From positions 9,268,001 through 9,332,000 of the forward strand of contig NZ_CP054916.1 in NCBI RefSeq assembly GCF_013364155.1: a stretch of 64,000 nucleotides of DNA. The letters run 5' to 3'. Both the position numbers and the translations under genes were made by a program. The notes below the pieces were generated by a model. It was not told where the DNA came from, did no database searches, and saw only the letters and a program-made list of their open reading frames with translations. Within the stretch, counting starts at the first letter, position 1. The number at the start of each line of letters is the position of its first letter. Source of the stretch: Streptomyces sp. NA02950 (GTDB lineage: Bacteria > Actinomycetota > Actinomycetes > Streptomycetales > Streptomycetaceae). This document shows, one piece after another, positions 1 to 64,000 of this stretch.

Positions 1-1
1 G

Positions 2-361
2 CTTCCTCAGGCCGCGAGAGTGGAACATTACCGCGATCTCGCCGAGGCGAAAGGGAGACTGGCGGTGGGACTGACCTACCACTGGAGCAACGAGGGTGCG
101 CAGTACGATCTGAGCACCGCGCTGCGCCGCTGGATCCAGGTGCGGGATGTGGAATACGCCCAGGACGTGGCTGATCTCAACCTGCTGGCTCACGGGTTGG
201 TCTTCGCGGACATGACCAGTGGGGCGCGCGAGGTCTTCCGACACCTCGGGAACCGGCCGACGCGCCTTCCCTGGGCGTACTGCGGAGAACCCGCAGCCCT
301 CTTCGCACGATGGCGGGATCAGTTCGTGGTGCCAGACCGGGGACTGCCCAACCACCCATGA
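2..361 (+). CDS. C-terminal part of an uncharacterised protein
   Basis: The frame is open from the window edge and stops at 361, so the gene most likely starts upstream; the internal GTG at 20 is only the first possible start visible here. The visible 119 codons are rich in Trp, Arg and Asp and show no motif I recognise. It is convergent with the scoB end of the homogentisate operon, and a strong palindromic hairpin follows immediately. The function is unknown. Confidence 0.55.
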   Translation, partial: LPQAARVEHYRDLAEAKGRLAVGLTYHWSNEGAQYDLSTALRRWIQVRDVEYAQDVADLNLLAHGLVFADMTSGAREVFRHLGNRPTRLPWAYCGEPAALFARWRDQFVVPDRGLPNHP

Positions 362-364
362 CAA

Positions 365-394
365 GCCCGGCCCGGTCAGTTGACCGGGCCGGGC
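365..394. terminator. Perfect palindromic hairpin between convergent genes
   Basis: Two 14-base arms, GCCCGGCCCGGTCA and TGACCGGGCCGGGC, are exact reverse complements separated by only two bases. The hairpin lies four bases after the stop at 361 and 110 bases before the convergent scoB stop. There is no T-tract, which is usual for Streptomyces terminators. The symmetry makes a bidirectional terminator likely. Confidence 0.75.
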
Positions 395-503
395 CTCAGC
401 CGGTGGCACCTCTCCGCACATGGGCTGGAGTGAGCGCCGCCGGAGCTCCGGCGCTGCGGGTGGGACACGATGAACCCGCGCCGTCGGAGCAGCTCTGTGC
501 GGG

Positions 504-1148
504 TCAGCGCACTGCTGCAGATGGCAGGACGGGCACTGCCGTGTGCGCGCGGATTTCCTCCCAGGCCACGCCCGACGCGATTTCCGCACACCGGATCCCT
601 GCGCCGGTGATGTCGAATACGCCAAGGTCGGTGATGATGCGCTCCACACACGCACGTCCCGTGAGCGGCAAGGTGCACTCCGGCAGGATTTTCGGGTTGC
701 CGTCCTTGGTTGTGTGCTCCATCAGCACGATGACCCGGCGGGCTCCGTGGACCAGGTCCATGGCGCCGCCCATGCCTTTGATCATCTTGCCGGGCACCGT
801 CCAGTTCGCCAGGTCACCCCCGGCTGAAACTTGCATCGCGCCGAGCACTGCCGCGTCGATGTGCCCGCCGCGGATCATCCCGAAGGACAGGGACGAGTCG
901 AAGAAGGAGGCCCCCGGCAGGACGGTCACCGTCTCCTTGCCGGCGTTGATCAGGTCTGCGTTGACCTTCTCGTCATCCGGATAGGGACCCACGCCGAGCA
1001 GGCCGTTCTCCGACTGCAGCACGACGTGCACGCCACGTGGAATGTGGTTGGGAATCAGTGTCGGCAGACCAATGCCCAGGTTGACGTATGCCCCGTCGGG
1101 CAGTTCGGCCGCCGCCCGGGCCGCCATGTGCTCTCGAGTCCAGGCCAT
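504..1148 (-). CDS. scoB: 3-oxoacid CoA-transferase subunit B
   Basis: This is the beta subunit of a succinyl-CoA:3-ketoacid CoA-transferase, 214 residues, a normal size for the family. The family's catalytic glutamate motif QSENGLLG lies near residue 46, after the glycine-rich NLGIGLPT segment. With ScoA it would activate acetoacetate, the end product of homogentisate breakdown, using succinyl-CoA. Its ATG shares one base with the scoA stop (TAATG), so the two are translationally coupled. It is the last gene of the minus-strand operon that begins at hpd. PcaJ (3-oxoadipate CoA-transferase) is the main alternative, but the fahA/hmgA context favours acetoacetate. Confidence 0.9.
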
Positions 1149-1942
1149 TACGCCGCTCCTTCCGGTTGTCCCGTCCCCTGCGCGCCCGACGTAGTGACGG
1201 TGCGGCGTTCGATGCGCTTGTCAGCGGCCTGCCGCGGTGTCAGCTCCACTACGCGCTGTACAAACACTCCTGGCAGGTGCACGTCTTCGGGCCGTATCGC
1301 GCCGGCCGGCACCAACTCCTCGACTTCAGCGACCGTGATGCGGCCTGCCATCGCGGCCAACGGATTGAAATTGCGTGCCGAGGCGTCGAACACAAGATTG
1401 CCGTGCCGGTCTCCGAGGGCCGCGCGGACGAGCGCGTACTCAGTGGTGATCCCCCTCTCCAGGACGTAATCCACCTTTCCGAAACGACGCACTTCCTTGG
1501 CGGGGGATGCCACCGCCACGCCGCCTCCGCGGGCGTATCGCCAGGGAAGCCCTCCCTCGGCCACCTGCGTCCCCACCCCGGCAGGCGTGTAGAAGGCAGG
1601 TATGCCGCATCCGCCGGCGCGCAACCGCTCGGAGAGCGTGCCCTGCGGTGTCAGCTCCAGCTCGATCTCTCCGGACAGATACTGCCGGGCGAACTCCTTG
1701 TTCTCGCCGACGTAGCTGCTGGTAGCACGTGCGATGCGCCCTGCGTCGAGCAGGAGCCCGAGACCCCAGCCGTCCACTCCGCAATTGTTTGACACCACGT
1801 GCAGCTCTCCCGCGCCCTGTTCCAGGAGGGCCTGGATCAGGACGGCGGGGATCCCGCACAGCCCGAACCCCCCGACGGCCAGGCTGGCGCCGTCCCTGAT
1901 GTCCGCGACGGCTTCAGCCGCGGAATTGACCACCTTGTCCAT
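1148..1942 (-). CDS. scoA: 3-oxoacid CoA-transferase subunit A
   Basis: Alpha subunit of the same CoA-transferase, 264 residues. The glycine-rich [10 protein letters not shown] segment near residue 25 is typical of SCOT/PcaI alpha subunits. I chose the ATG at 1942 over the upstream TTG at 1969 because GAGAAGG lies about eight bases before it and homologues begin near MDKVV. It forms a heterodimer with ScoB and transfers CoA from succinyl-CoA to acetoacetate. It follows fahA after a 47-base gap, so it is probably co-transcribed with the upstream catabolic genes. Confidence 0.9.
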
Positions 1943-1989
1943 GCGTTTGCCCTTCTCACCTGCAGTCAACTGGGTATCGATGACATGGC

Positions 1990-3216
1990 TCAGTCCTGTG
2001 CCGGGCTGATTCGGCCGATCACTTCTCCAAGGCCGATGCGGCTTCCGCAGGGGCCCGGGGCTGTGGCCGTGATCAGCACTTCGTCGCCGTCCTGCAGGAA
2101 GGTGCGCTCGCTGCCGTCAGCCATCTTGACCGGGTGCTGTCCGTTCCACGTCAGTTCGATCAGCGAGCCGCGGCTACCAGGACCAGGGCCACTTACCGTG
2201 CCCGATGCGAAGAAATCCCCGGTGCGCAGGCTTGCGCCATTGGCCGTGAGATGCGCCAGCTGCTGCGCGGCTGTCCAGTACATCGCGGCAAAGGGGGGCA
2301 TGGACACGGGCTGCCCGTTGAGCCGTATCTCCAAAGTGATGTCCAACCCCCAGGGCTCCTCGCCGCGATCGTCAAGGTAGGGCAGGGGTTCGACGTCTCT
2401 GGGCGGCGGAGCAGTCCGCGCGTATTCGAGGGCTTCAAGCGGCACGATCCACGGTGAGACGGACGTGGCGAAGGATTTTCCCAAGAAGGGGCCCAGTGGC
2501 ACGTACTCCCATGCCTGAAGGTCGCGAGCGGACCAGTCATTGACGAGGCAGACGCCGAAGACATGTTCGGTGAACCCCTTGAGTCCCACGGGGGTACCCA
2601 GTGCCGACGGTGTGCCGACTACGAAACCGACCTCTGCCTCGATGTCGAGGCGATGCGATGCCCCGAATACCGGTTCGGCCGCATCCGTTGGCCTGCGCTG
2701 TCCCGCGGGACGTACGATCGGAGTCCCGGAGACCACGATCGTGCCGGCCCGTCCGTGATACCCGATCGGAAGGTGTTTCCAGTTGGGCGTGAGCGGTTCC
2801 TGCCCCGGGCGGAAGAGGCGACCGAGATTGGTTGCATGGTGCTCCGAGGCGTAGAAGTCGACGTAGTCGGCGACGTCGAAAGGCATATGCAGTGTTGCCT
2901 CCGAGCGCGGCACGAGACGAGCAGCAACCGCCTTGGCGTACCCGCTTTGTGTGAGCCAGGAGGTCAGCGCATGGCGTACGGACCTCCACGTGGGCCGTCC
3001 CGCCGCCATCAAGGGGCCGAGTGTGGGCGCCTCCAGCACGGCGCACGACACGCCGACGGCGCGCGCGGCTGCACCGGCGTCAAGTACGTGGTCGCCTATG
3101 GCCACCCCGATCCTGCGCTCACCAGGACGGTCTGCGGTGGTGAAGATACCGTAGGGCAGGTTGTGCACGCTGAACGCGGAGTCGTCGGCACCAGCAAGCC
3201 AGCTGCGCAAGGTCAT
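1990..3216 (-). CDS. fahA: Fumarylacetoacetase
   Basis: Hydrolyses fumarylacetoacetate to fumarate and acetoacetate, the last ring-derived step of tyrosine catabolism. The 408-residue protein begins MTLRSWLAGADDSAFSVHN, followed by the N-terminal FAH domain. The C-terminal catalytic domain includes VNDWSARDLQAWEYVPLGPF and SGTVSGPGPGSRGSLIEL. The open frame extends upstream of 3216, but the ATG at 3216 overlaps the preceding gene by ATGA and matches the family N-terminus. The overlap implies coupling to the unknown gene at 3213-4109. No defect is visible. Confidence 0.95.
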   Translation of the reverse strand: MTLRSWLAGADDSAFSVHNLPYGIFTTADRPGERRIGVAIGDHVLDAGAAARAVGVSCAVLEAPTLGPLMAAGRPTWRSVRHALTSWLTQSGYAKAVAARLVPRSEATLHMPFDVADYVDFYASEHHATNLGRLFRPGQEPLTPNWKHLPIGYHGRAGTIVVSGTPIVRPAGQRRPTDAAEPVFGASHRLDIEAEVGFVVGTPSALGTPVGLKGFTEHVFGVCLVNDWSARDLQAWEYVPLGPFLGKSFATSVSPWIVPLEALEYARTAPPPRDVEPLPYLDDRGEEPWGLDITLEIRLNGQPVSMPPFAAMYWTAAQQLAHLTANGASLRTGDFFASGTVSGPGPGSRGSLIELTWNGQHPVKMADGSERTFLQDGDEVLITATAPGPCGSRIGLGEVIGRISPAQD

Positions 3217-4109
3217 GCGGTCTCCCTCAGCACTGGGTCGGCACACGCGGCGGGAAGGAGCCCGAGACTGACCAGGTCGGCCAGGGGCTCCGCGATGCTG
3301 CATGTGCCGTAGGAGGTGAAGGCCCCACGGACGGCCTGCGCGTCGGCGGCTGTCCACTGCCGTGCGATGGATGTCAGAACGTGACCGGAGCGTTCCCTGA
3401 GTATCTCGGTGACCGAGGTCGTGTCGCCGCCACGGCCAGCCACATGAGTGGCCGCCAGGACGTTGAGGAAGCCATGGTGTTCGAAGCCGGTCTCCGGGTC
3501 GGTGTGCCGCACGGCATGATGCAGACCGGCGGTGCACTTGAACGGCAGGCTCCGGTTCACGCAGGCGGTCACAACTCGAGCCAGCTCAGCCTCGCTGGGG
3601 AAGGCCTGAGAGGTTGTTCCGCCGGTGCGGAACTTGGCGCTGTACCTGCTGGCGGCGAGGATGTCCAACACGGTGCCTGGCTCGATGCCTCGTGGGATTT
3701 CCATCGCGGCAGGAATGGTTCGGGGAACCGCCGCGTCCAGCGCCGCCACCGTCTCCAGCACTGCCTTCCTTGCGGAGGTGTTCGGGTCTGGAGTGACCTC
3801 GACTCCCACGAGCTGTAGTTCCGTTGCGGACAGGGCAGCTTGGACGGAGCGCAGCAGGCCGTCCGGGGCGCCGGTTGCCACGAGAACCACACGCAAGGGG
3901 CCTTCCGTGGCCGTCAAGCGAGCCTGCTCAGCTACGGCGCCCATGTGCCCGGCATCGACGACAAAAGGGCCGACCAGGTGGGCGTGGGCGGCGCCGTGGT
4001 GCCACCGGTGGGTGGAGACTGCCTCGGTCGCAGGCCAGCTGCCCGGCGGGAACATCGCCGCGTCATCGCACAGGGCGGCAAACAGAGGTGGCAGCGTGCA
4101 GCCGGTCAC
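3213..4109 (-). CDS. Conserved protein of unknown function in the homogentisate operon
   Basis: I do not recognise this 298-residue protein as a characterised family. It is coupled at both ends: its GTG overlaps the hmgA stop (GTGA) and its stop overlaps the fahA ATG (ATGA). A GAGG lies seven bases before the GTG. Segments such as AKFRTGG, PFKCTAGLHHAVRH and GFEHHGFLNVL resemble strand-loop elements of a TIM barrel, and the histidine cluster could be catalytic; both points are inference. No recognisable maleylacetoacetate isomerase is encoded between hmgA and fahA, and this gene occupies that step's position in the operon. Confidence 0.8.
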   Translation of the reverse strand: MTGCTLPPLFAALCDDAAMFPPGSWPATEAVSTHRWHHGAAHAHLVGPFVVDAGHMGAVAEQARLTATEGPLRVVLVATGAPDGLLRSVQAALSATELQLVGVEVTPDPNTSARKAVLETVAALDAAVPRTIPAAMEIPRGIEPGTVLDILAASRYSAKFRTGGTTSQAFPSEAELARVVTACVNRSLPFKCTAGLHHAVRHTDPETGFEHHGFLNVLAATHVAGRGGDTTSVTEILRERSGHVLTSIARQWTAADAQAVRGAFTSYGTCSIAEPLADLVSLGLLPAACADPVLRETA

Positions 4110-5302
4110 GATGAGGCCTCCTCGGTGACCCAACTCCACGCATAGTCGGGGTCCTCACTGCTGAACACGGCCGCACCGAGCTCGAGTGGCCGAAAGGTGT
4201 CGACCATGACGGCCAGTTCGTTGAAGAACTCCGCTCCGATGCTGCGCTCGTAGGACCCTGGCTGCGGGCCGTGGGCGTGCCCGCCCGGATGCAGGGACAA
4301 CGATCCCTGACCAACGCCCGAGCCACTGCGCGCCTCGTAGTCGCCCCCGCAATAGAACATGACCTCGTCGCTGTCCACGTTCGAGTGGTAGTACGGCACC
4401 GGGATGGCCCGCGGGTGGTAATCGACCTTGCGGGGCACGAAGTTGCAGATGACGAAGTTCTCGCCCTCGAAGACCTGGTGGGCTGGCGGAGGCTGGTGAA
4501 TGCGGCCGGTGATCGGCTCGAAATCCTCGATGTTGAAGGTGTAGGGGTACAAACAGCCGTCCCAGCCCACCACGTCGAACGGATGATGGCGGTAGGCGTA
4601 CCGGGTGCCGGTCACACCCTCAGGGCCGCGGTGCTTGACCAGCACCTCGACGTCGGCGCCGTCAGTGAGCAGTGGACCTTCAGGCCCGCGCAGGTCCCGT
4701 TCGCAGAAGGGCGCGTGTTCCAGCAGCTGGCCGTGCTTGGACAGATATCGACGGGCCGGGAGGATGTGCGAGGCCGCCTCGATGGCATAGGCCCTGAGCG
4801 GTTGCCCAGGTGCGGGAAGCCACCGGTGCGTGGTGGCTCTCGGGATGAGCACGTAGTCGCCCTGGCGAGCCTGTAGCGACCCGAAGACCGTCTCCACCAC
4901 GGCGGCGCCGGATTCGATGTACACGCACTCGTCGCCGAGCGCGTTGCGGTACAGCGGCGACGGCCGGCCCGCCACGACGTAGGAGATGCGCACATCCGGG
5001 TTGCCGACCACGAGTCGTCGCGCAGTGACAGGGTCGGAACTGGTCCACTGAACACCGAAGAGGTCATGCAAGCGGACGTGCCGTGGGAGCAGGGGATGGT
5101 TCGGTCTCAGCGACTGATCGTGAAGCTGCCACGGCGTCGCGCTGGTGATCGCGGAAGGGATATGCCGGTGGTAGAGCAGGGATGAGTCACTGGCGAAGCC
5201 TTCCTCGCCCATGAGCTCTTCGTAGTACAGCGCACCATGACGATCACGGTGTTGCGTATGACGTTTGGGCGGGACGTCACCCGCCTGCCGGTAGTACGCC
5301 AT
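4106..5302 (-). CDS. hmgA: Homogentisate 1,2-dioxygenase
   Basis: Opens the homogentisate ring to give 4-maleylacetoacetate with a non-heme iron. The 398-residue protein begins MAYYRQAGDVPPKRH. It contains the C-terminal cupin segment with YYHSNVDSDEVMFYCGGDY and SLSLHPGGHAHGPQPG, which carries the histidine/acidic residues expected for iron binding. It starts 11 bases after the hpd stop and overlaps the next gene by four bases. In streptomycetes its loss leads to homogentisate accumulation and brown pigment (family knowledge). I see no truncation or frame damage. Confidence 0.95.
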   Translation of the reverse strand: MAYYRQAGDVPPKRHTQHRDRHGALYYEELMGEEGFASDSSLLYHRHIPSAITSATPWQLHDQSLRPNHPLLPRHVRLHDLFGVQWTSSDPVTARRLVVGNPDVRISYVVAGRPSPLYRNALGDECVYIESGAAVVETVFGSLQARQGDYVLIPRATTHRWLPAPGQPLRAYAIEAASHILPARRYLSKHGQLLEHAPFCERDLRGPEGPLLTDGADVEVLVKHRGPEGVTGTRYAYRHHPFDVVGWDGCLYPYTFNIEDFEPITGRIHQPPPAHQVFEGENFVICNFVPRKVDYHPRAIPVPYYHSNVDSDEVMFYCGGDYEARSGSGVGQGSLSLHPGGHAHGPQPGSYERSIGAEFFNELAVMVDTFRPLELGAAVFSSEDPDYAWSWVTEEASS

Positions 5303-5312
5303 GGCGGCCTCC

Positions 5313-6485
<1,173 letters not shown>

Positions 6486-6555
6486 TCATCTGCCCTGATT
6501 GGTTGGTGCGCAGCAGTAGAAGCACTAGCATCATGATCTGACAAGCTCCGTCACA

Positions 6556-6580
6556 TGAGCTATGCAATCTGCCTAGCTCA
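6556..6580. promoter_or_regulatory. 25-base palindrome, probable Lrp/AsnC operator
   Basis: Perfect seven-base arms TGAGCTA and TAGCTCA flank an 11-base centre. Three more inner pairs (GCA with TGC) also match, giving ten of twelve possible pairs. It lies between hpd and the regulator gene, with its right edge 21 bases before the regulator ATG, where an autoregulatory and divergent-promoter site would be expected. Confidence 0.7.
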
Positions 6581-6601
6581 ACTAAGATCAGGGGTCTTCA
6601 G

Positions 6602-7168
6602 ATGGCAGAAGCGCCTAGGAAGCTGGATCAGCTCGACGTCTTGCTCATCAAGGCACTCGCGGAAAACCCGCGCACAGGCTTCCTTGAGCTCTCCCGGGTC
6701 ACGGGGGTCTCCCGGGCCACCGTGCAATCGCGGGTGCAGCGCCTTGAGGCATCTGGGGTGATCACCGGGCATGGCCCGAACATCGACCTGCCCGCGGCCG
6801 GCTATCCCGTCCTCGCCTTCGTCAGTCTTCAGATCGCCCAGGGCGACCTGGCGCAGATCGCCACGGAACTCGCGCGCATCCCCGACGTGCTCGAGGCCTA
6901 CGGCACTACCGGTGCAAGCGACGTGCTGTGCCGGGTTGCTGCGACCTCGCACGAGGGGCTCCAACGCACCCTGCTGCGCATCAACGAGATTCCGGCGGTC
7001 GTGCGGTCCACCAGCGTGATGGCCCTGTCCGAGGTCGTAGCTCCCCGATACCTGTCCCTCCTCGAGGCTGTGCAACGACCACGGCCGACCCGTGTCCCGA
7101 AATCGTCTCTTGACGCTCCCGGAAATCGGAGCAATGATGAGCGTGAAGGACGATATTCGGATACATGA
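6602..7168 (+). CDS. Lrp/AsnC-family transcriptional regulator
   Basis: A 188-residue regulator with an N-terminal winged helix-turn-helix (residues about 8-55, including LSRVTGVSRATVQSRVQRLEA). A RAM/AsnC ligand-binding domain follows to about residue 155. AGGGG lies seven bases before the ATG. It is transcribed divergently from hpd, which makes it the likely regulator of the homogentisate operon, perhaps sensing an aromatic amino acid or intermediate (inference). The last 25 residues are low in structure and follow the end of the RAM domain. Confidence 0.93.
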   Translation: MAEAPRKLDQLDVLLIKALAENPRTGFLELSRVTGVSRATVQSRVQRLEASGVITGHGPNIDLPAAGYPVLAFVSLQIAQGDLAQIATELARIPDVLEAYGTTGASDVLCRVAATSHEGLQRTLLRINEIPAVVRSTSVMALSEVVAPRYLSLLEAVQRPRPTRVPKSSLDAPGNRSNDEREGRYSDT

Positions 7169-7204
7169 GGCCGATATGGGGGGTCGGTCAGCATTGGAGA
7201 ACGG

Positions 7205-7492
7205 GTGAGGAAAGTGGAAGATCGAAGCATTGCACGCTGGACGCCTGCTCCGTCCGTCGAGCCCCTGGCGCGCTGGATCGTCACCGTTCCTACGCTGCAG
7301 AACTGCTCTTCAGAGCATGTGTGTGGCACCCAGACATGGATCCTGTCGGCCAGCCAGCGAGGCGACGCCGTCCGTCAGGCGCTCTCACACGCGGCCACAC
7401 CCGAGGCCATCCGCCATCGAAGGGGAGCGGCCATCGACCGTACGGCGATCATGGTGAACCGATGGCAGGGCAATGTGCTGGGAGTTTACTGA
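7205..7492 (+). CDS. Small hypothetical protein
   Basis: A 95-codon GTG-started frame with no family I recognise. It begins shortly after the Lrp-type gene. The composition is balanced for a real protein (VTVPTLQNCS, RTAIMVNRWQGN), but there is no strong ribosome binding site and overlapping frames are also open. It may be a remnant. Confidence 0.25.
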   Translation: MRKVEDRSIARWTPAPSVEPLARWIVTVPTLQNCSSEHVCGTQTWILSASQRGDAVRQALSHAATPEAIRHRRGAAIDRTAIMVNRWQGNVLGVY

Positions 7493-8027
7493 TCTTGTGG
7501 CTGTGTGGTCGTCGGTCCTTGAGGGCGAGGAATGATCACAACGACGGCAAAGTCGTCAGTAGCTTCCAGGTATGCACTGGCGTGCAGGCCCCGACGAGCA
7601 AGAGCCAAGGCGAGCGAGCCGCCGAGCTGCGAGATGCCGTACGGGGGCTACGGGGGCTACGGGGGCTACGGGGGATCCGCTGTGTGACCAACATTGGCGC
7701 GCCGGATCCGGTGGCGGTGCCAGCCGAAGGGGAACGCCGACAGCACGCCGCGGGTGGTCGGCCTCTTGCTGGAAGCCGTGGGAATCCCGCCGTCGGCCCG
7801 TCGGCCATCGGTGAGGCCGGTGAGCGCGAGAGCGTCGGACTACCGTGCGCCCGGGGGGCTCGGCCGGTCAGATAGAGGGGCAGCGTGCTGGGACCGCCGG
7901 GGGAGCGGGGCGCGTGTTCTCTGCGAGTTAGCTCTGAGCGCGCTCACCGCATGATCGGTACATCGGTTTCAGCTTCTGTCTCCACTGTGGCCGAGACAGT
8001 CCCCACTACGAGAGTGCGAGGAGAATC
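7493..8027. other. Intergenic DNA without a convincing gene
   Basis: About 535 bases before the decayed methyltransferase. Several overlapping frames are open but none looks like a family I know. The only distinct structure is the 9-base tandem repeat at 7641-7676. Confidence 0.5.
7641..7676 (+). repeat. Tandem repeat, 9-base unit x4
   Basis: Three exact copies of ACGGGGGCT are followed by a fourth variant, ACGGGGGAT. The unit is a multiple of three, so any reading frame would stay open through it. No function is evident. Confidence 0.85.
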
Positions 8028-9233
8028 ATGTCTCTCCCGAGCGAATCGACTGTGGACTCCGAGACGGCTGAGGCCCGGGCAGGCGACACTCGGGAAGTGT
8101 CGTTGTTCTGGGAGCGGCATCTGCCGGACGAGGTGGTCTTCCGCCCTGAGGAAGGAACGGTTCGTGCCTCGTCACCGGACGCTTGGCTGACCGTTCCGCT
8201 CCCCGCCCAGTGCGCCTCGGAGCGAGCGGACACCGCCTCTGCGGGTGTGCCGGTCCTGACGCTGTGGGTTTCCGAGGTATGGGAGGTGTACGGTGAGGCG
8301 GCGGCCGGTGTTCGTCTTCTGCCCCTCCCTCTGATCGCCTCAAGAAGGTTCCGCGCAGTCGGACCGTACGGAACGACTGTGGAGTTCGCCGAAATGAGGC
8401 CCGAGACCTTGGTCTCGCGTCTTCTCGCCAAGACCGACACAGTCACTCCCTGGGCGATCCGGGCCGCGGTGACGCCGCGACTGCCGGACCTGCTGGCGGA
8501 CCGGTCGCTGTCCGCGGCGGACGCGGCGGACCGCACGGGGACCGAACCGGATGCGCTTCACCGTCTGCTGCCGTTGCTGGCCAGGCACGGGATCCTCACC
8601 GAGGCGGCCGACGGCAGGTTCCGCGGCACCGCACTCTCCGGTGCGCTACGGGAAGACCATGCTCGGGCCTGGTCTCGTCCCTGGACCCCGGCAGAGCTCA
8701 GGCGCGTATCGACGAGCTCTCGCGGGGCGTCATCCACTCGATGCGCACGGGAAAGCCTGTCTACGAGCACCTTTTCGGGCTCCCGCTGTGGGAGGACTTT
8801 GCCGCGGAGCCCGGGCTGTCGGAGTCCTTCCAGGAGTGGATGAGCCGCAAGACGACGCTGCTGGCCCCCTCCTTCACCGATGGCTACGACTGGAGCGGGG
8901 TACGGCATGTGATGGACCTGGGCGGCGGATGTGGCACCCTGTTGGCCGCACTCCTGGACAGCGCTCCTTTCCTGCGGGGCACCTTGCTGGAACTGCCCGA
9001 GACGGCGGTCGGCGCGTTCGGTGAACTTTCGGCCACCAGCGCGGCGAACCGGATCTCCGTGGTCGGCGGCAGCTTCTTCGATCCCCTTCCGACGGGCGCC
9101 GAACTCATGCTCTTCGGCGGCTAGGAAGGTTGTCTGACGGAGTACGACCAACTGGCCGCAGCAGCGGGGCTGGCCATCACCTCCGTCTCACCTGCGTCGT
9201 CCGGTGTCTTTCATCATGGAGTGTCGAGAGGCG
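8028..9233 (+). pseudogene. Decayed SAM-dependent O-methyltransferase
   Basis: The 5' part (ATG 8028) encodes an N-terminal winged-helix dimerisation domain of a class I O-methyltransferase, through LLPLLARHGILTEAADGRF. Near 8672 the frame shifts by one, apparently a missing G in a G-run. The family sequence then continues from QARIDELSRGVIHSM at about 8703 and includes the SAM-binding motif VMDLGGGCGTLLAALL. The frame stops at 9122 after GAELMLFGG. In the same frame after the stop come EYDQLAAAAGLAITSVSPASSG, a typical methyltransferase C-terminus. So roughly 70 residues are missing internally and the gene is dead. Confidence 0.8.
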
Positions 9234-9309
9234 GCCGGGAACCGCCACACCAATTGACCGGCGACGGACGAAGCCACTGTGGGCTCGCTCGTATCACGTA
9301 CGGAGGTCT

Positions 9310-9390
9310 GTGTCTCCCGTCGCCAGTTCACCTCGAAATGCGTGACCAGAAGTCACCCCGACAAGATCGCTGACCAGATCCTTCTCCGCG
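9310..9390 (+). pseudogene. metK: N-terminal remnant of S-adenosylmethionine synthetase
   Basis: After a GGAGG at 9302 the sequence reads [23 protein letters not shown]. This closely matches the invariant MetK N-terminus ([22 protein letters not shown]). The likely GTG start is one base out of frame, and similarity ends after about 25 codons. It sits directly behind the dead methyltransferase, so a SAM supply/methylation pair seems to have decayed together. Confidence 0.7.
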
Positions 9391-9936
9391 GTGCTGCGGT
9401 GGATCGACACCGATCCAGAGCCGTTCGACCTCAGCACCTACCTCGACCTGCTGCTCGAGCTCGTCCTGCGAGTCTGGCCTCTCCCTGCAAGGGCCGATGA
9501 CCGTCGACCGGGGCCACGCTCCAGGCCACGGCGGGGGAGACCGGCCCGGATGGCAGCCAACCTCAAACCCCGAAACCGAGAGAGGTTGCCGACCGGAGCG
9601 CTGTCCGGCGGCACTTCGGTAGGCCGCAGCGTGCGAGGCGGACCGCCGGGGCATCCGGATCCCCTCTCGTCCGCCATGCCTCCGTCGTGCGATTCCCTAA
9701 TCTTCTGGCGACTGCCGGGCTGGCTGACACTGCTTGGGAGGCTCCTCTGCCGCGCACAAGGCCGAGATCCTCGCCCTGCGCCACGGATGTGGTGATCGGG
9801 AGCAAGTGGGTTACACCTCTTGGCGCATTCTCCTCTTGCTCCTGCTCGGAGTCCCGGTCTCGGAAATCACTGAGGGTTTTCCGACAGCAGCCTCTGTATC
9901 TACCGATCTTCATACAATCTCCAGTTGGGATACGCG
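9391..9936 (+). other. Remnant-rich spacer with a transposase N-terminal trace
   Basis: No intact gene is present. Around 9705-9800 two frames together read GWLTLLGRLL and KAEILALRHG, the start typical of a group of actinobacterial IS3/IS481-like integrase-type transposases (WLALLGRS then DAEILVLRHEVAVLRRQ). The rest of that protein is missing. The promoter of the regulator at 9937 must lie in the last part of this stretch. Confidence 0.4.
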
Positions 9937-12900
9937 ATGAAAGATGATGTACGTTCCCCTGGGCTTCGATTCGAAATCCTTGGCCCCTTGAGTGTGAGTT
10001 CCGATGTAACGAAGGTGGACCTCGGTGCGCCGAGGCAGCGCGCTCTGCTCGCCCTGCTGTTAATCCACGTGGGCAGCGTGGTATCTCTGCCCGTGATCAT
10101 CAACGCGATCTGGGGATCCAACCCACCGAGCAAGGTCACGGGGACGCTGCAGGCTTACGTTTCCCGGCTGAGGAAGCTGCTCCACGAGCATGATCGCTCC
10201 ATCCGACTCGTCCACCATCTCCAGGGATATCTGCTCGAAGCCGATGCGCAGCTGGTCGACGCCGCGGTCTTCGAGGCCAAGGCCAGGGACTGCCGGGAAT
10301 TGCTTAAGTCCGGAGATCTCGAAGTCGCTCGCTCGACAGCTTGGTCCGCGCTGGAGCTGTGGAAGGGCACTCCCATGGGCGAGTTGTACGGTTATGACTT
10401 CGCGGTGGCGGAAGCGGACCGCCTGGAACATCTCCGATTACGGGTACTGGAAGTGTGGGCCCAGGCGTGTCTCGAACTGCACGCCTATGGGGAAGTGACT
10501 CTCCGGCTCGGCGAGGAGCTTTGCCGCAACCCCGGATTGGAGCGGTTGGGTGGCCAGTTGATGGTGGCTCAGTACCACTCCGGTCAGTCGGCGGACGCTC
10601 TCTTGACGTATGAACGGATGCGCAATGCAGTGGCGGAGGACCTGGGGGCCGATCTCAGCCGGGAATTGCAAGCTCTGCACGGGAAGATTTTGCGTCAGGA
10701 ACTAGAGGCATCACCGGTCTCGGAGTCGGCAGGCCGGACCGCGCCCGCGCCGGGATCCGCCCCGGTACCTGCGCCGCCGGAATCGAAGAAACCGGCGCCG
10801 TCCGTGTCCCCACAGCCGGGTGACCGGCTCATCGGCCGTCAAGCGGAGATGCAGCGGCTGGAGAGACTGTTGGCGGGCGCCCGAAGCGGTCGTGGCCATC
10901 TACTGCTGGTCTGCGGCGAGCAGGGAATCGGAAAGACGCGGCTGTTGCAGCACTCGGAGCGTTGTCTTGCCGCCAGCGGGTTCCGGACGGTGCGCTCACA
11001 GTGCATCGGGGCCCTGTCGGCTCCGGGCTACTGGACCTGGGACCACGTCGTGAGACAGCTGGAGGTGGCGAGCGACGCGAGCATGGCTGTCGCCGCGGAC
11101 CTCGTCGCCCATGAGGACTGGCTGCCCGAGCAGCACCTCACCCACCAGATGCGGATCGTCCAGGCCGTGCTCTCCGCCGCGGAGCGGACACCGGCAGTGC
11201 TTCTGCTAGAGGACCTACATCTCGCCCCCGTGCCCGCACTGGAAGTGCTCCAACTGCTGGTCAAGCAGATCATCCGTGCCCGGGTCATGATATTGGCCAC
11301 CCTGCGCGACCACGAACTGGCGAAGAACCCAGCGGTACGACGCGCCGTGGGCCGTATCCTTCAGGAAAGCAGTAGCAGCCTCCTCCGACTGGAGGGGCTC
11401 GCCGAAGAAGAGAGTCACGAGTTGATCGCCTCGGCCTCGGGAGCGGCGCCCTCGCCCAACGAAGCCCTGCGGCTCCAGCGCGCCTCCGGCGGCAACCCAT
11501 TCCTCCTTCTCAGCATGGTCTCCGCGCAGACAACCGGAAAGCGGCTGCAGAGGTCATCTGTCCCCCTCGAACTACGCGAGATGCTGCATGGGCGACTGAG
11601 CGAATGCTCCCCGGGCACGCTCGACGTGCTCACCCTCTGCGCCGTGATAGGCATGAGCGTGCACCGTCCCCTGCTCGCGGACCTCCTGTCCACTCTTGAA
11701 CTGCCGCACACACTGATCGACGACGCGGTACAGACCGGCCTGCTGCGCCACGACCGGACCGCCGACGGCCGGCTCTCCTTCGTGCATGGGCTGACGCGTG
11801 ACTTCCTGCTCGACGATACGCAGCCGGTCACCCTCGCCCGGTGGCACCAGCACGTTGCCACCACCCTGGCCCTGCGGTTCCAGCCGGGTGACGATGCCGC
11901 TGAGATCCGCCGCCACTGCCTGGCAGCCGCCCGGCTCCTGGGTGCCCGCATGGGCGTGCGTCCTTTACTGACTCTGGCCGACCGGGAGCAGGCCCGCTTC
12001 GCCCATGCGGCCGCACTGCACTGGCTGGAAGGCGCGGCGTCGGTCGTTGCGGCGCTGCCCGGGGACCAGCAGACCTCTGCCCTGAAACTGCAGCTGCGCA
12101 AGCGGATGATACGGCTGCATGCCCTGATCGAGGGCTACGGCTCGGACCGGGTCGAGAAGATCCTCTGGCACGCTCAACAGCTGGAGCGCACCTTTGATCG
12201 CACACAGCCCACCGGACTGCTGCACATCCAGGCGATGAGCGCGATCACTGCGGGTCAGTACTCGCAGGCAGCGGAAATCGCCGTCCTGCTCTACGAGTTG
12301 GCCGACCACGGCGGCGGCCGGGCGGCCCGATCGGCGGCCTGTTACGTGGAGGGGGTCACCCTGTATGTGAGCGGCCGTCCGGACGAGGCGCTCGGCGCGC
12401 TGACACAGGGTGTCGAAATCATCGACTCCCTCTTGGACGCGTCCTGCGCGCCAACGCGGCTGAGCGCGCTGCTGAGGGACCAGCGCATTGACTACCGGGC
12501 CTACCTGGCGCTCAGCCACTGTCTCCGCGGCGATGAGATCCAGACCCAGCGCTACCGGTCGCAACTCCTTCACCTCACCCGGTCCGACCGCTATATCCGG
12601 CCCTGGGACCGGGCTTTCGCCCGGTATGTGGATGCCCTCATCGCCATCACCGAGGACGACGTACAGCGTGCCTGGCTGGCAGGCAGGGCGGGCCGGGACC
12701 TCGCCGTCCGCTGCCGGCTCCCTTTCTGGCACCGCATGCTCGCCGTCCCGCTCGGGTGGGCCGAGGTGCATCAGGGGATGCACGAGAGGGGGCTGGCCCG
12801 GATGCGGAAGGCGCTGCACGACTCGGCCCGGCACCGGACCCTGCTGCGCCGCACCCTTCACCTCGGGTTGCTCGCCGACGCTCTGCACCGTATGGGTGCC

Positions 12901-13131
12901 CACGACGAGGCACGGCGTACGATCACCTCCGCCGCTGAGGAAATCGAGGAGCGGGACGAATACTTCTGTTTCCTTCCCCAGTGGCCGTTCGCCCGACTGC
13001 TCGGTGAGTCCGACACCGGCAGCACGGCAGCGCACCAAGTCGATCACGAACGTCGTTTGATAGGTATGAGTAGGGTCGGGGACGGGCGCGGTGGCTTCTG
13101 CTCCGTTTCCAGCCCCCGCCGCTTCAAGTGA
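9937..13131 (+). CDS. AfsR/SARP-type pathway regulator, Cvm7-like
   Basis: A 1064-residue regulator. It has an OmpR-like DNA-binding domain (about 10-95), a bacterial transcriptional activation domain (about 100-245) and a Pro/Ala-rich linker (about 246-290). An AAA-type ATPase follows (Walker A CGEQGIGKT near 326, Walker B VLLLEDLH near 421), then a long helical TPR-like C-terminus. I start at ATG 9937; an in-frame TTG at 9925 is less likely. Three in-frame TTA codons (10060, 10438, 11965) imply dependence on the bldA tRNA. In S. clavuligerus the clavam cluster carries a regulator of this kind called cvm7, so control of the cluster downstream is the natural inference. The last 20 or so residues overlap transposase debris and may not be original. 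Confidence 0.9.
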   Translation: MKDDVRSPGLRFEILGPLSVSSDVTKVDLGAPRQRALLALLLIHVGSVVSLPVIINAIWGSNPPSKVTGTLQAYVSRLRKLLHEHDRSIRLVHHLQGYLLEADAQLVDAAVFEAKARDCRELLKSGDLEVARSTAWSALELWKGTPMGELYGYDFAVAEADRLEHLRLRVLEVWAQACLELHAYGEVTLRLGEELCRNPGLERLGGQLMVAQYHSGQSADALLTYERMRNAVAEDLGADLSRELQALHGKILRQELEASPVSESAGRTAPAPGSAPVPAPPESKKPAPSVSPQPGDRLIGRQAEMQRLERLLAGARSGRGHLLLVCGEQGIGKTRLLQHSERCLAASGFRTVRSQCIGALSAPGYWTWDHVVRQLEVASDASMAVAADLVAHEDWLPEQHLTHQMRIVQAVLSAAERTPAVLLLEDLHLAPVPALEVLQLLVKQIIRARVMILATLRDHELAKNPAVRRAVGRILQESSSSLLRLEGLAEEESHELIASASGAAPSPNEALRLQRASGGNPFLLLSMVSAQTTGKRLQRSSVPLELREMLHGRLSECSPGTLDVLTLCAVIGMSVHRPLLADLLSTLELPHTLIDDAVQTGLLRHDRTADGRLSFVHGLTRDFLLDDTQPVTLARWHQHVATTLALRFQPGDDAAEIRRHCLAAARLLGARMGVRPLLTLADREQARFAHAAALHWLEGAASVVAALPGDQQTSALKLQLRKRMIRLHALIEGYGSDRVEKILWHAQQLERTFDRTQPTGLLHIQAMSAITAGQYSQAAEIAVLLYELADHGGGRAARSAACYVEGVTLYVSGRPDEALGALTQGVEIIDSLLDASCAPTRLSALLRDQRIDYRAYLALSHCLRGDEIQTQRYRSQLLHLTRSDRYIRPWDRAFARYVDALIAITEDDVQRAWLAGRAGRDLAVRCRLPFWHRMLAVPLGWAEVHQGMHERGLARMRKALHDSARHRTLLRRTLHLGLLADALHRMGAHDEARRTITSAAEEIEERDEYFCFLPQWPFARLLGESDTGSTAAHQVDHERRLIGMSRVGDGRGGFCSVSSPRRFK

Positions 13132-13480
13132 AGTGGGCCGCCGACGAGGTGCCGGTGGCGCGGGAGCCAGGGGCCGCGGGCCTGCAGGCGGGGGTGCATC
13201 CGGTCCCGGGCGAGGACGTCGGCCCAGCCGTAGCGGATGGTGTCGCAGGTAGTGGCGGCGTCGGGCGTATGCCCCGTTTCAGGCTTGGCGAAGGTGAGGA
13301 CACCGCCATGCTTGCGGGGCTGCCCGCCGCGCGGGGTGGAGCGGCGCCGTCCGGCGTCGCGGAGCATGACCCCGGTCCGAGCGCAAGCCGGCCGACCAGC
13401 CCAACGGGCAGGCCGATGCCGCTCCGCTGTCCGGCAGGCCCGCGGACCGCTGGTGGAAGCAAGGTGTGCATCGGCAAACC
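13044..13480 (-). pseudogene. Transposase remnant
   Basis: On the minus strand the frames read GGQPRKHGGVLTFAKPET, then DTIRYGWADVLARDRMHPRL. This is the pattern of a family of actinobacterial transposases (GRPRKHG...F..PETW, then YG.A.A.AWDR.HP.L). Upstream, SDRVMLRDAG continues it in a shifted frame. Both ends are missing. It separates the regulator from cvm3 and overlaps the regulator's last codons. Confidence 0.65.
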
Positions 13481-13499
13481 ACTGGACCGGCGGCAGAGG

Positions 13500-14066
13500 T
13501 CAGACCGGCCGGGCGGGTTGTCCGGACCGGGCAGCGTCGCTCCCCTCAGCGAAGTGCCCGTAGTCACCGCGCAGAAACACCAGGGGTGGACCGGGCCGCT
13601 GGACCCCGAGGTCGTGGACCGCGCCGGTGACGAACCAGTGGTCGCCCGCCGCCACCTCGCCCGCCACTTCGCAGTCGAACCAGACGAGCGCGTCGAGCAG
13701 GACGGGGGAGCCAGTGGCGGTCTCCTGATGGGGCACCTCCCAGCGGTGGGGATCTATGGTGGCGAAGCTGCGGCAGACCTGCTCCTGGTCCGCTCCCAGC
13801 ACATTGACGCAGAAACGGCCGGCCGCCCGGATTCGCGGCCAGGTGGTCGAGGACTGCGAGGGAAGGAAGCCCACCAGCGCAGGGTGCAGCGACACCGAGG
13901 TGAAGGTGCCCACCACCATCGCGGGTGGGGGCTGCTCCGGTGCCGGACGCGGCCCGGTGACGAGGACCACCCCGGTGGGGTAATGGCCGGCCACCCAGCG
14001 CAACCGCCCGGCAGCCACGGACTCCTGGCCGCACTGCACGGAACTGCCCTGCACGGAACGGGACAT
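13500..14066 (-). CDS. cvm3: Flavin reductase-like protein, Cvm3-like
   Basis: A 188-residue protein of the HpaC/flavin reductase domain family: VAGHYPTGVVLVTG, then MVVGTFTSVSLHPALVGFLP, and FCVNVLGADQEQVCRSFA. The ATG at 14066 has AAAGGAG at ideal distance. It would supply reduced FMN to a partner, most likely the luciferase-type monooxygenase Cvm5 encoded in the same cluster. S. clavuligerus has the same cvm3 flavin reductase next to cvm2 and cvm1. The frame is also open upstream into the broken gene at 14148-15175. Confidence 0.85.
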   Translation of the reverse strand: MSRSVQGSSVQCGQESVAAGRLRWVAGHYPTGVVLVTGPRPAPEQPPPAMVVGTFTSVSLHPALVGFLPSQSSTTWPRIRAAGRFCVNVLGADQEQVCRSFATIDPHRWEVPHQETATGSPVLLDALVWFDCEVAGEVAAGDHWFVTGAVHDLGVQRPGPPLVFLRGDYGHFAEGSDAARSGQPARPV

Positions 14067-14147
14067 ACGGTCTCCTTTGCTCCGGTAAGGAGAGGTGCCG
14101 TAGGACTTGGCCGCGGCACCTTCCCGACCCGCTGAGCCGACGGCCAA

Positions 14148-15175
14148 CGGGCGGGCTGCTCGGCGTAAGCCACGCCCGAGGAAGGCCCGGACCAGCTCGG
14201 CGACGTCCGTGGCGACCTTGCCGGAGCCGCGTCGCGCCGCAGTGGTCGGGCCAGCAACTCGGCCACCTGCGCCATGTCGTTCTCCTTCATGCCCAGCTGG
14301 TCAGTCCCTGGGTGCCGAGGCTGCAGGCCCGGCCACGTCGAAACCGCGCCCGGCCGGTTCGCCGGCCAGGCGGCGGGCGTGGCGATGACCTGGTGCGCGT
14401 AATCAACCTGGTGCGGCAGCAACTCCTCCAGCGTGATCGCCAGGCTGCCGACCGTCGCGGAGTGGGAGCTCGACGCCGGGAAGGGAATCCGTGCCGCCAT
14501 CTTCTCCGCGCGGGAATTCCTCTTGGTGACCAGGAGTCCGTTCTGCGTGCCGGGCAGCGTCTTATGCGTACTGTCGGAGACGCCGTCGAGGACCAGGGTC
14601 TGGGGGCTGCGGGGCTTGCGGACAGCAGACCGAGCAGGTGCGAGGCGTCCAGACAGATGAGCGCGTCGGGCACGGCGGCCCGTAGCGCCCGGGAGTCGGG
14701 GAAGCGCAGCGCCGTGGAGGCGTCCAGGTAAACCACGTCGACCGAGTGCTCCGCGATCCGCGCCGCGAGTGCCGTACGCCGGATCTCCAAGCGTTGCCGA
14801 GTGGAAGGGGCGGAAGTCCACCTGTAGCCGAAGCCCTGGCAGGTGGTGACGGCAGCGTAGTGGCCGCCGTCGGCGGGGGCTGGCACCATCACCCGGCCGC
14901 CGGGTGGGCCCGCCGCAGTGAGCACGGTGTGCATGGAGTGCAGCCCGGACAGGAACCGCACGAAGGCGTGCCGGGCCCCGTAGAACTCCTTGATGAGGTC
15001 CACGCAGTGGCCGTAGACGTCCTTGAGCCACGTGACGTCGCCGTAGACCGCCACCGGCGTCTCCGAGTACGGATAGTGGTTGACCGCGTCGGTGGCGAGG
15101 TCCGTGGCGAGAGTCGGTTCTCAACCGGAAGAGGTTGAGGCTGGGCCTGCGCTGCGAGGCGGTCGGCACGTTCAT
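14148..15175 (-). pseudogene. Frameshifted SHMT/threonine-transaldolase-like PLP enzyme (orfA-like)
   Basis: The ATG at 15175 has a good AAGGAG site, but the protein is spread over three frames. The N-terminus reads MNVPTASQRRPSLNLFRLR. After a shift near 15110 it continues DAVNHYPYSETPVAVYGDV through LICLDASHLLGLL. Near 14615, at a run of five C, it returns to the first frame with the PLP-lysine motif STHKTLPGTQNGLLVTKR. Near 14225 a third shift leads to DVAELVRAFLGRGLRRAARP. The family is serine hydroxymethyltransferase-like fold-type I, which includes transaldolases. S. clavuligerus alanylclavam orfA is annotated as a hydroxymethyltransferase. Either the gene is dead or the sequence has indel errors. 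Confidence 0.75.
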
Positions 15176-15220
15176 CAGTGCTCCTTGGCTGGGGAAAACG
15201 GAGGGGAACCGGGGAGCGCG

Positions 15221-15676
15221 TCACAACCACGGGTAGCGGGCAACGTCCTTGCCCGCGTAGTCGGGGTCCAGGTAGATGAACGCCCGCTGGATGAGGAAGT
15301 CCCGTACCTCGAAGACGCCGCACCAGCGCCCGGCGCCCCACTCGGGCACACCCACCCGCCAGGGACCGTCGCGGTGCTCGCCGTGCGTGGTTCCCTCGAC
15401 GGCGAGCAGATCGGTCCCGGTGGTGATCCAGTTGAAGGACCAGAAGTGGTGCGTGACCGATGTGACTGTGCTCCCGAGACCGCTGAACATCCGGGCGATC
15501 TCGGACGTGCCGTGGGCCAGTCCCCATTTCGGGAAGAAGAAGTCGGCGTCCTCGGCGAAGAAGTCGAGCACGGAACTCCCATGCCTGCCGATCCCACCGT
15601 TGTCGAAAGCCTTGAGATATGCGGTGATGACGGCCTTGCGCTGCTCGTCCGTCATGACAGCGGGTGCCATGGGCAT
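15221..15676 (-). CDS. cvm2: SnoaL-like protein, Cvm2-like
   Basis: A 151-residue SnoaL/NTF2-fold protein (AVITAYLKAFDNGG near the start, then HGTSEIARMFSGL, and a C-terminal half rich in Trp). Members bind small hydrophobic substrates in a conical pocket and act as cyclases or isomerases. I chose ATG 15676 because GGAGG lies about seven bases upstream. It lies in the same minus-strand series as cvm1 and cvm3, as in S. clavuligerus, where these are 5S-clavam genes. The exact reaction is not known to me. Confidence 0.85.
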   Translation of the reverse strand: MPMAPAVMTDEQRKAVITAYLKAFDNGGIGRHGSSVLDFFAEDADFFFPKWGLAHGTSEIARMFSGLGSTVTSVTHHFWSFNWITTGTDLLAVEGTTHGEHRDGPWRVGVPEWGAGRWCGVFEVRDFLIQRAFIYLDPDYAGKDVARYPWL

Positions 15677-15830
15677 GAACGACCTCCGGATGTGCCGGGA
15701 ATCTGCGGGAGGGGGCGCCGCACTCACGGGACGGCGTCGTCGTTGCGGCCGCCCGGCGGACATGCTCCACCGTCGCAGGGCGGTCTTGCCGCGGGCTTGA
15801 CGTCCCGCTGCGGCCCGGCCTTGCAAGCAG

Positions 15831-16826
15831 TCAGTTGCCGGTCATGGCGAGCATCGCGGGCGCATAACGCTCCCCGTGGACCGGGACGGCGATCGCCTCC
15901 GCCACCGCCGCCCGGGCGGCCTGGTCCAGCTGCACCGAGGCCGCGGCAAGGTTCTCGGTCAGGTGGCCCGGGTCGCTGGTGCCCGGGATGGGGACGACGT
16001 CCGGGCCGCGGTGGTGGAGCCAAGCCAGGGCGAGCTGGGCCAGCGTCAGGCCGAGGCCGTCGGCGACCGGGCGCAGCCGGTCCAGCAGCGACTGATTGTG
16101 TGCCAGGCCGACGGCGCTGAACCTCGGCTGACTGCGGCGGAAGTCCTCGGCAGCCAGGTCGTCGATGGTGTGGATGCCTCCGGTCAGGAAGCCGCGGCCC
16201 AGCGGGGCGTACGCCACGATGCCGATGCCCAGCGCGCGGCTGGCAGGCGCCACCTCGGCCTCGATGTCCCGCGACCACAGGCTCCACTCGCTCTGCACCG
16301 CGGTGACCGGGTGCACCGCGTCAGCCCGGCGCAGCGTGCCCGCGGAGGGCTCGGACAGCCCGAAGTACCGGACCTTGCCCTCGCGCACCAGCTCCGCCAC
16401 CGCGCCCGCAGTCTCCTCCACCGGGACCGCCGGGTCGATCCAGTGTTGGTAGTACAGGTCGATGTGGTCCACGCCAAGGCGGAGCAGTGAGCGTTCACAG
16501 GCCCCGCGCACATAGGACGGCTTGCCGCACAGCCCCTGGAACCCGCCGTCGGCGGAGCGCACCATGCCGAACTTGGTGGCGATCACGACCTCGTCGCGGC
16601 GTCCCGCTACGGCCTGGCCGAGCAGTTTCTCGCCCGCGCCCAGGCCCTGGACATCGGCGGTGTCCAGCAAGGTGACCCCGGCGTCCAGTGCGGCGCGGAT
16701 CGTGGCGAGCGACCGGTCCGGCTCCGCACGGCCGTAGAAGTCCGTGGTCGGCAGGCAGCCCAGCCCTTGGGCACTGACGTGCAGATCGCGCAGTGCGCGG
16801 ACCGGGGGACGCATGGACGCGGGCAT
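15831..16826 (-). CDS. cvm1: Aldo/keto reductase, Cvm1-like, lacking the catalytic Tyr
   Basis: A 331-residue (alpha/beta)8 aldo/keto reductase: GLGCLPTTDFYG, LLDTADVQG, VVIATKFG, DLYYQHWID and GIVAYAPLGRGFLTGG in family order. Of the Asp-Tyr-Lys-His tetrad, Asp (DTAD), Lys (ATKFG) and His (YYQHW) are visible, but the Tyr position is Gln (DTADVQG where DTADVYG is usual). The ATG at 16826 follows GGAGGTTCCGCC. It is divergent from ceaS. In S. clavuligerus cvm1 is a 5S-clavam gene, so a reductive step on an aldehyde or ketone was expected; the missing Tyr makes that uncertain. Confidence 0.88.
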   Translation of the reverse strand: MPASMRPPVRALRDLHVSAQGLGCLPTTDFYGRAEPDRSLATIRAALDAGVTLLDTADVQGLGAGEKLLGQAVAGRRDEVVIATKFGMVRSADGGFQGLCGKPSYVRGACERSLLRLGVDHIDLYYQHWIDPAVPVEETAGAVAELVREGKVRYFGLSEPSAGTLRRADAVHPVTAVQSEWSLWSRDIEAEVAPASRALGIGIVAYAPLGRGFLTGGIHTIDDLAAEDFRRSQPRFSAVGLAHNQSLLDRLRPVADGLGLTLAQLALAWLHHRGPDVVPIPGTSDPGHLTENLAAASVQLDQAARAAVAEAIAVPVHGERYAPAMLAMTGN

Positions 16827-18901
<2,075 letters not shown>

Positions 18902-18902
18902 C

Positions 18903-20426
18903 ATGGCCCGGACGCTGCCTTCCGCCACCGGCTTCCTGGCCGCAGTCCAGCAGGACGGTGGCCAGGTCCCGCAGCCGGCCTTCGCTTCGCTCGGCTCCCG
19001 CACCGAGGAACGCGAGGAACGGCACGGCCACACGCTGCACACCAGGTTGCTGCATGCCGGGGCGCCGGAAGCCGCCCGGGCATGCGGACCGGGGGCAGCG
19101 GTGGTGTTCGCCGGAGAGCTTTACAACCAGGCCGAACTGCGGTCGCTGCTGCCGCGCGGCACCGACCCCGCCGGTGACGCCCAGCTCGTCCTCGCGCTCT
19201 TCGACACCTATGACCTGCACGCGTTCCGGCTGCTCAACGGGCGCTTCGCAGCGCTGGTGCACGGCGAGGGGCGGATCGTACTCGCCACCGACCACGTGGG
19301 CTCGGTGCCGCTGTACCTGACGGCCGCGCTGGGCCGGGTGCTGGCCGCCACCGAGGCCAAGGCCCTGCGCACCGCCCCCATGGGGCTGCCGCTGCCTGCC
19401 GCCCGACCGATCCGCCGGCTTCCCGGGGTCCACCAGGTTCCGGCCGGAACGGTGCTGGAAGTAGTACTCGGCACGGGAACGTGCACCGCCCACCGGACCT
19501 GGGCGCCGCCGCACTCCCGCCGGATCACGGCGGAGGACGAGGCGGTGGCGGCCGTCCGCCGGGCCCTGGAGCATGCGGTGCGGGTGCGTCTGGGCCCAGA
19601 GGCACCTCTGGTGGTGCTCTCCGGCGGCATCGACTCCGCCAGCGTCGCGGCGCTGGCGGACCGGGCGGCCGGCCCGATCGACACCATCTCGATGGGCACG
19701 GACGACGCCGATGAGTTCTCCCAGGCGCGGATCGTCACCGAACACCTCGGCACCACGCACCGGGAACTCATCATCCCCACCGCCGACCTGCTGCGCCGCC
19801 TCCCGCACACGGTCTGGGCGGCGGAGTCCCTGGACCCCGACATCATCGAGTACCTGCTCCCGCTGACGGCCCTGTACCTGCGCCTGGACGGCACTGGGCG
19901 GCGCATCCTCACCGGCTACGGCGCCGACATCCCCCTGGGCGGTATGCACCGCGAGGACCGGCTGCCCGCCCTGGACACCGCCCTCGCCCACGACATGGAG
20001 ACCTTCGACGGCCTCAACGAGATGTCTCCGGTGCTCTCCGGCATTGGCGGCCACTGGTCCACCCACCCTTACTGGGACCGCGATGTGCTGGACCTGCTGG
20101 TCTCCCTGGAGGCAGGGATGAAGCACCGCTACGGGCAGGACAAGTGGGTGCTGCGGGCCGCCATGGGCGATGTGCTGCCGCAGGAGACCGTGCTCCGCCC
20201 CAAGCTCGGGGTGCACGAGGGCTCCGGCACCACCTCGTCGTTCAGCCGGCTGCTCACCGACGCCGGGGTCCCCGACGGGCGGGTGCACCACGCCAAGCGC
20301 CTGGTCGTCCAGGAGTTGTTCGACCAGGTGGTGGTGGCCGGGCGGCACCCCGACGAAGTGGCCACCGATGATGCGGTGCAGCTGGTCGTCGACCGGTTGG
20401 AGCGCCATGCACAGCCCATCCCGTGA
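18903..20426 (+). CDS. bls: Beta-lactam synthetase
   Basis: Closes the beta-lactam ring of N2-(2-carboxyethyl)arginine to deoxyguanidinoproclavaminate using ATP. The 507-residue protein resembles asparagine synthetase B. The N-terminal Ntn-like domain lacks the catalytic Cys, as in known BLS enzymes. The C-terminal domain has the PP-loop VVLSGGIDSASVAAL, and LRPKLGVHEGSG carries the lysine known to be essential in BLS. It starts one base after ceaS stops and is close to pah, so the three are clearly co-translated. Confidence 0.95.
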   Translation: MARTLPSATGFLAAVQQDGGQVPQPAFASLGSRTEEREERHGHTLHTRLLHAGAPEAARACGPGAAVVFAGELYNQAELRSLLPRGTDPAGDAQLVLALFDTYDLHAFRLLNGRFAALVHGEGRIVLATDHVGSVPLYLTAALGRVLAATEAKALRTAPMGLPLPAARPIRRLPGVHQVPAGTVLEVVLGTGTCTAHRTWAPPHSRRITAEDEAVAAVRRALEHAVRVRLGPEAPLVVLSGGIDSASVAALADRAAGPIDTISMGTDDADEFSQARIVTEHLGTTHRELIIPTADLLRRLPHTVWAAESLDPDIIEYLLPLTALYLRLDGTGRRILTGYGADIPLGGMHREDRLPALDTALAHDMETFDGLNEMSPVLSGIGGHWSTHPYWDRDVLDLLVSLEAGMKHRYGQDKWVLRAAMGDVLPQETVLRPKLGVHEGSGTTSSFSRLLTDAGVPDGRVHHAKRLVVQELFDQVVVAGRHPDEVATDDAVQLVVDRLERHAQPIP

Positions 20427-20467
20427 CGGACCCGTCACTCAGCGGACACACGAGGAGCAACCAGGGC

Positions 20468-22401
<1,934 letters not shown>

Positions 22402-22554
22402 CCCGCAGCAACGCGCCGGACCCGCGCGCGAAGGACTGGAAATCCCCCGCCGCGAGGCTCCGTTGCGCAACGCCGGCGCCGGAGTGCACGAGCATGGTAT
22501 GGATCAATGGAACGGCGCTTCGCCGCACCCTCGCCACCCAGGAGACGAACAGGC

Positions 22555-23736
22555 ATGACGGACAGCGAAACCTACGAACCGCGGGGGTTCTCGGTGCACA
22601 CCGCGCCGGTGGGCCTCCGGGACGACGGACGGGACGACTTCACCGTCCTGCTCTCCACCGCACCGGCCACGGTGAGCGCGGTCTTCACCCGCTCCCGTTT
22701 CGCGGGGCCCAGCGTGCGGCTCAGCCGTGCCGCCGCCGCCGACCACCGTGCCCGAGGTGTGGTGGTGCTCGCCCGCAACGCCAACGTCGCCACCGGTGCC
22801 GAGGGCGAGCGCAACGCCCGCGAGGTGCGCGCCTTGGTGGCCCGGGCGTCCGGGCTATCGGACGAGGAGCTGCTGATCGCCTCCACCGGCGTCATCGGCC
22901 ACCAGTACCCGATGCCGGCCCTCCGCGACCACCTGAAGACGCTGGCCGTACCGTTTCCCGAGGGTGGTTTCGACCGGGCAGCCCGGGCCATCATGACCAC
23001 TGACACCCGGCCCAAGCATGCTTTCCGGCGGATCGGCAACGCCACCTTGGTCGGGATCGCCAAGGGGGTCGGGATGATGGAGCCCGACATGGCCACGCTG
23101 CTCACCTTCTTCGCTACCGACGCCCGGCTGGACCCGGCGGAACAGGACCGCGTATTCCGCCGGGTGATGGACCGTACGTTCAACGCCGTCAGCATCGACA
23201 CCGACACGTCCACCAGCGACAGCGCGGCGCTGTTCGCCAACGGCCTGGCGGGCGAGGTGGACCCGGTTGCCTTCGAGGAGGCCCTGTACGAGGTGGCGCT
23301 GACGCTGGTGAAGGGCATCGCCCGGGACGGCGAGGGCGCGGGCAAGCTGATCGAGGTCCGGGTCCACGGGGCGCGGGACGACGCGCAGGCCAAACGGGTC
23401 GGCAAGGCCGTAGTCAACTCCCCGCTGGTGAAGACCGCGGTGCACGGCGGCGACCCCAACTGGGGCCGGGTCGCCATGGCGATCGGCAAGTGCTCCGGCG
23501 ACACCGACATCGAGCAGGAGAAGGTGGTCATCCGCTTCGGCGAGGTAGCCGTCTACCCACCTGCCCGGCAGGGTGCGCGGAGCGAGGAGGGGGTGCGGGC
23601 CGCCGTCGCCACCGAACTGGCCGGCAGCGAGGTGGTCATCGGCATCGACCTCGGCATCGCGGACGGTGCGTTCACCGTGTACGGCTGCGACCTGACCGAG
23701 GGCTACGTGCGGCTCAACGCGGACTACTCGACCTGA
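22555..23736 (+). CDS. oat: Ornithine acetyltransferase, clavam-type OAT
   Basis: An ArgJ-family Ntn hydrolase, 393 residues from ATG 22555 (GGAGA upstream), the size of OAT2 in clavulanate clusters. The self-cleavage nucleophile Thr181 lies in PDMATLLTFF. In S. clavuligerus OAT2 transfers acetyl between glutamate and ornithine and supports arginine supply. A primary-metabolism argJ cannot be excluded from sequence alone, but it is the fifth gene of the ceaS operon. The 3' end overlaps cvm4 by 13 bases, tail to tail. Confidence 0.92.
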   Translation: MTDSETYEPRGFSVHTAPVGLRDDGRDDFTVLLSTAPATVSAVFTRSRFAGPSVRLSRAAAADHRARGVVVLARNANVATGAEGERNAREVRALVARASGLSDEELLIASTGVIGHQYPMPALRDHLKTLAVPFPEGGFDRAARAIMTTDTRPKHAFRRIGNATLVGIAKGVGMMEPDMATLLTFFATDARLDPAEQDRVFRRVMDRTFNAVSIDTDTSTSDSAALFANGLAGEVDPVAFEEALYEVALTLVKGIARDGEGAGKLIEVRVHGARDDAQAKRVGKAVVNSPLVKTAVHGGDPNWGRVAMAIGKCSGDTDIEQEKVVIRFGEVAVYPPARQGARSEEGVRAAVATELAGSEVVIGIDLGIADGAFTVYGCDLTEGYVRLNADYST

Positions 23737-24731
23737 TCGGCCCGCACCGTCGCAGGCCAGCGGGCCAGGAGCCGACGCAGTTCGCCACCGACGAACTCCC
23801 GGTCGGCGGCGTCCGCGCCGGCTCCCGCGAGGTGCCCCCACACGCCCGGGACCACCTTCAGCGCAGCGCGGGGGAGCACACCCGCGACCCGCTCCTCGTC
23901 CGCGACGGCGAAGCACTGGTCCAAGGCGCCGGGCAGCAGCACCGCCTCGGCCGTGACCGAGGCCAGTGCGGCGTCCGCGCTGCCGCCGAACCCGGGGGTC
24001 GCGCCCACATCGGCGCTCTCCCAGGTGCGCACCATGGCCAGCAGGTCCGCGGTGGCCGGGCCGGCCACGAAGAACTCCTCCCAGAAGTTGGTGAGGTACT
24101 CCTCCCTGGTGGCGAACCCCAGCTCCTGGTACGCCCGTTGGGCCCAGAAGGGGTGCGAGGCCCCCCATCCGGCGAAGACCCGCCCGGCGGCCCGTCGTCC
24201 CCGCTCCGCGCCGCCGTCGGAGGCCAGCGCGGCGGCCAGACCGGCCAGGAAGACCTGGTTGTGCTCGCTGGTCACCGGGGAGCCGCAGATCGGCGCGATC
24301 CGGCGGACTATCCGCGGGTGGGACACCGCCCACTGGTAGGTGTGTGCTGCGCCCATCGACCAGCCGGTGACCAGGGCCAGCTCCCGGACGCCCAACTGCT
24401 CGGTCAGCAGCCGGTGCTGCGCGGCGACGTTGTCCTGCGGGGTGATCAGCGGGAAGTCCGCCCCCGAAGGATGGTTGCTGGGCGAGCTGGAGACCCCGTT
24501 GCCGAACAGCCCCACGGTGATGACGCAGTACCGGCTGGTGTCCAGCGGTCGGCCCTTGCCGATCAGCCAGTCGTAGCCGGTGTGGTCACCGCCGAAGAAC
24601 GACGGGCACAGCACGGCGTTGGCGCCGTCCGCGTCCAGCGTCCCGTGCACGGCGTAGCCGATCCTGGCGTCGGTGAGGAGCTCGCCGCTGAGCAGCGGCA
24701 GCGCGTCGAGGTCGAAAACGCGGTGGTCCAC
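23724..24731 (-). CDS. cvm4: MetX-type acyltransferase/hydrolase, Cvm4-like
   Basis: An alpha/beta-hydrolase of the homoserine/deacetylcephalosporin C acetyltransferase family, 335 residues. The nucleophile elbow is GWSMG, the acid is probably in LPGALDQCF and the base in GVWGHLAG. I chose the GTG at 24731 because AAGGAGG lies six bases before it; the open frame extends 34 codons further upstream. S. clavuligerus cvm4 is described as an acetyltransferase-like 5S-clavam gene, so acyl transfer to a clavam hydroxyl is possible (inference). Confidence 0.85.
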   Translation of the reverse strand: MDHRVFDLDALPLLSGELLTDARIGYAVHGTLDADGANAVLCPSFFGGDHTGYDWLIGKGRPLDTSRYCVITVGLFGNGVSSSPSNHPSGADFPLITPQDNVAAQHRLLTEQLGVRELALVTGWSMGAAHTYQWAVSHPRIVRRIAPICGSPVTSEHNQVFLAGLAAALASDGGAERGRRAAGRVFAGWGASHPFWAQRAYQELGFATREEYLTNFWEEFFVAGPATADLLAMVRTWESADVGATPGFGGSADAALASVTAEAVLLPGALDQCFAVADEERVAGVLPRAALKVVPGVWGHLAGAGADAADREFVGGELRRLLARWPATVRADQVE

Positions 24732-24863
24732 CGCGGCCCTCCTTGATGGTGTGGCTGTCCGGTGTGGCCGGCTGCCGTGGAGGAGCCGCCCGTCCTCGTA
24801 CCAGCGGCCCCTCGGTACCGGCTCCGTACACATGCCTCCGTGAGCGGATGAACCGAGCTTCCC

Positions 24864-26048
24864 TCAGAGCCAGTTGGGGGCGATCTCGGTGGACCACAGC
24901 TCCAGGCTGCGCATCTGCACGTCGTGCGGGATCAGCCCGGAGTACTGGCACTGCAGCAGGTACTCCGGGTCGTGCTGCTCCACCAGCTTCTCGATCTTGC
25001 GGTTGATGTCGTCCGGGGTGCCGACCCACTCCAGGCCCCGGTCGACCAGCGTCCCGTAGTCCGAACCGATCGGCCCGGATTCCCCGACGTTCCGCAGCGC
25101 CTCGGTGAAGCCCATGGGGCCGAACCAGTTCTCGAAGATGAAACCGCCGCCGCGGGCCGCCCAGTGGTGGGCCTCATCGGCGTCCCGGGACACCAAGACA
25201 TCCTTCATCACACCCACCCGCTCGCCGCGCCGCAGCGTGCCGTGCCCGGCCGCCTCGGCCTCCTCCTGGTAGAGGTCCATCAGGCGGCGGACGACTCGGT
25301 CGTCGGTGTTCATCACGATCGGCACCACGCCCTCCCGGGCACAAAACCGGAAGGTGTCCTCGCTGAAGCTGAACGGCTGAAACACCGGAGGGTGCGGCCG
25401 CTGGTACGGCTTGGGGGCGATGCCCACCTCCTGGACCGTGCCGTTGTCGTCCAGCCCGCGGCCGTACCGGCGCACCGCCTCATAGGGGAACTCCAGGTCC
25501 TTCACCGGGATCGTCCACCGGGCGCCGGAGTGCGAGAAGGTCTCGGTCGTCCACGCCTTCTTGACGATCTCCCAGTGCTCCTCGAAGAGCGCGCGATTGC
25601 GTCGGTCGTTCTCACCGGCGTCGGAGAGCGTGCCGCCCACGCCGTACGTCTGGCCCATGACCTCGGCCCAGCGCTTCTGGAAACCCCGCGCGATGCCGAC
25701 GAAGGCGCGGCCGCGGGTCATGTGGTCGAGCATCGCCAGGTCCTCGGCGAGCCGCAGCGGATTGTGGAAGGGCAGGACGTTGGCCATCTGACCGACTCGG
25801 ATGTGCTGGGTCTGCATGGCCAGATACAGACCCAGCATGATCGGATTGTTGGAGACCTCGAAGCCCTCGACGTGGAAGTGGTGCTCGGTGAAGGACAGAC
25901 CCCAGTAGCCTAGTTCGTCGGCCGCCTGCGCCTGACGGGTGAGCTGCCGGAGCATGTTCTGGTAGTTCTGCGGGTTGACGCCCGACATGCCGCGCAGGAT
26001 CTGGGCATGGCTGCCGACCGTGGGCAGATAGAAGAGGATGGACTTCAC
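24864..26048 (-). CDS. cvm5: Luciferase-like flavin monooxygenase, Cvm5-like
   Basis: A 394-residue bacterial luciferase-family monooxygenase: FTEHHFHVEGFEVSNNPIML, RVGQMANVLPFHNPLRLAED, GRAFVGIARGF and a C-terminal GTPDDINRKIEKLVEQ helix. It would use FMNH2 delivered by the Cvm3 flavin reductase. The family can carry out Baeyer-Villiger-type oxygenations, a plausible way to shorten the clavam side chain (inference). The start is GTG 26048, with AAAGG and AGGA upstream. That start lies back-to-back with the IS110 transposase start at 26050, so the native promoter was probably displaced. Confidence 0.9.
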   Translation of the reverse strand: MKSILFYLPTVGSHAQILRGMSGVNPQNYQNMLRQLTRQAQAADELGYWGLSFTEHHFHVEGFEVSNNPIMLGLYLAMQTQHIRVGQMANVLPFHNPLRLAEDLAMLDHMTRGRAFVGIARGFQKRWAEVMGQTYGVGGTLSDAGENDRRNRALFEEHWEIVKKAWTTETFSHSGARWTIPVKDLEFPYEAVRRYGRGLDDNGTVQEVGIAPKPYQRPHPPVFQPFSFSEDTFRFCAREGVVPIVMNTDDRVVRRLMDLYQEEAEAAGHGTLRRGERVGVMKDVLVSRDADEAHHWAARGGGFIFENWFGPMGFTEALRNVGESGPIGSDYGTLVDRGLEWVGTPDDINRKIEKLVEQHDPEYLLQCQYSGLIPHDVQMRSLELWSTEIAPNWL

Positions 26049-26049
26049 T

Positions 26050-26990
26050 GTGGTCCTGCCTTTCGAGATCTGGGCCGGAGTTGACATCGGCAAGGAACGC
26101 CACCACTGCGTGGTGATCAAGGCGGACGGTGAACGGCTGGCCCGCATCCGACGTGATATCGGCCTGCTGCGTCGCGGCGATGAGATCGCCGTCGACCTGC
26201 GCCCCCGGCGCCCGGACGTGGCCTTCGACCGCACCGTCAGATCAACCGTCTGCGTGCTCAGCTGCTGGGGGTCTTCTCCGCGTTGGAGCGGTCGCTGGAT
26301 CTGGTCAACAAGGGTCCGGTGATGCTGCTGACCGGCTACCAGATCCCGGCCGCGATCCGACGCGCAGGCGTGAAGCGGATCGAGACCTGGTTGAAGAACC
26401 GCAAGGTCCGCGGCGCCGCCGCGCTCTCGAAGCGGGCAGTGGAGGCCGTCCAGGCCCAGCACACCGCGCTTCCTGGCGAGAAGCCGGCCGCCGCCATGGT
26501 GGCTCGCCTCGCGAAGGGGGTGATGGCCCTCGATGAGGAGATCGCTGAACTCGACGCCACGATAGAGGCCATGTTTCACGAGCATCCGCACGCCGAGATG
26601 ATCCGCAGTCTGCCCGGCATGGGCCCCAGGCTCGGCGCTGGGTTCCTTGCCGCGACCGGCGGCGACGTGGACGCCTTCGGAAGCGCCGACCGCCTGGCCG
26701 GCTTCGCCGGCCTGGCCCACAGACCCCGCGACTCCGGCCGCGTCAGCGGCAACCTGCGCAGACCCAAGCGATACCACCGAGGACTGCTGCGGAGCATGTA
26801 CCTTTCGGCGTTGATCAGCATCACTGCATGCCCCGACTCCGAGGCGTGCTACCAGCGCAAGCGGAGCGAGGGCAAGGGACACAAGCAGGCCCTGCTCGCC
26901 CTTGCCCGGCGCCGGCTCAATGTCCTGTGGGCGATGATCCGTGACGGACAGTGCTACCAAGGTTCACCTCCCGTCACAGTGGCGGCTTGA
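26050..26990 (+). mobile_element. Decayed IS110-family element with broken transposase
   Basis: The transposase start is recognisable (IWAGVDIGKERHHCVVIKADG, with the first DEDD aspartate). It then jumps to ARIRRDIGLLRRGDEIAVDLR, so about 65 residues are deleted internally. A one-base shift near 26238 follows, after which the C-terminal part reads on in frame: LDLVNKGPVMLLTGYQ, SLPGMGPRLGAGFLAATGG, FAGLAHRPRDSG and VLWAMIRDGQCYQ. The element is inactive in cis. It lies between cvm5 and cvm6 and fills most of their shared upstream region. Confidence 0.9.
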
Positions 26991-27227
26991 CATCACGATT
27001 GGGAAGTCCTTTCGGTTCGCAGCGCCGACGCGTAACTGTGCGCCGAAGGCGTCTCGACCGTCTCACCGCACTCTTGACATCCATTTGATGGGGCGTCTGT
27101 CGGGCGGCCCCGTCCAACCGGTACCTGCCGGGCCGGAGTCGGCCCGGGTGCAGCGGAACATCCAGCGGGCAACAAGCCTTCGCAGAGATCCTCGGAACGC
27201 ACCATCACCGTTCCTAAGGAGCCCGCC
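26991..27227 (+). promoter_or_regulatory. IS right flank and cvm6 upstream region
   Basis: No gene. TTGACA hexamers occur at 26987 and 27073, but neither has a good -10 partner at 17 bases. AAGGAG at 27215 is the ribosome binding site of cvm6. Confidence 0.4.
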
Positions 27228-28592
27228 TTGACCTCAGCACCCTCCACCCCGCCGGGTGCGCCCGGCACCGAGCTCGCCGCCGCGGACCGTGCCACGCTCA
27301 TCCATCCCACGCTGGCCGCGCACCGCACGGACCGGACCGTGCTGGTTTCCGGTTCCGGCAGCCGGGTCCGGGACGCCCGCGGTCGGGAGTACCTGGACGC
27401 GTCAGCGGCGCTGAGCGTGATCCAAGTGGGCCACGGGCGCCAGGAGCTCGCGCAGGCAGCAGCGGAGCAGATGACCCGTCTCGGCTACTTCCACACCTGG
27501 GGCACCGTCAGTAACGACCGCGCGGTGGAGCTGGCCGCCCGGCTGGTCCGACTGAGCCCGGAGCCGCTGTGCCGGGTGTACTTCACCAGTGGCGGCGCCG
27601 AGGGCAACGAGATCGCGCTGCGGATGGCCCGTCTCTACCACCACCGGCGCGGCGAGCCGCAGCGGACCTGGATCCTCTCCCGTCAGACGGCTTACCACGG
27701 CATCGGCTACGGCAGCGGCGGAGTCTCCGGATTCCCGGTCTACCACGAGGGGTTCGGGCCCTCGCTGCCGGACGTCCACTTCCTGACCCCACCGCACCCG
27801 TACCGCCGGGAGCTGTTCGCCGGCGCCGACGTGACCGACTTCTGTCTGGCCGAACTGCGCGAGACCATCGAACGGATCGGACCGGAGCGGATCGCCGCGA
27901 TGATCGGCGAACCGGCCATGGCTGTTGCCGGCGCGGTCGTTCCGCCCGCCGACTACTGGCCGCGGGTAGCCGACCTGCTGCGCTCCTACGGCGTCCTGCT
28001 GATCTCCGACGAGGTGATCACGGCCTACGGGCGCACCGGGCACTGGTTCGCCGCGGAGCACTTCGGCGTGGTTCCCGACATCATGGTCACCGCCAAGGGC
28101 ATCACCTCCGGTTACGTGCCGCACGGCGCCGTCCTCACGACTGAGGAGGTCGCGGCCGAGGTGACCGGCGACCACGGCTTTCCCATCGGCTACACCTACA
28201 CCGGGCATCCGACGGCCTGTGCTGTGGCGCTGGCCAATCTCGACATCATCGATCGCGAGGGGCTGGTGGCCAACGCCACCGCGATCGGCGACTACCTGGG
28301 GTCGCGGCTGGCGGAGCTGGCCGGGCTGCCGGTCGTCGGGGAGGTCCGGCAGCTCGGCCTGATGCTGGCCGTGGAGCTGGTGACCGACCAGCAGAGCCGG
28401 CGACTGCTGACGGGCGGCACCGTCGCGCTGGCGGACGCGTTGCAGGAGCAGGCCGGGATCCTGCTGCGCACCACCCCGTACGCACTCCTGATCAATCCGC
28501 CGCTGGTCTTCACCCGCGAGGACGCGGACGAACTCGTGGACGGGCTCCGTTCCGTGCTCAGCCGCACCGGCCCGGACGGGCAGGTGCACTGA
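27228..28592 (+). CDS. cvm6: Class III PLP aminotransferase, Cvm6-like
   Basis: A 454-residue omega-type aminotransferase. PLP-binding features are YFTSGGAEGNEIALRMARL, the ISDEVITAYGRTG aspartate, and the Schiff-base Lys290 in TAKGITSGYVPHG. The start is TTG 27228, chosen because AAGGAG sits seven bases upstream and the N-terminal length fits. Cvm6 homologues are known from S. clavuligerus, where they are tied to 5S-clavam formation, probably removing or exchanging the clavaminate amino group. It is the rightmost recognisable clavam gene here. Confidence 0.92.
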   Translation: MTSAPSTPPGAPGTELAAADRATLIHPTLAAHRTDRTVLVSGSGSRVRDARGREYLDASAALSVIQVGHGRQELAQAAAEQMTRLGYFHTWGTVSNDRAVELAARLVRLSPEPLCRVYFTSGGAEGNEIALRMARLYHHRRGEPQRTWILSRQTAYHGIGYGSGGVSGFPVYHEGFGPSLPDVHFLTPPHPYRRELFAGADVTDFCLAELRETIERIGPERIAAMIGEPAMAVAGAVVPPADYWPRVADLLRSYGVLLISDEVITAYGRTGHWFAAEHFGVVPDIMVTAKGITSGYVPHGAVLTTEEVAAEVTGDHGFPIGYTYTGHPTACAVALANLDIIDREGLVANATAIGDYLGSRLAELAGLPVVGEVRQLGLMLAVELVTDQQSRRLLTGGTVALADALQEQAGILLRTTPYALLINPPLVFTREDADELVDGLRSVLSRTGPDGQVH

Positions 28593-28613
28593 CCGCACCG
28601 GCACGGACGCACG

Positions 28614-28935
28614 GTGTGCGGCCGGACGTCAAACGGTTCTGCAAGCGTGCGCCAAGGCCGGCGGGGCGGCCTCGCGGAGCTGTTCCGGGGTGCGAGGCGA
28701 ACGCTGGCCGCCGCTCTGGAGGCAGAAGGCAACGCCCATATGGCCGAGTTGGCCGATCAGCGCGACCGGACCGGCCGCCGTTCGGTGGTTCGCGACGGCT
28801 GTCGCCGGGCGTGAGAGGTGACCACGGCCGCCGGCCCGGTCGAGGCGAGGCCCCGCGGGTCAATGACCGCCGCGTCGACGAGTCCACCGGCGAGCGCAAG
28901 CGGTTCTCTTCGGTGGTCTCCCTCAGCCTTCGGTC
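28614..28935 (+). pseudogene. IS256-type transposase N-terminal remnant
   Basis: LAELFRGARRTLAAALEAEGNAHM, then TGRRSVVRDG, then in another frame EAPRVNDRRVDESTGERKRFSS. This is the order seen in mutator/IS256-family transposases before the catalytic region. One frameshift near 28810 and loss of everything downstream make it dead. It marks the right edge of the clavam cluster. Confidence 0.7.
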
Positions 28936-29321
28936 AGCACGAAACCCGCTGGCGGCCGATCTTGCCTCCACGGGGACCTATCGGCTACCACCACGTCACC
29001 ACGACCCGGCTCGCGTCGCCCCCGAGGCCGGAGGAACCTGGAGCCGATACGCCCCCGGTAACCACAGACGGTCGCCGACCGGCTGGGCCCCGCGGAGAAC
29101 GGGAGACAGTTGATCTGCCGGCTCATCAGGGACCGACACCGTGAGATCCGGACCGGAACTCCCTTCGGGGCACCGACGGAACTCGGTGACCAGGACGATG
29201 CATCCTTGCATGCTGATCGTATCCACGCTGTCGGATCATTTCCCGCCGCACGCGGCGGTTCACGCTGTCGAGCTGCGCCGCCTCGCGGCGAGCTCGCTGG
29301 CACCGAGCCGGAGTTTCGTCA
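28936..29321. other. Intergenic DNA without a gene
   Basis: Nothing coding is recognisable. It contains the left copy of a 30-base repeat (29049-29078). Confidence 0.5.
29049..29078 (+). repeat. 30-base direct repeat, left copy
   Basis: Reads ACGCCCCCGGTAACCACAGA followed by CGGTCGCCGA. The copy at 29779-29808 differs at only three of 30 positions and lies exactly 730 bases away in the same orientation. Confidence 0.8.
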
Positions 29322-29450
29322 GTGTCCCCCTTCGCGATCCAGGATCTCGGCTCCACCAACGGCATCGTGCTGGACAAGCAGCATGCCACCCGCAGTACGC
29401 TCCCCGAACGCGCAGAAGGAGCCCTTGCGTCCCCAACTGGTGTCCCAGGC
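29322..29450 (+). pseudogene. FHA-domain remnant
   Basis: FAIQDLGSTNGIVLDKQHA followed by TRSTLPERAEG matches the core of a forkhead-associated phosphothreonine-binding domain (..I.DLGSTNGT.ldg..v...L.dGd.I). The N-terminal strands with the GR..S..H motif are absent and the frame continues into unrelated sequence. Confidence 0.55.
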
Positions 29451-29514
29451 CACGATGTTGGGAGGGCTGCCCGCGCGGTGTTCCAGGCACGCCTGCAGAC
29501 GAAGGGAACGCCGT

Positions 29515-29715
29515 ATGGAGGAGAGTAACCCGAGCCGCTGGTGGAGGCACCTGACCCGTCAGAACAGGTCGCGCACGGAGAAAACGGATCACCTGCGGAA
29601 ATGGGCTGGCCAGCAAGGACGGAGTGTCCCGGGGGAGTTCCTACGGGGCGCGGCATACAAGGTCGGCAGTGGCGCAGTGACCCTGCTCGTCCTGTGGTGG
29701 GAGACCCGCCACTGA
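29515..29715 (+). CDS. Small basic protein with a C-terminal hydrophobic tail
   Basis: A 66-residue frame, ATG 29515, with AAGGGA upstream. It is basic at the front (RWWRHLTRQNRSRTEKT) and ends with AVTLLVLWWETRH, which could be a membrane tail. I do not recognise a family. It follows the FHA remnant and precedes the second 30-base repeat. Confidence 0.4.
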   Translation: MEESNPSRWWRHLTRQNRSRTEKTDHLRKWAGQQGRSVPGEFLRGAAYKVGSGAVTLLVLWWETRH

Positions 29716-29778
29716 CACTCGAGGGCGGACCCACCACTTGGCGGGCCCGCTTCATGTTGCACGTCAGTACAGACGCTG

Positions 29779-29808
29779 ACGCCCCCGGCAACCACACACG
29801 GTCACCGA
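29779..29808 (+). repeat. 30-base direct repeat, right copy
   Basis: Partner of 29049-29078: ACGCCCCCGGCAACCACACA followed by CGGTCACCGA, 27 of 30 identical. Confidence 0.8.
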
Positions 29809-29834
29809 GGTCGCTCGCGCATGGACTCTGAGGG

Positions 29835-30434
29835 TCAAGTGGTCTTGTGGCTCCATTGGGGCCCGACCACGGTCCACTCCGTGTCCCACTGGTGGATGCG
29901 CCGACGGTCGAGCCACCACCGCCCAGCGCTCCCGATCCCGATCACCAAGCCGCTCAGGGCGAGGGCGGCGGAGGCACCAAGGAGTCCCGCCTCGGCGGCC
30001 GCCTTGGCGGGCGTCGGCGGCTGTGTACTCAGCTTCCCCTGGGCGTCGATCCAGATTCTGACCGTGGAGCCGGCCTCTTTCCCGGTTGCCACCACCGTCA
30101 TGCCGTTGCGCGTGGAGCCGTCGGAGTTAGTCCAGCGGACCCTTGCCGAGGAAAGGTCTCTGTCCAGCCCCGACATCGCGGGACGCGGGACGTCATCGAG
30201 CAGAACGGCGCGGACGGGGGTCCGGTCGGCCCGCTGCTGGGCGAAGACCCGGTCGGCGGCGTGGGCCGTCACCACACCGGCCGCCGTGCCACCCACCGCG
30301 ATGAGCCCCCATACGGCCAGCAGGAGCCATGCCTCGAGGATGTCGTCACGTCGCCGGATCGGGTTGTTCCGCCATCGCCACAGCGGCACCCTCGTTCGCC
30401 TGCGCTTCCCGTTGGCGGGCTTGCCCTCGTGCAT
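29835..30434 (-). CDS. Rv1733c-like membrane protein
   Basis: A 199-residue protein with an arginine-rich front (WRWRNNPIRRRDDILEAW) and two membrane segments, LLLAVWGLIAVGGTAAGVV (about 40-60) and a second near 165-185 (LLGASAALALSGLVIGIG). A soluble loop lies between them. This is the layout of Rv1733c, a DosR-regulon membrane protein, and its many Streptomyces relatives. ATG 30434 has GGAGG upstream. It is the first member of the dormancy-type island. Confidence 0.85.
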   Translation of the reverse strand: MHEGKPANGKRRRTRVPLWRWRNNPIRRRDDILEAWLLLAVWGLIAVGGTAAGVVTAHAADRVFAQQRADRTPVRAVLLDDVPRPAMSGLDRDLSSARVRWTNSDGSTRNGMTVVATGKEAGSTVRIWIDAQGKLSTQPPTPAKAAAEAGLLGASAALALSGLVIGIGSAGRWWLDRRRIHQWDTEWTVVGPQWSHKTT

Positions 30435-30495
30435 CTCTCCGCACCTCCTCGTCGTCACACACCCGAAGATGACAGCCACAGCCTTGCCGTGGCAT

Positions 30496-30532
30496 GGGCC
30501 GATCAGGCGGAAGTGGAGGGCCGATCGGGACC
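30496..30532. promoter_or_regulatory. Two GGGCCGATC-type half-palindromes upstream of the Rv1733c-like gene
   Basis: GGGCCGATCAGGCG at 30496 and GGGCCGATCGGGAC at 30518 lie 60-100 bases upstream of the minus-strand start at 30434. Both partly match the GGGCCG-NN-CGGCCC pattern seen elsewhere in the island and are candidate DevR-type boxes. Confidence 0.4.
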
Positions 30533-30573
30533 ATGGAAGCCGCGTACCCCAACCGAGCCGACCCGACCGGGTA

Positions 30574-31005
30574 GTGGAGAGCCGCCGATGGGTGCACCCG
30601 GGCCCGGACGACTTCAGCGACATCGGCATACCGCAAGCGGCGCTGTGCCGCAGGACGCACACGAGAAACTGCCGATGCGAGACTTCACCGCACAACGGCA
30701 CTCCCAGTGGCTCCCCGCCCAGCCTTTCGACTCCTATCCCGTGTTGGCCCCGCTGACCACCGAGCACGACCGGCCCAGCGACAGGCTGCGCGCCGGACAG
30801 GCGTTGGAGCACCTTCTGTTGGTGGCCACGGCGCACGGCCTGTGAGCCTCCCTGCTGCGCCAGCCGAGGGAGTGGCCCGACCGGCGCCGCGACGTGAGCC
30901 CGTGCCGCATCTCACCGGGCATGTGCAGATGCTGATTCGCCTCGGGTACGGCCCGCAGGGCCCCGGCCACTGCGCGACATACGCCGGATCCGGTGTGGTG
31001 ACGCT
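30574..31005 (+). pseudogene. Acg-family nitroreductase remnant
   Basis: Pieces of the C-terminal half of an Acg/Rv2032-type FMN oxidoreductase occur in sequence but in different frames. They are RRWVHPGPDDFSDIGIPQAAL (from about 30580), LPMRDFTAQRHSQ through LRAGQALEHLLLVATAHGL, an in-frame TGA at 30843, ASLLRQPREWPDRRRD, and then GHVQMLIRLGYGPQGPG in another frame. At least two frameshifts, one nonsense codon and loss of the N-terminal half make it dead. Confidence 0.7.
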
Positions 31006-31106
31006 CGACGACCAAGCCTTCGGGGTAGCCATGGGCCTGGAGCCACGGCCACCCGAAGGCTTGGCGGCCGGCCCTCCACCCCATGCGGGTCGCGCCTGCG
31101 GCCTTG

Positions 31107-31496
31107 TCAGCCCGCTGCGGCGGTGAAGGCCCCGGCGGGCACAGCGGACACGGCTTCGGGCAGGCGCTCACAGATCTCGAACACGCCATCCAGTCCCGCA
31201 CCGCTCAGAATTCGAAGGAATTGGCTGCTGTCAGTGACGAGGCGCAGCCGACCGTGCCGTTCCATGAGCCTGTTCCGTGCCCGGCACAACACCCGCAGCC
31301 CGGTGCAGTCGATGAAGGACACGGCGCGAAGGTCCACCACGAGGTCGGAGAGGACGGCGGCCGTCAACTCGTCCAGGCGTGCCTCAAGGGGCGGTGCCGT
31401 GAGGATGTCGATCTCACCGCGCAGCTCCACGACGGTCGTCCTGCCGACGGCACGGTCGGTGCGGCGGGGTGCGGACGTGATGAGCGTTTTGACCAT
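31107..31496 (-). CDS. STAS-domain anti-sigma factor antagonist
   Basis: A 129-residue single STAS domain: VVELRGEIDILTAPPLEARL, DLVVDLRAVSFIDCTGLRVL, then a helical C-terminus. The phospho-acceptor position, usually Ser in DSSGL, is DCTGL here, so a Thr would be phosphorylated or regulation differs. ATG 31496 lacks a strong ribosome binding site; the frame is open upstream. It is divergent from the PPOX gene at 31673, with an exact palindrome between them. Confidence 0.85.
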   Translation of the reverse strand: MVKTLITSAPRRTDRAVGRTTVVELRGEIDILTAPPLEARLDELTAAVLSDLVVDLRAVSFIDCTGLRVLCRARNRLMERHGRLRLVTDSSQFLRILSGAGLDGVFEICERLPEAVSAVPAGAFTAAAG

Positions 31497-31532
31497 GGCC
31501 AGAGGAAACCCGGGCCGATGGGCGCGCCGGAA

Positions 31533-31546
31533 GGGCCGTTCGGCCC
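31533..31546. promoter_or_regulatory. Exact GGGCCG-TT-CGGCCC palindrome
   Basis: A perfect 6+6 palindrome in the 176-base divergent gap between the STAS gene and the PPOX gene. It is the best example of a motif that recurs upstream of dormancy-type genes in this island. A NarL/DevR-type dimer site is the likely meaning. Confidence 0.55.
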
Positions 31547-31672
31547 CGCTTCGCCGCAACGATTCCTCGGGCCGCTCTCCGCCCGGGGCGGGACCCGTGG
31601 CCCTCACCCGCGGCCGCCGACGGGCTCAGCATGGAGTGTGATTCCCCGACCGGGTGAAAGACGGGCTGACTC

Positions 31673-32113
31673 ATGTACCCGAACGATGGTATGCGCGAAC
31701 TTGGTTGTCACGAGTGCCTGCGCCTGCTGGCGACGGCGCCCATCGGCCGGATCGTCCACACGCGCCAGGCACTGCCCGCGGTCGTGCCGGTCAACTTCGG
31801 TCTGGACAACGATGGAGCGGTGCTGCTGCGCACCTCTGCGGGCTCCGAGCTGGCCCGCGCGGTCGACGGCGCGGTCGTCGACTTCGAGGCGGACGCAGTC
31901 GACGCGGACACGCACTCCGGCTGGAGCGTCGTCGTCACGGACCGGGCCGAGATCGTGACGGATCCGGCTGAGGCGGCGCGCCTGGAGCGGATCGGCCCGC
32001 GCTCCTGGGCTCCGTTGCCCGAGGAGGTCTTCGTCCGCATCGAGCCAGAACTGGTCACCGGGCGTGAACTCGTCGGGGGGCGGACCATGTACGGCCTGGA
32101 CCTCTCCGCCTGA
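31673..32113 (+). CDS. Pyridoxamine 5'-phosphate oxidase-like flavin/F420-binding protein
   Basis: A 146-residue split-barrel protein: [38 protein letters not shown] and [15 protein letters not shown]. Relatives are abundant in Streptomyces and mycobacterial dormancy loci and bind flavin or F420; the physiological substrate is unknown. It is a paralogue of the protein at 36040-36522 (shared RIV-TR-ALP-V-PVN and GWSVVVT segments). Confidence 0.85.
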
Positions 32114-32140
32114 CCGCTGCGCATCACCTGCTCGCGCCCT

Positions 32141-32154
32141 GGTCCGAACGGCCC
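32141..32154. promoter_or_regulatory. GGTCCG-AA-CGGCCC palindrome upstream of pflB
   Basis: One mismatch from the GGGCCG-NN-CGGCCC pattern, in the 178-base gap between the PPOX gene and pflB, about 140 bases before the pflB start. Confidence 0.45.
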
Positions 32155-32291
32155 AATGGCGGGGGCCGGACGGCGTGGCGAGGGGTTCCCGCAGGACCCT
32201 GCCCCGGGCCGGGGCACGCGAGGAGCATCGTCAGCGGAGTCGGCCCACGGAACCGTCCGGGGGCGGTGTCGCGCATGATGCGGAGGCAGTG

Positions 32292-34553
32292 ATGACCGTG
32301 GCAACCCATCCCGACGTGGACGCTCCCGCCGATGCCTGGCGTGGTTTCGCAGGCCGGCGCTGGCGCGACCGGATCGACGTACGCGACTTCATCCAGGCCA
32401 ACTACACGCCGTACGAAGGCGGCCCGGAGTTCCTGACCGGGCCGACCGAGCGCACGCTCGCAGTCTGGCACAAGGTCAGCGCCCTGTTCCCCGAGGAGCG
32501 ACGCAAGGGCATCATCGATGTGGACACCGCCACCCCGTCGACGATCACCTCGCACGCCCCCGGCTACATCGACCGAGAGCGTGAGCTGATCGTCGGGCTG
32601 CAAACCGACGCCCCGCTGAAGCGCGCGATCATGCCGAACGGCGGCCTCCGCATGGTCGAGAACGGCCTGAAGGCGTACGGCTACGAGCCCGACCACTTCG
32701 TGACCAAGGTCTTCGGCACCTACCGCAAGACCCACAACGACGGCGTTTTCGACGCGTACACCCCTGAGATGCGGGCCGCACGCAAGGCGGGCATCATCAC
32801 CGGGCTGCCGGACGCCTACAGCCGGGGCCGGATCATCGGTGACTACCGGCGCGTCGCGCTGTACGGAACCGACCATCTGATCGAGGCCAAGCGCGCCGAG
32901 CGCGCCCTCCTGGACGCGCAGCCCTCCGCCCCGCACGTCATCCGTGACCGCGAGGAACTGGCCGAACAGACCCGCGCGCTGCGCGAGCTGGCGCGGATGG
33001 CCGGCTCCTATGGCTGTGACGTCACCCGGTCGGCGTCCACCGCCCATGAGGCCGTGCAGTGGCTCTACCTCGGCTTCCTGGCCGCGGTGAAGGAGCAGAA
33101 CGGCGCCGCGATGTCGCTCGGCCGTACCTCGACCTTCCTGGACGTCTACGTTCAGCGCGACCTCGACGAGGGGCGTATCGACGAGGCCCGGGCCCAGGAA
33201 CTGATCGACGACTTCGTGATCAAGCTGCGGATCGTCCGCTTCCTGCGCACACCCGAGTACGACCAACTGTTCTCCGGCGACCCGACCTGGGTGACGGAGT
33301 CCATCGGCGGCATCGGCGCCGACGGCCGCACACTCGTCACCCCCACCTCCTTCCGCTTCCTGCAGACCCTGTACAACCTCGGGCCGGCCCCGGAGCCGAA
33401 CCTCACGGTGCTGTGGTCGCCACGGCTGCCGGAGGGTTTCAAACGGTTCTGCGCCCAGGTCTCCATCGACACCAGCTCCATCCAGTACGAGTCCGACGAC
33501 CTGATGCGCCCGCGCACCGGCGATGACACCGCGATCGCCTGCTGCGTGTCGGCGATGGCGGTGGGCAGGCAGATGCAGTTCTTCGGCGCCCGCGTCAACC
33601 TCGCCAAGGCGCTGCTGTACGCGATCAACGGTGGCCGGGACGAGATGACCGGCGAGCAGGTCGCACCCGAGGTGCCCGCCCTGACGGGGGAGTACCTGGA
33701 CTACGAGGAGTTGTCAGCGGCGTACGACCGGATGCTGGGCTGGCTGGCGAAGACGTACGTCAACACGCTCAACATCATCCACTACATGCACGACAAGTAC
33801 GCCTACGAGCGCATCGAGATGGCCCTGCACAACCATCCCGTCCACCGCTACATGGCCTGCGGCATCGCCGGGCTCTCCGTGGCCGTCGACAGCCTGTCGG
33901 CCGTCAAGTACGCCCGGGTGAAGATTGTCCGGGACGATACCGGGCTCGCCGTGGACTACAAGGCCGAGGGCGAATACCCGGCGTACGGAAACAACGATGA
34001 CCGCGCCGACGGCCTCGCGGTCGACCTGGTGGAATCCTTCATGGCCAAGGTGCGCGAGCACCCCACCTACCGGGAGGCCGAGCACACCCAGTCGGTGCTG
34101 ACGATCACCTCGAACGTGGTCTACGGCAAGCACACCGGCAACACCCCCGACGGGCGGCGCGCCGGACAGCCCTTCGCACCCGGCGCCAACCCGATGAACG
34201 GCCGGGACCGACACGGTGTCGTCGCCTCGGCCCTGTCGGTGGCGAAGCTGCCGTACGAGGAGGCCCGCGACGGAATCTCCCTGACCACGACGATCACGCC
34301 CGAGGGGCTCGGCCACAATCCCACGGAACGCGCCGGCAACCTGACCGGCGTCCTCGACGGTTACATGACCTTCGGCGGTTTCCACATGAACGTCAACGTG
34401 CTGAACCGTGCGACGCTCGAAGACGCCATGGAACACCCGGAGAAGTACCCGGAGTTGACGATCCGCGTCTCCGGGTACGCGGTCAACTTCGTCCGGCTCA
34501 CACGCGAGCAGCAGCTCGACGTGATCAGCCGCACCTTCCATGGGTCGCTGTGA
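32292..34553 (+). CDS. pflB: Formate C-acetyltransferase (pyruvate formate-lyase)
   Basis: An oxygen-sensitive glycyl radical enzyme converting pyruvate and CoA to acetyl-CoA and formate. The 753-residue protein starts at ATG 32292 (GGAGG upstream). The adjacent catalytic cysteines are Cys417-Cys418 (AIACCVSAM) and the radical glycine is Gly728 (RVSGYAVNF). The length fits true PFL rather than diol dehydratase relatives. The stop overlaps the pflA start (GTGA). Its presence in an actinomycete regarded as aerobic suggests a hypoxia survival role, matching the surrounding genes. Confidence 0.96.
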
Positions 34554-35329
34554 ACACCGCACCGACCTCAGCGGCACGGCAGGCGGCCCTGGTGCCGGGA
34601 CGACTTACGGGCCGGGTGCACTCCTGGGACCTGTCCACCGGCGTGGACGGTCCGGGGACCCGGTTCGTCCTGTTCGTCAGCGGCTGCCCGCTGCGTTGCC
34701 TGTACTGCGCCAACCCGGACACCTGGCACATGCGCGACGGCCGGGAAACCTCGGTCGACGAGGTCATGGAGGAGACCGAGAAGTACCGGGGCTTCCTGTC
34801 CATGGCCGGGGGAGGGGTGACCATCACGGGTGGGGAGCCGCTGCTCCAGCCGGCGTTCACCGGCTCCCTCCTGCACCGCTGCAAGGAGGGCGGACTGCAC
34901 ACGGCGTTGGACACGTCCGGCTTCCTGGGCGCGCGTGCCTCCGACGAACTACTCGCCGACACCGACCTAGTGCTGCTGGACATCAAGTCGTTCGACGCCA
35001 CCAGCTACCGCAAGCTCACCGGTGGCCGTCTCGCTCCCACGCTCAGCTTCGCCACCCGCCTGGATCGGCTGGGTGTCCCCGTGTACATCCGTTACGTCCT
35101 CGTTCCCGGCTGGACCGACGACCCGTCCGCCGTGGACGGCCTCGGCGCCTTCCTGGCCGGGCTGAGCAACGTCGACCGGGTGGACGTCCTGCCGTTCCAC
35201 AAACTCGGCGCCCGCAAGTACGACGCCCTCGGCATCGACTTCCCGCTGCGCGACACGCCCGTGCCCGATCCGGAGCTGACGGAACGGGTGCGCGAGCAGT
35301 TCCGGGAGCACGGGTTGCGGGCGTTGTGA
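34550..35329 (+). CDS. pflA: Pyruvate formate-lyase activating enzyme
   Basis: A radical SAM enzyme, 259 residues, with the CxxxCxxC cluster motif in [16 protein letters not shown]. The glycine-rich [14 protein letters not shown] and LVLLDIKS segments are typical of PFL activases. It installs the glycyl radical on PflB. The start GTG at 34550 overlaps the pflB stop by four bases, so expression is coupled. Confidence 0.95.
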
Positions 35330-35364
35330 GCCGGCCGGTCGGTGTCGAACGTTCACCCGCGCGT

Positions 35365-35378
35365 GGGCCACCCGGCCT
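35365..35378. promoter_or_regulatory. GGGCCA-CC-CGGCCT, degenerate island palindrome
   Basis: Two mismatches from GGGCCG-NN-CGGCCC, about 90 bases upstream of the broken universal stress protein gene at 35456. Confidence 0.3.
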
Positions 35379-35455
35379 CCGCACAGGGACCTGTAGCCTC
35401 TCCTGCCCCAAGTACCCGCTCACGGCACTGAATTCGTGACTTTGAGGAGGTCGAG

Positions 35456-36055
35456 ATGCCCCGCACCATCACCGCAGGCCTGGACGGATCCCCGGAGAGC
35501 CTGAGCGTCACCGACTGGGCGGCCAGGGAAGCCCTGCTCCGCGACGCGCCGCGCCTGGTCCACGCTCTTGGGCAGTAGCCGTACACGTACGCGGGCGGAA
35601 TGTCCCAGCCGTCCCCGAGCCCGTACGCGCACAGCAGCAGGGTGGACCACATGCTTCGCGAGGCCGAAACGACGATCGCGCGGCGTCACCCGGGCCTACG
35701 GATCACCACCGACCGTGTTCCCGAAGAACCCGTGCCCGCCCTGCTCGGCGCGGCTGGGGAAGCCGACCTGTTGGTACCGGACTCTCGCAGCCCGGGCGGT
35801 CTTGCCGGATTCATGCCCGGTTCCGTCGCCCGGGCGGTCGTGGCCGGCAGCCGACGGCCTGTCGTCTTCGTGCGGGGCGGCCTGCGCCCCGAGGACGAAT
35901 ACCAGCCTGGCGCCTTCGGGTCCGGGACCACACCGTTCCGCGACGTCGTCCTGGGCCTCGACTCCGCGGCTCCGAACGACACCGTGATCGAATTCGCGTT
36001 CGCTGAAGCCGCGCAGCGTGCCGCGAGGCTGCGCGTCGTTCACGGCCGGAGCCGC
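35456..36055 (+). pseudogene. Broken universal stress protein gene
   Basis: The ATG at 35456 (GAGGAGG upstream) begins MPRTITAGLDGSPESL, the same start as the intact paralogue at 49906, but stops at 35579 after HALGQ. Similarity resumes in another frame at about 35600 (VDHMLREAETTIARRHPG, then VVLGLDSAAPNDTVIEFAFAEAAQRAA). It ends in the middle of the second domain near 36050, where the convergent PPOX gene ends. One frameshift and a C-terminal truncation remove function. Confidence 0.8.
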
Positions 36056-36522
36056 GAGCTGCCCTCGTCGGGCCCGTCGTCGGCGGTGAGTCGGACGCCG
36101 GTTGTCAGTTCCGGGCGGATGCGCACCGCGTGGTCCACGGTCCGGGGCGTCCAGGGAATGAGCAGTGTCCGGTAGCGGGCCAGTTCCTCCGGGTCGGTCA
36201 CCAGGCGGGCGTAGCCGGTGACCACGACGCTCCAGCCGAGGTGTGTGCCGGGGTCGATGGCGTCGGCCTCGTACGCCACCACGACGCCCTGGCCGTCGGC
36301 CTGCCCGGCGTGCGCGGTCAGGGCCGCGCCCTCGTGGGTGCGGATGACGATGTCGCCGTCGTCCAGGACGTGGTTGACCGGGCGGACGGTCGGCAGCGCG
36401 TGGCGGGTGAAGACGATCCTGCCGAAGGACACGCTGCCCAGCAGCCGCAGGGCTCCGTCCCTGTCCAGTTCGATGCTCCGGCGCGGCCCGGCAGGGAGGG
36501 GATGAGCGGTGTCGATGGTCAT
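36040..36522 (-). CDS. PPOX-like flavin/F420-binding protein
   Basis: A 160-residue split-barrel protein from ATG 36522 (GGAAG upstream): LLGSVSFGRIVFTRHALPTVRPVNH and GWSVVVTGYARLV. It is a paralogue of the protein at 31673-32113. Its 3' end abuts the truncated universal stress gene, so its last residues may have been altered by that deletion. Likely part of the dormancy-type set; the substrate is unknown. Confidence 0.83.
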   Translation of the reverse strand: MTIDTAHPLPAGPRRSIELDRDGALRLLGSVSFGRIVFTRHALPTVRPVNHVLDDGDIVIRTHEGAALTAHAGQADGQGVVVAYEADAIDPGTHLGWSVVVTGYARLVTDPEELARYRTLLIPWTPRTVDHAVRIRPELTTGVRLTADDGPDEGSSRLRP

Positions 36523-36637
36523 GGGATCTTCCGTACGGTCTCGTGGCTCACTGCTGCGTGTCTTCGACCGGGGCGGCGAGGCTGCTGCACGGCCTGTCGC
36601 TATGGTCGCGGCCGGCGCGCCGGTACCGCGTGTTCGT

Positions 36638-36659
36638 CGTCCCTTCACAACGTGGGACG
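36638..36659. repeat. Inverted repeat CGTCCC-(10)-GGGACG
   Basis: Exact six-base arms in the 211-base gap between adhE (which ends at 36734) and the PPOX gene start at 36522. It could be an adhE terminator or a GTCCC/GGGAC-type regulatory site for the PPOX gene. Confidence 0.35.
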
Positions 36660-36733
36660 GATGCCTGTCCGTGGCGGCACGGGTGGGAGCCACGGACAGG
36701 CTGGTCAGGTCATTGGAACGGCACCGAAGCTCC

Positions 36734-39421
36734 TCACGCCAGGGCCGTTCGGCTCTCGTCCGCGTCCGGTCGGCTCCGCGCACCCCAGTAGTAGGCGGTG
36801 TGCATGATCTCCTGCATGTCGTCGAGCATCGGCATGCGCGGGTTCGCCGGCGCGCACTGGTCCTCGTAGGCGTTCAGGGCCTGTTGCGGCAGAGCGGCCA
36901 GGAACGGGCGCTCATCGATGCCGAGGGCCTGGAACGACGGCTCGATGCCCACGGCGTCGCGCAGCCGCTCCACCACGCGGGCCAGCGACTCCACGCCCTT
37001 CTCCATGGTGGAGGCGGGCAGGCCGAGGGTGCGGGCGATGTCCTGGAAGCGTTCGGGAGCGCGGTAGTTCTCGTACTTGGGCCAGCCCGTGAGCTTCGCC
37101 GGAACCGTCCCATTGTAACGGATCACGTGCGGCAGCAGGACGGCGTTGGTGCGGCCGTGGGCGATGTGGAAGGTGGCGCCCAGGGTGTGCGACATGGCGT
37201 GGACGATGCCGAGGAAGGCGTTGCCGAAGGCCATGCCGGCGATCGTGCCGGCGTTGTGCATCTTCTCCCGAGCGTCGGGACGGCTCCTGCGGTCGTTCAC
37301 CGCCGCCTCGATGTTGTCGAAGATCAGGCGGATCGCGTGCAGGGCCAGGCCGTCGGTGAAGTCGTTGGCGTAGACGGACACGTACGCCTCTATGGCGTGG
37401 GTGAGGGCGTCGAAACCGCTGTCGGCGGCCAGGGCCGGGGGCAGGTCCGTGGTGAGCAGCGGGTCGACGATGGCCAGGCTCGGGGTCAGCGCGTAGTCGG
37501 CGAGCGGGTACTTCTTGCCGGCGGCCGGGTCGGAGATCACCGCGAAGGGGGTGACCTCCGCGCCGGTGCCGGACGTGGTGGGCACGCACACCAGGCGGGC
37601 CCGGGCGCCGAGGACAGGGAAGCGGAAGGCGCGCTTGCGGATGTCGGAGAACTTCTGCCGCATGTCGGCGAAGTCGATGTCCGGATGCTCGTACAGCAGC
37701 CACATCACCTTCGCCGCGTCCATGGGTGAGCCACCGCCGAGCGCGATGATGGTGTCCGGGCGGAAGTCCCGCATGAGCTGGGCGCCGCGTTGGACGGAGT
37801 CGATGCTCGGCTCTGGCTCGACGTTGTCGATGATCTGTAGGCTGACCGGCTCGTGGCGCCGCCGCAGGACTCGGCTGACGCGGTCGACGAAGCCCAGGCG
37901 GGTCATGGTGGCGTCGGTGACGACCGTGACGCGGTGGACGTCCGGCATGGAGGACAGGTAGCGCAGGGACTGCGGCTCGAAGTAGATCTTGGGCGGGACC
38001 TTGAACCACTGCAGGTTGTTGCGGCGAGCGCTGACCCGCTTGACGTTCAGCAGTTGGGCGGCGGAGACGTTGTTGGACACCGAGGTGTGCCCCCAGGAGC
38101 CGCAGCCCAGGGTGAGCGACGGCAGCAGGCTGTTGTAGATGCCGCCGATGGCGCCTTGCGAGGACGGGGTGTTGACGATGATCCGTACGGTCTTCATACG
38201 CCGGCCGTACGTCTCCGCGAGCGCCGGGTCCTCGGTGTGGATGACCGCGGTGTGGCCCTGGCCGTGGAAGGCGACCATGTCGGAGGCGAGGTCGAAGCCC
38301 TGCTGCTCGGAACCGGCGCGCAGCACGGCGAGCACCGGGCAGAGCTTCTCGCGGGTCAGCGGTTCGTCCGGGCCCACCCGTTCGACCTCGACCAGGATCA
38401 GTGAGGTGCCATCCGGGACGGTGAAGCCCGCCTCTCCGGCGATCCATGCCGGGCTCCGGCCGACGGCCGTGGCGTTGACCTTGGGCTCGCAGCCCGCATT
38501 GGCCGGGCCGGTCGGGAACAGGAAGGTTTCCAGCTTCGCCTTCTCCTCCGAGGTCGCCACGTGAGCGTGCAGAGTGCGGAACTCGGCCAGTGCCGCGTCG
38601 TAGATCTCGTCGTCCAGGATGACGGCCTGTTCGGAGGCGCAGATCATGCCGTTGTCGAAGGACTTGGACAGCACCAGGTCATTGACGGCCCGGCGCAGTT
38701 TCGCGCTCCTGTGCACATACGCGGGGACGTTTCCCGCACCGACCCCCAGGGCGGGCTTGCCCGCCGAGTAGGCGGCCCTGACCATGGCGTTGCCGCCGGT
38801 GGCGAGGATCAGCGAGACGCCGGGGTGGCGCATCAGGATGCCGGTCGCCTCCACCGAGGGGGTCTCGATCCACTGAACGCAGTGCTCCGGCGCGCCGGCG
38901 GCGACGGCCGCGTCCCGTACGATACGGGCCGCCTCCGTGCTGCACCGCTGGGCCGAGGGGTGGAAGGCGAACACGATCGGGTTGCGCGTCTTCAGCGCCA
39001 TCAGGGCCTTGAAGACGGTGGTGGAGGTCGGGTTGGTGACCGGTGTGATCGCGCAGACCACGCCGACCGGCTCGGCCACCTCGATCATGTCCTCGACGTC
39101 GTCGCGCGCGATGACGCCGACGGTCTTCATCGGGCCCATGCTGTGCGTGATGTGCTCGCACGCGAACATGTTCTTGGCCGCCTTGTCCTCGAAGACCCCG
39201 CGTCCGGTCTCCTCCACGGCGAGGCGGGCCAGCGCGGTGTGCTGGTCCAGGGCGGCGACCGAGGCCTTCTTGACGATGTGGTCGACCTGTTCCTGGGTAA
39301 GGGCGTCGTAGTCGGCGAGCGCCTTCAGCCCGTCGGTGACGAGCCGGTCCACGGAGATGGCGATCTCGGACGGCGCGTCGGCAGCTGCTGCTGCCTGGGT
39401 TCCGGCCTCATGACGGATCAT
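36734..39421 (-). CDS. adhE: Bifunctional acetaldehyde-CoA/alcohol dehydrogenase
   Basis: An 895-residue fusion. The N-terminal CoA-acylating aldehyde dehydrogenase (1 to about 450) has the catalytic Cys in FDNGMICASEQAVI. The C-terminal iron alcohol dehydrogenase (about 455-895) has GGGSPMDAAKVMW and the metal region DALTHAIEAYVSV and MSHTLGATFHIAHG. It reduces acetyl-CoA to ethanol and reoxidises two NADH, a natural partner of PflB. I chose ATG 39421 (GGAGG upstream); the frame is open 147 codons further upstream into the HPF-like gene without a stop. Confidence 0.95.
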   Translation of the reverse strand: MIRHEAGTQAAAAADAPSEIAISVDRLVTDGLKALADYDALTQEQVDHIVKKASVAALDQHTALARLAVEETGRGVFEDKAAKNMFACEHITHSMGPMKTVGVIARDDVEDMIEVAEPVGVVCAITPVTNPTSTTVFKALMALKTRNPIVFAFHPSAQRCSTEAARIVRDAAVAAGAPEHCVQWIETPSVEATGILMRHPGVSLILATGGNAMVRAAYSAGKPALGVGAGNVPAYVHRSAKLRRAVNDLVLSKSFDNGMICASEQAVILDDEIYDAALAEFRTLHAHVATSEEKAKLETFLFPTGPANAGCEPKVNATAVGRSPAWIAGEAGFTVPDGTSLILVEVERVGPDEPLTREKLCPVLAVLRAGSEQQGFDLASDMVAFHGQGHTAVIHTEDPALAETYGRRMKTVRIIVNTPSSQGAIGGIYNSLLPSLTLGCGSWGHTSVSNNVSAAQLLNVKRVSARRNNLQWFKVPPKIYFEPQSLRYLSSMPDVHRVTVVTDATMTRLGFVDRVSRVLRRRHEPVSLQIIDNVEPEPSIDSVQRGAQLMRDFRPDTIIALGGGSPMDAAKVMWLLYEHPDIDFADMRQKFSDIRKRAFRFPVLGARARLVCVPTTSGTGAEVTPFAVISDPAAGKKYPLADYALTPSLAIVDPLLTTDLPPALAADSGFDALTHAIEAYVSVYANDFTDGLALHAIRLIFDNIEAAVNDRRSRPDAREKMHNAGTIAGMAFGNAFLGIVHAMSHTLGATFHIAHGRTNAVLLPHVIRYNGTVPAKLTGWPKYENYRAPERFQDIARTLGLPASTMEKGVESLARVVERLRDAVGIEPSFQALGIDERPFLAALPQQALNAYEDQCAPANPRMPMLDDMQEIMHTAYYWGARSRPDADESRTALA

Positions 39422-39666
39422 TGTGGAGTGCCTCCGTTGACAAGAGCCGTCGGCGGTGGCCGACGGTGTGCGGGCGGGAGTGGCACCGCGGGGGATCGCT
39501 GCCGCTCCGGCCTTCACTCTCGTCCTGCCTGATCCCGACTCCCAGGTGCCGATGGTCCCTTCCGGGGCCCGACCGGCACTGGTCCGGCCCGGCCGGGCGG
39601 CCTGGCCGGGCAGTTCCCTCGCCAAGGTGCAGGAGCCACACGTACGCGGGGGAGCGTGACCGCCTC

Positions 39667-40075
39667 GCAGCCGGGCGATCGTGAAGGCTCTACCCCGGCG
39701 GCTGTCGGCACGGCCACCGCGCCACGGAGGGGGAGTGGCCGACCTGCGGGCCTCCTTCTTGCGGTGGAGGGCACGGTTCATCCGACTGCGCAGCCGGTCC
39801 GCCAGCTCGTGTGCCGTGGCCTCCTGGGCATGCACGACCACGAGGGCGTTCCCCACGACCAATTCGGCCCCGGCGGATCAGGGCCGCTCGGCGTGGTGTG
39901 CCACCGCCCTGGCGACCCTCACTGCACCGCTCACGGCTGGAACCCCGGATCGGCCGAGGACCGCGTCGACCTTCTCCCGGAGGTATGCGACGGCTTCCTC
40001 GTCCACATCGCCTTCCACGCGCATCTCTACGGCGGCGGTGCTGGTGACGTGGGCGCCGGTGTCCTTGGCAGTCAT
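39667..40075 (-). pseudogene. HPF/RaiA-like ribosome hibernation protein with an in-frame TGA
   Basis: From ATG 40075 (GAAGGAG upstream) it reads [20 protein letters not shown], then [18 protein letters not shown], to HHAERP. A TGA follows at 39880. The same frame continues [25 protein letters not shown] and [15 protein letters not shown]. The pieces look like one S30AE/HPF-type protein related to mycobacterial dormancy translation inhibitors. It is dead or read through. No stop separates this frame from adhE. Confidence 0.6.
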
Positions 40076-40240
40076 GTGCTCCACTCCTTCTGATCGTGTT
40101 GCAGCGGCTCCAGACTTCTGCGTGCATCGGTCCTGGCCCAGGGCTGCCGGGCCCCAGCATCGGGGCCATTGGACCTTCACCCCTGTGGGGTGGCGTGATT
40201 CGGGTCGGGCAGTGGCGCGCCCCATGCGGTCTCCCGGAGT

Positions 40241-40261
40241 GTCAGGGCCGGGACACCTGAC
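40241..40261. repeat. Inverted repeat GTCAGG-(9)-CCTGAC
   Basis: Exact six-base arms, overlapping a second inverted repeat GTGTC/GACAC, in the divergent region between the HPF-like gene and the response regulator. Possible operator. Confidence 0.4.
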
Positions 40262-40340
40262 TGCTGAGGAGGCCGACGGCTCGTTTCGGTCCCTGCCGGC
40301 AGCGGTATCTCGTGGCCGCGGGGCACTATGGTGGACAACG

Positions 40341-40354
40341 GGGCCGACGGGCCC
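40341..40354. promoter_or_regulatory. GGGCCG-AC-GGGCCC palindrome upstream of the response regulator
   Basis: One mismatch from the island palindrome pattern, about 100 bases before the devR-like start, followed closely by GGCCCATCGGCCC at 40357-40369. The spacing suits autoregulation. Confidence 0.45.
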
Positions 40355-40454
40355 TGGCCCATCGGCCCGGATACGGGAGAGTATCCCGGTAGGGAGGGCC
40401 GATTCCGCCCACGAGTGGACATCGGTACGGAACGCGGAACCAGGGAGCAGTGGG

Positions 40455-41144
40455 ATGGCGGACAGCGAGCAGCCCGGCGCCGGCAGCCCGATCCGGGTCT
40501 TTCTGCTGGACGATCATGAGGTGGTACGGCGCGGAGTGGGCGACCTGCTGAACGACGAGCCGGACATCGAGGTGATCGGCGAGGCCGGCACGGTGGAGCA
40601 GGCCCTGGCGCGGGTTCCCGCACTGCGCCCCCAGGTGGCGGTTCTCGACGTCCGTCTCCCCGACGGTGACGGCGTGATGGTGTGCCGGGAACTGCGCTCA
40701 CGCATGCCCGAGTTGGCCTGCCTGATGCTGACCTCCTTCGATGACGAGGAGGCCCTGCTGGACTCGATCATGGCGGGCGCGTCCGGCTACGTCCTGAAGC
40801 AGATCCAGGGCTCGGACCTGGTGTCCGCTGTTCGCACCGTGGCCGGCGGGCAGTCCCTGCTTGATGCCAGTGCCACCACCAAGCTGATGGCGCGGTTGCG
40901 CGGCGGCCAGCAGGAGGAGCAGCCCGATGGACTGGAGGGCTTGACCGAGCGGGAGCGGGAGATCCTGGCTCTGATCGGTGAGGGGCTGACCAACCGCCAA
41001 ATCGGCCAGCGGCTGTACCTGGCAGAGAAGACGGTGAAGAACCACATCTCCCGTCTGCTGGCCAAACTCGGCGTCGAGCGCCGTATCCAGGCCGCGGTGA
41101 TCGCCACGCAAGTTCAGGGCCGGCAGCGACAGGAAGGGCACTGA
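40455..41144 (+). CDS. devR: NarL/DevR-type response regulator
   Basis: A 229-residue two-component regulator. The receiver domain (about 12-130) has acidic residues LLDDHE and phospho-acceptor Asp65 in [10 protein letters not shown]. The LuxR-type helix-turn-helix (about 158-220) contains [22 protein letters not shown] and [19 protein letters not shown] precedes the ATG. Its place amid universal stress, PFL/AdhE and Rv1733c-like genes points to the DosR/DevR (OsdR) group. The GAF kinase at 51153-52862 is the probable partner. Confidence 0.92.
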
Positions 41145-41388
41145 CACCCCAGGACCCGCGCGGACGAGAAGGAATCGCCGGGCACCGTGCTGAGCTCCCG
41201 GCTTGTCGCTTCTTCCCCCCACGCACCACTCCCTTCCTGGCCAGTGGGCCTGATCTCGTACGGGTTTCCTGTCGTGGGCCTAGACCAGCCCAGCGGGCGG
41301 CGGCACCACACTGACCTGGTGGGGCGCCCATTGCGGAGGGTTGGTACGGCCCGGGAGAGGATCCCGCTGTTCTGCAAGGAGTTACCGG

Positions 41389-41898
41389 TCAGGCTGGATC
41401 CAGGTTTTCGCCGCCGTTCGTGGAAGCGGCGGTCGACTCCGCAGGGCTCTGCGAGCGCGTCAGCTCGAACTCCGCGTCGACCACGCCCTCGACGGCCCGG
41501 ATCAGGTGGGCGGCCACCGGGACCAGGGATGCGTCCCGGGCGTGACCAATGAGTTTCACGACGCCGTTCCGCACGTCCACCCGCGCAGCTGTCACCGGCG
41601 CACGGAAGAGACAGGCCACGACCTCCCGCCGAACCTCCTCGGCGATCTCCTCATCATCCCGCAGGAACACCTTGAGCAGGTCCGCGCGGCTGACGATGCC
41701 TTGCAGCATGCCCACGTCGTCGACGACGGGCAGGCGCTCGACCTTGGCGTGGGCCGTGGTCCGTGCGGCCTGAGCGAGTGTCGCGTTCGCGTGGACGGTG
41801 ACGGCAGGGCAGGTCATGAGGTCCTCGAGCGGACGGCCGTGGCGTCGAACTCGTAGGCCCGTGCCGGGGTCGCCGCTGTGGCGCCGCCAAAAGGCCAC
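41389..41898 (-). CDS. CBS-BON protein lacking its N-terminal CBS repeat
   Basis: The recognisable part starts near 41845 with LEDLMTCPAVTVHANATLAQAA. It covers one CBS motif (LPVVDDVGMLQGIVSRADLLKVF) and a C-terminal BON domain (VDVRNGVVKLIGHARD). Intact relatives have two CBS motifs. The first one is missing, and the preceding codons are only a shifted reading of the cyclic-nucleotide-binding gene next door. It probably has no proper start of its own and is a deletion product. Confidence 0.6.
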   Translation of the reverse strand: MAFWRRHSGDPGTGLRVRRHGRPLEDLMTCPAVTVHANATLAQAARTTAHAKVERLPVVDDVGMLQGIVSRADLLKVFLRDDEEIAEEVRREVVACLFRAPVTAARVDVRNGVVKLIGHARDASLVPVAAHLIRAVEGVVDAEFELTRSQSPAESTAASTNGGENLDPA

Positions 41899-42149
41899 AC
41901 ATGCGGCGCGAACAGCCGGGACCGTCCGAGGAGTTCGTGGTGGCCGAGGGTCTCGACGATGGCGCGACGCCGACCGGGTACATGTGCGTCGAGATCGATG
42001 GAGCCGGTGCGGATGATCCAGAAGCGGTCCGCGTGCGCACCTTCTTCGACGATGCGCGTCCCCTGCGGGAAGGACACCTCCCGGCCGAGACGCATGAGCC
42101 GCTGCCGGTATTGGGTGGGCAGCGCGCGCAGCATGCTCGGGGTGTTCAT
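41814..42149 (-). CDS. Truncated cyclic-nucleotide-binding domain protein
   Basis: ATG 42149 with GGGAGG upstream. The first 105 residues match a Crp-type cyclic-nucleotide-binding domain (FPQGTRIVEEGAHADRFWIIRTG, then VETLGHHELLGRSRLF, then ARAYEFDATAVR). After FDATAVR the normal C-terminal helices are replaced by four residues and a stop. The break falls exactly where the CBS sequence begins, so one deletion removed the end of this gene and the start of the CBS gene. Confidence 0.7.
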   Translation of the reverse strand: MNTPSMLRALPTQYRQRLMRLGREVSFPQGTRIVEEGAHADRFWIIRTGSIDLDAHVPGRRRAIVETLGHHELLGRSRLFAPHVWPFGGATAATPARAYEFDATAVRSRTS

Positions 42150-42324
42150 GGCCGGCCTCCCGGTCGGGGCGTTACGAACTGGTACCTCCAGCGTGGGGCG
42201 CCGACTCGGGCCGGGCGAGGGGCCATCAGGTCCGGAGCAGGGTTACCCGGCCCCCCGGGCGGATCGCGGCGAAGACGGCCGCCGCCCGGGCCGACGAGTG
42301 GGGCTGTTCAGGCCCGCGGCAGTT

Positions 42325-42338
42325 GGGACCATCGGGGT
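42325..42338. promoter_or_regulatory. GGGACC-AT-CGGGGT, possible DevR-type box before the permease
   Basis: Three mismatches from GGGCCG-NN-CGGCCC at the base level but with the GGGAC core used by DosR-type sites, about 110 bases before the permease start. Weak on its own. Confidence 0.25.
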
Positions 42339-42437
42339 CGCGCCCGGGCCGTGTGGCCGCTGACCGTGCGCGGCTGAGGGGGAGAAGGATCGGTCGTGGA
42401 TCGAGTCACCCACACCGGTCGGTTAGGAGCCTCAGCC

Positions 42438-43928
42438 ATGCCCAGAACCACAGGAGGCGGAAAGGGGACAGCGTCCACGACGGCGCTCGGCCTTCCCGCC
42501 GCCTCCGCGCTCGTGATCGGCAGCATCATCGGCACGGGAGTCTTCGCGCTGCCCTCCGCCCTCGCCCCGTACGGACCGATCTCCCTCGTCGCGTTCGTCA
42601 TCGTCACCCTCGGCGCGCTCGCGCTGGCGCTGACCTTCGGCGCGCTGTCGAAGCGTGTTCCGGCCGGTGGCGGCCCATACGTCTATGCCCGCGAGGCCTT
42701 CGGGGAGTTCGCCGGGTTCCTCAACGCCTGGTCGTACTGGATCACGGCATGGGCCGGCAACGCGGCCATCGTCGTCGCCTGGGTCGGCTATGTCGAGGTG
42801 TTCGTCAACACCGGGCACCAGACATGGATTTCGGCTCTTCTCGCACTGGTGGGGCTCTGGATCCCCGCCGTGATCAATCTCACCGGCGTCCGCAACGTGG
42901 GCGCGTTCCAGGTGATCACGACCGTCCTGAAGTTCATCCCGCTGATCTTCATGGCCACCGTCGGCCTGCTGTTCATCGACGCCCACAACTTCGGCCCGTT
43001 CAACGCCAGCGGCCAGTCGGCGTTGGGCGCGATCTCGGCGGCGGGCGCCATCGCACTGTTCAGCTACCTGGGTCTGGAAGCGGCCTCCGTCGTCGCCGGC
43101 CGGGTCCGCGAGCCGGAGCGCGACGTCCCCCGCGCCACCGTCTTCGGCACGCTCATGTGCGCCGTCATCTACGTCCTGGGCACCCTCGCCGTCTTCGGCA
43201 CCGTATCCCACGGCAAGCTGGGCGGCTCGACCGCGCCGTTCACCGACGCGGCGAACAGCATCTTCGGCGGCACCTGGGCCGGCGACATCGTCGCCATCGC
43301 CGCGATCATCTCCGGTATCGGCGCCCTCAACGGATGGACCATGCTGTGCGCGGAGATGCCGTACGCGGCCGCCCGTGACGGCCTCTTCCCGCGCGCCTTC
43401 GCCCGGTTGCGCGGTGAGAGCGGCGTGCCGGTCTTCGGCATCGTCGCCTCCACCGTGCTGGCCTCGCTGATCACCCTGTTCAGCTACACGCGCTTCGACG
43501 ACGTCTTCACCAAGATCGTCCTGCTGAGTGTGCTCACCGCCGTCATCCCGTACATCTTCTCCGCCGCCGCACAGCTGTACTGGCTGCTGGTGCGCGGCCG
43601 GGAGAGCCTCAGCCCCCGCGGACTCGCCCGCGACGTCACCGTCGCCGGGCTCGCCCTCGCCTTCTCGTACTGGTCGATGCAGGGAAGCGGCTACCAGACC
43701 GTCTACTACGGCCTGTTCGTCCTGCTGCTCGGCGTCCCCGTCTACATCTGGCTGAAGCGGGGTCAGGGCGTCTACGGCGAGACGGCAGCACCGAGGACCG
43801 CGGTGGTCCCGGCCCAGCGGGAGCGGGCACCCCAAACGCCGGTGCCGACCCAGCGGCTCTCCCCGGGTCTCCGTACGAGCCACGTCGGCGGACCCCGAAA
43901 GCGGAACGGCCTCCGCCACCACGACTGA
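42438..43928 (+). CDS. APC-family amino acid permease, likely arginine/ornithine exchanger
   Basis: A polytopic membrane protein of about 496 residues with some 12 hydrophobic segments and the APC signature near the first helix ([16 protein letters not shown]). Start ATG 42438 with AGGAG eight bases upstream; GTG 42396 is an alternative. It directly precedes arcA, so arginine uptake in exchange for ornithine for the arginine deiminase pathway is the likely job (inference from position). The last 50 residues are a Pro/Arg-rich soluble tail. Confidence 0.88.
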
Positions 43929-43954
43929 CCGCCCCGAGCACAAGAGGAACCTCC

Positions 43955-45172
43955 GTGATGAACACCTTCCACGTCGACTCCGAGGTCGGCCCCCTGCGCC
44001 AGGTGATCCTGCACCGCCCCGGCCTCGAACTCTCCCGACTCACCCCGCACAACGTCGAGGCCCTGCTCTTCGACGACATCCTGTGGGCGAAACGAGCCCG
44101 CGAGGAGCACGACGCCTTCGCCCAGGTCCTGCGTGACCACGGCGCCCGCGTCCACTACTTCGCCGACCTGCTGGCGCAGACTCTGGATGCCCCGGAGGCG
44201 CGTGACTGGCTGCTGGACCGGGTCGTCACTCCCGGCACCGTGGGCCCCGCCCTCATCGACCCGGTGCGCGAGCTGTGCGGCGAGCTGGAAGGGGAGACGC
44301 TCGCCGGCCATCTGATCGGTGGCCTCCTCAAGAGCGACCTGCCGCTCGCCACCCAGCACAGCCTGGTGTGGAACGCGCTCAGCGCCGACGACTTCGCTCT
44401 GGCCCCGTTGCCCAACCACCTCTTCCCGCGCGACAACTCCTGCTGGATGTACGACCAGGTCTCGGTCAATCCGATGGCCAAGCTCGCCCGGCGGCGCGAG
44501 AGTCTGCACGCGCAGGCCGTCTACCGGTTCCATCCGATGTTCGCCGGTATCGTGCCCGCCCCCCTGCTCGACGGACCCATCGGCACTCTTGAGGGCGGGG
44601 ACGTCCACGTCCTCGGCAACGGCGCCGTCATGGTCGGCATGGGCGAGCGCACCACCGCCCAGGCCGTGGAGAACCTGGCCGCCCGGCTCTTCACGGCCGG
44701 CACGGCGAGCAAGCTGATCGCCGTCCAACTGCCGGCAGCCCGTGCGTACATGCACCTGGACACGGTGCTGACCATGGTCGACCACGATGTGTTCGTCATC
44801 TACCCGGGCCTCGCCGACTCCTTGCGCTCGTGGACGCTGCGGCCCGACAACAGCCGCGAGACGGGGTTCGACGTCACCGCGAACTCCGATCTCGCGACCG
44901 CCCTCGCCGAAGCCCTCGACCTGGACAAGGTCCGGATGCTGTCCGCACCGCAGGACATCCGCAACGCCGAGCGCGAGCAGTGGGACGACGGCAGCAACTT
45001 CCTCGCCGTCGCACCCGGCGTGGTCGTCGGCTACGAGCGCAACGTCACCACCAACACCTACCTGCGCAAGCAGGGCATCGAGATCGTCACCATCGCCGGC
45101 GCCGAACTCGGCCGCGGCCGCGGCGGCCCCCGCTGCATGAGCTGCCCCATCGAACGCGACCCGGTCGCCTGA
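43955..45172 (+). CDS. arcA: Arginine deiminase
   Basis: Hydrolyses arginine to citrulline and ammonia. The 405-residue protein starts near GTG 43955 (ATG 43958 is equally possible; AGAGG upstream). It has the [24 protein letters not shown] and [10 protein letters not shown] active-site segments and the C-terminal nucleophile in [14 protein letters not shown]. First step of a three-enzyme ATP-yielding route encoded contiguously here, useful when respiration stops. Confidence 0.96.
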
Positions 45173-45190
45173 GCCCACGAGGACAACGCC

Positions 45191-46192
45191 ATGACCATCG
45201 ACCTGCGAGGCCGCTCCTACCTGAGCGAACCCGACTTCACCGCCGCCGAGATCCATCACCTTCTCGACCTCGCTCACGGCCTCAAGGGGGCCAGGCGTGC
45301 CGGCACCGAACAGCCACAGCTGACCGGTAAGCACATCGCCCTGATCTTCGAAAAGACCTCCACCCGCACCCGCTGCGCTTTCGAGGCGGCTGCCGCCGAT
45401 CAAGGCGCACGCACCACCTACCTGGGTCCCGGCGACACCCACCTCGGCCACAAGGAGTCGGCAGCCGACACCGCCCGTGTCCTCGGCCGCATGTTCGACG
45501 CCATCGAGTACCGGGGGTCCGTCCAGTCGATCGTCACCGAACTCGCCGCCCACGCCGGCGTGCCCGTCTACAACGGCCTCACCGACACCGCCCACCCCAC
45601 CCAGAGCCTGTGCGACATGCTCACGATGCGAGAGTACAGCGCCAAGCCGCTCACGGACGTCAGCTACTGCTACCTGGGCGACGCACGTAACAACATGGGC
45701 AACTCCCTGCTGTCGATGGGTGCCCTGCTCGGCATGGACGCGCGCATCGCCGCGCCCCGGACGCTGTGGCCGGACTCCGCGCTGGTCGCCGCATGCCATG
45801 ACATGGCCGACCGGAGCGGGGCGCGCATCACCCTCACCGATGACGTCGAGACCGCCGTGCGTGGCGCCGACTTCCTGCACACGGATGTCTGGGTCTCCAT
45901 GGGGGAGCCCGCCGGCACCTGGCGGGAACGGATCGAGCTGCTGCTCCCGTACCAGGTCAACGACAAGACCCTCGCCCTCACCGGCAACCCGGACGTGAAG
46001 TTCATGCACTGCCTCCCGTCCCTCCACGACCATCGCACCCGGCTCGGCCAGGAGCTGTTCGAGGCCCACGGCCTGAAGGGCCTCGAGGTCACGGACGAGG
46101 TCTTCTCCTCGCCCGCCTCGATCGTGTTCGACCAGGCGGAGAACCGGCTGCACACCATCAAGGCCGTGCTCGTCGCCACCTTGGAGGGCTGA
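45191..46192 (+). CDS. arcB: Catabolic ornithine carbamoyltransferase
   Basis: Phosphorolyses citrulline to ornithine and carbamoyl phosphate in this operon context. The 333-residue protein has the carbamoyl-phosphate loop STRTRCAFE, the [13 protein letters not shown] motif and the ornithine loop FMHCLPS. The length is typical of catabolic ArcB rather than the shorter ArgF. It lies 18 bases after arcA. Confidence 0.95.
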
Positions 46193-46195
46193 GCC

Positions 46196-47119
46196 ATGCG
46201 TATCGTCGTCGCTCTTGGCGGCAACGCCCTGCTGCACCGCGGCGAACGCCCCGACGCCGCCGTCCAGCAGGCCAACGTCGACCGGGTCGCCACCGTCCTG
46301 GCCGACCTCGCCCACGAGCACGAGCTGGTCATCACCCACGGCAACGGCCCGCAGATCGGCCTGCTCGCCATGGAGAGCGAGGCCGACCCCGCCCTGAGCA
46401 CCCCCTACCCGCTGGACCTGCTCGGTGCCCAGACCGAGGGCATGATCGGCTCCCTGCTCACCCGTGCCCTGCGCGCTGCTCTGCCCGGGCACCGGATCGC
46501 CGCCCTCGTCACGCACACCCTCGTGCGGGCCGACGATCCGGCCTTCGAACGGCCCACGAAGTTCGTCGGCCAGGTGTACTCCGCGCCGGTGGCCGAGGCA
46601 CTGGCGCGCAAGCGGGGCTGGCGCATCGCCCGGGACACCACCGGCTGGCGGCGCGTCGTCGCCTCGCCCGCACCCGAACGCATGCTGGAGACCGACACCA
46701 TCCACGAACTGCTGAACAGCGGAATTCTGGTGATCTGCGCAGGCGGGGGCGGGATCCCCGTCACCGCCGACCGCGATACCGGCGCACTGACCGGCGTGGA
46801 GGCCGTCATCGACAAGGACCTCACCGCGGCCCTGCTCGCCGAGGACCTCAAGGCCGACTTCCTGCTCATCCTCACCGACGTCCCCTACGTCTACGAGGGC
46901 TACGGCACCCCCGACCAGCACCCGCTGCTCGACGCCACCCCCCGGGACCTGCGGCACGGAGATTTTCCGGCCGGCTCGATGGGCCCCAAGGCCGAGGCAG
47001 CTGCCCGGTTCGTCGAGCACACCGGCGGTCTGGCCGCGATCGGCGCCCTGGACGCGGCCTACGAGATCGTCCACGGCAGGTCGGGCACACTCATCCGGCC
47101 GGGCCTCACGGGCGGATGA
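46196..47119 (+). CDS. arcC: Carbamate kinase
   Basis: Makes ATP from carbamoyl phosphate and ADP, the energy-yielding end of the arginine deiminase pathway. The 307-residue amino acid kinase-fold protein has MRIVVALGGNALLHRGE, VITHGNGPQIGLLA and VICAGGGGIPV. It starts three bases after the arcB stop. The operon ends here; the next gene is convergent. Confidence 0.96.
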   Translation: MRIVVALGGNALLHRGERPDAAVQQANVDRVATVLADLAHEHELVITHGNGPQIGLLAMESEADPALSTPYPLDLLGAQTEGMIGSLLTRALRAALPGHRIAALVTHTLVRADDPAFERPTKFVGQVYSAPVAEALARKRGWRIARDTTGWRRVVASPAPERMLETDTIHELLNSGILVICAGGGGIPVTADRDTGALTGVEAVIDKDLTAALLAEDLKADFLLILTDVPYVYEGYGTPDQHPLLDATPRDLRHGDFPAGSMGPKAEAAARFVEHTGGLAAIGALDAAYEIVHGRSGTLIRPGLTGG

Positions 47120-47163
47120 CAGCGGAACCGCCCGGTTCCGTGCCGTGCCTTGGGGAGCGGTCC

Positions 47164-48876
47164 CTACCGCTCCTCACACCACTCGCGGTAGGCGGCCACC
47201 GCGGTGGGCAGCGTGGGGAAGACGAGGTTCGTGCCCACGGAGTCCGCCAGGCCGTACGCCTTCAGGTCGTCCAGGAGGTCCTGCTTGACCCGGGCGAGGG
47301 CGAACACAATGCCGCGGTGGCCGAGTTCGCGGCGCAACTCGTCAACCGCGTCGAGGGCCGTGATGTCGACCTCGACGTTCGCCTCGGCGTTCAAAACGAA
47401 CCAACGGACGGGCACGGTCTGTTCGTCGACAGCGGCCAGGGCCCGGTGCCGGAAGTTCTCCGCGTTGGCGAAGAACAGGGGAGAGTCGTAGCGGTAGACC
47501 AGCAGGCCCGGGATCGTGCGTGCCTTCGGGTAGTCGTCGATGTCGTGCATGCCCGCCAACCCGGGCACCAGCCCCTCGACCGCGTCGTGCGGTCGAGCCA
47601 CCCGCGTGAGCAGTTCGGCCACCGACAGGCCGACCGCCACGATCACCCCGTACAGGATGTCCAGAGCGAGCACGCCGGCCAGGCAGCCGACGGCGAGCAG
47701 GAGTTCGCGGCGGCGGAAGGAGGCCAGGCGGCGGAACCCGGCCAGGTCGATCATGCGGATGGCCGCGAAGACGACGAGCGCACCCAGCACCGCCGTAGGC
47801 GTCCGGCTCAGCAAGGGGCTCAGGAACAGCAGGACGGCGAGGACCGCAGTTGCGGCCACCAGCGAGTGGCCCTGGCTGCGGGCGCCCGTCGAGGTGGCCA
47901 GCGCGGTGCGGCTGGCGCTGCTGCTGACCGGGAAGCCATGCACGGCGCCGGCGCTGAGGTTGGCCGCGCCCAGCGCCAGGAACTCCTGGTTGGCGTCGAG
48001 CCCGGGCTCGTCCTCGGTGCGGCCGGTGAAGGCGCGGGCGGTCAGGATGAAGTCGGTGTAAGCGACAATCAGGACGCCCAGTGCGGGCAGTACGAGGTGT
48101 GGCAGCTCGCCCAGGTCGGGCAGGGCGAGCGATGGCAGCCCCGAGGGCACCTCACCGATCACTGTGATGCCGTGCCGGTGGTCGAGGTCGAAGGCGGTGA
48201 CGGCTGCCGTGCCGATGATCACCGCGAGCAGTGGTCCCGGTAGCGCCTGCAGGTACCGCTTCACCGTTAACAGGAACACCAGCGCGACGGCGGAGAAGAC
48301 GACCGTGGCCGCATCGACGGCCGTGGGATGACGGACATAGGACCACAGTTGGGGGAAGAACTCCGACTCCGTTGTCCGCACTCCGGTGAGCCGGGGCAGT
48401 TGGTCCACCATCATGATCAGGCCCACCCCCGCCAGATAGCCGACCAGAACAGGGCGGGAGAGCAGGTCCGCAAGGAAGCCCAGTCGCACCGCCCGCGCGA
48501 CCAGGCACAGCAGGCCGACCGTAACCGCGAGGGCCGCGGCCAGCGACGCGTAGCGCCCCGCGTCCCCGTCGGCGAGCGGGCCCACCACGGTGGCCGTCAG
48601 CAGAGCGGTCGTCGACTCGGGCCCCACCGACAAGAGCCGGGAGGACCCGAACAGCGCGTACAGGGCGAGGGCGGGCAGGATCGCCCACAGCCCGGCGACT
48701 GGTGACAGCCCGGCCACGCCCGCGTACGCCATCACCTGCGGCACGAGGTACGCCGCAACCGTCACGCCGGCCAGCAGGTCGCCCCTCAGCCACGAGCACC
48801 GGTAACCGAGCAGGGCGTCGAGACCGGGTACCAGCCGGCGCCACGACGAAAACCGTCTGCCCGCACCCTGAGCCAT
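47164..48876 (-). CDS. SulP-family anion transporter with STAS domain
   Basis: A 570-residue protein with about 10-12 membrane segments beginning WLRGDLLAGVTVAAYLVPQVMAY, the classical SulP entry sequence. A C-terminal STAS domain runs from about residue 450 (IPGLLVYRYDSPLFFANAENF). ATG 48876 has GAGAGGGGG upstream. Substrate could be sulfate or bicarbonate. It is convergent with arcC and divergent from the small membrane protein at 49110. Confidence 0.92.
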   Translation of the reverse strand: MAQGAGRRFSSWRRLVPGLDALLGYRCSWLRGDLLAGVTVAAYLVPQVMAYAGVAGLSPVAGLWAILPALALYALFGSSRLLSVGPESTTALLTATVVGPLADGDAGRYASLAAALAVTVGLLCLVARAVRLGFLADLLSRPVLVGYLAGVGLIMMVDQLPRLTGVRTTESEFFPQLWSYVRHPTAVDAATVVFSAVALVFLLTVKRYLQALPGPLLAVIIGTAAVTAFDLDHRHGITVIGEVPSGLPSLALPDLGELPHLVLPALGVLIVAYTDFILTARAFTGRTEDEPGLDANQEFLALGAANLSAGAVHGFPVSSSASRTALATSTGARSQGHSLVAATAVLAVLLFLSPLLSRTPTAVLGALVVFAAIRMIDLAGFRRLASFRRRELLLAVGCLAGVLALDILYGVIVAVGLSVAELLTRVARPHDAVEGLVPGLAGMHDIDDYPKARTIPGLLVYRYDSPLFFANAENFRHRALAAVDEQTVPVRWFVLNAEANVEVDITALDAVDELRRELGHRGIVFALARVKQDLLDDLKAYGLADSVGTNLVFPTLPTAVAAYREWCEER

Positions 48877-49109
48877 CCGCCGCCCCCTCTCCGCCCGGGC
48901 CCAGCATCCATGGCCGCGCGAGCAACACCACCCTCGGCCGGTCTTCCACCCTGTCCGGTTCGCCACCTCCAGCCCAACGGACCTCAGATGCGGGGACGTT
49001 CAGCCCAACTGCTGGGGACCTTCGGCATCCGGCGCGACGTCAGGCACCGGACGAGAGTGAGACACGTCATGGAGACGACGATTCATACATCCGCGAAGGG
49101 ATCACCATC

Positions 49110-49742
49110 ATGGCCGTGCACGAGCACCCTCACCGGAGCCCCAGATCCTATCTGTCGGCCGCCTTCGGTCGGCACCGGACCGGCTCCGGCTCCGAGTCCG
49201 CGGTGTCGGCACGTCTCGGCACCCACCCCGCGCAGGCTTACTCCCTCGCTTCCCTGCGCGTCCTGACCGGATTCGTCTTCCTGTGGGCGTTCCTGGACAA
49301 GACCTTCGGCCTGGGTTACGCGACCGGGTCCGGCAAGGGCTGGATCGACGGCGGGTCACCGACGAGGGGCTTCCTCGGTTCCGTCGCCGCCGGGCCGATG
49401 GAGTCGACGTTCCACTCCTGGGCCGGCGACACGTGGGCGGACTGGCTGTTCATGCTGGGCCTGCTCGGCATCGGACTGGCCGTCATGGCCGGTGTGGCCA
49501 TGTGGCCGGCCGCGGTGGCGGGCACGGCGATGATGGCGCTGATATGGATGGCCGAGTGGCCGCCGGCCAAGCACCTGTCGGACGGTGCGCCGAGCATGTC
49601 GACAAACCCGTTCACCGACTACCACGTCATCTACGCTGGCGCGCTGATCGCCGTGGCGGCAGCGGGCACGGGCGCCACCTGGGGGCTGGGCCGGCCGTGG
49701 GCGCGGCTGCCGATCGTCCGCGACCACAACTGGCTGCACTGA
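49110..49742 (+). CDS. DoxX/MauE-like membrane protein
   Basis: A 210-residue protein with four hydrophobic segments: SLRVLTGFVFLWAFLDKTFG, LFMLGLLGIGLAVMAGVAMW, AVAGTAMMALIWMA and VIYAGALIAVAAAGT. This resembles the DoxX/thiosulfate:quinone oxidoreductase large-subunit fold. ATG 49110 has AAGGGA upstream. Relatives are common in stress islands of streptomycetes; the function is unknown. Confidence 0.75.
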   Translation: MAVHEHPHRSPRSYLSAAFGRHRTGSGSESAVSARLGTHPAQAYSLASLRVLTGFVFLWAFLDKTFGLGYATGSGKGWIDGGSPTRGFLGSVAAGPMESTFHSWAGDTWADWLFMLGLLGIGLAVMAGVAMWPAAVAGTAMMALIWMAEWPPAKHLSDGAPSMSTNPFTDYHVIYAGALIAVAAAGTGATWGLGRPWARLPIVRDHNWLH

Positions 49743-49797
49743 CCCGCACGTGGCGGGTCGGACCCCGCCCCCGGGCCGGTCCCGCCGACCCGTGCGC

Positions 49798-49834
49798 GGG
49801 GCCCATCGCCCCCACTGAAGGACCAGCGGCCCCT
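49798..49834. promoter_or_regulatory. Paired GGGCCC-AT-CGCCCC and GGACC-AGCG-GCCCC motifs before usp
   Basis: Two imperfect matches to the island palindrome, 70-110 bases upstream of the intact universal stress gene. The proximal one lies 72 bases from the start. Confidence 0.35.
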
Positions 49835-49905
49835 GCACTGAAGAACCCCTGAAAACGACACTGGAACCGGGTCCCCTCGGGGTCCCGGTTCAGGAGGTGG
49901 AGAAC

Positions 49906-50811
49906 ATGCCCCGCACCATCACCGTGGGTCTCGACGGCTCGCCGGAAAGCCGCGCCGCCGCGGAATGGGCGGCCCGCGAGGCGACGCTGCGCGGACTGCC
50001 GGTGAAGCTCGTCCAGGTCTGGGAGCCGGTCCCGGAGCCCATGGCCCAGGCCCCGCTCCTTGGTGCCGAGACGCACCAGCACTGGACCGACAGGGTCCCC
50101 CGCGAGTCCGCAGAGGGCCTGCGGCTGCGCCACCCCGGCGCTGAGGTGACCACCGAGCAGCTCACCGGACGGCCCGCCGAAGCCCTGGTCAACGCGGCCA
50201 AGGACGCCGAAATGCTGGTCCTCGGCTCCCGCGGTCTGGGCGGGATCGGCGGCTTCCTGGTCGGCTCGGTCGGTCTCGCGGTCGTGGCGCACACCGAGCG
50301 GCCCGTCGTCCTGGTCCGCGCCGGCGAGCAGGCCGTGGACGAGCACGAGATGGACCCGGCAGGCATCCCCTCAGCGGCCACGGCGTTCCGTCCCGTCGTC
50401 CTCGGGCTCGACATCGTCAGCCCCAACGAGACGCTGGTCGGGTTCGCCTTCGAGGCCGCTGCGCGCCGCTCGGTGCCGCTGCGGGTCGTGCACGCCTGGA
50501 ACCCGCCGCCCTCCTACGCCTATGGCATGGCTCTGGAGCCCGCGGTCGGGCGGGAGATGGCGAAGAGCGACGCCGTAGTCCTGAGCGAGGTGCTGCGCCC
50601 CTGGCGGCGGAAGTACCCAGACGTCGAGGTCGTCCAGCAGTCGGACTACGGCAGCCCCTCGCTCCTCCTGATCGACGCCTCCCGCGAGGCCTCCCTGGTC
50701 GTCGTCGGCCGCCGCGTCCGCCGCTCCGCCCTGGGTGCCCACATCGGCACCGTCACCCACGCCGTCCTGCACCACTCCACCGCCCCCGTCGCCGTCGTCG
50801 CCCACGACTGA
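49906..50811 (+). CDS. Tandem universal stress protein
   Basis: A 301-residue protein with two UspA domains, 1-145 and 155-301. Each carries the ATP-binding glycine pattern near its end (LGSRGLGGIGGFLVGSVGLAV and VGRRVRRSALGAHIGTVTHAV). It begins MPRTITVGLDGSPESRAAAE, with AGGAGG upstream of ATG 49906. Multiple such proteins are hallmarks of DosR/OsdR regulons. A broken paralogue lies at 35456. Confidence 0.93.
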   Translation: MPRTITVGLDGSPESRAAAEWAAREATLRGLPVKLVQVWEPVPEPMAQAPLLGAETHQHWTDRVPRESAEGLRLRHPGAEVTTEQLTGRPAEALVNAAKDAEMLVLGSRGLGGIGGFLVGSVGLAVVAHTERPVVLVRAGEQAVDEHEMDPAGIPSAATAFRPVVLGLDIVSPNETLVGFAFEAAARRSVPLRVVHAWNPPPSYAYGMALEPAVGREMAKSDAVVLSEVLRPWRRKYPDVEVVQQSDYGSPSLLLIDASREASLVVVGRRVRRSALGAHIGTVTHAVLHHSTAPVAVVAHD

Positions 50812-51164
50812 CGCACCCTCCAGAGGAGAGAAGAGACCATGAAGGCAGCGGTCGTACGAGCCCGCCAACGCCGCGCAGCGGCATCTGGCGCGCCGCGCCC
50901 TGCGGCAGGCGGAGGATCGCATCCGTGATGGGGTACCCGGTGTGCTCCTCACCGACGAGCAGGTGGAAGGCCCGGCGACCGCGGCCGCCGAAGCCGCTGC
51001 CTGCCCTCCGTTGAATCGATCATGTGCTGTGTCGGACATCGGTGCTCGTGCGCACACACCCTTTGACCCTGCGCATCCTGCACACCGACCACCTGGTTGC
51101 GGTGTTCCCTGTCCACGAGACGCTGGACGAAGCCCTCGACAGGAGGGAAGCGTCAGCCCGTTGA
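50812..51164 (+). other. Deletion scar with gene fragments
   Basis: At 50839 GGAGAG and ATGAAGGCAGCGGTCGTAC look like the start of a zinc alcohol dehydrogenase gene (MKAAVVR) cut after seven codons. Near 51040-51164 a frame ending RILHTDHLVAVFPVHETLDE resembles the C-terminal end of a STAS domain. Neither is a full gene. Confidence 0.35.
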
Positions 51165-52862
51165 GGAGAGCGGAACGACCCACTCGACGACGGTGCCGCT
51201 CGGCTGGTTGGCGGAGATGCCGAAGCTGCCGCCCAACTCCTCCGCACGCTTGCGCAGGTTGGCCAAACCGCTGCGTCGGGAGATCGCCGGGTCGATTCCG
51301 CGGCCGTTGTCGGCCACGCACAGCTTCAGGGAGGCGTCGGTGGCCTCGACGGTGACGTCGACGGTGGTGGCGTGCGCGTGCCGGGCGGCGTTGGACAGCG
51401 CCTCGCCGAGCACGGCCAGCAACTGCTCGGCCTGTTTCGCGGAGATAGCCGTGTCCAGCAGCCCGGTCATGCGCAGCGCGGGGGTGCAGCCGAGTGATGC
51501 GGTGGCCCGTTCAGCGGCCGTCACCAGCTGGGCGCGCAGCCCGCTGCCGCGACGGGAGTGATCGTGCTCGCGAAGGGCGTAGACGGTGGAGCGGATGATC
51601 TTGATGGTGTCGTCCAGGTCGTCCACGACCCGCTGGATCCGTTCGCTCACCTGCGGCTGGTCGGAGACCCGGCCCAGCGTGGACTGGAGGGTCAGCGCGC
51701 CGGCGAACAGCCGCTGGATGACCAGGTCGTGCAGGTCCCGGGCAATCCTGTCGCGGTCGTTGAGGACGACCATGCGCTCGGAGTCCCGCCGGTGCTCGGC
51801 CACGTCCAGGGCCAGCGCGGCCTGGTTGCCGAATCCGGTGACCATGTCGATGACGGCGTCGGTGAAGAGGGTGCCGCCGGGTACGTTCGCGACCTGGAGA
51901 ACTCCGCGGACGTGCTCGCGGATGCCAAGGGGGGCGAAGAAGGCCGGCCCGAGCTCCACGACCGAGGCACTGCCGCCCTCGGCGCGCGGGTCGGCGCTCA
52001 GGGCCTCGCTGATGATCGTCTCGCCGGACGTATGGACTTTGGCAGCCAGTGCCGTGGCGGGCAGCAGCAGCCCACGGACCTCTTCGGCCTGCGCTCCTGA
52101 GGCGGCCTCGACGACGAGCTCGCCCTTGTCGCCGACCGGCACGGCCAGGGTGACCAGGTCCGCGCCGGCCATCTCGCGCACGGTGGCGGTGAAGGAGTCC
52201 AGCACCGCGGCGGGCTCCGCGCCGGACAGCAGGCTGCGGGTCAGTTCGTTGCTGGCCGCCAGCCACCGCTGACGGCGGTGGGCGTCGTCGTAGAGCCGGG
52301 CGTTGTCGATCGCCACGCCGGCCGCCGCGGCGAGGGTGCGCAGCACCGCCTCGTCGTCCGTGTCGAACTCCGTCCCGCTCTGCTTGTTCGTCAGGTACAG
52401 ATTGCCGAAGATCTGATCGCGCACCCGGACGGGAGCGCCGAGGAAGCTGGTCATCGGCGGATGCCCGTCCGGGAAGCCGGCCGACGCCTGATGCTCGGCC
52501 AGGTTCGCCAGGCGCAGCGGCTCCGGGTGCCGGATGAGCAGCCCGAGGATGCCCTCGCCGCGCGGATAGGGCCCTATCCGGGCGATGGCCTCCTCATCCA
52601 TGCCAACGGTGACGAACTGCTTGATCGTGTCTTCCTCGCCGAGGACGCCGAGCGCCCCGTACTGGGCGTCGACCACGGTGACCGCCGCCTCCACGATGCG
52701 GTGCAGCACCACATCGAGGTCGAGGTCGGAACCGACGGCCAGCACTGCGTCGAGCAGCGTGTGAACCCGGTCCCGAGCCGCCCGCACCTGCGCCACCTGC
52801 TGCTGCAGGTCGTCCAGCAGTACGTCCAGCCGCAGCTGCGGAGACATCCCGGTTGTCTCCAT
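51153..52862 (-). CDS. devS: GAF-domain sensor histidine kinase, DevS/DosS-like
   Basis: A 569-residue kinase with two GAF domains (about 45-190 and 215-355) and a HisKA_3 domain with His378 in RIARDLHDLVIQRLF. The ATPase domain has GEALSNAARHA, DNGRGID and GLANLRKRAEELGG. In GAF-A the segment GHPPMTSFLGAPVRVRD (His134) matches the region holding the heme ligand of mycobacterial DosS, so gas or redox sensing by heme is likely. The start may be ATG 52862 or ATG 52847, the latter with a better GGAG. Probable partner of the DevR-like regulator at 40455. Confidence 0.92.
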   Translation of the reverse strand: METTGMSPQLRLDVLLDDLQQQVAQVRAARDRVHTLLDAVLAVGSDLDLDVVLHRIVEAAVTVVDAQYGALGVLGEEDTIKQFVTVGMDEEAIARIGPYPRGEGILGLLIRHPEPLRLANLAEHQASAGFPDGHPPMTSFLGAPVRVRDQIFGNLYLTNKQSGTEFDTDDEAVLRTLAAAAGVAIDNARLYDDAHRRQRWLAASNELTRSLLSGAEPAAVLDSFTATVREMAGADLVTLAVPVGDKGELVVEAASGAQAEEVRGLLLPATALAAKVHTSGETIISEALSADPRAEGGSASVVELGPAFFAPLGIREHVRGVLQVANVPGGTLFTDAVIDMVTGFGNQAALALDVAEHRRDSERMVVLNDRDRIARDLHDLVIQRLFAGALTLQSTLGRVSDQPQVSERIQRVVDDLDDTIKIIRSTVYALREHDHSRRGSGLRAQLVTAAERATASLGCTPALRMTGLLDTAISAKQAEQLLAVLGEALSNAARHAHATTVDVTVEATDASLKLCVADNGRGIDPAISRRSGLANLRKRAEELGGSFGISANQPSGTVVEWVVPLSSTG

Positions 52863-53028
52863 CTCACTCGAACCCCGCGGGTGTTCGTCCACCACAGCTC
52901 CCCTCGCCGTCTCGCGGCGCACTCCCCAAGGATGCCCGACGAGCCGAATCCGTTCCTTCGCGTACGCCTGCCGCCCGGCCGCAGACCACCCAGCCGCCCC
53001 AGAATCCCAGGCTTCGGCCAACGGAACC

Positions 53029-53139
53029 ATGGTGAGTTCCCCGGCTGAGGGTGTGCTCGTCTTTCTTGAGCAGGGCAACCTGAACCCGGACCCGCCACTG
53101 GACTGGAAGGTCTACGGCCAGCCGTTCCACATCGACTGA
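53029..53139 (+). CDS. Short open frame, possibly a gene remnant
   Basis: A 36-codon frame ending VLVFLEQGNLNPDPPLDWKV then YGQPFHID just before a strong hairpin. It looks like the natural C-terminus of a protein whose front is missing. No family recognised. Confidence 0.3.
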   Translation: MVSSPAEGVLVFLEQGNLNPDPPLDWKVYGQPFHID

Positions 53140-53146
53140 GCCGCGC

Positions 53147-53186
53147 GGCGGCCCGTGCCGTGATTTCCGGTGCGGTACGGGCCGCC
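53147..53186. terminator. Long-stem hairpin terminator
   Basis: Arms 53147-53160 and 53173-53186 pair over 14 bases with one G-T wobble (GGCGGCCCGT pairs ACGGGCCGCC), with a 12-base loop. It follows the stop at 53139 and could act in both directions, also ending whatever was transcribed from the intron side. Confidence 0.7.
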
Positions 53187-53278
53187 GTCAACTCGAACGG
53201 AGCGGGGGGTGCCTGTTGAGTCGGCACTGAGCGCGGTGCCGGTGTTGCCACCGCTCCGTTTCTCCGTGCCGCTCGCCG

Positions 53279-53310
53279 AACCCGGCGTACCCGTCTCCGA
53301 GTACCGGGCT
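53279..53310 (-). ncRNA. Group II intron domain V
   Basis: The hairpin reads AGCCCGG, TACTCG, GAGA loop, CGGGTA, a CG two-base bulge, CCGGGTT. The outer seven and inner six positions pair (two G-T wobbles included), the loop is a GNRA tetraloop and the 5' side begins with the AGC triad. These are the defining features of domain V, here about 20 bases after the maturase stop as expected. Confidence 0.82.
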
Positions 53311-53328
53311 GTCCACGGACTCTGCCGT

Positions 53329-53590
53329 TCAGGCGTGGTTGAGACGGGTCCAGGGGTTGGGGATCCTGTTGCCTCTATAGCGGTAGCGGGTGACCGTCAC
53401 CGCCTGGAGGTCGAACAGTTCGATCTCGTCTGCCGTGCGCCTTTGCCACCGCCCGTTGTGGTCGGTGAGGCGTCGGCGGACGTCCTTCCACTTCCAGCGG
53501 TGCAGCCATCCACCAGCTGATCAGCCGGTGCCACGTGAAGCTGGCCAGGGAACTCAAGGTGGCTTTGCAGACCGCGTGCTTGAAGTAGTT
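53329..53590 (-). pseudogene. Group II intron maturase C-terminal fragment
   Basis: Reads NYFKHAVCKATLSSLASFTW, then after a frameshift near 53520 LHRWKWKDVRRRLTD, TADEIELFDLQAVTVTRYRY and RGNRIPNPWTRLNHA followed by a stop. This is the characteristic end of intron-encoded reverse transcriptase/maturases. The polymerase domain is missing. Confidence 0.85.
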
Positions 53591-53901
53591 GGCCTCGCCT
53601 CGCCGGGGTAGAGGTCGGCGATCCGTCGCATGGTCAGGCCGGGCAGGTAGGCGACGCGGCAGCCGGCGTCACGGGCGACGGTCAGCGGGAGGGCGCCGAT
53701 CGAGGCGGGCTGGTCCACGATCACCAGGACGGTGCCGAACTTCGCGGCCAGCTTGTCGTAGACGGCCCGCAGCTTCGGCTCGCTGTTGGGCAGCGGTTTG
53801 TCGAAGACCTTCTTCCCGGCCGGGGTCAGTCCGTGGCCGTGGTGGGCGCTCTTGCCGACGTCCAGGCCGAGGAACACGCCCACGTCTTCGATCTCGAACA
53901 T
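53554..53901 (-). pseudogene. IS110-family transposase N-terminal fragment
   Basis: From ATG 53901: MFEIEDVGVFLGLDVGKSAHHG with the first catalytic Asp, then VIVDQPASIGALPLTVARDAG and LPGLTMRRIADLYPGEA. Exactly at PGEA, where KTDAKDA should follow, the sequence becomes the group II intron maturase fragment in another frame. The rest of the transposase is lost. Confidence 0.8.
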
Positions 53902-54215
53902 CGTGCCCTTTCGAGGGTGTTGACGGTGCCGGCCTCGGCTCGGGTGTCGTGCTCGCGCATCCACGTTATGCAGACCTCCCGCCCGCGAACCGCCCGGCAT
54001 TGCGCCGGCCCAGGCGGTGGCCGGACCTCTGATCAGCGGCTCCGACGAACACCCCCGAACCCGGTGACACCACCCCCCAGGTCATGCGTTCGACAGGGGG
54101 ACACAGTCATGCCGGGCCCGGAGGCCAGCGGCCCCGTTGCAGGGCCGCAGAAAACATAACGAGGGAAGAGCCGATCGACCTCCCCAGGCGTCAGGGCCCT
54201 TCCCTTGACCGCGCC
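53902..54215. other. Intergenic DNA including the left end of the IS110 fragment
   Basis: No gene recognisable. The part next to 53901 is presumably the upstream end of the IS110 element; the rest leads to the convergent end of the ANTAR gene. Confidence 0.4.
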
Positions 54216-54614
54216 CTACCCGTCGGCCCCGGGCTCATGCTCACCCGACAGCCGCCGTCTCCTCACGGCCGTCTGCAGATGGCTCTCCAGAGCGGGCGGC
54301 AGCGACTCTTGCCCGCTCACCGCCGCCATCACCTGCTCGGCCACCGCCCGCAGCTTGACGTTGCTGTTCTGGGACACCTCCACCAGGATCTCCCACGCCT
54401 CCCTGGCAGTGCAGCCGAAGCCGGCCATCAGCGCCCCTCGGGCCAAATCGATCACCGGGCGGCTCTTGATCGCATACCTGAGCTGCGCGTTTTCCTCCTC
54501 CAGCCGCTCCGTCCGCTCAGAGGTGTCATCACATGCGGACCAGCCGGTCGGCACACCTTTAGCACGTCGGGAAACTCTGCGCTGGGGAGGTCGCATAAGA
54601 GGAACCTGCCCCAC
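54216..54614 (-). CDS. ANTAR-domain RNA-binding protein
   Basis: Residues about 35-100 form an ANTAR domain: LEEENAQLRYAIKSRPVIDLARGALM then TAREAWEILVEVSQNSNVKLR. Such domains bind paired hexaloop RNA hairpins and act as antiterminators. No separate sensor domain is visible; the N-terminal 30 residues are basic. The start is uncertain (GTG 54614 or ATG 54596). Confidence 0.8.
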   Translation of the reverse strand: MGQVPLMRPPQRRVSRRAKGVPTGWSACDDTSERTERLEEENAQLRYAIKSRPVIDLARGALMAGFGCTAREAWEILVEVSQNSNVKLRAVAEQVMAAVSGQESLPPALESHLQTAVRRRRLSGEHEPGADG

Positions 54615-54747
54615 GCACCCCCCCAGTACACGAGTAGCCGATCACTCCGTATGCACCACGGGGCTCGTCCGCGACTCCGCAGCCGCACGATAGAAAGAGT
54701 GGACCGCTCGGGGTCTGCCCATTGTGGGGGGGAAGACTACCGATCCC

Positions 54748-55731
54748 ATGATGAGGGACGTGGAGGCGTTAGTTTATAGATTCTTCGGCTGGGTCATGGG
54801 TGGAGAGCTGCCACTTGTGAGCCGTCAGGACAGAGTGGTTGAGCAGCTGCCGTTAGACCTCACTTCTCTGCGGGTTTCGCGCACGCTCTCTGGGCGTCTG
54901 CGTGTGGCGCTCCGCCGACGCCGTGAGCTCCGCAGGATTCGGCGGGCTGCGGTGTTTGCGGTCCGGACAAGCATCTTCATGTTCCTCCTCATGGGCGCCT
55001 TAAGTGTCGCGGTGGCGGAGGAGGACCCCCAGGGAACGCCCAATGAGCCTAACCACCTCATTGTTTTCGTGGGGGGCCTGGCGGTGATGGGACTGTGCTT
55101 CGGCGTCCTTGTGCTGTGGAGCCTGGTGGGGTGGCGCACTATCCGGTTGGGGCTGCGCTACACCCTGGTCGTGCAGATAGCCGCCGCGATCTCGGCCTGC
55201 GCCGCCGCGCGCCGTGCGGGCGGGGAGCGCTCCGCGAGGCAGTTGCGGCTGGTGTCCAAGCGGCTGGAGGAAGTCTCACGTGGTGTTGAGCGCTCCCACC
55301 GCGCTCGGGGCACGGTGAGGGGATCCAATCGCCGCCAGGCTTTGAAGGCCCATGAACGGCAGGTTGTCGCGGTGCTGCGGATGACCGAACGGCGCCTGGA
55401 TATCGCCCCCGAAGAAGGACTACGCGAGCTCGCTGAACTACTGGTAGGCATAGCCGAACGCTACGCACACGGCCGGATCGGTGAGCTCCTCGACGCTGAG
55501 GTCATCAAGGACATCAACCTAGAACGGGACCGTGGCCTGTTGCGCTGGATTGCCGCTGTGGTGTTGGGCACTGCCGCAACCGTCGGTATCACCCTGCTCA
55601 ACCTCCCGTCGTCTATTGAGGGACCCGTCATCGGCGGCAGTGTTGTGCTTGTCGTCGGGATCATCTCCGGACCTTCCGCCCGCCACGCGCTTGACGTCGT
55701 CGGGACCATCCGAGGCAGCGGCGCGCCCTGA
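54748..55731 (+). CDS. Membrane protein of unknown function with three TTA codons
   Basis: A 327-residue protein (ATG 54748; GTG 54724 and ATG 54751 are alternatives). It has two hydrophobic segments at about 75-95 and 112-135, a basic helical middle region (RAGGERSARQLRLVSKRLEE), and two more segments at the C-terminus (about 260-310). TTA codons at 54769, 54853 and 55000, and generally lower GC at third positions than its neighbours, suggest recent acquisition and bldA control. No family recognised. Confidence 0.75.
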   Translation: MMRDVEALVYRFFGWVMGGELPLVSRQDRVVEQLPLDLTSLRVSRTLSGRLRVALRRRRELRRIRRAAVFAVRTSIFMFLLMGALSVAVAEEDPQGTPNEPNHLIVFVGGLAVMGLCFGVLVLWSLVGWRTIRLGLRYTLVVQIAAAISACAAARRAGGERSARQLRLVSKRLEEVSRGVERSHRARGTVRGSNRRQALKAHERQVVAVLRMTERRLDIAPEEGLRELAELLVGIAERYAHGRIGELLDAEVIKDINLERDRGLLRWIAAVVLGTAATVGITLLNLPSSIEGPVIGGSVVLVVGIISGPSARHALDVVGTIRGSGAP

Positions 55732-55923
55732 TGTCGCGTGCGCCGATGACTGCTGGGAGCGCTGGGCGCCCAAGATCACCAGTTTAGCGTTACTGGCTTT
55801 TCCGCTGGTCAAGGCATGGTGCCGCACAAGCTGCCCACCGTGCACAAGCACGTCCTTCCTCCTCAGCTGACGTTGGTCGTGGCGCGGTACTCCTCGAGCC
55901 AGTCGGCGAGCGCCGGGCACGGA

Positions 55924-56463
55924 TCAGGCGGGCAGGGCGTCGATGGCGGCCTGCCACGGGTAGGCGTCGAGGTCGCCGTGGCGCGGCTTGTGCGGCACGA
56001 ATCCTCCCTCGCCGAGCAGCACGGTCACGCCCGCATCGCGCAGGACCTGGACGTGCCTGGCGACGGCCGGGTGCGCGGCTTGCGCGTCGTTGAAGTGAGG
56101 CAAGGCGACGATCGGCAAGCCGAGGCCGATGCCCTCGGTGATGAGGCCGAGGGCCAACGTGTCGCTCACGGCAGTTGCCCACTTCGCAAGCGTGTTGCTG
56201 GTCAGCGGGGCGACGAGGAGCGCGTCCGGGGGCGGCAGCACGTCGTCCTGCGAAGGGAGCTTGTATTGCCAGCGGACGGGGTGCCCAGTCAGTTTCTGCA
56301 GGGCCTCGATCTCGCCCTCGGCGTCCTCGCTCGCCCACCGGTAGGCGGACGGCGTCAGGATCGCGCACACGTCCCAACCGGTCGCCTGGGCGGCACGGAT
56401 GGGGATGTGGAGGCGCCGGGCAGGAGGAGCAGCACAGGCGATCAGATACAGGGTCTTGGTCAC
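55924..56463 (-). CDS. HFCD-type flavoprotein
   Basis: A 179-residue flavoprotein of the PPC-decarboxylase/epidermin-modifying fold: LYLIACAAPPARRL at the front, then LLVAPLTSNTLAKWATAVSDTLA, the usual FMN-binding region, and LPIVALPHFN. The ATG at 56463 overlaps the stop of the regulator upstream (ATGA), so it is co-translated with it. The substrate is unknown. Confidence 0.85.
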   Translation of the reverse strand: MTKTLYLIACAAPPARRLHIPIRAAQATGWDVCAILTPSAYRWASEDAEGEIEALQKLTGHPVRWQYKLPSQDDVLPPPDALLVAPLTSNTLAKWATAVSDTLALGLITEGIGLGLPIVALPHFNDAQAAHPAVARHVQVLRDAGVTVLLGEGGFVPHKPRHGDLDAYPWQAAIDALPA

Positions 56464-57701
56464 CGGGGCAGTCCACAGCGATCAGCCAGCATGCGCAAGC
56501 GGCCCTCGGCACTGCGCACGCCCAGGACGCGCAGGTCCTCCACGAGCCACCGGGTGCGTGGCCGGCAGCGCACCTCCTCAGGGGCCAGCTCGTCCGCTTC
56601 CAAGAGCGTGTCCACAGCCTTCTCCCGCAACCCGGCCTGCTTTTCACCGATAGCGCGGTCGGTCAGCAGGTGCGCCCGGCGTTCCCGGGGCAGTTCGTTG
56701 AAGGCGTCGGCGGGGATGCCCGCCGCGACCGCCACGGCGTCCGCTCCTTCCGAGAGGTAGACGTGCGAGGCAACGCGGTACAACGAGACGTTCGTCGGGC
56801 CGAAGCTGGTCCACAGCCGGTTCTCGTCGCCGCCGAGCCGCGCGGCGTGCTCGTCAGCCTCGTCGAGGTAGTCCGGCACTCGGCGGGCGAACCGGGCCGG
56901 AGCGCGGTCGTCGGCCTCGGCTGCTGCGGCGGCGGCCATCGCGGCCTTCAAGTACAGCATCCCCAGCACGCTGTACCCGTCCGGACCGCAGTGCAACAGG
57001 TCCTCCTCGAGGCGCCGGGCGGCGGCGAGAACGACGGTCGCAGCGGCTGCCGCCTCGCCGTGATTGGTCATCGCGTCGCCCAGGTGTCTCGCGGCGGACG
57101 CCATGGTGACCGGGTTTTCCGACTGTTCGGCCGCGGTGACCGCGCGGTGCCCGGCAACTACCGCCAGCTGGCTGTCACCCCACTTGATGGCTGCGGCCTC
57201 GGTCAGCTCCAGGCATAAGGACAGGACCTCGTACGCACCGAGCCGGTCGTCACCACGGTGGTGGTGCGCGGCCCGCGCCGCGTCGACCAGGAGCTTGGGA
57301 AGCTCGCTGCCCAGCTGGGCGAAGTGGCCGGCCTGGAATCCGGTGCGCGCGTACGCCAGGGACCGGCGCAGGGCCTGCACCGGATGCGGTTCGGTGGAGG
57401 AGCGGTCGAACGAACCGGTGATGACGTCGTGGCGCTGCAGCACACGGCGTACGGCCTCGATGTCGCTCTCCCCGGCGCACTCGGTGTCGATTACCTCGGA
57501 CATGAGCCGGTCGACTGTGATGCCCAGGTGCCGGGCGGCCAACACCATCACGGACCAGTTCGGGTCGGCTTGGCGGCGCCCGCCTTCCAGCTCCTCAACC
57601 CAGCGCAGGCTCTTCCCCATCAAAGCGGCGAAGTCGGCGCGCGAGATGCGCCGGCGGGTGCGCCAGTAGTTCACCCGGCGCCCGAACTGGATGGAGTCCA
57701 T
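56460..57701 (-). CDS. XRE-family regulator with TPR-like C-terminal domain
   Basis: A 413-residue protein with an N-terminal helix-turn-helix (about 5-60, RTRRRISRADFAALMGKSLRWVEELEGG). A long helical repeat region follows to the end, the usual streptomycete XRE/TPR layout that often senses a small signal. ATG 57701 with GGAG upstream. It forms an operon with the flavoprotein and is divergent from 57780. Confidence 0.88.
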   Translation of the reverse strand: MDSIQFGRRVNYWRTRRRISRADFAALMGKSLRWVEELEGGRRQADPNWSVMVLAARHLGITVDRLMSEVIDTECAGESDIEAVRRVLQRHDVITGSFDRSSTEPHPVQALRRSLAYARTGFQAGHFAQLGSELPKLLVDAARAAHHHRGDDRLGAYEVLSLCLELTEAAAIKWGDSQLAVVAGHRAVTAAEQSENPVTMASAARHLGDAMTNHGEAAAAATVVLAAARRLEEDLLHCGPDGYSVLGMLYLKAAMAAAAAAEADDRAPARFARRVPDYLDEADEHAARLGGDENRLWTSFGPTNVSLYRVASHVYLSEGADAVAVAAGIPADAFNELPRERRAHLLTDRAIGEKQAGLREKAVDTLLEADELAPEEVRCRPRTRWLVEDLRVLGVRSAEGRLRMLADRCGLPR

Positions 57702-57728
57702 GGGGTGCTCCGAAGCGGAGACGACAAC

Positions 57729-57745
57729 CCACACACATCGTGTGG
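57729..57745. promoter_or_regulatory. CCACAC-(5)-GTGTGG palindrome, probable XRE operator
   Basis: Exact six-base arms centred in the 78-base divergent gap between the XRE regulator and the gene at 57780, the expected place for its operator. Confidence 0.55.
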
Positions 57746-57779
57746 TCTGTATTGGGTCTACCGCATTTACGGTCCGCTT

Positions 57780-58298
57780 ATGGCCAAGTCATCGAACTCC
57801 GTCACCTCCACGTGGGGCGCTCTGCACGCTCCCGATGCCCAGACGTTCGGCCGCTTGCAAAACGCCGGCAGCGGTGCGACCCGGCTGGTCGCCTGCGGCG
57901 GCGGCCGGGACGCGGTCGTAATCAGCCCCCTGCAGCGTGGCCTGGCCGCTCTCGACGGCCTGGACCTACCGGTCGAGGACGGGCTTTCGGTCCTTGCCGA
58001 CCACATGCGCCAGGAGCTGATCGTGCTGGTGGAGGACGGGTCAGCGCCACTGTGGGCCGACGTCCAGGGGGTACGGGTTCTCTCGCTCGGCTCCTGGCTC
58101 CTCGTGCCCACGCCGGGCGGCGACGGCTCGCTCGCTGCGGCGTGGCTGAGCCCGCCGAAGCACAACACCGCAGCCGTGTGGACCGACCAGGACGGCCAGC
58201 CGTCCCTGGGCCAGGTGCCGGTCGCCGTCGATGCCCGCGACCTGCACGACGCGTTGTCCACGGTGGACAGGCCGACGGTCCCCTCGGCGGCGTCATGA
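57780..58298 (+). CDS. Unknown protein paired with an XRE regulator
   Basis: A 172-residue protein with no domain I can name; it contains SPLQRGLAALDGLDLPVEDG and VRVLSLGSWLLVPTP. The ATG immediately follows the divergent operator region, and the stop overlaps the next ATG (ATGA). The divergent layout with an XRE/TPR regulator is common in streptomycetes. Confidence 0.75.
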   Translation: MAKSSNSVTSTWGALHAPDAQTFGRLQNAGSGATRLVACGGGRDAVVISPLQRGLAALDGLDLPVEDGLSVLADHMRQELIVLVEDGSAPLWADVQGVRVLSLGSWLLVPTPGGDGSLAAAWLSPPKHNTAAVWTDQDGQPSLGQVPVAVDARDLHDALSTVDRPTVPSAAS

Positions 58299-58684
58299 GC
58301 AACCGCCACGTTGTCTACGATCGCGATGGCCGGATCACTGCGGAGCTTCCGCTGGACCGCAAGCCGTACGAACTGCTGGTCAAGGCGGTCATGGGGTGGA
58401 CCGACCCGCTCGCACGCCTGAACAGCGTGGACGAAGGCACCGAGCGCAACGGGGACGACCTGACACTCGTCGTTATCCATGGGACTCAGGCCCGCGGGGA
58501 GACCGAGTTCAGCTTTGCAAGCTCCGCCCGATGCCATGGCCGAACGCCGCTACGCCTTCCCCGGCGCCGCCATCACCGCAGCCCTCGTCACCTGCATCGG
58601 AAAGCCAGGACGTCACAAGGCCAAGCCCCTCCCGTCGAGGACACCGCGAACGAAACCCGTGGTCGGTCAGGGGACAACTCCTGA
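58295..58684 (+). CDS. Unknown protein, 3' part probably frame-damaged
   Basis: The first 75 residues (MSNRHVVYDRDGRITAELPL onward, LTLVVIHGTQARGETEFSF) look genuine and are coupled to the preceding gene. After about 58520 the reading becomes Arg/Pro-rich. A protein-like reading in another frame begins at 58538 (MAERRYAFPGAAITAALVTC). From about 58720 the frame EAAADLLAPPLPAHAALLAEL runs to a stop at 58867. This suggests one or two frameshifts or a gene fusion. Confidence 0.5.
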   Translation: MSNRHVVYDRDGRITAELPLDRKPYELLVKAVMGWTDPLARLNSVDEGTERNGDDLTLVVIHGTQARGETEFSFASSARCHGRTPLRLPRRRHHRSPRHLHRKARTSQGQAPPVEDTANETRGRSGDNS

Positions 58685-58913
58685 CGGACGGAAGCCTCCA
58701 CGCGGAGTTCGGCGACCGCAGCATCGACCGTCCGAGAGGCCGCCGCCGACCTTCTGGCGCCCCCGCTGCCCGCCCACGCCGCGCTGCTCGCCGAACTCAC
58801 CCGCCTGGTCCCGGCCGCCGATGCTGGCCAGCAGAAAATTCCCAAGCGGAGACCCCAGCGCAGCTGAACGTGACCACCGGCTTGGAACGTAGCCGTCAGG
58901 ACGAGCCGATTGG
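58685..58913 (+). other. Possible continuation of a damaged gene
   Basis: The stretch 58718-58867 reads TVREAAADLLAPPLPAHAAL then ELTRLVPAADAGQQ and stops, a plausible natural C-terminus without an identifiable start. Confidence 0.35.
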
Positions 58914-59159
58914 TCACCCATGGCCTTTCCCCTTCCCACCCTCGGAAGTCAACCGAGTCTCGATCTTGGTCCTGGATCGTCGGCGGTCGATGGTGTGTGC
59001 CACGGCGAATGCGGCAGCGGTGATGACGAGGCTCCCCAGCGTGCCCAGAACCAGCCAGGTCGGAAAGCTGGCCTCATCTTCTGGCTGGGTGAGGAGGCGC
59101 TCACCATCGGCAAGGAGGAGCTCTCCCAGGGTGCTGCTGAGGATGCCGAGCCCGAGCAT
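58914..59159 (-). CDS. Small two-helix membrane protein
   Basis: An 81-residue frame from ATG 59159, open upstream to at least 59240 (QFPVSGARWAAVGA). Hydrophobic segments are MLGLGILSSTLGELLL and TWLVLGTLGSLVITAAAFAV, followed by a basic tail HTIDRRRSRTK. No family recognised; it lies downstream of the LuxR-type regulator on the same strand. Confidence 0.5.
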   Translation of the reverse strand: MLGLGILSSTLGELLLADGERLLTQPEDEASFPTWLVLGTLGSLVITAAAFAVAHTIDRRRSRTKIETRLTSEGGKGKGHG

Positions 59160-59240
59160 CGCACCGACCGCCGCCCACCTCGCGCCGGAGACCGGGAACT
59201 GCGGCGTCTGCGTACCCCCGAGGGACCGTCCGCACCGAGA

Positions 59241-61847
59241 TCACTGGAGCCGGCGTCGGCGGCCGTGGTGGCGCTGCTGCCGGTGGAGACCATGGCCGGG
59301 TAAGGGCGGCCCGGCCCTGGCGTTGGCCCCGGCATCAGGTGTCGTTGAGCTGGCGGGGGTTGGGCCCCCCACCACGCGGGCACCGTGGACCACGCTGCGT
59401 ACCTGAGGCAGCTGCTTCGCGGGTGGGGTGGTGAGGCGGGCCAGGGGCATCGGCTGCCGCCGCGCCACCCACGCCGCGATGTGCGCCCGGGACCGTAACC
59501 CCAGGGTGGTGCGGATGTGCCGGATATGGGTTTCGACGGTCCGTACCGACACATGCATCCGCGCCGCGATCTGACGGTTGGTGAGCCCTTCCACGACCAG
59601 CTCGGCCACGTCCCGTTCCCGTCTGCTCAACGGGTGGGCGGAGCGCTTGTGGTGTGTTCCGGGCCCGTCGTCGCCGAGCGCGAGCGAGATCGCCTGATGT
59701 TCCGGCAGACCATGGCCCGAATGGAGCCAGGCTTCGGCGCGGGCGGGCGGCATGGCCCGGAGCGCGGTCTCCCGCGCCTCGTGCACGCGCCGACGCCACC
59801 ACTCGGTGCCTCGCCCGGCGTTGTCGCGGATTCGCTCCGCCGCGCCCAGCAGCCGCAGCCCCCGGTCGAATAGGCGGGCCCGGGTGGCGACCAGAGCCAG
59901 CCCCTCGATCGCCGCGGCAGTGTCGCTCCGATGGGCCGGGCGTACACAAAGCACCTCGGTGAAGTGTGCCTCCGCCAATGTCAGGTCGTCCTTCTCCAGA
60001 GCCAGGGCACCGGCCGTGACCAGCACCGAGCGCAGTCGGAAGGGTGCCGCGTGGCGGCGCAGCACGGGCAGGATACGGCGGATCGTCTGCTCAGCGCTGC
60101 CGAGTTCGCCATTCTCCATCTGCTGCCGGGCGATTTCGCTCAGACAGAGCGCGGTCAGCATGTTGTGGCCCAGCCGTAGGCCGATGTTCAGGGCCCCCGC
60201 CAGGTCGGCTCGGGACGCCTCCCGCTCGTCCGCCATCTGCCGGATCGTGCCGCGCAGCAGGAGCAGGCGGCCCAGCCGGGCCGTGCCTCCGCCGCGTTCG
60301 CGCTCCAGCGCCACCGCCTCGTCGGCCCGTCGGGCCGCGGCCGCGTCTTCGCCGTCCCGGCGCGCCAGCGCGGCCGCCGCCTCCAGGGCGACGCCACGGT
60401 AGACGGAGGTCGGCGCGGTGCGGTCCAGGGCGTGCGCCACGTGTTCTGAGGCACCGGTGTGCCGCCCGTCGGCGACCTCCACCGCTGCCAGCGCCACGGC
60501 CAGCAGCAATTGGCGCTCGTCGTCACCCGAGCCGAGTCTGCGCAGGGCGTGTGTGAGGTTGGCGTGTTCCTTTTCCAGCATACAGAGTGTCCCGGCCGGT
60601 GCGACGGCCTCCTCGCGCAGTGGCAGGGACGCCGTGGTCAGCCAGGCGGTCAGCCGCTCGTATGCCGTTGTGTCCTCGCCCTGGGCGACTAACATCTCGT
60701 GCCCGAAGTGTCGCATGGACTCCAGGAGCCGGAAGCGGGCCGGACCGTCTGCGCCGGGGACTGGTGTGATGACGGATTTCGCCTCCAGACCGATGAGGAT
60801 CTCGGGCATCGCCGACACCACCTCGGGGATGTCTGCCGCGAGCGCGGCGGCCGCATCCGGCCCGAAACCGCCCGGGAGCACCGACAGCCGGCGCAGCAAC
60901 GCGCGTTCCGCCGCGCTCAGCAGGTCGTAGCCCCATTCCAGGGAGGCGCGCAGGCTCCGGTGCCGGCCGTCGGCGAGCCGCCATCCGTTCCTCAGCAGCG
61001 CGAGCCTGTCGTCCATCCGGTCCCGGACCTCGTCAGGCGGGAACACGCGCATCAGCCGGGCCGCCATCTCGATGGGCAGCGGCACCCCGTCCAGCCGTAC
61101 ACAGATCTCGCCCACGTCCGCCGCGTTGGCCTCGGTGAGATGGAAGTCGGGGGCGACGGCGCGAGCCCGGTCCATGAACAGGGTGACCGCGTCGGAGCGG
61201 AGGCAGGCGGCGAGCACGGTGCCGGAGTCCAGGTCCGGCAGCGCCAGTTCGATCACCGGGAAGACCGATTCGCCTGGGAGCCGCAGGGGTTCGCGGCTTG
61301 TGACCAGGATCCGCAGTCGGGGGTGGCGCGGCAGCAGATCGGTCAGCAGTGTGCCGCAAGTGTCGAGGACGTGTTCGCAGTCGTCGAGGAGGAGTAGCCG
61401 GTCCTTCTCCGCTCCATCCGCGCTGTCGGGCATCGCGTCGACCGTGGTGAGGATGCGCTGCTGTATCTCCTCCGGTTCGGTGAGTTGACCCAGCTTCACC
61501 ACCGCCACCTCGTGGCGTCGGCCGCGGGCCTCCTGACCGGCCAGTTCCAGGGCCAGCCGCGTCTTGCCGACGCCCGCTGGGCCGGTCAGCGTCAGCAGCC
61601 GCGACTCGCGTAATATACGGGCCAGGTCGATGAGTTCGTCCGTGCGTCCGATGAAGCTGCTCATCTGTGTCAGCGGTGTCTCGACCAGCGCGGTGTCCAT
61701 GCCGCCGGACTTCTGCCGCATGCGGTAGGAGCGTTGCCGACAGGCGTTGGAGCAGTAGCGGGCCCGCGGCGGCGAGGTACTTGACTGCCCGTGCGGACGC
61801 ACCGGCCGACCGCACATGTCGCAGCTAGCCGTCGGGGGAGCGGACAT
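59241..61847 (-). CDS. Zinc-finger/AAA-ATPase/LuxR regulator
   Basis: An 868-residue regulator. The N-terminus has a four-Cys knuckle (CDMCGRPV and RYCSNACRQRSYRMRQ), then a STAND-type ATPase with Walker A LTGPAGVGKTRLAL and Walker B LLLLDDCEHVL, then TPR-like helices. The LuxR helix-turn-helix HPLSRRERDVAELVVEGLTN is followed by QIAARMHVSVRTVETHIRHI. About 70 low-complexity residues follow it. ATG 61847 with AAAGGTAGG upstream. The target is unknown. Confidence 0.88.
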   Translation of the reverse strand: MSAPPTASCDMCGRPVRPHGQSSTSPPRARYCSNACRQRSYRMRQKSGGMDTALVETPLTQMSSFIGRTDELIDLARILRESRLLTLTGPAGVGKTRLALELAGQEARGRRHEVAVVKLGQLTEPEEIQQRILTTVDAMPDSADGAEKDRLLLLDDCEHVLDTCGTLLTDLLPRHPRLRILVTSREPLRLPGESVFPVIELALPDLDSGTVLAACLRSDAVTLFMDRARAVAPDFHLTEANAADVGEICVRLDGVPLPIEMAARLMRVFPPDEVRDRMDDRLALLRNGWRLADGRHRSLRASLEWGYDLLSAAERALLRRLSVLPGGFGPDAAAALAADIPEVVSAMPEILIGLEAKSVITPVPGADGPARFRLLESMRHFGHEMLVAQGEDTTAYERLTAWLTTASLPLREEAVAPAGTLCMLEKEHANLTHALRRLGSGDDERQLLLAVALAAVEVADGRHTGASEHVAHALDRTAPTSVYRGVALEAAAALARRDGEDAAAARRADEAVALERERGGGTARLGRLLLLRGTIRQMADEREASRADLAGALNIGLRLGHNMLTALCLSEIARQQMENGELGSAEQTIRRILPVLRRHAAPFRLRSVLVTAGALALEKDDLTLAEAHFTEVLCVRPAHRSDTAAAIEGLALVATRARLFDRGLRLLGAAERIRDNAGRGTEWWRRRVHEARETALRAMPPARAEAWLHSGHGLPEHQAISLALGDDGPGTHHKRSAHPLSRRERDVAELVVEGLTNRQIAARMHVSVRTVETHIRHIRTTLGLRSRAHIAAWVARRQPMPLARLTTPPAKQLPQVRSVVHGARVVGGPTPASSTTPDAGANARAGPPLPGHGLHRQQRHHGRRRRLQ

Positions 61848-63236
61848 AGCACCTACCTTTGTGGGTGAGGACAAGCATGGGTAAGGGCCGTCTCGGGATA
61901 CAAGGATGCGTTGCCGCCTGACGTCGGACGCCTCGATGGCGGACATGAGTGGGAGCGTCGCGGGGATTTGGCGTGGCGCGGTTTCAGCCAAACCAACGGC
62001 ACGTCACGTGGCTGGCGCGCCTGATCGGCAAGCGATCGAGGCGATGGGGCATGCCAAATTCTTTCTCCGTTTCGCCGGGAGCGCGGTGGTGAGGTGCGCC
62101 CCTGAACCAGGAGAGTCACCGAGAATGTCATCCCGGTCCTCAGAATGGCTTGATGAACTCCGGTAGCACACGCCGCGGTCACCGGCAAAGGACGAGTGCG
62201 TCGATCTTTCCCCGTTAGCAGGTTCTGTGAGACAGCCGGGTCCCGTCGGCCCGGTCCGTGGTGGCCTCGTTGTCCGGGCGCACCTGGACAACGATGTCGA
62301 CCAGCCATCAACCTCTGTCCTGCGCTGTGACGGCTGTCAACTCGCCGGAGGAGGCCGAGTCGGTGGGAGAACCCCGCTTCCACGGCGAGGACGCGCATCT
62401 CTGCGAGACCGTGAGAGGCAGGAGGAAGGGTTGTCCGATTTCGATCGCCTGCGATGCCTGCTGGACGAGTGGTTGCCACGGCGCACCGTCTTTCTACGCT
62501 CGTATGCCAGTTGACGATAAGAATTTTCTCTTGGCCGGTCAAGCAATCCTTTGCACGCCCCGAAATATTGTGGTTCCAGGGTTCGGTTGTGCCAGCCTCT
62601 CCTCCAGGCACTGGACATCCAGGAGGAAGCCGCGCAGGCCCAGGGTGACGACCTCCGCCGTTGACCTGCTCGACCTACCAGGGCGACTCGGACAGGAAGA
62701 ACTGCAGCCGCTGCACCCCCGGCATTTCCCAACCAGTGTGTAGTGCACACGTGCTGACTACCTGACCGTTTGACTCCTCTGAGGTGCCCGCCTGCTGACC
62801 GAATTTCCGGGGCACGGCCTGCGCCGGTCCGCGGCACCCGGCAATGCCGAGTTTTCGACTCCTGTATCGCGTGCCCGTTTGAGGGTGTTCGTTGCCCGTA
62901 TCCGGCCCGTTTCCGGAGGGGGCCCCAGTGCGTACAGCGCCCGGCGCGGATCGTGACCGTTGGCGCCCTTCTCCAGTACGCGGACGGCCTCCGTCAGCAG
63001 TTCCGCCGACGTCACCAAGGACGGCGTCCTCGAGGCCGGTTCGGCTGCCGTCGTCTCCGGTATCTCCCGCCTGGCCACGGCGAACGCGCTTCCGGAGTCG
63101 GCGCGCTGCCGCCTCCCTCGTGAGAGCGGACCTTCGTGAGGCCAGGTGGCCTTCAACTCTTCACGCGACTGCCGGGCGTGGCGAACGAGAGGGGAAAACG
63201 CCACGTTCTGGGAAATCCCTCAGTGGCAGAAGGGGC
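61848..63236. other. Long non-coding or decayed stretch
   Basis: Nearly 1.4 kb in which I recognise no gene. Overlapping frames are open on both strands, but none shows family motifs or consistent third-position GC. It must contain the promoters of the flanking ATPase regulators. Confidence 0.45.
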
Positions 63237-64000
63237 ATGATCGTCGCGGCCGAGGGGGAGAGGGAGAGGGACGCCGCAGTGATCGTCGCCCCGGTCGGGC
63301 ACAGCGCGTACGGGACGCGGGACGGCGAACAGCCCGCGCGATGGGTGGAGCGGGAGCGCGAACTCGCCGTGCTCGGCGACCTCGCCAGGCGGACCGCGGC
63401 GAGCCATCCCGGCCTTGTCGTCGTACGGGGGCCGGACGGCATCGGCAGGACGGCGTTGCTCCACGCCCTCACCGCGGACGCGCGCTGGCTCGGGCTGCGG
63501 GTTCTGCACACGCAGGCCGCCCCGGACCGGCGCACCCTGCCGCTGGGCACCGTGAGGGCCCTTTGGGGGCCATGGCCGCCGACACACTCCCGGACCCGGC
63601 CACGCCGCCGCGGCAGCCGACGCCCGGCGAAGGCCTCCCGCGACCCGGCCGGGGCCCCCCACGGAGCCCTGACCGGATGGCACGAGGCTGTGCGCACCAC
63701 CGCGGCGCGAGGCCCGCTCCTGATCGCGATCGACGACGCCCACGAGGCCGACCCGGTGTCGCTGCGTTGCCTCGCGTACACCGCGCGCAGGCTGACCGAG
63801 CTGCCGGTCCTGCTGGCGCTGGGCCGGCGCGAGGGCAACGCGTGGACCCCGCTGGACGAGGCGGCGATGACCCAGCCGCTGTGCGGCGTCGTGCGGCCAC
63901 GGCCGATCACCTCCTTGGGCATCGGCCGAGTAGCCCGGCGGCTTACCGGCGCCGACGCCGAGGCGCGGTTCCAGGCGGACTGCCTGGCGGCCACCGGCGG
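63237..64000 (+). CDS. LAL-type AAA ATPase regulator, N-terminal part
   Basis: Starts at ATG 63237 (AGAAGGGG upstream) and runs off the window. ERERELAVLGDLARR, a Walker A-like VRGPDGIGRTALLHAL and a Walker B PLLIAIDDAHEADPVSLR are the front of a large ATPase regulator with an expected C-terminal LuxR domain. The Walker lysine is Arg (GIGRT). Around 63560-63650 the reading is Arg/Pro-rich while another frame gives a more protein-like sequence, so a pair of compensating indels is possible. Confidence 0.7.
   Translation, partial: MIVAAEGERERDAAVIVAPVGHSAYGTRDGEQPARWVERERELAVLGDLARRTAASHPGLVVVRGPDGIGRTALLHALTADARWLGLRVLHTQAAPDRRTLPLGTVRALWGPWPPTHSRTRPRRRGSRRPAKASRDPAGAPHGALTGWHEAVRTTAARGPLLIAIDDAHEADPVSLRCLAYTARRLTELPVLLALGRREGNAWTPLDEAAMTQPLCGVVRPRPITSLGIGRVARRLTGADAEARFQADCLAATG

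Follow-up and report, generated by a model that had tools for sequence, protein, structure and literature searches.

The window, that is, the whole stretch of 64,000 nucleotides of Streptomyces sp. NA02950 DNA that was analysed, carries at 9925-28592 a 5S-clavam gene set in one piece, in which cvm7, cvm3, cvm2 and cvm1 are followed by the ceaS-bls-pah-cas-oat operon and by cvm4, cvm5 and cvm6. The cvm names are assigned by gene order and family, Cvm6 being the only one compared directly with a S. clavuligerus sequence; the identities listed below are to counterparts in Streptomyces olivochromogenes A53 (L019), Streptomyces SID10853 (L020) and Kitasatospora aureofaciens (L036).

9925..13131, plus strand: cvm7-like SARP regulator (BTAD and AAA domains)
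13500..14147, minus strand: cvm3-like flavin reductase (NCBIfam flavin-reductase matches under the cut-offs; 75-76% identity to L019/L020)
14150..15224, minus strand: L-threonine-transaldolase-like pseudogene of the OrfA/KaTTA type, with about nine indels, including 10-bp and ~140-bp deletions
15221..15826, minus strand: cvm2-like protein (no Pfam match; 83% identity to L019 across 151 aa)
15831..16826, minus strand: cvm1-like aldo/keto reductase
17186..18901, plus strand: ceaS, N2-(2-carboxyethyl)arginine synthase
18903..20426, plus strand: bls, beta-lactam synthetase
20423..21412, plus strand: pah, proclavaminate amidinohydrolase
21427..22401, plus strand: cas, clavaminate synthase (NF043003, 570.9 bits against a cut-off of 450)
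22507..23736, plus strand: oat, ornithine acetyltransferase (ArgJ family)
23724..24833, minus strand: cvm4-like MetX-related alpha/beta-hydrolase-fold protein
24864..26048, minus strand: cvm5-like luciferase-family flavin monooxygenase (identity 92% to L019, 94% to L020, 89% to L036)
26064..27005 (ends approximate), plus strand: decayed IS110 remnant in the divergent cvm5/cvm6 promoter region
27074..27089, plus strand: SARP-box-like direct repeat TTGACATCCATTTGAT, left between the IS remnant and cvm6
27228..28592, plus strand: cvm6-like class-III PLP aminotransferase

The 5S-specific genes cvm1 to cvm6 and the Cvm7-type regulator, which the original prediction had arranged around the early operon, are present about where it placed them. 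Scans of the window against Rfam (gathering threshold) and for tRNAs return no match.

In clavam biosynthesis, CeaS joins arginine to glyceraldehyde-3-phosphate and BLS forms the beta-lactam ring; with CAS and PAH the route runs via proclavaminate to (3S,5S)-clavaminate, and OAT contributes to the supply of ornithine and arginine. All five early proteins of the window match S. clavuligerus crystal-structure chains end-to-end or nearly so: CeaS matches 1upa (E 0), BLS 1jgt (E 3.6e-197), PAH 1gq6 (E 2.3e-172), CAS 1drt (E 8.7e-180) and OAT 1vz6 (E 1.9e-196). Residues read directly from the proteins include E57 of CeaS, H144, E146, H279 and R293 of CAS, and T181 of OAT (1vz6 numbering), so that ceaS, bls, pah and cas, the early genes expected of a 5S-clavam cluster, are all there with catalytic residues in place. 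The intergenic gaps along the five genes measure 1, -4, 14 and 105 bp, and the tight operon with named key residues that had been read from the sequence is confirmed by these matches, residues and gaps. Early and cvm genes do lie together, as had been claimed; the companion claim of one copy of each gene holds genome-wide for CAS and CeaS, whose next best matches are 34% and 31% identical, respectively.

The order cvm3-transaldolase-cvm2-cvm1-ceaS-bls-pah-cas-oat-cvm4-cvm5-cvm6 recurs in other genomes, being complete in three and partial in one of 63 loci: L036, L019 and L020 have it with the same orientations, and Kitasatospora MBT63 (L034) has it in part. The one-piece layout, set apart at the outset from that of S. 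clavuligerus, is hence neither new nor unique to the window. Protein identity between the window and these loci is 63-94% for the retained biosynthetic genes and 41-63% for cvm7. The four loci would belong to valclavam producers, and the clavam cluster of S. antibioticus Tu1718 is counted with these valclavam-type relatives; a S. antibioticus clavam cluster is mentioned in the literature. Unlike them, the window has a broken transaldolase, an IS110 remnant between cvm5 and cvm6, and its cvm7-like regulator at the left end, whereas the regulator lies downstream of cvm6 in L019, L020, L036 and a sister cluster (genome G271). No locus reaches further than 10 kb from cas in either direction, so a gene absent there is absent from the locus, not necessarily from the genome.

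In trees whose rows are the best tblastn stretches of at least 120 bits, with 60% query coverage and no stop, the Kitasatospora loci L034 and L036 do not group with the window, L019 and L020 for CAS or BLS despite their common gene order, and one-piece clusters with differing internal orders occur in several parts of the tree. In the test for an ancestral layout, the BLS tree calls for at least four changes of layout state (7 one-piece rows, 30 others, 6 scored unknown). The CAS tree is confined to rows with 53% identity or more, together with seven named proteins, and the BLS and PAH trees omit L055, which is identical to G032.

Between cvm2 and cvm3 lies the transaldolase pseudogene, its indels being counted against four intact orthologues. 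The gene is intact, in the same gene order, in L019, L020, L036 and, within the reach of its contig, L034. Sequencing error was considered and rejected, as the lesions are many and separate, one of them of ~140 bp, and the neighbouring genes are open. With counts confined to codons that align in L019 as well as in L020, the pseudogene shows an N/S of 25/15 on the window lineage and 1/6 on the L019 lineage; the former differs from the 188/331 summed, from rounded counts and excluding cvm7, over 11 retained biosynthetic genes of the window lineage (Fisher p 0.002), and still does when cvm7 is added (259/412, p 0.004). The pseudogene is under relaxed constraint. The genome holds six transaldolase matches, four of them outside the cluster and the best of those 35% identical, which leaves a slight chance for decoration by a transaldolase acting in trans; a tree rooted on outgroups of 33-35% identity does not resolve the placement. 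The available text of PMC10495429 mentions a predicted valclavam cluster and describes one member of it, KaTTA, as an active transaldolase whose substrate is L-Thr and not Gly or Ser.

Two further genes set the window apart from L019 and L020, where an ATP-grasp amino-acid ligase and an MFS exporter follow cvm6; neither gene has a match in the window, and L036 has the MFS gene only, at the end of its locus. Judged from L019, L020, L021 and L024, the ligase and MFS pair would be a mark of the valclavam type, and both valclavam-type features, the intact transaldolase and the pair within the cluster, are absent from the window cluster. The closest ligase relative in the genome is 51% identical and belongs to an unrelated gene group at 8.20 Mb, 1.1 Mb off; the idea that it had been displaced from the cluster was rejected, since of the query set used only the two ligase queries and cad (36%) match its 20-kb surroundings at E 1e-8. 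The dead transaldolase, the missing ligase and exporter, the IS110 element in the promoter and the position of cvm7 at the opposite end are all points that the first reading did not have. With a dead transaldolase gene and with neither ligase nor exporter in the window, the cluster appears to be a reduced version, not a pristine form of the ancestral layout that had been entertained.

As to regulation, Cvm7 probably activates the cluster via the putative SARP box beside cvm6; from 9.0 to 29.5 kb of the window the SARP-like pattern has no second hit. The old IS110 remnant parts cvm5 from this box and could cripple the expression of cvm5.

Taken together, these observations point, with a probability of roughly three in four, to a valclavam-type 5S-clavam cluster at a single locus, which no longer has the arm that attaches amino acids and has been cut back to simple 5S clavams. 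In this scheme, Cvm6 would transaminate clavaminate, and Cvm5, supplied with flavin by Cvm3, would act with Cvm1, Cvm2 and Cvm4, reactions proposed by homology for Cvm1 to Cvm5, to trim the product to simple 5S clavams, such as 2-hydroxymethylclavam or clavam-2-carboxylate. In the intact relatives, the OrfA/KaTTA-type transaldolase would condense the clavam aldehyde with a two-carbon unit derived from threonine; in some of these relatives the ligase would add another amino acid and the MFS pump would export the product. In the window, with the gene for amino-acid decoration broken, probably only simple clavams would be made, and the genes other than the transaldolase look constrained, in keeping with purifying selection. 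The locus would be a natural knock-out for the transaldolase branch, set in a single-locus clavam cluster that is otherwise constrained. As the genome has no second cas or ceaS and no clavulanate marker gene, the strain would be a cleaner host than S. clavuligerus for studies of the unassigned Cvm1 to Cvm5 reactions.

The cluster may nevertheless be silent, and a stronger version of this idea holds that it is a dying relic, which lost its transaldolase and export genes first, had cvm5 uncoupled by IS110 and makes no product at all. Beyond the broken gene and the insertion in a key promoter, this unlikely reading can draw on N/S counts that are higher on the window lineage than on the L019 branch for oat (21/34 versus 2/16), cvm4 (18/22 versus 8/23) and cvm6 (34/52 versus 12/28), which make early decay in other genes possible, and on the sister cluster G271, which has no bls, pah, cas or oat matches, a truncated ceaS and a split transaldolase. 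Yet twelve genes of the window retain full open frames with Ka/Ks of 0.16-0.42 against L019, the 11 retained genes show no excess of amino-acid changes relative to the intact-cluster branch (188/331 versus 123/238 on the L019 lineage, p 0.52), and no gene has a lower N/S than cvm5 (11/32), although the adjoining IS is itself decayed. Less probable again is an undescribed, decorated clavam made by another route from the retained Cvm1 to Cvm6 and host enzymes; a Cvm4 without an assigned reaction and the 51%-identical ligase leave some room for it, but no further biosynthetic gene is seen inside the cluster and none of clavam type among the ten flanking ORFs scanned.

That the locus is instead a clavulanic-acid-like (5R) cluster with its late genes elsewhere in the genome is scarcely credible. 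The early genes are common to both pathways, the ceaS-bls-pah-cas-oat core being present in the clavulanic acid clusters of S. jumonjinensis (L039) and of L026, L029, L038, L041 and L042, and clavam loci surround the clavulanate clade in the CeaS tree. Those clusters, however, carry oppA1, claR, cad, cyp and Cpe at the same locus; the window has no cad, cyp, claR or oppA1 orthologue beside its early genes, and none of five clavulanate late-gene queries matches it at E 1e-10, which bears out the earlier remark that no such genes are visible. The marker Cpe/ORF12 (PF18042) has no match in the window's genome (G000) and one in the S. jumonjinensis control genome, and in G000 the best relative of S. 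jumonjinensis Cad, among 94 matches, reaches 48% identity, against 76-86% at six other clavulanate-type loci (L050, 65%; L049, 35%); a clavulanate cluster with distant late genes is rejected on these genome-wide results for Cpe and Cad. The clavulanic acid clusters also separate from the window in the CAS, CeaS, BLS and PAH trees, the window falling in a separate starred clade for BLS and PAH. Placement inside the clavulanate clade, the outcome that the original prediction had named as counting against it, is rejected for CAS (AU p 0.00045) and CeaS (AU p 0.0198), the AU tests here and below having been performed after the trees had been seen. With the full cvm1-cvm6 set, the assignment to 5S clavams and not to clavulanate is thereby supported.

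The reduced 5S-clavam cluster also offers a view of the split clavam genes of S. clavuligerus. The available text of PMC3992018 gives, by locus tags, the chromosomal order cvm6-cvm5-cvm4-cas1-cvm1-cvm2-cvm3, and that of PMC6382702 places a second set on pSCL4. The cvm order of the chromosomal cluster is that of the window, CAS1 is 84% identical to the window CAS, and Cvm6 (taken as the chromosomal copy) is 78% identical to its counterpart; unlike in the window, ceaS, bls, pah, oat and the transaldolase do not lie between the cvm genes. A pSCL4-type paralogue, or alanylclavam, cluster (L120, plasmid pF1D18A) has ceaS1, bls1, pah1, oat1, cvm6P, a cvm7-like regulator and the transaldolase OrfA, and its ceaS, bls, pah, oat and cvm6 products are 48-73% identical to those of the window; it carries orfB, orfC and orfD, and has no cas or cvm1-cvm5 match in the 33 kb covered. 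In the window, orfB, orfC and orfD have no match at E 1e-10 and orfA is the pseudogene, so the orfA-orfD set of the alanylclavam type (S. clavuligerus pSCL4 type, S. aurantiacus) is incomplete there.

The two S. clavuligerus sets might complement each other as what is left of two distinct one-piece clusters, with the chromosomal part (cvm6-5-4-cas1-cvm1-2-3) deriving from a window-type cluster minus its early genes and transaldolase, and the pSCL4 part (ceaS1, bls1, pah1, oat1, cvm6P, orfA-D) from an S. aurantiacus-type alanylclavam cluster minus cas and most cvm genes. If so, each part would supply what the other lost, the paralogues would not be simple within-species duplicates, and the window would be one such cluster midway through reduction. 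The origin of these paralogues becomes testable as two parent clusters, which bears on the proposal, cited in the available text of PMC6856088 and PMC9146315, that duplication of a 5S-clavam cluster gave rise to the clavulanate genes. The odds for two parents are about even, being reduced by the early-gene and CAS trees, in which the gene-order type does not come out as one clade; a single clade of CAS1 and the window-type rows is neither rejected nor established (AU p 0.123). The plasmid CeaS1, Bls1 and Pah1 group with the alanylclavam-type cluster of S. aurantiacus, and in the Cvm6 tree (rows of at least 52% identity, with G032, L092 and the L120 copy set aside and 19 named proteins added) the non-plasmid S. 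clavuligerus Cvm6 groups with the window type.

The window occupies 9.268-9.332 Mb of a 9.77-Mb genome (contig of 9.62 Mb) and holds a real, nearly complete 5S-clavam locus, laid out as follows, with cvm names given by family and by order relative to S. clavuligerus:

9925-13131, + strand: cvm7
13500-14147, - strand: cvm3
about 14.15-15.22 kb, - strand: broken transaldolase-type gene, between cvm2 and cvm3
15221-15826, - strand: cvm2
15831-16826, - strand: cvm1
17186-23736, + strand: ceaS-bls-pah-cas-oat, separated by gaps of 1, -4, 14 and 105 bp
23724-24833, - strand: cvm4
24864-26048, - strand: cvm5
about 26.06-27.0 kb (26064-27005): IS110 remnant
27228-28592, + strand: cvm6

For S. clavuligerus, a table in PMC3992018 gives, through its locus tags, the order cvm6, cvm5, cvm4, cas1, cvm1, cvm2, cvm3. 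Alignments of all five early enzymes of the window to S. clavuligerus structure chains run over the full length or almost so, and the window CAS passes the clavaminate-synthase equivalog at 570.9 bits (cut-off 450). The key residues named in the original prediction were all present on direct reading, and its single-copy claim holds for CAS and CeaS, of which a genome-wide search returned no second copy. The steps of CeaS, BLS, PAH and CAS would be those of the characterised enzymes to which they are assigned by orthology; a Cvm6P-type aminotransferase is described as the putative first 5S-specific step in a part of PMC7830376. Cvm5 would carry out oxidative trimming with Cvm3 as flavin donor, Cvm1 would contribute a reduction, and Cvm2 and Cvm4 presumably also act in the pathway.

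The lack of clavulanate late genes stated in the original prediction is borne out: Cpe/ORF12, a clavulanate-specific domain, has no match in the window genome by a search that is positive in the genome of the S. jumonjinensis clavulanate-type locus, the clavaldehyde-dehydrogenase-like protein of S. jumonjinensis has a best relative of 48% identity in the window genome, and cyp, claR and oppA1 are absent from the window, which was the scope of their search. In trees, the window groups with the S. olivochromogenes A53 locus (L019), joined by that of Streptomyces SID10853 (L020) for BLS (100/99) and PAH (89/76), and stands apart from the six loci with Cpe, cad, cyp, claR and oppA1. AU tests, post hoc as the trees had already been seen, reject forcing the window into the clavulanate group for CAS (p 0.00045) and CeaS (p 0.0198). 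Neither clavulanate genes nearby (for cyp, claR and oppA1, in the window) nor a position inside the clavulanate clade was thus found, and the locus is a 5S-clavam cluster.

The layout itself is not unique. With a CAS alignment as query against GTDB genome contigs, 63 loci were recovered; three of them (L019, L020 and L036 from Kitasatospora aureofaciens) reproduce the window's gene order in full from cvm3 through cvm6, and L034 from Kitasatospora MBT63 does so up to where its contig ends. One-piece clusters with other internal orders occur, more distantly, in S. aurantiacus (L055 and G032, identical in their proteins and taken as one record) and in two Saccharothrix (L060 and L061), where oat, cvm3 and cvm4 are not in reach. 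At E 1e-100, cvm5 is found in 4 of 392 same-genus genomes, the window genome counted. Parts of two papers describe species producing 5S clavams only (PMC6856088) and an S. antibioticus with a clavam cluster and no clavulanate cluster (PMC9146315). The one-piece layout is thus known elsewhere, the window being a variant without a working transaldolase, ligase or exporter; that it is the ancestral state is plausible. Another clavam cluster type (L021 and L024) has transaldolase, ligase and MFS genes; cvm2, cvm3 and cvm5 are not in reach, and its Cvm6-like protein is only 34% identical.

In each of the four close relatives (L019, L020, L034 and L036), the stretch from cvm2 to cvm3 contains an undamaged SHMT/threonine-transaldolase-family gene, 398-399 codons long. 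KaTTA, judging from its name probably the K. aureofaciens protein, and OrfA-like proteins are assigned to a predicted valclavam cluster in part of PMC10495429, which gives L-threonine, not glycine or serine, as the KaTTA substrate; part of PMC5490192 places S. clavuligerus OrfA among the transaldolases. In the window, about nine indels, including deletions of 10 bp and roughly 140 bp, split the frames of this gene. In the longest block that survives, the window branch has accumulated 25 nonsynonymous and 15 synonymous substitutions (1 and 6, respectively, on the L019 branch). The corresponding ratio is 188/331 for the 11 retained biosynthetic genes summed (Fisher p 0.002 against the transaldolase) and 259/412 with cvm7 included (p 0.004); 188/331 does not differ from the 123/238 of the intact-cluster L019 branch (p 0.52). 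Judged from these sequences, the transaldolase is therefore dead and the remaining genes appear to be still in use, as far as a substitution test can tell. Three genes tilt toward decay, window against L019 branch: oat (21/34 v 2/16), cvm4 (18/22 v 8/23) and cvm6 (34/52 v 12/28).

In L019 and L020, cvm6 is followed by a ligase (ATP-grasp plus a C-terminal amino-acid-ligase domain, from the domain calls in L020) and an MFS pump; both genes lie at other cluster positions in L021 and L024, and the ligase also occurs in L060 and L061. Neither has a match within the window. The closest ligase in the window genome, 51% identical, is part of an unrelated set of genes at 8.20 Mb (contig 1, 8190001-8210000), where the amino-acid ligase accompanies a branched-chain aminotransferase, an acyl-CoA-dehydrogenase-like protein and FolD. 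With transaldolase and ligase, the relatives would make amino-acyl clavams such as valclavam, an ability that NA02950 would no longer have.

The divergent cvm5-cvm6 spacer measures 191-279 bp in six relatives (L019, L020, L036, L055, L060 and the Streptomyces genome G271) and 1177 bp in the window, because an IS110 copy has inserted at the cvm5 ribosome-binding side. The remnant is decayed: most of it aligns at 86% identity with three fuller copies in the genome, which have about 250 bp more; the family has 24 matching pieces in the genome, remnant included. A direct repeat that resembles a SARP operator, reading TTGGCATCCGTTTGACG in L019, is matched by a pattern, picked after inspection, in L019, L020, G271 and the window, where it remains on the cvm6 side; in L036 it is visible in diverged form. 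Cvm7, a SARP-type regulator, would be its natural candidate binder. Despite the insertion, cvm5 has the lowest N/S among retained genes (11/32) and 89-94% identity to L019, L020 and L036, an argument for its continued expression.

G271 holds a relative of the window cluster further along in decay (contig 1, about 256.6-270.2 kb; L117-L119), of the same type, with ceaS truncated, the transaldolase cut in two, and bls, pah, cas and oat all without a match; a CAS-only search would miss it.

A more interesting outcome than the window layout concerns the split S. clavuligerus genes. The locus on plasmid pF1D18A (L120, pSCL4 type) carries ceaS1, bls1, pah1, oat1, cvm6P, a cvm7-like regulator and orfA-D, and its proteins group with those of the S. 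aurantiacus cluster, in which the transaldolase, orfB, orfC, orfD, cas and cvm1-cvm7 lie together, with strong support for CeaS (97/91) and BLS (100/98, also with L054) and at 93/84 for PAH; forcing CeaS1 with window-type rows is rejected (p 4.7e-5). The chromosomal side is represented by the CAS1 and Cvm6 proteins only. The non-plasmid Cvm6 (P0252), which we assume to be the chromosomal copy, falls with the window type in a 14-row clade (100/99); Cvm6P, a long branch, is placed outside that clade together with S. aurantiacus, short of strong support (88/73), and sisterhood of the two Cvm6 proteins is rejected (p 1.3e-4). For CAS1, grouping with the S. aurantiacus type is rejected (p 2.7e-6), and a place in the window type is compatible with the data but not required (p 0.123). 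The simplest reading, to which we give a probability of about 0.5, is that S. clavuligerus may retain parts of two distinct one-piece clusters, each part complementing the other. Weak points are the small chromosomal sample, the long Cvm6P branch and the behaviour of the gene-order type (window, L019, L020, L034 and L036), for which this figure was lowered: it is not one clade for CAS and BLS, where L034 and L036 sit with clavam loci without cvm5 in reach, and the CeaS data allow, yet do not establish, a single clade of this type (p 0.585). In the CeaS tree, moreover, the clavulanate loci form a clade that lies within the clavam ones. Parts of PMC6856088 and PMC9146315 cite the proposal that clavulanate genes arose through duplication of a 5S-clavam cluster; in the portions of the literature searched, no statement of a two-cluster origin was found.

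Around the cluster, O-methyltransferase domains (dimerisation domain and Methyltransf_2) spread over two overlapping frames (8028-9124, + strand) mark an apparently broken gene directly left of cvm7. A pyruvate-formate-lyase-like glycyl-radical enzyme with a radical-SAM protein (32064-35329), unexpected in an aerobic streptomycete, is followed by an aldehyde/alcohol dehydrogenase (36734-39862). About 15 kb from the arginine-consuming clavam cluster, three ORFs (43955-47119) resemble, by eye only, arginine deiminase, ornithine carbamoyltransferase and carbamate kinase.
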